NCBI RefSeq assembly: GCF_037975245.1
Contig: NC_092582.1
Span: 13,948,077 to 14,012,076 of the forward strand
Source: Apostichopus japonicus
Lineage: Eukaryota; Echinodermata; Holothuroidea; Aspidochirotida; Stichopodidae
DNA length: 64,000 nucleotides
Direction of reading: 5' to 3'
Within the stretch, counting starts at the first letter, position 1. Each line of letters opens with the position of its first letter. A model generated the notes under the pieces. The model was not told the DNA's origin, searched no databases, and saw only the letters and a list, made by a program, of their open reading frames with translations. A program made the position numbers and the translations under genes. Shown here one piece after another: positions 1 through 64,000 of this stretch.

Positions 1-3000
1 TAGATTTGGCTCATAGGTGGTACAGATATTACAGGCAAAGTTCACTTTGAATACAAACACCTAAGACTGCTAAGAATGATACCAACAAGTATAAGACACA
101 GTTAGTGGCTCTTCAAGTAAACTATATGTGCTACTGCTGCCCTCAAAATCTTCCCCTTCATCCCATACCTGAACCCCTCCCCCCCCCCCACCCCCTGTAT
201 CCTCAAAAACATTGTCCTTATCAAACTTGGAAAACTTTCTATACTACACTGCCTTATATTATGGAGTTCTTATGTACAAGATATGCATATTGATAAAGTT
301 ATATTTGTGCATTGTGTAACAAAAATGAGCACGCTGACCATACACAGAGAAAACAGTTTGAACATGACAGCCTAAGATGCATAGAATAGGATATACTGGC
401 AAAAGTCCTGCACCTTGGCGCAGCAACAATATCTAAATAATACTGTCAGATTTCAATACCTAACAGATAAAAGTAGGGATAATTGTAAGTAGGGATAATA
501 GGAACTAGTGATAATAAGAAGTAGGGATAATAGTAACTAGGGATAGCAGTAACTAGGGATCATAGTAAGTAGGGATAGCAGTAACTAGGGATATAAATAA
601 CAACAGGGTGACACTAACAAGGACTAGCTAGCAGTGAGTAAGGATAACAGTAACTAGAGAGAGCAGTAACTAGGGACAACAGTAACAAGGAATAGCAGTA
701 ACTAGAGGTAACAATAACAAGGAATAGCAGTAACTAGGGTTACAGTAAATAGGGATAACAGTAACAAGGGATAGCAGTAACTAGGGATAATAATGCAAGT
801 AGGTAACAGTTGCTTTAAGCTCAGTGTTCTCCAAGCAGCTTAGAGACTATCGAAAAGTCCTCAAAGGGCAGTCAGATACTTTGGTAAATGCGAGTCTTGG
901 AAAATCTTCTTGATAGCCACTCATTGTTCAGTACATCAAGGAGTACACTGTTCCCATTTCAACACAAAGAAGAATTTCCATGCGGCTGCAATGGCCTGCT
1001 GATTATTAACCTAATCACTTGGAGAAAAGAAATTAACAAGATGAAGGAAGAATGCATTGATTTCTAACTTCAAATCTCTCCAGTACTCCAGTGAACTGGT
1101 GTTAGATCCAAACCTGGCACCTTCAAAAATACAGTCTAACAGACCGAACTGACTTCCTTTACAAGTCAAACACCCTTTCCTGGCACATATGCAAAAAATT
1201 ATGCTCCATATTACAATTAAACAAATGCAATACTAGCATCTTTTAATAGTTGCTTTTAAAACCTAAGTCACATTTTCAAAATATCAGACTTCAGTTCAAT
1301 GACAGAATTACATGAGGTAAAAAACAAAAATGTAGAAAAATGTAAAAGAAAAATTATAGAAGGCCTCTTCCCCCACCCCCCCCCTCCTCCTCCCCATTCA
1401 TCACCTCACCCCTATCATATGAATTAAAATGATATAAAGATGAATACAATTATCACAGTTCCACATCTGGTATTAAGCATTGATTTGGCACTTAAAATTT
1501 GCATGAATTCTCCCTGAAAATATATACAATTAAAAAACAAGTAACAAAAATATAAACTTGTATCTTATTCTTTGAATTAAAAATCAAGAGTCATGTTAAA
1601 ATGGAATTTATATCAAATTTTCTATCTGCATTATACAATTAAAAAGACAGCAATAATGAATATACAATACACGATAAAAAAGACCAAAATAAAATCAAAC
1701 AATTCATTATTTGAAGATGTATTTGCTGATTTTATGTTTGAAGAGGGTCCATTTCAGTACTTAGAATGTTGCTAAGACAGTGGGTGTATACTGTTATTTT
1801 TCCCCCTCTCTCTCGCGAATACAGCATAAGGTACGGCCATTTTGTAATAACAATGCTAGATGAAGTGATGTTTTTACCAAATTACATCTGAATCATCCGT
1901 TCATGTGATGTCATAAAGCCATTTTTAAAGGAATGTCTTTACAGTATGCTTAAGTTAATAATGAAAGATACACTTACTTCTAGTTCACAAAGTGTGGGAC
2001 TTCACAGGGCAGTTGGTAACTAACTTATTAAGTTAAATAAAGGTGACTTCTTGAATACAATGATTAGTAACATATACACTTCATATGTCTTTTGCTTTTC
2101 ACAAGAAAATGAAAGAACATTGTAAAAAATAAGAGGAAACAATAGGCCACATAGTAACATAGGAAGACATGACATTACCGATAAATTGGTTGAAAACAGT
2201 ATCGACATAATCCAAGGGCCTAAAATAACATTGCTTGCTATATAATCCTAAAATGTCACTGTCCTGTTTTAACCTCTGTATCGGCTAAGACAAACACAAA
2301 TATGTTTAGTTCTGAATGCACAAATAACCATATTTCTGACATATTATTAACAGTAAATGCATCCAACCTGAATTGAGGTTTTTCTTATAGAGTACTGAAG
2401 TTTTGATAGTTTGGTTTTTGTCTATGTTTTGATTCTTCTTTTTCCATATTAAGCCATGTAGTGACAGATAAGTAAAGTTAGCTGGAAATTAACATAAAAA
2501 ATCACCCGTTCTTCAGTAAATGCTTCCATCCACATCTGTTATTCCCCTCAGGATCCCCCTTCCACTTGCCCTCCCAACACACCCTATCCAAGATTATTGA
2601 ATTACAGTATATTTTCACCTTTATCTCTTTGGTATCTGGTTGCAATATTATGACATTACGAGATGGAAATTAACGAAAATTGACAAGTTTAACTGAAATA
2701 TAACCTTTAAACATAATTTAGGAGTCATTAGAACCATCTTAAAGCAAGACAATATTTGACTATGGAAATTGCTTCCCCAACAATAGCGGGAATACAGTGT
2801 AATATTCAGTTAATAGTTGTAAGTAACTATTTCATATCATCCTGTCCCCTTTGTTTTTCTGCTATCATGGTTAGTTTCGTTGATAAACTTTTATGTTCAT
2901 CCATCTACTTTGCTCTCAACCCTTCACTATTTTCCCCTTCCTATATTATTGAATTCATTTAATTTCATCTTAAAACATCAGTTTTGGTCACATCCATTTT

Positions 3001-3127
3001 ATTCCTTCCATCCACTTTATATTTGATCTGTACACTTCACTTTTTAGTGTTACTCCTCTATTGTATTTATCATTTTTTTTGCCAGCACTTTAAGTTTGCT
3101 CTATGAATACTTTACTTTTTTTGGAAA
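1..3127. other. Non-coding flank downstream of the SAPCD2-like gene
   Basis: No credible coding exon was seen on either strand. The short open frames here are low-complexity and resemble no family I know. The stretch is AT-rich with scattered C-rich tracts (for example around 180 and 1380). It contains the degenerate minisatellite at 468-800. Its right part probably includes the 3' untranslated region of the minus-strand SAPCD2-like gene; a minus-strand AATAAA lies at 2999-3004, but nothing confirms that it is used. Confidence 0.6.
468..800. repeat. Degenerate minisatellite, about 19-21 bp unit
   Basis: The phrase AGTAACTAGGGATA recurs with small changes more than fifteen times in about 330 bp, with variants such as AGTAAGTAGGGATA and AGTAACAAGGGATAGC. 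Spacing is roughly 19-21 bp. No gene is attached to it. Confidence 0.85.
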
Positions 3128-3316
3128 GATATCCTGTCTGTGCACACACAGGTACTACTTTTTGACAGATATCCTGTCTATGCACACAGCGATACTACTT
3201 TTTGACAGATATCCTGTCTATGCACACACCGATACTTCTTTTTGACAGATATCCTGTCTATGCACACACAGATACTACTTTTTGAAGATATCCTGTCTAT
3301 GCACACACCGATACTA
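3128..3316. repeat. 40-bp tandem repeat, about five units, overlapping a stop codon
   Basis: Units begin with GATATCCTGTCT at 3128, 3168, 3208, 3248 and 3287. The period is exactly 40 bp apart from one single-base deletion. Each unit holds TGCACACAC followed by GATACTACTTTTTGA. The rightmost unit ends in GATACTAC, and its CTA at 3314-3316 is the TAG stop codon of the minus-strand SAPCD2-like gene. The array therefore starts at the stop codon and forms the proximal 3' UTR. Confidence 0.9.
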
Positions 3317-6300
3317 CAACAGTGTTGCGTTATCGGAATGCTCCCTGCTGCGAGGCCGGCTACGACCTTCGAACAGCTGACGAATGAGGGCAGACTTCTC
3401 TTTCTCCAATGACGTAATTCTGTCACTTTTCAATGATACTTCCTGTGAACAAAATTAGAAACTCAAATACTCAATGTGATTAATTAAGAAAACAACAAGT
3501 AAAGAATATAAACTGACAAACACTTAGTTAACCTTTTCCTAACTAAAGTTACACAGCATAATTACAAATAATTCACAATTTTAATATAATTATTCTTTCA
3601 TATCTTGGTCTTTCCAATCGTCCCAATGCTGATACAAGTTTACATGAGTACTTCGCATACGTAAAGAGATTTCGATCTTGTACATTACATCATCGGACGG
3701 AACTACTGAGTGAGTACCACACATCATGTGTACATGTTAGAGTACAAGTTGAATTGATATTAGTATGGAATACAAGTATTAGTAAAAGGCTCCAAGGGTG
3801 AGTAGAAGTATTTAATCTATCACTAGTAACTATATCACATATCTCCATTATACAGAGTACATGTATAAGTACAAATCCACAAGACTGAGTACAAGCCAGA
3901 ATAAGAGTACAACTACAGATTCTCTACAAGTCTGTCATCGAGAAATGAAACTCCAAAATAACTCAAGGTTCATAACACTGTCGTCAATTATCAACTAGCA
4001 TCCCTTAAATCACAGGGGAAATAACAAGAAAATTGAAAAAAAAAGTCCACACGTTAAAAATCTAAAGGAATTTTGCATTTGCCTTACCTGAGTTAGTTTT
4101 TTGTTCTGATCTTTTAATTTGTTAACAAGGGGACTTTGCTCGTCCGGTAAAGCGGGTCTCTGTGGCATGGCAAGATTCATGTGATCTGGAAAAGCCTATG
4201 ATTGCAAATCAAAACAAAAAACAAACAAAAAAGGATAAAATAATAGGATATATTTTGGTCTTGGGACAAAATGAAATTGTAAAGATTTATTGAGATAACT
4301 CTCAATCCATACAGACTGCCTAAAGTTACCCAAAGGCTTTTCTTTTCTTCTTTTTTGGATCTGCCAGTTCAATTTCCTCTGACCTTCTACAAAGTACACA
4401 TTAATTTGAATTGAAGATAGTAAAAATATTTAAAGAATTATAAAAAAAAAAAATGTATTTTCTATAAAACAACATTTGTTGGATTTCAATACCAAAAGCA
4501 ATTTCAATAAGATTATATATCAAAGATTTGATTAGTTATCATGATACATTTTGCATGTTCAAACATGTCTGTGACATTAAAAACCTTCACTGATTTTACC
4601 ATGTTCCTCTGGATGCTTCAATTTATCAAAGCAGTTTCAATAAGATTGCATCAAAGATTTGATTAGTTATCACGATACATTTTGCATGTTCGACATTAAA
4701 CATCTTCATTTGTTGCACCATGTTCCTCTGGATGCTTCAATTTCTGACCCTGTACTAACCTTTCTCCTCTCTCCCATCCCTGTGGCTTCCACCCCCCCCA
4801 TGCACCACCCCCACCCTTCACAGCCTATACATCTTCAATGTTCACCAAGTGATATCAGTCATATTACCTCTGTGCTGTTCATCAGAGCCCGCATCTGGCG
4901 ATTGATCTCCATGATCCTGGTCGTCCGATAAACCACCTTATCTTGATGGCTACTCCTGTTCATATCCTGAAGAATTAAAAGAAACATGAAAAACAATCAT
5001 ATTCAATAAATTGCAGCTTTGCCAGCTTGTCTTTAAGTAATTATCGTATAAAATAAAAAAAAGTATTTATTTTGTCAAATTATAATATTCATTTGCTCAT
5101 GTGAACTATCAAATATATGAGATATCGTCAACAGTGCCAAATCCTTGTGAATCTATTTGGAAAAGTGTAGCAAATTTCTTGCAAATTTCCAAACCAGTGA
5201 CAGGCTGTCAGCCTTTACCTGGTTTGAGCTTTCAATAATTGGAGCGTACAAGCCTTAGAATTTGTGAAAAAGTGGTTGTTTGTTTCTAAGTAACTTAGAA
5301 ACACAAAGAACAACTTTATAGAATCTACTGCATTCTGTAGAGTAACAAAGATAACCACCAATACGAGATTGCAAAGCTTTCTCCACATCAGTTCTTCCAT
5401 TAATCCCCCCTCCGCCCCCCCCACCCCATATTCTTCTCCACCTGCCCCTTCCACTCACCTTGCCAGAAATGAGCTGATGTTGCTGTTCTTTTATTCGCAG
5501 TAGTTCCTCCTTGTACCAACTCCGACACTTGTCTAACAGATCCAGGCCCTGGTGTAGCACGTCCCTCTCTTGTTCCAAATCTTTCATACGTTTCAGCTAG
5601 GGGGGAAAAAGGGGACAAAGTTAAGTTTTCTGTTTTGACTCACATTGTGGGGGATAATTTACTACTGTTAATGGTAATCTATGATTCACAAAATAATAAT
5701 AAATACCATTCACTTTGTCACCAGAAGTGAACCTTTTCTACCTGTATACTATATATATTGAGGTAAACATTCAAAGTTCTGTTATCACAGCATACTTGAA
5801 GTCAATAATTTTTTTTTTTTTTTTTATTATCATGAGGAAAAATACAAAAGCAACAAATACTGCTAAAATTTCTACATAAAATACATACTTTTATATTTTA
5901 TACGAACAAATTTGATGATGGTTTAAATTCCATTCTGAATTTTTAGCATGTACAGTACACTTCACTCTCTCTTTCTGTCTGTCATTTTTTCTCAGGACTG
6001 TAAATTATGTCTTCACAATCTTGACAGGAAAAAATGTGAGGGTGTGTGGGAGGGGTGGGAGAAAGGTTGATTTCATTTACAAACAACATTTAGTAACTTA
6101 CACGTGTAATCCTAAAGGCACACATTTTCCCAGTTCTACAATACAGCACTACTTCTGAATGATATGAAATTCCCTGAAAATATTTAGCAGATCAAAGCCA
6201 TTTTTGAAACTCAAATAATGAGAATCTAACAACTGATGTGATGACAGAGGATAAATGTTCAAGACATGGCTATTAAATTCCACAATTGATAGCCTGAATT

Positions 6301-9300
6301 CTATCCAAAAATGATTATTGATCTTTATAATTTACTGCACAGTTCTTTCCAAGTGACAGTCCTAACTCTTATATGGTGTCTTAGTCTAAACATATTGAAT
6401 GTTTCAATTTAGCCTAGATACCGAAACACATGTGTTCATATCATGACCAATTCAAACTATTATCATGCACCCATTTGATGATTTTACAGAATTGTTTGTT
6501 TTTATAAGACACTTAAGATTGAAAATAAAGGGATATTTAACACTAAAAGGAAGTAAAAGTTCCTGCATTCTTTATGTGAGATTTTACTACAATGAGCAAG
6601 CCCACTTGTGGTCACAAAAAAATTGCTTTTATTGTATTAATGCACAATACCTTTAAAATTCTTTTAATGTATTTTTACACAAATATTGTCCAACCCATAG
6701 AGCTAACAGTACTATATTTGTTCACTGTACCTGCAGTACAGGGCCTTTAGGATATGATGACTTCATAAGTAGTACACATTATTGAGTCATGTGTATGACT
6801 CAGCAAACCATTTGTTAGTTCATCAAATTAATCAATAACAAGTCAATAATTTGCTACTAAACTTGAACACTAGTCAGGCAGAAAATCAATGATGTATTAT
6901 ATAAGGCAAATAAAACACTTATTTAAACTGCAATCAGCACCTGCATCATTTGAATTAAAAACTGACCAATGATACGAGTTGAGAATAATTCAAAGAGTGC
7001 ATCATGTAGTTTTGACTCAAGTGAACCTTCAAAAAGAAAACATATTTCAAGCTGGTGTCAAGTACTACAGTACATGGAAAAAGTGTTTTGGGCCATTCCA
7101 CACTAATGGGGTACTAATTTGTGACATAGAGGGTGAAAATTAAAAGTCATAGGGAAAGCATGAAACTTGGTTTGAGTAATGACCTAGAGTGTATAGCAAC
7201 TGTATATACCCTAAATGAGATAAGTTTTTGGTAAGGTTGGCAATGACAGCCAAGCAAAGTATAATATATGGCGTGTATTACGTACGTAACAAGGACAGAT
7301 ATCTGAGCATAAACAGGCCACAAACAACAATTGTACATGAGTTTTAACAGTTTTTGTTTATTGCAAACTTTGTAATTATAACAATTAACAAAGACAAAAT
7401 GGATCCAAGGGTGAAAAACTGGAAAAAATATGAATCTTTGATAATACAACGAGAGGGCATTTCAACATTCCCTATGCACAGAACAAATTTTAGTGCCACA
7501 AGTACCTTTTTTCCCTGAGTATTTGTTACAATATATCTCAAATCTTAATGAAAACCACTACTAGAAGCTATAGTGCAGAAAATGATATGGACTTGCATAA
7601 AGGTAGGATGTATGGTTACCATGTTCAGGGTCTTACGTACGTAACAAGGACAGAATATTTTTCAATCTCCACATTAATTTGTCATCAGAAATTCTATGGA
7701 TTACAAATGATTATTTTCAATTGAATGTACATCTGGGCACTCATTTGTAGCTGTTTCTTTGCTGCTGTACTTTGGAATTATCATGAAATTGTGATGATAT
7801 ATCATATCCTGTGGGAAACAACAACTTATCCAGAGTGGTCTGTTTAAGATTGTAAATGTCAGACTTTAATTAAAGAAAAATTAAATAGTTGAATGAATAG
7901 TTGTAGGCTTGCATGTGATTAATTGCATATATCTAGCAAAGTTAAAAAGATACTACTAATACTGACACCTCTAGTGTAGGTCATTGAATGCATTGTTGAA
8001 CTGAAAATTGAATAGTTAACAATTGAATATTTATAAAATTCAATAATTTCAAAATTGCATATGAATAGTGAAAATCCTAAAATTTCATATAATGGAAGGA
8101 TTGTTAAACTGTAGACTTGAATACAGTATGTCAGAAATTTTAAAAGAGTAAATAGTTGAATTCATAATTGTAAACTTGCATACCATTGGAAAGATATCAA
8201 ATTACAAGAGGGTATTAGATACCAACAATATTAGCACCAATGCAACACTAAAATGTACCAATATATACACTTATATCATGTTTGAAACATGGACAGACGA
8301 AAACCCATAAATTGCTTTTACTTTTTTATCAAACTGGCTAATGATTAAATGTTCACTTTTCAAACTTCTGAAAATGTATCAGATGAAGTGGGATAGCCTC
8401 ACATGTCATGGAATTAAATAAACATAAATTTGAAGATGTTTTCAGAAAAAAATGCTAAAAAGGAAGCACACACTATCACAAGCATATCTGACTGTTTCTT
8501 TTTTGCTCTTTCCCATATAGTCAAGCATGCAGTATATTGAAGACAAGCAATCAAGCAAGAACCTAAAACATCTAAGATTCCTGCAGAATAGATGCTGTCA
8601 ATTGAAACTGTACACAGTACAATTAGCTAGATGGAAAGCCAGAGTGTACTTGTTAAAACTTTGAAATATATACAAAATATGCATTATTTATGCTTTACCA
8701 CTTTACAGCTCAGCTTGTGTTATTGCTTTCATTTCAGCATATGTTTTCTCCACATTTTCAATTTCTTGCACAGAAAATGGTCCACTGCCCACCAATGTAA
8801 GGGGTCCATCGATAACGAATTTGCCTAAAACCTTCTCAGAATCTGACCTTATAGGCCAATCATACATCTTAGATGCACTGCAAACTCTATGGAGAAACTT
8901 AAACAGATATTCCTCCCCATCTTTCTCAAGCAATCGTCCAATATAGAATTCGTTGTCATAGAAGACAGCATAATACTCTTCAAGGCAAATTTCAATCCCT
9001 CTTTGCTGTGGTTTTAGTAATGCCTCATGCTTGTTCTCTGGTAGGCAGACATCACAGAAGAGATCTTTTAAGACCTTTTCATTCAACACATCCAACTGTG
9101 TCTGGACAACTTCAGATTCATCATAATCTGTAATTTATGAAAAGAGCAAAAAAAAAATTAAATAGGAAATATTCACTGGCTGTCTTCAATCTTGATGACT
9201 GCAATGACCAACCAAATGGTATGGGCAATCCATAACAACTATTCCAGCATTTTTCATGAAGAAGTGAACTGAAAGTCGACGACTCACCCCACCCTCACGT

Positions 9301-12300
9301 TTGATTGGAGTTCACTGATAAGGAGTTTCAATCTAATTAATGAAATCAAGGCCCTTAATAAAGTTGAGTGACATATCATTTCCCATGAAAAGAAACACTG
9401 GAATATGCAACATCAAACATAACACTTCTGTTGATGCATTTTGTTTTTGATTCTGCAAATAGAAGGAAATCTCTTTCAATGTCATGTTGCTTAGCACTTA
9501 AAATTTAAGTAAAAAGGGACTGACCCACTTTGTTGGATGTTAGTATGCCACCTGCATTACCCACTTCAGATAAGTCCCCTGTCTCAGATCTTTCAGATGA
9601 TGATTTACCCACAGTTGCTCCAGTTGCATTATCAGTTGCACTCTCAAGTGTACAGACCGGAATCTCATCCATCTCAGCATGACCTACATCTGCAGCTTCC
9701 ATATCACTGCTAGTAGTTGCTTCAAATGAAATCCCTTTAGCAGACATCTTGCATTCACTCCAAGACTTCACAAACTCCAGATTGATGCACGGTGCTACTG
9801 AGTTCAGATCCTGACAGGGTGAACAGAAGCATGAAAGACGCCTTTTGTGCAATTAGTATGGAGAGATCCCAGCTACAGCATGCAACTTTCGCGTTCCAGC
9901 CACAATGTCAACATTTGTTCTGGTTGGCCTTTCCCTCTGTATATCACCTTCCTTCACTAAGTAAAAAGTACGACGAGAGTGGTTGCACTATCCATCTGGT
10001 TTCACTGGTGCCTTAGCAAGATTTTTGGAGCAGAAGTCATAGAACTCCCAGGGTCCATCAATGGTGATGTTGACATCAGACTTCACTGACCTTGTGACTG
10101 CATTTTTAACCACCCCCACCCTCTCCATCACATGGATTTTTTCCATGGCATGAGCCAAAGAAATGCCGCTCAACTTGCACGCCAAAATCTATGTTTCCAA
10201 ATGAGATGTCAGCAAATCCTGTGCGAGATTTGTATTGTGCGCCACACCCATCAGTGAACTGGATCAGTCTGTTAAACTCCACTTTCCTCTCCACCTTCAG
10301 ATGTGTGCAGGCCAGTTTACAGCAGTGGGTAACTGCATATGTTCATGTATGATATCCTCGCTTCCTGAGACATGGTTTGACGATATTCTTTCACTCGCTC
10401 AGTCTCTTTAGCTTGATACTGAACATAACATTCCTGATCAGCTTTTATGCGGCCTCGATACCTGCGCATATACATTGCTGCATTGCTAAAACCAGTTGTT
10501 CGTTGTCCTTCAATATCCTCTAGTTGAGGTACCTTCCTGTTTAAGGAACGAAGGCGAATTTTCAGGCTCATATTACCTGAAAAGAGAATAATTTGTAAAA
10601 CATTATATCCTGGAGCAAATAAGGTAACATTTTCCATTTTAATATTGAAGTTAAGGAAAAGACAAAACTTGGTTTGTTTCAAAATACAGGAGAAAGTTGT
10701 AATCCATGGTATGGTAGAAGAAAGTTTCAAACCTTCAATACAGGAGTGTCAATTTCAATGGTGAAATTGTTGCCTCCTTTTAAATTAAAGAGATTTGTCA
10801 TCCACTGGAATTTGCCAATGATGTTATTTGTGTTTGATAACAGTTAGAGCTTACATGATAATTAAAAGCAGCCTGTAGGTAAATACGTGTAAAGACAGAT
10901 GCACCTCATGCATATATTATATTGTAAGCTGCCTTATATGGAAGAATGTTGTGTATGGAATTAGGCTGTTTTGAGATAAAAGAATCTACCACCAGAATTT
11001 TTAATCAGAGGTCCCAAGATACTGACATTTGGTGGCTAACTCCCTAATTAGGCCAGCCTGTCCCTGAGAACAATAAATACACTGTGGGTTCTTTAGGCCA
11101 TAGATGGTTCTTCTCATTAAAGCAATTACGATGAACATGCCCATTTTCAGTCCTCGCGGATCAAACTCAATGGTAAGTTTTAATTAGAAAGCAAGACGAT
11201 ACATGTTGATTGTCGTTTTTTGTTTGTAATAAAAATGAGAGTTCAATAAACAAAAATATATATATATTTTTTTTAAATTAGACCTAGGCAGGCCTAGCCT
11301 ACACATTATATGCATCAGTAATGAGAAAACCCAGTGTTAGGCTTCGCCTACGTGTCGGCCTAGTTGCAAATTAAAATACGTAATAAAACATGAAGCATCG
11401 TCAATTGTCTGTACTGCATTTGTATAAAACCTAGGCTAGATCTGCACGAAAATATAACGCTACCCTTAACGTTAGGCTAGTAGGCCTAAGTTAGTACTCA
11501 ACCAGGGAAGATACTAACGTTCGTAAAACAGACCGACTGGGCAAATATGTCTCACCACAGTTAGATTCGAACGTGAGCTTTTTCAATTGAAGCCTAGCAT
11601 GCAGGTCTAACCTAACCTTTGCTTAATGAAATATTGTTAACGTTATATTTACGGAATCATCGTATGCACTCAGTTCATTTACATCGGTACGTCGACATTA
11701 GATTATACATCAAAATACCGAAATCATGCTAACGTTCACACGAGTGACCGAATCTGAAATCTGTCTACCAACAATTACGTTTGAACGTAGGCCTAGGCTA
11801 GTTCATTTTAACGAAACTGCTATTGAATTGCACTTCAATGCCAATGCGAGATGAACATTCGTGCCCAGTAAACATTTAGCAAGTTTCATGGTATTATCAT
11901 GCACCTTTACATCGAACTAAATGAATAATGGAGGTCTTTTGCCAACGTTCGTAACTTCAGACAGATTGACTCAATCTGTCTGCAGTTACGTGCATTAGTA
12001 GTGTTTTCTGTCTCACTTAGTGCAATTATACCAAAGGCGGCAACTGCATCTACGAGTCTGCTCACCTAGCGGTGTAAGAACTTTCACTTACTGAGTGAGA
12101 AGTCTCTAAATTGAACCATACCTTGATCACATTGCAAAGTGCTTTATTTTCGGTAAAATTGGTAGTGATTTCGAACGCTCGTAATTTGACTTGCGCTCGT
12201 AACTTACCGAGATTCAGAAGACAGATCACAAACTTCCCTCCATGGTTTTAAAAGTCGGTGGCTGACCAGGGTTGTTGTTTTCTCTGAAATACGCATGCGC

Positions 12301-15300
12301 CCAAGGATGTTTATCATACTAAACACTCACAGGATCGAATGCGCGATTTCCGTGAAAAGTGATTTAAAAGTACGTTCGAACGTAAGCTCTCTTGGACAGA
12401 TTTTTTAAAAGCTAATTTGGCCGTCGTTTTCCGGGGGATTGGAAGACTCAACTCCCTCAAAACCATGTTCATTACTGAGATACGATGTTGTAACAAGGCA
12501 CAACATTTTATCTCCGCCAAATGTTTTTAGATTACTTTACTCATGGGGCAAGTTACGCTCGTAACTGTTAGGACAGATGTCAATTACGAACGTTTATATA
12601 TTTTTGTGTGGTCATTTTCTCAATTTTCACGAGTTGGACAAGAAAGAAGACAACAACAGCATTCAGATGATTGAATTCTTTAATCATTATGATACATTAC
12701 ATTGGTCATTTTTGTAACTAAAACATAAAACAAGTGGATTAAAAATCTCCATTAATGCTCTGTCACATATTCCTTGCACAAATTGGTGAGACATGCAAAG
12801 AGTTTTTTTTTAAATAATTACCAATGAATTGACATAAAGACTTTCAACTGTTAACACTATTTTGCAATATTAAAGTATGGCATCAAATACTTTAAACCAT
12901 GCAGTTTGTTACTGCCAGGAAGCTTTGTAGACCGATTTCCAACAAGGCTTTGCAGTAACATACATAAGTACCCCATTAGTGTGGAATGGCCCTTTTTCTT
13001 TTTGGAAAACATTTTATTTGAATTTTTTTCAAATATATTCTATCAGGACCAGAGCAGTTTTATCTCAGATCTATCTAAAATATTTACTTGGATTAAAGAA
13101 AGATAGGGATTAATTTTTAAAGAAGTTTGGAGATTAAAAGAATTCAAGAAATTGGTTAAATTATTGGTAATGAAAAAAACTGATCTACAAGACTTTAAGC
13201 TAGAAGATACAGCTCTGACATTCTATAACAAAGCCCAAACTACACAACCCAAACCTAACGAGGATTCGCAGAGAGTATTGATTGGGTAAGCAGACCGTTG
13301 TCCCAGACAGGTGTAGCAAACAATAAACTTTACATATATATCAGCTGGGGTACGCTCATGGCTTTGTTCATTTCATTCATATCTAACACACTGGGCTGTG
13401 CAAGGACTACTACATTATTTACACTAAGGTTACCCATTGATTAGCCACAGACAGGAACATACTATGTAAATAGGCCCAAGTAAACAACAACAGGGTGATT
13501 GCATAACACAGTCTGCTGCACTGGGTGCCAAACAAAGAGAGTAAATTAGGTTTTACTTTAGTTGCAACTCTTGAAATTAGTTCTTATAGCATAGCTTGAA
13601 ATCGCAAAGCCCTAAGCTTAAGCTGACAGTACGGTACAAATGGCCATTAATTACTAAATAGCAAGCTTAGAGTATGTTCGGAGGGTGTTGGGCGGGGAGG
13701 TGGGAGGTGTTATTGGCTGCAGGAGTTTGGGAAGGACATACTGCAGTCTGAATGACAACAAAATGTTGGTCATCAGGACACCTTCAATATTTATTCACAC
13801 AAGATCAGAGCACTGACCCACAGCAGTGATGTTGAACAAGAGCATCAGAGCGTAAATAAATAATAAAATCCCACCTTTCTGGCAAAATACTACCCTTGTG
13901 TGCACTCAGACCTACTTGTACTTTAGAGCCTACAGTGCTACACATGCCAAAAAAACAAAAAAATTGGGGATGCTACTGTAATATGATACTGACTGTTGAT
14001 TGAAAAAGTAGCTTATCTTTGTTATGTACTGTAAGAGACATATCTGTGGTTGTCTTTTTCACACCAAATTGTTTCCTCAGGTGAGAAGTAATTGTGTGAA
14101 GACTTAGCCTTTAGTCTTCACCGACACCTACAACACATTGATCTTAACACTTTGCACTTAATAGTATATAATGAAGCAAACCAACCCAGAATTTTTTCCA
14201 CTCTTTCTGTCAGATTTGATCGGTGAATTTCTCACGTTATCTGTACCCAATGGTTGTGATAGCCCATTAAAGCGACAGGGTTTCACATAGCTAATTTACT
14301 GTATGTGTAGAACAGTATCAGGACCTCCAATGACTATTGTACCAAATTACTAGAGAAAGCGGAAGGGGTGTGGTGGAAAGCATTTCAACCAACAATGTAC
14401 AGTGAGGCAGATGTACATAAACTGTTGAATTGTATTTTTATTCAGTTACATACCACCCATATAATTGGACACAAATGCATTTACCCCCAATACAAATTTT
14501 TTTTATATTGTAAAAGTAGAAATGGTAAATATTGCAATATTATAAAAGATTCTGAATGTTTCATAATAAATCTGCATTGTATCTCCTATGGATATAAATT
14601 TACAGTATATTCCCCTTTCATGACACATGAATGAGGTATGTCTGCAACAGCAACTGAGATAAAACAGGGACCTCTCTTACCACAGGCCTCACTGCTAAAA
14701 AACCACAACAATGTACAATATACTGTATAAGGTACACAGGGCTACAGTACAGTATGTACCGAACATAAACCTTCCACTTCATAATAGCTATATTTGTATG
14801 AACAAATTTATGTTGTAACCCAAATTAGTGTGTTATGTGTTATACAGTGTAATAGCCTAGATGTATTTAATACAAACATGTGTGTTTTATAGTACGTACT
14901 ACTCCTAGAAGTCTTTTCTACTTAATTCAAAGATTTAAGCTTAAAGTAGATTTTGGGGGTTGATTACTGTGGCCAAATTGTCTAAATTCTGTACAATGCC
15001 AAAAAATCCATTAATAAAATCCATTAAATAGATTAATATTCAAAGGTGTTATTTCAACTTTGATGGTGGACATTTAAATTAAGAAAAGAAATCCAAATTG
15101 TTGACCAAGGCCAAACAGCCATATGAAGTTGTCTATTTAAATGTTTTATCTAGTGAAACGGGTGATAGAAATACATTTTTATGATCTAGGCTGTTTAATA
15201 ATACACAAATTATCATTATCACACAGGGCAGATCTACTACTGTGAACAACACACTGTATATAATATAGTACAATGGTACAGAATACCCAATCCCCCCCAC

Positions 15301-18300
15301 CCCCCCGCCCCATTATATAAAAAAAAACGTGTGGTTTGAGCTTTCATGCTTTACAGCAAACATTACAATGTAAAAAAAGAAAATTGGGACAAATTTATTG
15401 TGAAATTACAGTATGTTTAATTGTTCTGCAGTACAGTACTTCTGTGGTGGCGGAGTTTTACGCTTGCAAGCGGATTCTCAAGAAACAATTTCAATGTAAC
15501 TTTTGTTATTCGGTGAATTACTGCGGTTCCCTGATATACTGTATTAACAGTGCATTGCAGTTGTACTCTACTCCACAGTACACTGCAGTACAAGTGTATA
15601 GGATGCTGTTATAAAGTATGGTGAAATAAAACTTTCACACTCTAATGAAAGCTGAAATCAATCCTATGGAACTTTAGTTTGTTTAACAATACTCTGTACA
15701 GCAATGTATTTCTGTAGAAGTTTGAAAGACAGATCGCAAGTTACAGACATTTAACAAAGTCACTGAAAGCTTCTACCACCAACCATTAAGGTGCTTTTAA
15801 GAACCAAGACTGATTTGTTCGTACAGTAACTCACCGCATTAAAATCTGTGGTGATTCCATTGGACAGTGTGTGTCTTCTGGGCTCTTCCTTCTTTCTTCG
15901 ACCAGCTTTCTTTTGGGGGGGACTGTTGCGTTCTCGTGGAGGTGGTGCTGAGGTGGATCGATTCTGATTTGTGTTACTCTGAGGATACACTAGTTGTGCT
16001 TTGACAACTGTGTAAAGATGAAAAGAAAATTATACTTCTAAAAACAAACAATAAATCTTTAACAGTTTGCCTTTGAAGCAAAACACTTGCTCGGGTAGAA
16101 ATTCAGGCCCTCTGATGCTACGTTTACTGTTGAAAAGTAGATGGTTTTGATAGCAGTTTGTTAACAGTTTTTTCTCCATTTGAAGAAACAGTACTTTAAT
16201 ATTCAACTGGCAGCCTGGAACCCACACTTGCCTTCCGATGTTCCACTTTTTTTATCAATGCTAAAGTAAAGCCGGGTCACATCTGCGCGATTCAACACGC
16301 GATTCAACTCGCAACTAAAATCACGCGAATCAGAAAAGTTGCTTCCGAGAAGTTGCGCTGATTAGGACATTGCTCTATTGCAAATCGACGGCGCAACTTT
16401 TATTGCGCAACAAGTTGATACCCGTGTCTAACTACGCGATTCAACCTTCAATTGTATTGCGAGTTGAATCGCGTGTTGAATCGCGCAGATGTGACCCGGG
16501 CTAAACATGTACAGTATTTATGGTACTTTAACAAACATTGTGAACCTTTTAATAACTATCACCAAACTTAATTGACAAATTTTAGTAGTCAATGCAAATG
16601 GAAGTGAAGAAAATCAGTAAACTTTCTGTCAAGCTTACCGTATTTCAGTGAATAACACATACAGTACATGTTTGTATACATGCTACCATACAGTACCATA
16701 CATGTAATATGATCAAGAGAATTGTTTTATTATGCTAATTAATTCTTTATCCTTGTTTTTTATCTTAACTTTCTTTCTGGCAAAGACATATATTAATGTA
16801 CGTTAGTAGTCACACATCATTGTATAGCCATCCCTCATTCTATTTCTAAAGTTCTACTGATTTTCCATGGTTCCTCCAACAGAACTGTAATACAGTATTT
16901 ATAGGCAAATACGATATTAAACGAATTAAGTCGTACAGAAATTATGTGTCCCACAAATTAATGTGAGTATTGCTTTAATAGTTTCATTCATTTGCAAATC
17001 GTACAGTTGATTGATCAATTTTCATCACTTCTGTGTGATTTTGATGAAATAATCAAATATTTGTATAAATAGAATGATGATATTACAACTTTGTTGAATG
17101 AAGCAGACATCGCCAATCATACACTTTCAAGATTAAACTCAAATCATGCTTCTTTCTCTTCAATGACAAGTCCCATTTCAAGGTGTGCACTGTGCACACT
17201 GAAAACCCAATACTGAAAATTTGTGATTCACTCTACATCGAGCCGAACACATGTACAGTATAGCAAAAGTCTGCAATTGTGTAAATATTGTGTACTACTG
17301 TAGCTACTAATGAACAAACAGTATTAGCTTTAACTCCTCCAAATAAACAAAGCGACCTTTTGGCTCATTTTAAACGATGCCTAACTCCCAGTGTTGATAT
17401 TTGTTCAGCAGGAGACCGTGTAGTATTAAGTGCCTATTCCTCAGCTGGCAAGACGCTTTGTGCAAACCTTTAATCTCTTTACTCAGATTCTATATATTCA
17501 CGATTAACCCATCTGCTCTATACTACAATGTCTTAATAACAAATACACTTACTACAGTAGCTAGGCAACAGATATTTGGGAATTGTAGTAGTTTTATATA
17601 ACTACTGTACTCTGCAGGTTTCCAAGATGTTACCAGCAAGATAATTTCACTTTTACTTGATTGTTTTTATTTCTTATTATATAAAGGGGGGGGGGGGCAA
17701 AGAAAAGTTGAATGATATACATCAAAAGTTTTAAGTTAAATGTCATATTAGACTATAAGAAATATTCAGTTATATATTTATTATTATACCAATTGGAAGT
17801 TGTAGATCTTCCCAATTAAAACTATATTATTCAAAGCAAAAGTAATGTGAAATTTCCTAATTAATCTATTAAGGATCATGGTCAAGGCCACAATTTTTTT
17901 GGCTCAAAAACAAAATGCAACAACTTTAGACAATTTATACAAATGTAGAATTTCTGTCATATAATCCATAATTACCTTTTTGGATTTGAGGTTTCACATG
18001 TGCCATGTAAGGAGGAGGAGATTTCACCACGGTTGTTTTAAACTGATGTTGCTTTTCTGTTGGATTTGCAACAGTCGATGATAAACTAGGTCTGCTGGCT
18101 CTCACAACTGAGGAAGATACTGGCGTACTTCTCTCAACGTGAGTAATTCCTGTAGGGTTCGGGGACCGAACCACTGGTCTTGCTCTCACAGTTGCATAAT
18201 TACTGGAATGCTTCAATGCTTGTTCTTCATAATCTGTTGTGGGTGACTTGCTACTACCAGTACCAGTACTGGTGCGAGAATCTCCATGAGTTGCTCTCCT

Positions 18301-19407
18301 GTGGGGGTACGTGTAAGCTGGGGGGCACGATAATTGGGCATAATTGGACGTTGCTTTAGGGGAGGAAACTCTCTCAACAGTATGTGGACTTCTGGGTGAG
18401 ACTTTGTCCCTTACAGGTGCACTCTGCACCTCTGCAACAGGATTAATCTTCAGTGGGATTGGTGATTTGAGGGTGGGCTTTATACGATCTTCCACGATTG
18501 TGCAATCAATACCAGCAGAGGCACTGCCTGAATTTACCCGCTGATGAGGTGATTTAACCCTAGGCTTCAATCGGTCTTCCATTGTTTCGTGAGGTCTACC
18601 TACTGGGCCACTCCCTGAATTTATCCTCTGTTGAGGTGACACAACCCTAGGCTTCACACGATCTTCCATTACTTTGTTATGCTTAATTGTGTCACCTACT
18701 GAGTTTATTTGCTGATGTGGTGACTTTACCCTGGCCTTCAGACGATGTTCGATTACTTCATTACTAGGCTTACTTGGGTCACCCACTGAATTTATCCGCT
18801 GATGAGGTGATGCACCCCTAGGCTTCAGACGATCTTCCAAATTACTGGGCTTACTTGTATCAACCTGCACTGAACTTAACCGCTGATGTGGTGATACCAC
18901 CCTAGGCTTCAGGTGGTCTTTGTTTATAGGCTTGACTGGTGCCCCCACTGAATTTCGCTGATGTTGTGATTTTACTCTTGGCTTCAATGGTTCTTCCCCT
19001 GTTTCATAACTTCCACTTGTTGAACTGACTCGCAAATGAGGTGCACTTTGATGGCTACGCATCGGGTGGACGTTATTTGGTCTGACTGCAGCTTTATTTG
19101 GTTGCCTGTGTTCCTTACTGCGTGAACGCTCTTTGTTAGTTTTCAGAGTCAACTTCAAAGCGGAACAAAATAAATCGAAGTCGAGGGATCCATTTTGTGG
19201 TGCGACTTTCCTCAAACTCTGCAAAACGCCGTTCGGCAAACCACTTATACCATCACCCTGCCATCGCTTCTCTATTTCGGAAACCGGCACGAAACCGTCT
19301 TTGTCCTCATCTAAAATGTCGAATAAAACCCTCAAAGAGTTGATGAAAGTCTTTGGTAGTTCCACATCCCCCGAAACGGTAGGAAACATTTCAGTTACGG
19401 AAGACAT
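3314..19407 (-). CDS. SAPCD2: SAPCD2-like suppressor APC domain protein (six coding exons)
   Basis: Exons, 5' to 3' on the minus strand: 19407-17976, 16007-15835, 5596-5459, 4966-4868, 4195-4088, 3442-3314. Every junction is AG/GT and the phases join (1,0,0,0,0), giving about 692 residues. Vertebrate SAPCD2 is a cytoplasmic/cortical protein linked to APC and to spindle orientation. Residues 17-90 match its N-terminal domain (SLRVLFDILDEDKDGF, EIEKRW, VLQSLRKVAPQNG). Residues 139-323 are a long disordered repeat region. Exon 2 has RRHTLSNGIT, exon 3 the coiled-coil LKRMKDLEQERDVLHQGLDL, and exon 6 the conserved DRITSLEKEKSALIRQLFE. The protein is much longer than human SAPCD2 (about 394 residues), mostly because of the repeat. 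The start ATG has A at -3. A divergent sialidase gene begins 852 bp away. Family assignment is strong; the ortholog label (SAPCD2 rather than SAPCD1) is inferred. Confidence 0.88.
5597..7089. other. SAPCD2-like intron 2, 3' part, no gene seen
   Basis: AT-rich intron sequence with a poly-T tract at about 5808-5825. No conserved exon, RNA gene or clear mobile element was recognised. Open frames such as 6465-6656 have no support. Confidence 0.5.
7278..7654 (+). repeat. Left subterminal repeats of the transposon
   Basis: Two nearly identical copies of TTACGTACGTAACAAGGACA occur at 7278 and 7633, about 190 and 540 bp inside the left terminus. TACGTACGTA is a palindrome. Related copies sit near the right terminus, so these are candidate transposase-binding sites. 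Confidence 0.6.
8703..10571 (-). pseudogene. Transposase-like gene of the 5.9-kb transposon, frame-broken
   Basis: Minus-strand pieces: 10571 to about 10340 (basic N-terminal region with MRRYRGRIKADQECY); about 10313-10006 (FTDGCGAQYKSR, then CHGKNPCDGEG); 9810-9525 (acidic linker); 9127-8703 (EEYYAVFYDNEFYIGRLLEK, KFLHR, ending QAEL). Splice sites and phases fit for the last two joins: GTGAAA donor at 10006 to the acceptor at 9810, and GTCAGT donor at 9525 to the acceptor at 9127. A shift in the G/C run near 10110-10125 puts the CDGEG segment and the following VVKNAVTRSVK segment in different frames. The stretch that should carry the first catalytic Asp between the first two pieces is missing or out of frame. 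I read it as a decayed DDE-like transposase; exact superfamily unknown. Confidence 0.6.
11942..12592 (+). repeat. Right subterminal repeats of the transposon
   Basis: Variants of TACGnnCGTAA followed within about 20 bases by GACAGA occur near 11945, 12192, 12371 and 12553, with half-sites at 12172 and 12583. The 11945 copy is followed by an inverted GACAGATTGA / TCAATCTGTC pair and GTTACG. Looser copies occur at 11514 and, inverted, at 11745-11785. Confidence 0.55.
12993..15834. other. SAPCD2-like intron 2, 5' part, no gene seen
   Basis: AT-rich intron sequence between the right end of the transposon and exon 2. It has C-rich tracts at about 15290-15315 and repeated ACAGTA words but no recognised exon, RNA or element. 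The open frames at 14368-14634 and 15336-15614 show no family features. Confidence 0.5.
16271..16501. mobile_element. 231-bp MITE with 43-bp perfect terminal inverted repeats
   Basis: The left arm (16272-16314, starting CCGGGTCACATCTGCGCGAT) is matched exactly, inverted, by the right arm ending at 16499. TAAA flanks both sides (16267-16270 and 16502-16505), compatible with a short target duplication. The arms contain internal GCGATTCAA/CGCGATTCAA repeats. There is no coding capacity. It sits in SAPCD2-like intron 1. Confidence 0.8.
16502..17975. other. SAPCD2-like intron 1 remainder
   Basis: AT-rich with a G-run near 17686-17697. No exon, RNA gene or element was recognised on either strand. 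Confidence 0.5.
18439..18993 (-). repeat. Coding tandem repeat, seven units of about 29 residues, in SAPCD2-like exon 1
   Basis: Residues 139-323 of the SAPCD2-like protein repeat the pattern EDRLKPRVxSPHQRINS. The central serines fall at 147, 172, 200, 229, 257, 286 and 315 (spacing 25-29). The last unit diverges to LKSPIPLKIN, which fits the SxIP pattern with a basic residue before it. Basic and Ser-Pro content suggests a disordered, phosphorylatable array. Confidence 0.85.
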
Positions 19408-20259
19408 TTTTAGGAACGAAAAAGGACTGGCCTACACTTTAAGTGGGTTAATTAGGCGACGTTCACTGCAAGACACCACACTCGACTTTCCGATCGAAGT
19501 CCCAGATCCAGCCACCGTTCATTAACGGATTAATTCGTAAACGCTACCAGACGAAAACCACAACACATCTAGGATTAGCATAAACAGACATAATGGCTAA
19601 TGCCTGCACAACCATACACAGCAGCTACTTCTAGCTAGTACCTGTGGTTCTGTCTGGGCCTATGTGCAATGTGAATGCTGTGTTGATTCGAAATGACACC
19701 GTCCTTGCGAATCGTTATTGTTATGCATGGGTTGCTCAATTCAACCTTCGTTGGACGATCACAGATAACACAAATACGAGGTTTACAATCAAGGGTGAGT
19801 TTGCCAATACTAATATTTGTGGGCTTTCATAAGATATCGAACAGATTATTGTCCTTCGGGAAATTTCTGGGTAATCCATCAGACATTTCAAGTTTTTGGT
19901 AATTTTTAAATGCTACAATTAATTTTTTTTTGGTGTCATGACGGACTAAAAGGTCTGATTAGAGCTTTACATTTAGAAAGCTATTCCTAACATATCGGCA
20001 GAGAGATATGCTCTTACATCAAATATCTGTGGATATCTCAGCCTCTCTGTACTATGTATCATATCAAATACAATACAATCGATCATATGACAAGCATAAT
20101 ACAAGAAGTAGGAGGGTAACATAGAGGAACTACAGCATTAACGAGTCAACTCATTATCAGCGACTAGCGAATGGTTCTTTTCATGATTCCACGTTCAGAA
20201 ATTGGTGACATTTTGAATTTGAGAATGACAACACGCCTGTAACTGTAATATCGAAAAAG
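19408..20259. promoter_or_regulatory. Divergent spacer between SAPCD2-like and sialidase genes
   Basis: The two start codons point away from each other across 852 bp, so both promoters and 5' UTRs are likely to lie here or to be shared. No TATA box, CpG-rich block or recognisable factor site stands out by eye. Open frames here (for example 19644-19832) lack family features. Confidence 0.45.
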
Positions 20260-23215
20260 ATGAAATTTTTACTCTTCGCTGTCTACATTACACTAAATGC
20301 CGGTGCGTGTTTGTGTACCAATGTTAGGCCGATCGGGAACAACACAATATCCAAGTTCAACTTCAGCGTATTTAACCTTCACGATATCTCGTCTGTTAAT
20401 GTAAGAATCTATTAAAAAAAAAGCAGTTTCAGTTTCCTTCAGCTATAAATTAAGTTATACCTTTGTTCAAGCTACATGACAAGTTGTTAATTGGTCATAA
20501 ACTAGAACCAAAATTAATAATGTTTGAGGAAGTGTTGGGGGTCGGGTGGGGGAGTGAAGAGTTGACGAATGTTTTGTGAAATTTGTGTAGGCTAGGGCTA
20601 CCAAATAGAAGCGTAAAGCGTAGAAAAAAGGGACAAACTTACATAGCTTAGGGTGTATGACTAGCCTAGGCGTATGTGTAATAATGCTCACGATAATGGT
20701 ATTATTCCAATGTTGGATCCATTAAAGGATTACCAAGTCCAAATGGGGAGGGTATCACTTAGGACCATGATAATATTCTATTTGTGTAATGAGCCACATT
20801 TTACATAGCATACTGCTAGATAGTTTCACTCACTTGAACCTTAATTTAGACATAGCCTAGTAAGTAATAAAATTCCTACTGATGGTCATTACCTGTGTAA
20901 CCATGTTCAAATGTAGTAACTCAAACAGCATGTTAATTGAATGCCACATACATGATCAGTGATAATAATAAATAGCCTACTGGTCTAATATTAATAGTTG
21001 ATGTCTTTGTTCAAGTTGATACTACATATTACCACAAAATACTACAATATACAGTATATGTCATACAAATTAAGGAAAACTTGTCAACACTCCGAATCCA
21101 CTTAGACTTATAGACCTAACATTTCAAACAATATGTCAGAGATGAGGAGAATTTGTGAATTAGCATGAATCATTATGGTAGTTCTTATACATGGAACAGA
21201 ATTATGTACATTTTTTGTAAAGAGATGATAAATAAAAGGCTGTGGCTATTCTTACGACTAGTCGTAACAATTACTTATAAACTATTCTTACGACATCGGT
21301 GAATTCATGCGCAGTAAAGTAAATAAAGCAACTGCGCATGTAGTAGGGGTAACCCTAACCCAACCCCTAACCGGAAAATATTGTTACTCCTAGTCGTAAA
21401 AATAGTACTCCTAGTCGTAAAAATAGCCACGTTAAAGCAACTGCGCATGCGTAAAAGGGAATTATTGTTACGACTAGTCGTAAGAATAGCCACTTTGTAA
21501 ATAAAAGGAACTTAGTAAAGGTCTGGTTATGTTGTAAAAGAGTTCTCTTGTTTTTAGAAACCAGTAAGCCTGTTGTGTTATTGCAATGTTTGAAAGAAGT
21601 TATACTCTGATTGTACTGTAACCTATCCTTTGCATCTTCCGATGCTTACCCATTTACTGAACTAAGCTTAAAAGGCCAACTTAAAAAATTGAGAGAAAAA
21701 TATAAAACACATCCATTTTAAATAAGAACATGATTAATATGAAAATATGAATCCTATGTTACTGTATGTCCATCTGTTGTTTTATTGCAGGTTCGGCCAA
21801 GCATAATATCCCAGCAGGTGTTATGGCAAAGTGGCGAAGCTGATGTCAACATATACCGCTGTCCATTATTAACATACACCCCTGGTGGAAACTTGCTTGT
21901 TGTTGCAGAGGGAAGGAAGGGCACAGGAGATGGAGGTCTTAAGTTTATTGCTACAAGGAGATCTTCTGATGGAGGTGCAGTATATTATGTCTTCATTTAT
22001 TTTAGAATTACGAGGGCGTCCGTACATGTTGATAATATTTTATACATACGTAAATATGAATTATATTACAGCCAAATTTGACTAGCTTAGATACAGAGGA
22101 ATGCTTTTGGTTTGACAGGATATATTTATCGAAATATGAAAATCCTGGATATGCAGAAATATACATCTGCTGGAAAAGTAGGTTTTTGCTACACAAATTA
22201 AAAAAATTCAACAGTTCCTGGTTTGCAAGGTTACTAAACCTCAGACTCATCTTGTAGGACAAATCAGCTCTGTAATTATTGCCAGACCTTATTAGAAATT
22301 ACACTATTGTAACACTTCTTTGATGAAATACTTGTGTTCTTTGCTTTGGATCAAGGTTTTGAGTGGGCTACAGAGAGTTTCATCCACGACGATTCTTTCG
22401 GAGGAATGGAAGATAATCTGGGTGCTGTGTTGGTCGATGACGTCAGGAAAGAAATATACATATTTTACATCATCTGTGCCCATCCCGACACGTGCAGTAG
22501 CTCGGAGGTGCCTTCTCTAATGTACGTCAAGAGCAAGGACGATGGAATAAGCTGGAAACCTGCTGTGAATGTAACCGCTATAGCTGGACCAAAGAACTTT
22601 GCCCCAGGCCCTGGATACGGGATACAGGTACACTTTGAACATGCAAATTTAGGTCCTGAATATGACAAGCGCTTCAATGTACTTTGTGTATTCTCTTTTG
22701 GAAACAAAAAAGAAGGCTGTGTTGAATTAACTTGGCTTAGTTAATAGCTATGTGTACAAGATCAATTATGGCATTCTTTGATTGCATCATTAACAGAGGG
22801 AAAAAACACTCTATATCAGTAAAGTAGTCCTGCTGATTATCATTATGCATATTGAGTTCTACTATATTTTTATTTTTGATATTTTTCCAGAAAAAGTTGG
22901 ATCCACATAAAGGAAGGTTAATTGTCTGTGGTCACGGAGGTACCTTGGAAGTCAATGGTAATTTCTGCCTTCTGAGTGATGACCATGGTAAAACATGGAG
23001 ATGGGGAGCAGAGATGCTCCCAATACCAGCTTATACTAACAATCAGGATGGAGATTTTGTGCCTGATGAATGCCAGGTAAAGCCTTGTCAGGGATTCTTG
23101 ATTGATAGATTTTTAAACCCCTCTACCCCCCTCCACACACCTCCCTAAACAACCAGTTGTGGTCTGTCATAACGTATAAATATTTGTGGAAGTGTTTTAA
23201 TCTCGTTAAATATGA

Positions 23216-23263
<48 letters not shown>

Positions 23264-26160
23264 AAGCTCTAAAGCTTACACATTAAGCAACCAAAATTTG
23301 TTAAATTTCCAAGATTGTTGGAATACCCACATAATGTACTGTAATTTCATTAATTTTGATATCCTGCGAATGTTTTGTCTTTATTTCAAAGATGCCAGGG
23401 AAGATATTAACTGACGGTTGTTATCCCATTCAATAGGAGTAGCTTTGCCCCCTACACTGCTAGCCAGACTGAATGCAGCCTGACTCATCTCAACCTCATA
23501 GCATAGACAATCATGGATAGTTAGGCAGTGTGTACCTGTGTTTACAAATGAGACTGATCTACATTTTATCCAGTTTTTAATTCCTGTTGTCTTCAGTCGG
23601 TGGAACTGACCTTGTAAAGGTTTTCCTGAGTAGTAATCATTAGTGTGTGGGGGTGGATCACAAGAACTACACATACTCATTTTTCAAAAGGGGAAATATA
23701 CAGTTGCATGCGACCTAAGTGAGCACCAGTCGTAAAAAGCTGAAAACAGTTGTCCTTTGTGGTCACAGTGGTCATTCATGTTGCTGGGGTCATTAGTAAG
23801 ACTTAAGTTTTGGTGATGTTATTATGTAAAATTAATTCAGTTTGGGTGAGGTCTGGTTTGTTCAGGCAGTATGAAGACGGCATTATATTAATACTATGGC
23901 AGCCTTGGGCAAGCTATTAATATGTTTGCTGAGAAGCATTTTTAAGCCTACCAGTTTCTACAGTGGTGAGGTGAGACTGTACAAAAGTTAAAATTAAACT
24001 GACACAGCATGTTTGCCGGGACATAACTTTTTGGAAAAACTGCAGCTGTGCGCACATTTGAATTCATTGAAACCAAATGATTTCATCACGGTTTGGGCCA
24101 GAAAATAAATCTCCTTAACTGTCAGAATATCAACTGAAATGAAAGATTTTGTCAGCATTCCATGAAGGATATATAGAAGTTACAACCTAAAAAAGGATTG
24201 TTGTTTCTTGTTGTTCTGGCTATAGAAGAATGCTCCGGGCATCACATTCATCTTGCGTTATAAAACATTCCAGATATTTTGTTTCGTAGCAAATTATCTC
24301 ATATTTTTCAAATGTTTTCTCTTTCACTTTGTCATTTTCCCGACAGCCGATCGAGTTACCGGACGGTTCCATCATGCTTAACACCAGGAACCAATACCGT
24401 TTCCATTGTAACTGCCGCATGGTCTCCAGGAGCTATGACGGCATGGAGACCATCGCACGGGAGACGATTGGATTTGACGAAGCCTTGGTGGAACCAGCAG
24501 TATCGGCATCCATACTCAGTCACCTCGGCGTCGTATTCTTCTCCAATCCGGCTTCTGAAACAACCAGTAAGTTTTCGTCAAATTCGAAGGAAGACATACG
24601 TCTCTAGTCTGGCAGCTTGGAATTGTGAAAATCTAGTGGTAGTAATCTTTACATTAAATTAATGCTGTGGTAACAGGGGCCATGGGCACAAGGGACACAT
24701 ACACTCCCTCCTATTTTGTGTAAAGCTCTAAACTTGCCCCTTTTTGCAATGACCAGTGCCCCTTTTTAATAAAAGAGAAGTTCCCTTTTCCATGTCTTCT
24801 AATTAAAAAGTGCCCTTATGTTGAAAAATAAAAATCTAAGTCTATTTTTAAAACATCGTTTTATTAAAAATTAAAAACGAAATTAGACACAAAGCTCAAA
24901 TTTTGTCTAAGCAATCAAATATGCTAGAACAGAGTGTTGTACAGAATGCACAGTGGATCCACTTTGTAGGAACTTTCACACCAACTTTCACCTGTAAAGC
25001 TTTTTTTGGGAAAAAATGAGTTAAATAGTTATTAACTACATAGATCTCTATGATAGATTGAAAGGTCATTGTGGTCAAATGGCTTAGGCAACACACTTGC
25101 GATCTAAGGATCGCAGGTTAGAGCCCTGACCAGATCATTTACTTTGTGTCCTTGGGCAAGACACTTCATCTCCATTGCCTTCCTTTAACCATGTATATAA
25201 CTGGGGACCTGCGAGGTAACTTGCAGATATAGTTGCGGTGCGCTGGTTCGTGGCTGCATTTCATGGGAAGTCCCCTATGGGGCATGTTGATGTGGTGCAC
25301 TGTTGTGGCTCCAGGACCAACCGTTTGAATTGTGCACACTTGGGTGTGTGGGTGCGACAAGTTACCAATGACCAGGGGTTAAATGTTGTAAAAGTTGTGT
25401 GCACAGGCCTTGCCTTGCCTACAAGACTGAAAACCTTGAAACTTTTAAACTTTATCCAATTGTGTGGGTAACTATCACATGAATAAAGCAAATGGTCCAA
25501 ATGTTGGTTTATATAAGATACCCAGGAAGTGTCCCACCCATATATCAAAGTCTAAACAAGGCATCATGAAGCCCCATGTATTTCAAATGCTCTATGTATT
25601 ATCTTTAATTATTACAATGTTGGTTTTCTGTAATTTAGATGGAGTTTTTGGAAAATAGTGAACCAAAACTTTTGAACCTCGAAAAGGGAACATCTGGCTT
25701 GTGTCTCCTTTAAACTTATCTGAAGAAATTATGTCTGAGTGGAGAGTCAAAACTAAAATAGCTAAATAGAAATACACGACAGGTGTTTCGTTAACAGTTC
25801 TCACATTTGGATAAAAGTTTTTCGTTTCTGATCTTATACGAACAAACATTAATCCGGGTCTATCTCAATGCTCCATTCACCTTTTCCATTCTTCTTTATT
25901 GATTGTTTTTTTTTTTTTTGTCCCTTTCTATGCGGGCAGGAACGAACATGATGCTGAGGTGGAGTTATGATAACGGAACCACGTGGTCCGGACAACTACC
26001 CATCTGGGAATACGCAAGTGGATATAGCTGCCTGACGGCGTTTCCGGAGTCCGCCGGATTTGCGAAACAAAAATACCTTTACCTGGTATTCGAAAAAGGA
26101 AAAGAATCGTACACAGATATGATCGAGTTTTTAAGAATCAGCATAGATGGAACACTGTGA
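20260..26160 (+). CDS. NEU1: Lysosomal sialidase-1-like exo-alpha-sialidase (six exons)
   Basis: Exons: 20260-20400, 21791-21974, 22356-22627, 22891-23076, 24347-24566, 25940-26160. All borders are AG/GT and phases are consistent (0,1,0,0,1), giving 407 residues against about 415 in human NEU1. NEU1 removes terminal sialic acids from glycoconjugates in the lysosome, in complex with cathepsin A. Visible features: an N-terminal hydrophobic signal peptide ([19 protein letters not shown]); the YRCP form of the sialidase F/YRIP motif, which carries the first active-site Arg; four Asp-box-like motifs ([32 protein letters not shown]); [24 protein letters not shown]; and [13 protein letters not shown]. 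It ends in DGTL like NEU1. The gene is apparently intact. Possible plus-strand AATAAA signals at 27110 and near 27308 would make a long 3' UTR. Confidence 0.93.
20401..21241. other. Sialidase intron 1, left part
   Basis: AT-rich intron sequence before the MITE. No conserved element was recognised. The minus-strand open frame 20467-20691 is unsupported. Confidence 0.5.
21242..21493. mobile_element. 252-bp MITE with 30-bp terminal inverted repeats
   Basis: The left end starts GTGGCTATTCTTACGACTAG and its first 30 bases are matched exactly, inverted, by the right end finishing at 21493. Internal variants of ACTAGTCGTAA and ACTCCTAGTCGTAA recur, as does AACTGCGCATG. The 10-mer AAATAAAAGG lies 2 bp outside the left end (21230-21239) and 5 bp outside the right end (21499-21508), which may mark a target duplication with ragged ends. 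It lies in sialidase intron 1. Confidence 0.75.
23077..24346. other. Sialidase intron 4
   Basis: Intron sequence holding a TA-dinucleotide tract at about 23216-23252. No further structure was recognised. Confidence 0.55.
25059..25445 (+). mobile_element. tRNA-derived SINE (family 1)
   Basis: The head reads like a pol III promoter: an A-box-like GTGGTCAAATGGCTTAGGC and a B-box-like GCAGGTTAGAGCCC about 40 bases later. Downstream comes the motif TCCTTGGGCAAGACACTTCA, which recurs in tRNA-SINEs of many animals. The tail is rich in TTGTAAAAGTTGTGTGC. It lies in sialidase intron 5; boundaries are approximate. Confidence 0.6.
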
Positions 26161-28109
26161 TGAGAAATTGAATGTCCGAGTGAGATCTTTCTCGTGTAGT
26201 ATTAAACGGTCTTTCTCCTGTTCGTTTACAAAAGCAACATCATAGGACTAATTTCTGTCTGATGAGTTAGAAAGAAATATTTCTGCAAGAAGACAAGTTG
26301 TAAATCAACCTTTGAATCTTTCTGAAACTTTTTTAGTGCAATTACAATCAGTGGCCTTAATCTGTCACAGCTTTGAAGACGAGAATTTTGATTTAGAATC
26401 TTCTAAGTACGGTGGCATGATTGAGAGACTGAAATAATGTAGTTTAAATGATGACATGCTACTGCAGTGAGGGTTTGGAGGGGGAGTTAGGGGAAGGCAA
26501 TGGTTCCAAGATTTCCCCTCCCCTGCCCTCCCCCTCCCCTTCCCCCCCCGAGATTAAGCAGGAGGTGTAACAAAAAGGGATGTATATGGGTTCCTTCCTT
26601 CAATATTGCTGAGTGAGTCTATTAATTTATAATCGGGGACAAGATCCTCTGGCCCAAAAGACTAATTAATGTTGCGACCCCCAGCCCCCACCATGCCCAC
26701 CGATACACACCCGTCTTAAACTTGATTGATGTTGATTAGAAGTGTCATAATCCTTATCACATAAGTCTTAATTTCAGTCTTTACAATCTAACGTTCATGT
26801 AAATAGGTAATGCTGTCCTCAGTTGCTTGTACCGTACATTTTAATTCTGTTGAAAAAAATGAAAGAAAAACTTCTGTATATGACCTAAGAAATGCCAAAG
26901 TTACTACTACTCTTTTTGATTACTTTTCAAAAGGAGGTACATTAATGCTTAACGAAATTACTGAAAGTGGAAGTTAAATATGAAATCAGTTTAATTTTGA
27001 CTGATCGAGTAACATCCTGGATTAGAAATTAAGATGCAGAGGAAGATGGTTAGTCTGGGGGAGGAGGTATGTAAAGCAAGATATACCCTTCTTCTTTTTT
27101 CGAAAAAGAAATAAAGATATTAGAGCGTGTATTATAACACCAACATGAACAGAACACAGGGTGAAGAAATATGAAAAGAAATATGAAAAGTAAAAATGTA
27201 AAAAGTAAAAGTAAAGTTAATGTAAAAAAGTAAGTAATAAAAAGTAAAAATGAAAAGTAAATATGGGGGAGGAGGTATATAAAGCGATCTGCTTTTTTCG
27301 AAGGAGAAATAAAGATATTAGAGCTTATAACACCAAAATGAACAGAACACAGGGTGAAGAGATATGGAAAAAAATAGAAATATTAGCTGAAACATTCACC
27401 TCGTAGAGAGAGAGAGGTGTTTTGTATCGTTTGAACTGCTGCAAGGAAAGAATATGGAAGTACTATCCTTTGAGGATTTTGTATCCATTGTACAAAAAGT
27501 AAACTTACTGATAATATATTACAATTTTGTAATGAAAAATTTGGTAAAATACCTAATTTTGATACATCCATTTTTTTGTTGAGCATCAAATAGCCAATTA
27601 TGTTTTTATAAGATTTTGCTATTATTCAAATATTATTTTGTAAAATATATATGTAAGAAAGTTTTTAAATATATATCAGATCTATGAAGTAATGTTCAAA
27701 TTGACTCAAGCCTTTTCATTTCAATTGGGCAAACGGTTATAGAAAATGGTTATTGAAAGAGGGGAAATGCCTGTGGTACAAAAAGTGCAGTTTATAACAG
27801 AAGCTATTGTTTCAGTGTTATTTTCAACAATGGCGGGTGTTGGGTGGGTGGGTGAAAGTAAGGGAAAGGTTGCCAGGGGCATGAAGAGCCATGTTAGGCC
27901 CTGGGGACATAAATATACCGGGTCCCATATTTTTAGGTATTTTATAGATTCCATATTTCCCTGGGCCCCTTCAATGTGATCCTGAGGTGATGCTGCTCTG
28001 ACCACCCCCCCACCCCTCCCTGCCCTTGTCGTCAAACTGAACATTGTCTCCCGAATATGAAAGAATAGTGGGGTGAAACGTCTTTGAGAAACTTTTACAC
28101 ATGGGATTG
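26161..28109. other. Intergenic region downstream of the sialidase gene
   Basis: Contains the sialidase 3' UTR of unknown length, a C-rich stretch at 26508-26550, and an imperfect direct duplication. In that duplication 27052-27180 and 27264-27372 share GGGGGAGGAGGTAT, TTTTTTCGAA, AAATAAAGATATTAGAGC and GAACAGAACACAGGGTGAAG. No gene was recognised. Confidence 0.55.
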
Positions 28110-28117
28110 CAGAGGGG

Positions 28118-28787
28118 CAGTGGCGGCGCCAAGGGGGGGCTTTAGCCCCCCACTGAAGTAGTTAGCCCCCCCCCCCAACTGAAATAGGCCAAAAAAAAAA
28201 AAACTCATTGAAACAATATAGCCTACCCAAATTTTGTCAGCCATAACGCAGTGCTACAATGGTCAATGGAAATTTTGATGAATTTTTCACATGATAATAG
28301 TCAGTGACTCAGTTGTGGTGCAGGAAGCCTTGTTTGGGTGACTGATAAAAACAATTCACCGACAGGTGTTCTCATACGGCAATGTCGTGTGCGTTTCACA
28401 AACAGCGTGTATACAGACTAAAACAGGAGTTGTGTCAGAGAGCGCGATATAATAATTGAGCAAAGGAATTGGATCTTTCACAGCAGGTAATATTTTAGTG
28501 ATACGAAAACTGTGAATTGGTATCTTCCATTCAAATTTGACTAAAGTTACTCACAAAAAAATGCATATTTTTGGAGAAATTTTCAGGTGACAAAAGCCTC
28601 GCCAAATGCCACCATTTTGCATGTAGGCCTTTCCAGGATTGGGAAAAATTTCAAAAGGGGAGGGGGGCACCCCCTCCCCTTACACCCCTCCCCCAGGATG
28701 GCGATCACTCAATCGTGCAAGCCACCCAAAAAATTGGCTCAGCCCCCCCTTAGACTCCCCAACTAAAAATTCCTGGCGCCGCCACTG
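28118..28787. mobile_element. 670-bp non-autonomous hAT-type transposon
   Basis: The element starts CAGTGGCGGCGCCA and ends in its inverse TGGCGCCGCCACTG. It is flanked by a perfect 8-bp target duplication CAGAGGGG (28110-28117 and 28788-28795), the hallmark of hAT elements. The interior has GC-rich TAGCCCCCC tracts near the ends and no transposase frame. Confidence 0.93.
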
Positions 28788-29271
28788 CAGAGGGGATTGC
28801 AGGGAACAGATGAAATAGATAAAGACAACACGGTCAAACTTTCTTTCTCTAATTTTAATTCTACTTGATGAATAATCATATAAATATATTATGAATAAAA
28901 AGTCTAGATCAGTACTTTTCGGAAATGGCAGTTGGATGCCCCCATCCTCAATCCGCTCCTGCTATACCTGGCTGTCGACGCTATTAATCTGCGTCATGAC
29001 GTCAAGACAAACAAACAAAATATCAATAGAAAATTGTCAGTCAACACAATTCGGCGAATACCTAAAGATGTACGATATGCTAGTAGACTTGTAACTCAAT
29101 CTTCTTTTTGATGAGTTCGTTACCCTTCTATCCAAACAATCTTCTGTACGTATATAGCATATGTTTTTTCTTCTTCAGATACACAGTGTAGATCGATCCA
29201 CTACCTTTGACCAACTCGAAGTTTATTATCTGTTCCGTTTCCGTATATTTTTCTGCTCCAAATTAATAACC

Positions 29272-29607
29272 GCTTAGTTCTCGTAAAAGAAATTTTACGC
29301 CCCACAAACCTACAGTAGTATGTTTCTTTATATGCTAAGTTTACTGTAAAATGTAAGCTTCGTCGTCGAAAATAATAAACTAGAGATAAAATAAGAAAAC
29401 AGAAATAAAACTACCAATTGGGTTCCGGATTCAACGACTTCTGGATCACACCAAATTAACACTTCCGCTTAGTTCCCGTAAAACAAATTTTGTGTCCCAC
29501 AAACTTACAGTAGTATTTTTTATATGTGAATTTTACTGTACACTGTTAGCTTCGTCGTCGAAAATAATAAACTAGAGATAATATAAGTAAAATGAAATAA
29601 AACTATA
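29272..29607. repeat. Imperfect tandem duplication, about 190-bp unit, beyond the 3' end of SLC6 copy A
   Basis: 29272-29422 and 29464-29607 share CCGCTTAGTTCTCGTAAAA/CCGCTTAGTTCCCGTAAAA, CCCACAAAC, ACAGTAGTAT and AGCTTCGTCGTCGAAAATAA. It lies just downstream (minus sense) of the copy A stop codon and may be in its 3' UTR. Confidence 0.75.
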
Positions 29608-29814
29608 CAGCTTCGCCTTAAAATGTATAGCCTATATTGTGTTAGTGAAACATATACTTGCTCTCCTAAGCCCCACACCCCATCCCCTCCCTCCGTTTTC
29701 CTTTCCCCATCGCATTCACGCCCGACTTTATGGAGTTTATCATGCTGTCGAATGTTTCGACAGTCAGATATTTTAACCATACAGCCTGCATCTTCTTCTG
29801 CTCTTCGTGTATAT

Positions 29815-42651
<12,837 letters not shown>

Positions 42652-43477
42652 GTTACAATCAATATATGTCTAGTCGGTGTCAGAATTCAGGAAGCTGTTA
42701 AACGGCGTTCGTCAATTACCACTGCAGGTACCGGCGCAACAGGTTATCAACGTGCATGAGTTCATGTATATATGTATGGTAATCCTTCTTGCCACCACAG
42801 AACTTGTTTAAATTTCTGTATAGTTGCCACTCCCTGTATATAATTTCATCTCAGGCTATGCAGATACCCTCGCTTACAAAATAACGTCTCTTGAACTCTG
42901 TGCCGATCAAACAGCCAAAGTAAACTGTAGTAGGCCTACCTCAAACGCTAAATTTTATTATTGCATTATTGCAATATTGTATATTAACGGTAAACAGAAA
43001 ACTTGTTCATATATACAATACCAGGTCAGTATAGGCCTAATCTATGAAAAGAGTTTTTTTCTCTTTCTTGACACTTTGAACCAAGCCTGACAAGACTGAA
43101 TCTCTTAGCAAGGCCGGTGTACACCTGTAACTTCTGTTTCGTTGTCTATATATGGTCGTTAAATAAATTCGACAACTTTGCCAATACCTATATAATGTTG
43201 CCAGAAACCATAAACTTTATACGGTAACGAAATAGACGATATGTAGATAAACACGTCCAAGGCATATACTAATTGCTTTTGTTTCTATAACACACTAAAT
43301 CAGTCAGTGTTCAGTTAATAGATATAAGTATACCTACCAGGCAATCATAATGAAGCATGCACTGAAGCGGAAAGTTACCCGCTGTAAGTTTGTTTTTCCC
43401 AGTTGTTTTGACGCAATCATTAAATTATTCAAAAACTGTCTTAAAGCAGCCATGTTTCTAATTCCTTTAGCATGAGA
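42652..43477. other. Upstream flank of SLC6 copy A
   Basis: Should contain the promoter and 5' UTR of copy A on the minus strand. No TATA box or other site can be singled out. The open frame 42824-43090 has no support. Confidence 0.4.
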
Positions 43478-44236
43478 TATAGGCTACGTATATCATTCGT
43501 CTCACCTTATAAAATGCATGAGGTATAGGCTAAGTATAGCATTCGTCTCACCATATAACATATAAGGTATAGGCATTGTTCTCCCCTTATAAAATTAGGT
43601 ATTAGCTACATACATCATTCATATCACTTATGACATGAGGTATAGGTTATACGTACATCATTCGTATCACGCTATACAATGAGGTATAGGCTACGGATAA
43701 CATCCGTCTCATCTTATAACATGAGGAATATGCATTCGTCTCACCTTATAACATGAGGTATAGGCATATCATTCGTCTCACCTTATAAAATGAGGTATAA
43801 GCTAGGTTTTGCATTCGTCTCACCTTATACATGAGGTATAAGCATTCGTATCACCTTATAACATGAGGTATAGTCTACGTATATCTTCGTCTCACCTTAA
43901 ACCATGAGGTATAGGCTACGCATAACATTCGTCTCACCTTATAATATGAGGTATAGGCTAAGTATATCATTCATCTCACCTTACAACATGAGGTATAAGA
44001 CTACGTAAATCATTCGTCTCACCTTATAACATGAGGTATAGGCATTCGTCTCACCTTATAACATGAGGTATAGGCTACTTATATCATTCGTCTCACCTTA
44101 TAAAACATGAGGTATAGGCTACGTGTATCATTCGTCTCACCTTATAACATGAGGTATAAGCTAGGTTTTACATTCGTCTCACCTTACATCATGAGGTATA
44201 AGCTAAGTTTTACATTCGTCTCACCTTATAACATAT
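43478..44236. repeat. Minisatellite, about 42-bp unit, roughly 18 copies
   Basis: The unit is ATGAGGTATAGGCTACGTAT, then ATCATTCGTCTCACCTTATA, ending in AC. Full and shortened units alternate; short units lack the GCTACGTATATC segment and jump from GGTATAGGC to ATTCGTCTCACC. Spacing is irregular and every unit varies, which rules out a CRISPR array. It lies about 0.8-1.6 kb upstream of the SLC6 copy A start codon. Confidence 0.9.
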
Positions 44237-44821
44237 AGCAACTTAACATCACGCATACTTGTCCAAAGTTGCTTATCATAATATATACAAGTAGATATGA
44301 TTTTTACACATTCGATGCGCTATAATATATGTCTTTCGACACTCAACTATCATCGGTCGTAAATATTTACTAGAAATGTCATTGGCTGTGAAGGATATAT
44401 GCGAAGGACAAGCTTTCCTTTGTTAATGGGAATGTATATACTTTTTAATAAGAAAAGTCACCCAATATAGAGCCTACAGGGGCATCACGAAAACTAACCG
44501 TAACTTAAGATCCACTCTCTACCCCAGTCCAATTTATAGATACTGTGACTATGTGATAATAACAAGTTTTCGTCAATATGTACCACGAGTTCCTTGGAAA
44601 GGGAATTAGATACTATACACATGATCTTATAGCCCAATGGTCATCGACTCTTCAATTTACGCCTATTGGTGACACCCTGCAGTTGGGACAACTTTCTCCA
44701 TACTGTATACTTTCATGTCCCGCTAATAGCAAGAACAAGACGAATATTCTTTTACTCCATCAGATAAAGGGGAAATCGGTTCATACTGGAAGTACGAGTG
44801 CTTTCAAGCATGAAATGGGAG

Positions 44822-44866
<45 letters not shown>

Positions 44867-44920
44867 TAGGCGTACGAGGCGGGGGGGGGGGGCAGGGGGG
44901 GCAGACTGCCCCCCCAAATT

Positions 44921-44981
44921 TCCAGATGACAAGAAATTCGGGCAAAAGTCCTGAAAAATTCGGGCAGCCTAAGAGGAGAAA

Positions 44982-45033
<52 letters not shown>

Positions 45034-45086
45034 TTTAGGCTGCCCGAATTTTTCAGGACTTTTGCCCGAATTTCTTGTCATCTGGA
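44921..45086. repeat. Perfect 51-bp inverted repeat around a TA tract
   Basis: 44921-44971 (starting TCCAGATGACAAGAAATTCG) and 45036-45086 are exact inverse complements. The loop is A-rich, then TA, then T-rich, so the palindrome continues inward. It would form a very stable hairpin or cruciform. Confidence 0.92.
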
Positions 45087-45274
45087 ATATAAATATGCAG
45101 TAGCTTGCCCGAATCTTTTTCAAATTTTTGCCCGACAATTCCATGATTTTCTTTATTCAGCATCATTATGCCCGAATATTTCCGTGTAACACCACCGTAA
45201 GCGCAGTTCATCTGGCCTACCACGCTTTTTGCAAGATCAATTTTTTTTCTAACTAGTCAATTGTTTACCTGGAC

Positions 45275-45927
45275 CAAGGGCGGCGGAACCGGGGGGCATA
45301 GGGGCACGTGCCCCCCCCCACTTTTCCTCAGGTTAAAAATGTACCTTTTTTCTATATAAAAATTGAGGTGCCTCAAGTTAGCAAAAAGCCAGGGAACCAT
45401 AATGAACACTCGGGAAGGGCCGTTTCCGGCCATCTGAGGGGTTTGTAAAACCAAATTTTTTTATAGTACGCTCCGCGCCAACCGATGGTGGCGCTCCGCT
45501 CAGATAGTCGTGCATACAACTTTGCAAATCCTGGCTAAGCCCGTGACTTTTAATGAATTTCTGTGGGTCAAACTTAAAACTATTTCGAATGGAAAATTTG
45601 TTAAGATATTAACAAGAAAAAAAACAGCCTAATTCGGAAGATTCCTACATTAGCAACTAGCATGATTTCACCTCATTTTGTCTCAAGAGAAAACTTGTTC
45701 CTTGTTTCCCAATTTGCGTATTGGATATTGCAGTGCTAGTATGCATATTTTCCTTTGGGGGGGGGGGGGGGGGGCGTTGATGGAGTGATGTGTATACACA
45801 AGTAAGATAATACAATAAGAGTTATAAAGGGTACTAAATATAGGGCTGCATCAGTCCAATCGAATTTCTGCAAAGTGCCCTTTGATGTAGGTGCCCCCCC
45901 AGATTAAAAGTGCTTCCGCCGCCCTTG
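45275..45927. mobile_element. Nested 653-bp hAT-like MITE
   Basis: Starts CAAGGGCGGCGGAACC and ends TTCCGCCGCCCTTG. The flanks ACCTGGAC (45267-45274) and ACCTAGAT (45928-45935) match at 6 of 8 bases, both mismatches being transitions, compatible with an aged 8-bp target duplication. It contains the shared GC-rich module near 45413-45508 and a poly-G run near 45758-45774. It lies inside the 44865-46282 element. Confidence 0.78.
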
Positions 45928-46842
45928 ACCTAGATATCCCCAACATGAGTGTATATAGAAGAAACATTTTCTTTTTCATGGATATACTGTCCCATATTTC
46001 CCCTTCAAAGTGATGTTACCATTTTTTCTTCTTGTAATATACCAAATTTTTGGGGAAGTGTAAATTTCTAAAACGTGAGATTATAAAATAAAGAATGTTT
46101 AGATGCAACTTGCAAGGCCTCAGAAGTGCCGTTTCCGGCAATCTGAGAGGCATTGTGTGCCCAAAATTTTCTTGTACGCTACGCGCCAACCGATGGTGGC
46201 GCTCCGCTTAGATAGTGTCACGGGAACTTTCGGGCACAAAAAGTTCTGCCCCCCCAAACTGAAATGGTCCCGTACGCCTATGTATATATTATATATATGA
46301 ACAATGATCAATGAACGGCAACACTCCTTATTCCTTTAATGGTCATCAAAAAAATTGCAGGTAGTTATAACCTTAATTCCAAAGAGACCAAAACGACCAT
46401 GATAACACCTATATGGTAACTTTACTAAGAATATTTAACTGGTAAGGAGTTGTCCAGATAGACCGCTTGTCTAAACTAGTTGTGTATACCGTTTGTGTAT
46501 AGGTATCTCTTATTTGAGGAAGCAGTTCAGTTTCATATAGCACACGTCAGACACGTGTATGGCAAGACAACGAGAGAGGAGAGGGGTGGGGGGGGGGGGG
46601 CACCGATTCGTGTAAAGGTGAAAATGTTCTTGGTCTGTACCTAGATCTTAAGAAAGTGTTCGATACTGTTGCCCATCGTATCCTCCTCCAAGAGCATACT
46701 TTTTATGGTATTCGTCTAAGGAATACAATGTTATGTCCAGCTTCTTGTCAAAGAGGAAACATTACATGTTTGGCGTCCTCAGGATTCTATAATCTTAATT
46801 GACGTTATCGATATAAAAAAGTAGTTTCCCAATGGGTGTCTC

Positions 46843-47865
46843 CATAGGCGTAGGAGCCTCATTTGATTTGGGGGGCTGTAACGACTTGCCCGACAAATAT
46901 AACCAAAATTTTTCGCGCGCTCCGCGCGCGTTCCACATGTTAATGTGCCTATCACATAGGCATTCTTCGGTTATTACATCACATGCCAATAACATACAAT
47001 CATTTTCATTGTTTTTACCCTTCCATATTGGTTAGAATTATTGGGGAAGTCGTTACAACAATAATGATAATAATATAATCATTGAAAAACACATTGCAAA
47101 TTCTTCTTCTTTCAGTAGGTGTCAGTTGCGGAGTTATAGGGGTATTGGTCAGGGGGGAGAGAATGGTCTGTAGGGGCGCTTTCGACACTATCTAAGCGGA
47201 GCGCCACCACAGGTTGGCGCGGAGTGTACAGAAATTTTTTGAGTAAAGATACTCCCTAGATCACCGGAAATGACCCTTTCCGGGCCTTGCTAATTTGCAG
47301 ATAAACGAAGAATAAATAGGTGTCATCGCCATTTTGTCAGAAAATTGCACCAACAAAATGTGACAAATGTCAATAGGTATTTGAGAGCGCAATAAAAAAG
47401 TCAATAATCGCGAATAAGTAAAGAGTGGCAAAAAGCTGAAAAGGGCGCCAACAGTCCATTTGAGTCCGTCAGGGGGGCATCCGCCCACTCTGACTGTATG
47501 GACGCTCCGCCACTGGGAGGTGCCCGAAAAATTCTCAGCATATTGCCCGAATTTTCACAAAAAAAACTTGAAAAACACATTGCAAATTATTATTCTTTCA
47601 GTAGATGCCCGAAAAATTCTCAGCATATTGCCGAATTTCCCTCCCCCCCCCCAAAAAAATGAAAAAGACACTGCAAGTTATTTTCTTTCAGTAGGTGCTC
47701 GAAAAATTCTCAGCATATTGCCCGAATTTTCACAAAAAATTTGAAAAACACATTGCAAATTATTATTCTTTCAGTAGATGCCCGAAAAATTCTCAGCATA
47801 TTGCCCGAATTTTCACCAAAAATTATGGTTGGGGGGGCTGCAGCCCCCCGCCTCCTACGCCTATG
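46843..47865. mobile_element. 1.0-kb hAT-like element inserted into the LINE
   Basis: Starts CATAGGCGTAGGAG and ends in the exact inverse CTCCTACGCCTATG. It is flanked by a perfect 8-bp target duplication GGTGTCTC (46835-46842 and 47866-47873). Its interior carries the shared GC-rich module (47188-47302) and an 83-90-bp tandem repeat (47519-47820). No transposase. Confidence 0.93.
47519..47820. repeat. Tandem repeat, 83-90-bp unit, about four copies
   Basis: Units start TGCCCGAAAAATTCTCAGCA near 47521, 47606, 47696 and 47779, and contain TTGCCCGAATTTTCAC and AAACACATTGCAAATTATTA. A partial relative occurs near 47085-47115. The CCCGAATTTT word is also in the foldback at 44921-45086. Confidence 0.85.
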
Positions 47866-48582
47866 GGTGTCTCTGAGACTATTTGCAGGTGATACAGGAA
47901 AGTGTTTGTCACGGCGTAAATTGTAAAAATCTCATTCGGAAGGCCCAAACTGTATTATAGGGAACCACAAAACTCGGTAAATTGATGCTAACAAACTTAC
48001 CTTGCATCTTGGTTAAAAAACAAGAAAGAATTAGAACAATTTATCCACTCCAAAGTATAACGTGTTTTCCATCATTCTTGTCCCGATTTATTTACCCAAC
48101 ATGACACTTGAGTCTCCAAGGCAGTCTATGTAAAGTAAGTAGGAATTTCAATTGACGAACTATAGGGCTGTCTTATAGAACGTTGATGACCTATGCAACA
48201 ACCTTATTAAGTACCCGCGGGAATTTTGATCGCCTTTAGAGAATCACTTCCACTTGATGTTGCTGTTCATATATGTAAAATAACTCTTTTGTCTATTCCA
48301 AGATCTGTTATGTGGATTGAAATCTATGACGTGCGTGGTTAATGCTCTTATATTCAAAGGCCTGAACAGGTGCAACAGAAGAGAATTTTAAATCTTAAGA
48401 TCGCCGTTATTCTATCAATTCTCTGCATAGTAACCTTGGTGTCCAGGAAGTCACTGTTATTTCACATTCTTCAGATGTGTGCTTGCATCTGTATGTGCAA
48501 GTATGTTAACAACATGCTCTCTACTGCTCTCTATACTAATTCACATGCATATTTGTTTTCCCAAACCAACCAGTGGCTTTAA

Positions 48583-50061
<1,479 letters not shown>

Positions 50062-50067
50062 TTTATT
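50062..50067 (-). terminator. Candidate polyadenylation signal of SLC6 copy B
   Basis: AATAAA on the minus strand lies 111-116 nt after the copy B stop codon, within an AT-rich tract that offers further AATAAA-like words. Seen by position only. Confidence 0.4.
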
Positions 50068-50177
50068 TATTAATTTATTATATATTGTTATAGCTCGTTA
50101 TTACATGTAGTTTCGTCTTCAGTTCTAATTTTTCGTAAATATCACTCTGCTCCGGTATAGACATGAATTTTCTCGGG

Positions 50178-53100
50178 TTACTTTTCGTAGGCTTTATTGT
50201 CAAACACTTGGGTACCGTTTTCAATGGTGCCGTCTGCAGGGTGCGCCGCATTTGTACCTCCTCTCAGGACCTTGGCACCTCCCATAGTAGTTCCATGGTT
50301 GTAATGGACTTCCCAAGCTTCATCTCTGAACTTCTGCACCGCAGGGCCCCACTCTTCTCTCGGATTCGACATGGCTTGCCAACGCTATCGAGGTAAGGGA
50401 AAAATTTAAACATAACGTTTATCATTAAGACAGACAATTGTTAGAGTACTCTTAAATAAGCATATACTGCGTTTCTATTGTAGTTATCTGGTCGCCTACA
50501 GAGGGAGCTCTTACTGTGATACAAACGTCAGGCCCCAAACATTTATATATTTACTGACATGTGTTCTTTACACTATAAAAGCAGTTTGTTGACATTTTTT
50601 TTATCTCTTTCGTTTTCTAAATAGCGATATCAACAAAGGAGGGAGTATATTGCAACAAGTTTGAAAAAAAAACCTCTTTGTTCTTTTCTATTGTTTATAA
50701 TTTCCCAGACTGCTTTCCGTTGTTCATTTACTTATTAATTATTTAATTAGTTAAACAGAAAGAAATCTCTTTGCTGGGGCTTGGGTGGAGGTACCACCTT
50801 GTTTGATCCCTTAGTTATGCTTAACTTCTTGGGGAATTCGTGTATACTATATTTTGAGCTTAGAGTGTTAAATTTCACAGTATAAAAAGCACTTCATATT
50901 TTTTATATATATTTTTTTATTTTCAGATATTTTTGACAGAATTCTATACCCTTTAAAGCAATACGATTCTTTGGTTTTATCATTCAAATCATTCATCAGA
51001 CATAATGAAGAAATGCAATTTTATTAAAATATCCGATTCAGTGCATGTGATTATAAATTATTACACGAAAAGTGCCATTGGCGACGAAAAATTTAAAGAT
51101 CAAAATACTTCTGCAGTTACTCGCTATAAGTAACGGTTTGAATTGTTGTGAAAAGCATGAAACAATTTTGCATCAATGGTATCAATCCATTTATTGGAAA
51201 ACAATTTATGATGGGAAAAAAATTGTACATCTGAGACGGGGACGGGAGACGGGGGGTGAAATCCAGTCCATCAAAACAGAAATTGTTTTCATCTAATTCG
51301 AATAGTTTGAAATTCCGTTCTGTAAATTAAAACCTTTGTATAACTCCTAATATTAGCCCCGAATTAGCCCTTTTCTGTTGCACAGTGTAATTTTAATGTA
51401 GACAATTTACGACGAATTTAGTTCGACTAAAACACTATACAAGTATAAATGAGAGTTATTGATTAATCTTGACCTCATAAAAGGAACCTGGTGTTCTGAA
51501 GAATTCATAAATCCAGACGATGGGAATCCATATCAGTGTGGCCATGATGATAATCCAACCAATGGCCCGGGCCCAACCTGGAAATGGTCCGTTATGCTCT
51601 GGGTCGCTCCAGTTTGTCCAATTAAAGACGAGCACAAACTGAGGAGGAAGAGAAACAATTTCAGAAATTAGATGAATTAGAAGAAATCTTGAAAGGTTTC
51701 ACTGATCGCTACACTCTGTTTCAAGCTATAATTATAATTTATGAATAATTAAAACAGACGTTAATTATTAACTGCTTGATAATTCAGTGATATATTCTGT
51801 GAGAAGATTCTGTGATATGAGGACAGTTTTGCTCAGTTTGACATGGATTGTTTTAGGGGTCGGGTTGAGTTTGAGAGAGAGAGAGAGCTGTTTGAGGTAT
51901 AGGTAAGGCGGTTGGGTGGGGGTGCGGGGGGGGGGGTATGGGTAGTCTGGGGTGTAAGGCGGTAGGTTCGTCTTCCTTCAAGGAAAGAATAATAAACAAA
52001 GTGGTGGTGAGTTTAGTTGGGCTACGTTGGCATTGCCTGTTTTTGGATGGGTATATTGTTGAGTTTGGTAAGAAGAACGAGAAGTGGGGTCGAAATGGCA
52101 TGGTTGGGGTGGGGTGGGGTCGGGTGGGAGGCTATGGTTGATCTATCTTCGAAGAAACAGAAGTACCGGGGTTTGCCTTAGTGATCCCTGTACCATTTAT
52201 TCATACTTATTAATGAACGTGAAAGCGTATGATGAGCACATGAATATGATTTTACATGGAAACAGTTCCCCAAAAGCAAATCAAGTCAAAATCTGTCAGA
52301 ACTGGATCCAATTAAAAAAAAAAAACTATCTAGCTTTAAATCAGACACGTACTGTCAGAAGGGCAATATTGTTCCACTGTTGGGATTAATTATATCAAAC
52401 AGAACAATTAAAGCTATTACCACTTCACTTTGGTGCATTTAATTAAACTCATCATGCCTTTGTTCTTATAGGGGTAATCAACTATCAAGGGTAAGTGTCA
52501 CAGTGTCACATGTAGACCCGTGCTATGCAATGTAATAAACAATTGAAATGTGAGCAGGTTTTCTTCAGTTAATTACAGTGATTTTCTTACCAGCAATACG
52601 GCAGGTGTAATCGCGACCCAGTTGAATACCCACCAATAGAAAATAGGGAAATCGACCCACGTGTCACCGACCATAGAGCGGATATCGTTACGGAAGCGTT
52701 TTATACCGTAAAACCACGATATGCCGATACATTCAAATAGGGCGAACATAAGCAGACTGAAACTGGCCCCATAGAGATCAAACAAGTCCGCCCAGTAAGG
52801 CCCGGCCTGAAACAAAATATATGCAGCATATACCGTAACAGATTATCTCAGTGAATAACAGGGTGATAGGGAGGTGTGTGGGGGGGGGGGATGGTAGGGG
52901 TGCTCGTGAAAATAAAAGAACGGCCAGTAAAATTATGTCATATATACAGATCATAAACAATCAAACTAAAATAAATGTTCAATTGCTCAACTTTATACAA
53001 ACATTACAAACGGCACGTTGTTTCAACATTCATATCGTAATAAAGGATTAATTTGCATAACAAAGTAAAGTGAGAAGTGTAATATTTAATATATTCAAGA

Positions 53101-56100
53101 GCAAGAATCTTTTTCTCCAAACGTACGAGAGAAAAAAAAAACGAAAAACTAAATGATAAGATGTTTACATAATTGCATTAATTACGCCGAATTAGATCAA
53201 TGGTATAGGTACGCACTATATACAACCTATCACGTGATTATAGTTAACTTGCTGTACAGTATCGGTAAACTATGGCTCAAATGTTGACGTCAAGTGTTAT
53301 AGTGAATATCTATGAATTCATTACCTCCGTGACACAGATAAGGCCAATCAGATATCCAATGATGCAAACAACAGCAAGAACGATGGGTTTCTTATTTCTG
53401 AGTTTATCTGGAAATTCGTCTACAATGGCTGTCACAACAGTTTCAATGATGGCGAACTGAACGGAAGAATAACGTGAACGGTTTTAATGCAATTGATTTC
53501 TTAAAAATATGACCATGGTACAGTACATGAATATTCACATATTCAACAGAAGCAATAACAAAGTGATTTGTACTTGTGGAGTTTTCTTTTCCTGTACCTT
53601 CAACTAAAGTGCATTTATCTGCGGTGACAAAGACAATCCGGAGGTAAAGACATCACGTGGTCTAGTAAAAAATGTTATTAACACTGAAGAAGGCAAACTA
53701 CAGTTCGAATTTATAGCTCATAACTCCAAGTCAATTTATACAAACCCCGCCCATCAGACCACTCTCGCCCCTCCCCCACCCCATTTCGCTAGCGACTGTA
53801 TGACACATTAGTATATAGCCTATATTGATTTCACATCAAACTATACTTTGCGACATACATTTGTATCTAGTTAGACAAATTCAAATTGTGTCTTGCCATC
53901 CAGAAACGTATGAATTTTTGGTTTATTATATATGCTATCAATCATAACCTATAACATAACAGATGCTATGGCCTTCCATGTACTAGGCCTATAGTTTGTA
54001 CGAACAGCGCCATTAACACGGTACTGTTCCTATACCGTCGGTTGCAAATAGTTAAATTGTCAATTTGGGCAAATGAACGGCAGGAGGGGCCCATTATAGT
54101 CTGTATGAACCCATGCTACCCGAGTACTCAAGGTTGACTACGGACCTGGTATATAAACCTTACCTCACTGTCGAGACCAAGGGTGAGCAACATAAGGAAA
54201 AACAGTATCGACCAAACTGGAGAGGCAGGTAGCCTAGCAACGGCCTCGGGGTAGGCAATGAACGCCAAACCGTAACCTGTGTATAAGAAAATGACTTGAG
54301 ATTGAATATAGGAAATAGGACATGAATGAGGGAAAATGTGAGGAAAATCACTATGCCCACAATATCTCACCAATCGGAGTATTCGGACTCATAAAGCGTT
54401 AGGCTAGGGCCTACAAGCCTATACCCTGCTCATTGCACAGTCTAAGTACGGTGAGATTTGGTTCTGTCTGGCCCTTCAGTGCGTCAACCAATGTTCTTTC
54501 ATGGCCCTTCTATGGGTCATTAATTTAATTTCAGCCTTTGAAACGACTTTGAATAAATGTTTAAGGCTCTTATATATCTCAGCGAGGGACAAGATATTAA
54601 ACAGTAAAATGAAAGCTAGAGACTAAAAAGTTTCCTTTTTTACACATTTTCTATATTATGTGTATAAATTTTGATATTGTTTATTGGATGCGTAAAATAT
54701 ATTTAATCATACCTTGATCAACAACATCCTCTATATCTTGATTCAGTTCATGAGCCATAAAGCCGACGATAGAGAAGATGACGAAACCAGCAAATATACT
54801 CGTGCAACAGTTAGCAATGGCTACGAACATTGAATCACTGTAAAAGAGAAGTTCCATATTAGCCAATCATATCGCAGCTTAGAAGTAATGATATATGACG
54901 TAAGAACGAAACGTAATCGTTATGCGTGTAGGATTTTTTTTTTTTTAATTTTTTTTATTTCAAATATAATATCGTACTTTTTTTCAAGTATATAATAATC
55001 GCATCGTCTGACAATGCAAGGAAAGAATATTATCTCGAATATTTGTCATATAATTTGACCAAAAAAACATATTTTTGTTATATTCAAGTTGTTTATAATG
55101 TTGAGTCATAGTTAGTGACGCGACAACCTGACGAATCAATCGCATGTCACTGAAGCTGAATAATATTCTACATATACTAAAGGTGAAACAGAATGTGGCT
55201 TAAGTAAAATCTTTTCTCCAGTTTATTTAAATTAATTCAATTATGCTTATTATACTAAGTGGAATACAAGTTTTTTCACTTTTGTAGTATTTTTTTTTAC
55301 TTAATTTAAATTTTATTTTACGTAGGCTAAATTGCATTTGACTTTAGTGAAACTTTTAGGTAAATATGACTCAAAATGAGATTATTTGAACTTAGGATAA
55401 TTTGTAATATACGATTAAGCTCCAGTAAAATACAATGAAGTATTTGAAACTTAGTAGCGCCTTTGTATTTTTACTTATAAAGCAAAGTACAATTTTACTT
55501 TAGAAAACTACAGTTATAAACTTTCATCTACTCACGCATAGCAGTTATTGTGGAACTTGTTGTATGAGGACAACGTTATGAGTCCTCCCCAGGCTGCACT
55601 AAGAGAGTAAAATATCTGAATAGCCGCTGCAAGCCAAATCTGTTATTAAAAAAAAAAAAAAAAAACGATGCAAAATTTAATATAAATTTTGAAATTCTTA
55701 AAATAAAGGTAAAGAAGAAGAAGAAGAAAAAAAAATACAGGCTATAACTCGAAGAACGTGTTGGATTTTATGCATTATCATACAACTACGTTTGTCTCTT
55801 TGTATTAATGTACTATATGTGCACTCATGACAATAATATACACATGGAGGGGGGGGGGAGGGTGGGGAGAGGAAGGTGAGAGAAGAGGACAGGAGGAGCA
55901 AATGATAACTTCAAACTTACATCTCAGACTCCATTTTAAAAAGAGCTACTCGCTGTTTACCCCCCCCCCCCCGCCTCCCTCTCTCTCCTTCTCTAGCACT
56001 CTATCTAACGCTGCAGTACCTACTGCATGTTTCGTTTAAATGACCTCCAGCCTTAGTGTGATGATTCCAAGAAAACGTCCACTTCACAACAGTTCTTTCA

Positions 56101-59100
56101 TGTTCTTCGACCTGTACTATATACAGTGCTGCACCCCGCCTAAAAGTTGACACTCGTGTGTGTATGCTTAACATAGGTGAACTAGATCTATTATGACAAT
56201 ATTTCAGTAAACACACCTGTGGATCAGCTACTCTCTCCCAGTCGGGTGTTATGAAGAATTGGATCCCTTTCTCGTGTCCTGGAAGGGTTAATCCAAGGAT
56301 TAGCAGAATGAGAAGCACTAGGTAAGGGAATGTTGCTGTGACGTAAACCACCTGCAGGGGAAATGAAAAATGAAAGAAATTTATTAAAAATTGTGCATGA
56401 CGTAATTTATTATAGTCATATTAAAAATGACAGACCTGCCAAAACTGGTTATTTCCGTTTGATTGGAAGAAGTGGGGGGTTCTTATTTTCGAACACTGAA
56501 GCTCTGTATGTATGTGTTTTAGATCCTCCTGTAAGCAGGAACTTGCGAAGAAGCCTCATTGACTTTATCAAAGCCGCAAGCTGACCGAAGTCAGTCTCTT
56601 ACATTCATATTTAACGTCTATGATTATGAATTGTCAACAATTCTGTAACTGGACGACATACATTAATCTTGGAGTGACTCGAACCGGGGACCTTAGGATT
56701 GAAAGGCATCGGAGTTAACCACTGAGCTAACACACCACTGATTTGGTAGTATTAGGAGCTTTAGAGCGATTTGGATGACAATGACGAAGAACAAGACGGA
56801 CTCACGAAATGCCACAGCTATATTAATATATTATAATATTTAAATAAATGAAAGAATCGTAGTCTTTTTATATTTCTTCATTTTTGACATTTTTTGAGAG
56901 TTTAATCGTGTATCATGAAGTATGAAAGACTGTTTTCACACAAATCCTGCCCCGCCTCCTCCCGCTCCCTCACCATGGGGATATATGGCTGAGACCTGAT
57001 GAAAATCTACTAATACAGATACGATCCGCGCCTTTTACAGTACTCTAAACAGACAATAAGTGACCTTCCCACATAGGCGTGAGTTTATTTCCATTCTTAT
57101 ATAATAAGAGATGCTCGCTCCATTCGAATGAACCGACCCTTAATCCTTCGCTAGTAATAACCCACTAAAAGCTTTCAATTTGAATCTCATAGCCTACCTA
57201 TACCAACCTGCCTTGCAACCTGGTTTTTATTTATATTGTATGTATTGTAAGTAATTAGATCCTCCTGCAAGCAGGTACTCGCGAAGAAGCCATCATTGGC
57301 TTATCAAAGCCGCAAGCTGACCGAAGTCAGTCTCTTAGATTCGTATTTAACGTCCATGATTATGAATTGTCAATTGTCAACAACTCTGTAACTGGACGAC
57401 ATACATTAATCTTGGAGTGGCTCGAACTCGGGACCTTATGATTGAAAGGCACCGGCGTTAACCACTGAGCTAACACTCCCAAGATACCAAAGTAATATGC
57501 ACACAGTCAAGCGTTGGCATGATATCAATATAATTATTTTATATTAATGAAAATTGGGTGTGTGCCCAAAATAAATATCACGCTATAGTAATAAAATGAA
57601 TGCTGTTTAGTTCATGCGTCATACTGACTGTAACTGGACGACATACATCAAACTTGGAGTGACTCGAACTCGGGACCTTATGATTGAAAGGCACCGGCGT
57701 TAACCACTGAGCTATAACACTCCTGGATATTTTACTCCTATTGTATAGATACATGCATGTAGGATTTTGTACCTTTCCAGATGATTTGATGCCCTTAATA
57801 AGGCAAACATAGACAATTATCCAGGCAGCTGCCAGACATCCAGCTAGTGGCCAAACGATGCCCCCAGTCTCTCCCATGGATGCTGCCTCTCTACGAACCT
57901 CCAAACTAAAAGAAAGAGAAAGAGTAGAAAAAACAAAGACAGCTATCAGAACAGAAAACAGTTGTAGTACACGCATGCACGGACCCCGAGACAGGTTTAA
58001 GAGATATGGTTATGTGTGTCAGGTTATGAAGAGTGTAAATTGCATAATATTTCTCCAAATGTTACGTCTTTTTTACGTTAATTTTGTACTATGTTGTTGT
58101 GGGCAAATTGTATCGGTACTATGCTTTGTACACGCCGTAGCGGTCGCACAACGATGTGTTGAAAAGTACCGAGTCAGAAGGGCCCCCCATATCCACAGGT
58201 TCAAAGGTTATGACAAAACTTTTCCAAACAAAAGCTGCCTATAGATGGCGCTATCATTGTTTGCTTATATCGGTAAACTTTTAGAAATGTGATAGCGCCG
58301 CCGATTTCTTCTACGCGAACCCGTCTTTAATAATCCCTGACGCCGAAAGTATAACTGATTCGTAAGCAAGATTGTCCGTGTTACAAACGAAAGAAAATGT
58401 TTATAGCACATTGCGACAGAATGCAGGTCATATTTATGTCACATGACGTCATTGGTATGAATCCACATTTTGTCCACCATAATTTGTTGTTTTTTTCACA
58501 CTTCGGTTATCTGTAACTAACCACGAAAATAAGAGAATGAAGAAAAGCAACAAGGAAACTTAAAATAACGATGTCTTTCTTTAAAAAAAAAAGATCTAAT
58601 TGATTAATTTATCGATTAAACTGATTGTTTGATGTGTTGCCCAAAAAAAATCTAACGGTATTGAGATTTTAGACATTGAGGGAAAAATTCCCAAAGAAAT
58701 TGATGGCTAGAAAACGGGATTTCGAACCAGTGGTCTATGGATTTGTATTGAGCTGCTATGGTCTTGTTTGTAAACAGACATTTCTTGACATTTGTCCTTA
58801 TACTTGTGATATAGAGGACAGCATTATAAATTCGGATAAGGTTAACAAAATATCTTAACATTAAAGGCATTGAAGACTCGCTCCAAACCGCGTGCGAAAT
58901 AGCTGAAATAGTTAACTTTCTGTTGCTTGCAAGTGACGTTTTGTTCGTGTCGCTACAAAATGCAGACAGTAATGAAACGTGATACCTTGTTGTCTTTAGC
59001 TGGACCTGAGATGTCCATCGCTGTATCGTTTGTACACTGTGCCGTGAGTATTGACCGCAGCTGTATGTACTGACTGTACACTAGTGTCTAATTACCGACG

Positions 59101-62100
59101 GTAGTAAGCTTTGTGTGTATTTTCTGGGATCGATGGTGGTGTTTAACACTTCTGTTACACCTATTCGAAACTAGGTCAAATTACCGGCATTTAGACGTTT
59201 ATTTTTGCGCGAGTCTTCACACCCTTTAAGACAAGCAAAAGTAAAGACTTACTTCCAGTACTCTTCGCTGGGTCGAACTCTCTCAGCAGCCAGTGGGTCG
59301 GTTAAATTATCCAACGAGTAATTGCCAGCCGAATAGGTAACCACTCCACGCGATATCCTCTCCTCCTCCGATAGAATCCCAGGATCGACACAAGTACCAT
59401 TCTCTAAGAACACGGTTCCGTTGTCCTTACAATCGGTGAACCTTAAACTACAACGTTTGGTGTTCCAGTCGTTGTCACAGTCAACCCAAGGTAGTTTAGT
59501 GGTAAAGGAAGCGATGAGATACCGAATACAATAAGTGATGACGATATTGTAGGACACGCCCACTGTGGCCGATACCACCATCATACCATAAGCAACACCT
59601 GAAGAGGAAAACAATAAGTGATGACGATATTGTAGGACACGCCCACTGTGGCCGATACCACCATCATACCATAAGCAACACCTGAAGAGGAAAACAATAA
59701 GTGATGACGATATTATAGGACACGCCCACTGTGGCCGATACCACCATCATACCATAAGCAACACCTGAAGAGCAAACACAATAAGTGATGACGATATTAT
59801 AGGACACGCCCACTGTGGCCGATACCACCATCATACCATAAGCAACACCTGAAGAGGAAAACAATAAGTGATGACGATATTATAGGACACGCCCACTGTG
59901 GCCGATACCACCATCATACCATAAGCAACACCTGAAGAGGAATACAATAAGTAATGACGATATTATAGGACACGCCCACTGTGGCCGATACCACCATCAT
60001 ACCATAAGCAACACCTGAAGAGGAAAACAATAAGTGATGACGATATTATAGGACACGCCCACTGTGGCCGATACCACCATCATACCATAAGCAACACCTG
60101 AAGAGGAAAACAATAAGTGATGACGATATTATAGGACACGCCCACTGTGGCCGATACCACCATCATACCATAAGCAACACCTGAAGAGGAAAACAATAAG
60201 TAATGACGATATTATAGGACACGCCCACTGTGGCCGATACCACCATCATACCATAAGCAACACCTGAAGAGCAAACACAATATAGTAAGGATGTATAGAA
60301 ATGATCAAAAAGGACTGCTATGAATGCAACAACATTTTTTAACCATAGTCTTTCCTACATAAAGAAAGAAGAATGAAACAAGAAGAATGAAGGGAAAAAA
60401 ACTGGTCATCCAAATAAATATGTGCAAATTGCTAATCAGGCTGGACATATATTTAAAGTGAGATAATAACGACATAGTTCATCGTTTACCCAACAGGAAT
60501 TAGGGACAAAATAGATCCTTTAAATGGAGACATTTACTTTTATAAGTGGCGGAAGTGGGGGGGGGGGGTTGTGGGGGCGGTTATTCACTTTTGGCGTGTG
60601 CATTGTGACATTTGGAACCTATGTAGGACCGATCCTCAGCTCTAACAGTCTTGTTACACAATTGACATCTCATAAAACAAAGTGCCTAATTATATGGCTT
60701 ACTGCAGCGACATAGTTATATTACCGGTTTGACATGTTACCTCTGACCATATAGGTAGTTTCCCCCCCCCCCCACTCCCCCCACCTCCCGCGGCACCCTC
60801 ATGTCTTACACACTATCATAACAATACGTTGTGTTACCTCTCATCATAGGAAGTGCCTTCCATGCCTTGATAGGACCTTGACTGCAATACTGGCCAAAAC
60901 TGACTTCCAAGAAGAAAAGCGGTAAACCAGCAAGTAGTAGCATCGTAATGTAAGGGATGAGAAACGCTCCTAACAATAGAAAAGGGGGAAAAAAGGAGCA
61001 TACAAAAACAAGGCGAGGTCATGTTACTGTAAACGCATGTAATTGAATTTGGTTAGTATGGAATATATTAGAACATGGATTACGGTGGGTGGGTAGGGTC
61101 GAGTGGGATAGGTGGGTAAATTGTGCAGGTATATATGGGGTGAGGGGAAGATTTTCCAATTAATTTAAATATCATTTCGGTTCCCCCTCCCCCACCCTTT
61201 ATTAGGTTGTTTAAATAGCATAAATATCATAGATTTTCTTGTAAATAGCTGTTTCCGCCGAATGGCGTTTGTTTAAAGGTAGACTGTCTCTTTCATATAC
61301 TCATACTAGAACCCGCCCTCTGTTGTCTAATCAGCAGATACATGTCACTGAAGTTCAAGGATGGAAGATGAAAGAATGTCAAAATTCTGGTTTGTTTGAT
61401 TGTCATCTTCGGGAGGTAACAAAGGATTTTGATTCGAATTTCAATAATATTTGATTTTATTTTTTATACTAGCTGCACTATTTGTTTTGAAGATTAATCA
61501 TTGACTATGTTGGCGTGACATGTACACTGTGTCTGTTTGACGGGAGTAAAGGCTACATTTCAAAGTTCAAGAATGTAATTAAATTATCTGGATCTTCTAT
61601 TTCGATATCAAGGCCATATCAGATAGGAAGATCTTACATACATAAAGTTTATGGTTTTATATCATATTTAGTCATAATTTATGGGTATAACCAAATATAC
61701 ACCCTGCAGGGTCTATCGGTAATCTCTGTGATAAAATATAATGTATTTATGGAGTTGATGTTAGATATGGTAACAGGTTTTGTGTTCCGTGATAATTCAG
61801 TAATGAACATTAACAATGTGATACACTGGCATGGCTTGATTATAATCAAGTTTAATTGAAAATGACCAAATCAATGTCAAAACTAAGTTGAAAGTTGAAA
61901 GTTTGCTTTTATGAATTTGAATGATACGCTTATATGGAAAACTGTCTGGGCGACGAAATCTTGAGACTTTTTGACAGATTCTTTATTTTATCACACACGC
62001 ATTTACCAATTCTGACCGTGTTGTTACATCCTGGTTTTCCCACAAACCCCATTTCTGAACCAATGTTGTTATTGATATTGTGTTGATTTGGTTAACTTTT

Positions 62101-63990
62101 TGGTTATTACCTGATCATGAAATATCATTAGAGAAAATGTTCTCTATTTATAAGTTTGAATATTTCTACGTTTCATTAATAAACAACGAAGAAGAGAGAT
62201 ATGTTTCTTAAATGATAATTATTCCACCATTGATTATCGTGGCCTATAAATTATGTAAATAAGTAGGCCATCATTTGATGAACAGTGGTGAAGCTTGAAC
62301 ACGAATTCAACCAAAAATGTTGTATTATGGTAAGATGTATGTATGTATGTATGTGTGTATGTATTTTGGATGCTCCTGCAAGCAAGAACTCGCAAGGAAG
62401 CCATCATTGGCTTATCAAAGCCGCAAGCTGACCAAAGTCAGTCTCTTAGATTGATAATGAAATGTCATGATTGTCAACAATTCTGTAACTGGAAAAAATA
62501 CATTAACCTTGGAGTGACTCGAACTCGGGACCTTATGATTGAAAGGCACCGGCGTTAAACTGAGCTAACACTCCCAAGATACCAAAGTAATATTCACACA
62601 GTCAAGTGTTTGCTTTTCTATCTGACCGAGAACTTGAACAAAAGAATTTCAGGTCCTCGGTTGTGATTTCTAAAGAATCACCACGTCCTCGGAAGAATTC
62701 TATTGTATGGGGTATTGTTAAGGTTAGGGTACTTGGATTTGAACAATGGAAAATACAATGGGGCCCTCGGTTGGAAAAACATATGTGTGTTGGCATGATG
62801 TCAATATAATTATTTTATATCAATGTAAATTGGGTGTGTGCCCAAAATAAATATCACGCTATAGTAATAAAATGAATGCTGTTTATTTCATGCGTCATAC
62901 TGACTGTACATGAGTCATTTACCATGGTTCCCGAACAAGAGCCGTCGCCATGAATATGCTTACACGTGATACACAGAGGTCAACAACTAATTTTCAAATA
63001 AGAAAGCTATTGATTGATGTCCGATAATCCGGTATGGGGAAAAATATAACCCGGATGTGGATATTTTTTATGAGAGGTCAGGCGGGTCGGAAAGGGTGTT
63101 ACGTTATTTGTGTTCTTTGCATATACTAATGAATTGTCAGGTGAGTCTTTGCAGAACGGTCATTGCCATCGATAATGCCAATCCACGCATTGATCGATTC
63201 TCGATAAAGTAGATAAAGAACCCGGATGTGGATATGTCTGTACTCAGGGAGACGAATCATTATAACAATGACCGAGCTTGTACTGACGAATAAATATCAC
63301 AGTTTTGATTATTTCTTTCGGCAACCCTCAGGATCGATCAATCAATCAATTACCCGTAATTGGTAATGATGAAACAAGAACAAAGGATATGTTTAACCAT
63401 ATTCTTTCATTAGTTGTATTTATATATCTTTAAAAGAAACCAAGAGCAAGACATATGAAAACTATTATCAGTATTCAGATTTTCGTGTGTTATATTTTGT
63501 TATTGTTACTGTTGTTGTTATTGTAGTTGTGTATGTCTATTAATGATTCAGAAGTATTCGTCAAAGCAAACGATAATAATCTTTCACTCTGCAGGGATGT
63601 ATAAATTTAAAAGGTAACCTTCCACTTTCTCCCATTTCCAAACTTCTCATCTTATCCGAATCTACTTATTTTGTGCTTTCTTTCTTATTTAACAAAATTG
63701 CGACAAAAGTATCACATGACGAAAGAACCGTAGAGAGCTAGCAGTCTTGGTAATCGTGCAATATACTGGCAGAATTCGACTGTAACTACATGACAAAAAT
63801 GTAAAATGAAAGAAAAAAACAACGAAGATTATGACAGACACTTACCTCCACCACTCTCGTATGCAAGATACGGGAACCGCCAGACATTACCAAGCCCTAC
63901 TGCATAGCCTAAACATGACAAAATGAAATCGGCTTTGTTACCCCAGTTGCCCCTTTCTTCATTCTCATCGCCCTTGAACGAAAGAGCAGT
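50178..63990 (-). CDS. SLC6 Na+/Cl- dependent transporter, glycine-transporter-like, copy B (5' end outside window)
   Basis: Twelve exons on the minus strand: 63990-63846, 60969-60838, 59598-59253, 57905-57773, 56351-56217, 55639-55536, 54837-54713, 54276-54164, 53456-53325, 52806-52591, 51638-51474, 50384-50178 (stop 50178-50180). This gives 650 residues; the first coding exon, short in copy A, must lie beyond 64000. Exon lengths and phases equal copy A except the first visible exon (145 against 142 nt) and the last (207 against 222). Signatures: [25 protein letters not shown] in loop 2, [47 protein letters not shown]-type tail ([11 protein letters not shown]). The TM6-TM7 junction codon is Ala (NNCYADS) where copy A has Ser. 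The donor after 51474 is GTCAAG, weaker than usual. A minisatellite abuts the 59598 acceptor. Tandem paralog of copy A; substrate unknown. Confidence 0.92.
56506..56735 (-). mobile_element. tRNA-derived SINE (family 2)
   Basis: Minus-strand copy: tRNA-like head at the right (TTAGCTCAGTGGTTAAC) and tail GCTTACAGGAGGATCTAAAA plus CATACA repeats at the left. It lies in a copy B intron. Confidence 0.85.
57241..57481 (-). mobile_element. tRNA-derived SINE (family 2), best-preserved copy
   Basis: Read on the minus strand from 57481: TGTTAGCTCAGTGGTTAACG (A box), CCCGAGTTCGAGCC (B box), a body with GACTGACTTCGGTCAGCTTG, then CTTGCAGGAGGATCTAATTA and a TACA tail. It is about 240 bp long. The whole copy and its right flank reappear at 62336-62920. 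Confidence 0.88.
57630..57727 (-). mobile_element. SINE family 2 head fragment
   Basis: Only the tRNA-like head and early body (CCAGTTACAG end) remain, just right of the duplicated flank. Read on the minus strand. Confidence 0.75.
57906..59252. other. SLC6 copy B intron between the 59253-59598 and 57773-57905 exons
   Basis: No conserved exon, RNA gene or recognised element. The open frames 57858-58244 (plus) and 58652-58870 (minus) partly overlap an exon or lack family features. Confidence 0.5.
59528..60276 (-). repeat. 83-bp minisatellite of splice acceptor plus exon start, nine units
   Basis: Units begin ACAATAAGTGATGACGATAT (plus sense) at 59528, 59611, 59694, 59778, 59861, 59944, 60027, 60110 and 60193. 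Spacing is 83 bp, once 84. The first unit is the genuine 5' end of the 59253-59598 exon plus its acceptor. Each further unit repeats the acceptor (TCTTCAG then GTGTTGCT on the minus strand) and the codons [20 protein letters not shown]. 83 is not a multiple of 3, so reading through several units changes frame. Two junctions carry the GAAGAGCAAACACAATA variant that also adjoins the outer intron (59771 and about 60268). Confidence 0.95.
60286..60837. other. Remainder of the SLC6 copy B intron upstream of the minisatellite
   Basis: Contains G-rich (60556-60585) and C-rich (60762-60785) simple stretches and no other recognised structure. Confidence 0.5.
60970..62335. other. SLC6 copy B intron after the TM1 exon, left part
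   Basis: No exon, RNA gene or clear element recognised. The plus-strand 114-residue frame at 61515-61859 has no family features. Confidence 0.5.
62336..62578 (-). mobile_element. tRNA-derived SINE (family 2)
   Basis: Near-copy of the 57241-57481 SINE in the same orientation, with a (TGTA)n-type tail at the left, followed on the right by the same flank CCCAAGATACCAAAGTAATA. Part of a dispersed segment shared with 57241-57643. Confidence 0.85.
62579..63845. other. SLC6 copy B intron after the TM1 exon, right part
   Basis: 62579-62925 repeats the flank at 57482-57643, except for about 180 bp (62611-62790) present only here. The rest is ordinary AT-rich intron with no recognised feature. Confidence 0.55.
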
Positions 63991-64000
63991 CTAAAAAACA

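Follow-up and report, generated by a model that had tools for sequence, protein, structure and literature searches.

The SLC6 gene described here poses the question of how an intact transporter message can be obtained from a locus at which the border between an intron and an exon has been copied nine times, head to tail. The border is that of the TM3 exon in copy B, one of two related SLC6 genes (copies A and B) on the minus strand of a 64,000-nt stretch of Apostichopus japonicus DNA, the whole of which was analysed and is referred to as the window.

Host gene and copy A

Copy B was modelled as 12 exons from TM1 to the stop, with a reading frame that is open across all of them, and its product of 650 aa shows a profile match to PF00209 over the length of this SLC6 profile (E 4.4e-197, positions 1-523 of 524). 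The best PDB relatives are GlyT2 chains, and the host is, judged by its sequence, a gene for a glycine-type transporter. Comparison with copy A revealed 487 identical residues among 649 aligned and equal lengths for the ten exons from 2 to 11, including the TM2 exon (132 nt in both copies) and the TM3 exon (346 nt in both). The features needed for the analysis are as follows (a slash marks a splice junction).

29815-40395, minus strand: SLC6 copy A, used for comparison, with a single acceptor at the corresponding place
50178-63990, minus strand: SLC6 copy B, the host gene, over its 12 modelled exons
60838-60969, minus strand: TM2 exon of copy B, before the array, donor GAG/GTAACA; phase and length match copy A 38844-38713
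60264-60323, minus strand: flanking intron sequence, including the linker TATTGTGTTTGCTCTTCAG and what is probably the ancestral acceptor; a CTTAC 23 nt upstream resembles a branch site on a simple motif score alone
60181-60263, minus strand: unit 1, 83 nt, GT...AG
60098-60180, minus strand: unit 2, 83 nt, GT...AG
60015-60097, minus strand: unit 3, 83 nt, GT...AG
59932-60014, minus strand: unit 4, 83 nt, ending in TATTGTATTC plus CTCTTCAG, a putative founding junction by comparison with unit 9 and the flank
59849-59931, minus strand: unit 5, 83 nt, GT...AG
59765-59848, minus strand: unit 6, 84 nt, with the flank linker GTTTGC joined at TATTGT; unlike any other unit, could be retained in frame
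59682-59764, minus strand: unit 7, 83 nt, GT...AG
59599-59681, minus strand: unit 8, 83 nt, GT...AG; TAC is common to units 8 and 9
59253-59598, minus strand: true TM3/EL2 exon, 346 nt, donor GAA/GTAAGT; length equal to the copy A exon at 38303-37958

Anatomy and age of the array

Analysis of the 64-kb window with TRF placed a tandem array at 59524-60282 (period 83, 9.1 copies, 98% matches), the score of which (1444) is far beyond chance. Nine CAG/GTGTTGCTTATGG sites lie in register on the minus strand, their first exon bases being 60263, 60180, 60097, 60014, 59931, 59848, 59764, 59681 and 59598, and the spacing from unit 1 to unit 9 is 83 nt five times, followed by 84, 83 and 83 nt. An earlier note on this DNA had described a minisatellite made up of an acceptor together with the beginning of the TM3 exon, which the TRF result and the in-register sites bear out. 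Its further statement that nine units each carry TCTTCAG/GT and the exon start holds for units 1-8, which begin with the TM3 sequence GTGTTGCTTATGG... and close with TCTTCAG after a pyrimidine-rich run; unit 9 consists of the first 75 nt of the true exon (59598-59524) and continues into it. The AG/GT motif is present at nine of nine junctions, and each of units 1-8 is thus a GT...AG segment. Seven of the eight full units measure 83 nt, while unit 6 owes its 84 nt to the linker that follows TATTGT, which reads GTTTGC in this unit, ATTCC in unit 4 and TTTCC in units 1, 2, 3, 5, 7 and 8. The array was found at one place in the single assembly searched (671,581,487 bases, 35 contigs).

Over the 71 nt derived from the exon, the units differ from one another by 0.78 on average and by 2 at most, whereas each differs from copy A by 27-28. 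Divergence between the two copies amounts to a pS of 0.70 and a pN of 0.15, from which a hand-written Nei-Gojobori count gives a dN of ~0.16 and a dS of ~2, the latter being saturated. The gene pair is therefore old and constrained, and the array young. The previously proposed order of events, with the array arising after the A/B duplication, is supported by these figures, and the single plain acceptor attributed to copy A was confirmed in its sequence.

Other repeats and open frames were observed as well. A coding minisatellite (87 bp, 4.5 copies) occupies window positions 18528-18912 inside a 498-aa open frame, the N-terminal part of which matches SAPC2_N (PF25825), and a perfect array of the pentamer ACTAA spans positions 31529-31798 (54 copies, 100% matches). 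Open frames with Asp-box-like motifs lie at 21743-26160 on the plus strand, one piece carrying SYDNGTTW; they may belong to a sialidase, and two other pieces gave no Pfam match. Elsewhere in the assembly, COX1 pieces occur at several sites of a second contig (C29, 31,219 bp; L050, L051), which may represent a copy in the nuclear genome or else a mitochondrial concatemer that was assembled wrongly. A repeat that begins with a tRNA-like head (GTTAGCTCAGTGGTTAACGCCGGTGCC...CCGAGTTCGAGTC) occurs in dispersed copies near positions 56739, 57491, 57718 and 62558 of the minus strand and near 34049 of the plus strand, and is perhaps a SINE family; SINEs make up only 0.02% of the A. japonicus genome in the table of the assembly paper (PMC10344927).

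Reading frame and splice-site strength

Among the nine acceptors, only acceptor 9 (59598) keeps the frame when the remaining units stay in the message, in agreement with the earlier claim of eight extra acceptors upstream of the true one. Entry at acceptors 1-5, 7 or 8 with retention of the rest leads to a stop 33 codons past the junction, and entry at acceptor 6 to a stop 61 codons past it: one unit is read as 28 codons in the normal frame, the next is frame-shifted and a TGA is soon reached. The addition of 27-55 out-of-frame residues, calculated in the same earlier note, needs to be replaced by these values. When all sets of retained units were considered, 254 of 255 were not open, the sole exception being unit 6 alone, which adds 28 aa in frame. 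A full-length transporter therefore needs the removal of all eight units, or the retention of unit 6 only.

Acceptor and donor matrices were built from 80 acceptors and 85 donors belonging to ten SLC6 genes, two of which are copies A and B. This filtered model was substituted for a first one (96 donors, 99 acceptors), which was discarded on account of false sites where the match overran the exon; the TM3 acceptor of copy B was excluded from both acceptor models. Over 23 nt, the array acceptors outscore 62 (unit 1), 68 (unit 7), 78 (unit 5) and, for the other six units, all of the 80 real acceptors, values that are high partly because the exon bases GTG are included; with scoring restricted to the 20 intron bases, the corresponding numbers are 43, 50, 65 and 80. 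Acceptors 2, 3, 4, 6 and 8 are identical to acceptor 9 over the 23 scored bases, and it is thus solely the proximity of the exon donor that singles out the latter. The donor contained in the units, CAG/GTGTTG, scores 4.42 compared with a median of 7.8 for real donors, outscoring 6 of 85 (19 of 96 in the unfiltered model), and 382 of the 3849 GTs on the minus strand of the window reach at least its level. By the simple motif score, the best branch-like motif belongs to the first acceptor. RNA structure was rejected as a selector of the last acceptor, since the units fold no better than shuffled sequences (z -0.01 and 0.54 for three folded units, two of which are identical).

Origin of the array

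The end of unit 4 offers a possible view of how the array began. Its first part, TATTGTATTC, is exactly the exon sequence after TGT (in unit 9, TATTGTATTCGG), and its second part, CTCTTCAG, is exactly the intron end (in the flank, GTTTGCTCTTCAG). Read in this way, it would be a founding junction that is still legible, with 75 nt of exon joined cleanly to the last 8 nt of intron to give 83 bp. The TTTCC linker of six units is one change away from the ATTCC of unit 4, and unit 6, which ends with the flank linker GTTTGC at the shared TATTGT, points to at least one further exchange involving the flank. On this view, an 83-bp segment made up of 8 bp from the intron end and 75 bp from the exon start would have been duplicated in tandem recently, and amplification to nine units would have followed by slippage or unequal exchange. 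As in intron gain by tandem duplication, a GT...AG segment appears to have been created by the duplication.

Recurrence in the gene family

Splice sites inside arrays with a period of at least 10 numbered 4 of 166 in the ten SLC6 genes and 0 of 54 in four further stretches (4 of 220 overall), in a sample that is non-random, its loci having been selected by matches to TM3 and the array under study accounting for one of the four sites. The four comprise the TM3 acceptors of copy B and of a distant paralog as well as two donors present in duplicate; those outside copy B are located as follows.

L044:3490-3907 (C15:12688000-12697999): TM3 acceptor array of a distant SLC6 paralog, acceptors 3514, 3620, 3724 and 3828
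L042:3062-3364 (C2:3350000-3359999, near 3.35 Mb): duplicated SLC6 donor TTTCT/GTGAGT with 13 nt of exon, two 152-bp copies
L036:2619-2723 (C22:23595000-23604999, near 23.6 Mb): duplicated SLC6 donor ACCGAG/GTAT, two 56-bp copies (12619-12723 in joined-stretch coordinates)

The paralog array on C15 consists of units of 106, 104 and 104 nt followed by the exon, with four acceptors. It is taken to be independent of that in copy B, since unit length and sequence differ and AG/GT is absent from its four junctions. Its decoys have drifted, unit 1 carrying a 2-nt insertion and an early stop and unit 2 a G to T change in the first exon base (missense), as expected of copies that are skipped. In the 194,000 bases sampled, which include the window, 8.25% of the sequence lies in arrays with a period of at least 10, from which ~14 of the 166 sites would be expected in arrays by chance (own arithmetic). 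An excess of arrays at splice sites was therefore rejected, first by the 4 sites found and then by the 0 of 54; splice sites are, if anything, array-poor. Arrays accompany 2 of the 22 TM3 exons examined, which were taken from at least 24 places (2 without a locus were left out), and these are too few to say whether TM3 is a hotspot; in 4 of the 22 (L010, L018, L021, L029) the match starts some bases inside the exon, where an acceptor-only array could be missed.

Explanations for the splicing of the locus

The preferred explanation, to which a probability of about 0.7 is assigned, is that of a mirage-type minisatellite: the TM2 exon would be joined to the last unit (59598), and units 1-8 would leave with the intron as a neutral by-product. 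The array unit spans the intron-exon border, the units copy a splice signal and the host gene is otherwise intact from TM1 to the stop, as in mirages. The spliceosome would pick 59598 as the copy that makes an exon with the donor at 59252, exon definition from this donor favouring direct joining to unit 9, and occasional use of an upstream acceptor would lead to an early stop and presumably to RNA decay. The drifted decoys of the C15 paralog speak for skipping, and the preferred reading is further favoured by the open frame of the host gene, by the regular splicing reported for amphioxus mirages of like build and by the abundance of arrays in this genome. Against it, both variable sites in the exon-derived part of the copy B units are silent, unlike the C15 drift, and are too few to mean anything. 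Under a simple scanning rule, the spliceosome should take the first strong acceptor that it meets beyond the branch site, which, together with the best branch-like motif at the first acceptor, counts against the choice of unit 9. With nine near-identical strong acceptors, one of which would be chosen, the locus offers an unusually clean natural experiment in which exon definition can be set against scanning. Clean skipping is no general rule either: where human genes carry variable repeats at exon-intron boundaries, repeat-retaining transcripts also existed for 66% of the intron modifications (PMC2812944).

The units could also be spliced out piecemeal, with entry at any acceptor and removal of the rest as newborn introns of 83-84 nt or sums thereof. 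As the units are GT...AG segments in register, all 256 paths (acceptor 9 preceded by any combination of acceptors 1-8; own count) would give an identical mRNA, and the array would buffer itself. The AG/GT at every junction favours this reading, as do a donor that is weak yet within the range of real ones and the intron gains by tandem duplication described for potato (across a boundary) and fission yeast; it is nonetheless considered unlikely in view of the low score of that donor, the commonness of equally good GTs and the existence of a sister array on C15 without AG/GT at any of four junctions. Direct joining and unit-wise removal yield the same mRNA, and RNA-seq of the mature message therefore cannot separate them. 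The broader proposal that the array is a splice-path-degenerate element of eight consecutive potential introns, and mirages an intron nursery in echinoderms, is speculative and improbable; if true, the AG/GT register would let a minisatellite grow within a splice site harmlessly.

Selection on array length is doubtful to a greater degree. More units would mean more mis-spliced, decaying RNA, and array length would set transporter output; each of the eight upstream acceptors does lead to a premature stop, and the copy number of the amphioxus BflGb6 mirage differs between haplotypes (6 and 3). However, the scarcity of splice sites in arrays relative to their share of the sequence fits selective removal better than recruitment. 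A role of the 84-nt unit 6 as a cassette exon, by which a second TM3 would be inserted in frame, is hardly credible: although unit 6 forms the only open set, its inclusion requires the weak GTGTTG donor, and an additional helix would be expected to upset the SLC6 topology. Assembly errors commonly fall in tandem repeats, and an artefact therefore had to be weighed. It is very unlikely here, as the units differ from one another at several places and the array, at 0.76 kb, is short compared with the HiFi reads (mean 14.7 kb) from which the published A. japonicus assembly was built (PMC10344927).

Comparison with known systems

The kind of structure is already described. A mirage, a tandem repeat across an exon-intron border, was named in amphioxus Adh3 (NAR 2002, as related in PMC3087553 and PMC3902484), and amphioxus mirages are also reported in the globins BflGb6 (PMC3087553) and BflGb9 (PMC3087553; PMC3902484), in TnC and, as similar repeats, in PGBD5 (PMC3902484). 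That of BflGb6 resembles the present array in combining the 3' intron end with the 5' part of an exon (exon 2), with six and three units in two haplotypes, and RT-PCR suggests that regular splicing of the amphioxus globin mirages is undisturbed (PMC3087553). The shared traits are border-spanning copies in tandem, with AG/GT signals in many of the amphioxus units. The differences lie in the echinoderm host, in AG/GT at each junction, in unit size (83 bp here, 150-160 bp in BflGb6 and 10-72 bp in Adh3) and in the present case being known from the sequence of one assembly. In the accessible portion of the open-licence literature, no report of mirages in echinoderms was found. What the present case adds is an echinoderm host, a second array at the TM3 exon of a paralog, a putative founding junction that can still be read, corrected values for the frame arithmetic and the convergence of 256 paths. 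Mirages are thereby suggested not to be confined to lancelets and, in this echinoderm, to recur within one gene family, twice at the TM3 exon, so that the origin of introns through tandem duplication could be put to the test in an animal that is very probably farmed.

Intron gain by tandem duplication has been described for a potato gene, in which the duplication crosses an intron-exon border (PMC4974935), for ATP2A1 (as cited in PMC4974935) and for SPOG_01682/SOCG_00815 of fission yeast (PMC3629103). The likeness to the potato and fission yeast cases is that duplications copying splice or proto-splice sites can create an intron, whereas the present array would place eight consecutive candidate introns at the end of an intron that already exists. 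Boundary minisatellites with possible new introns are likewise described for human segmental-duplication genes (PMC2812944). These differ in involving recent paralogs, in their transcript evidence and in the repeat often being kept in an alternative transcript. Recursive splice sites, finally, are zero-length exons in which the acceptor is directly followed by GT. The junctions of the array share this GT right after the acceptor, but are without a strong GTAAGT-type donor and stem from repetition.
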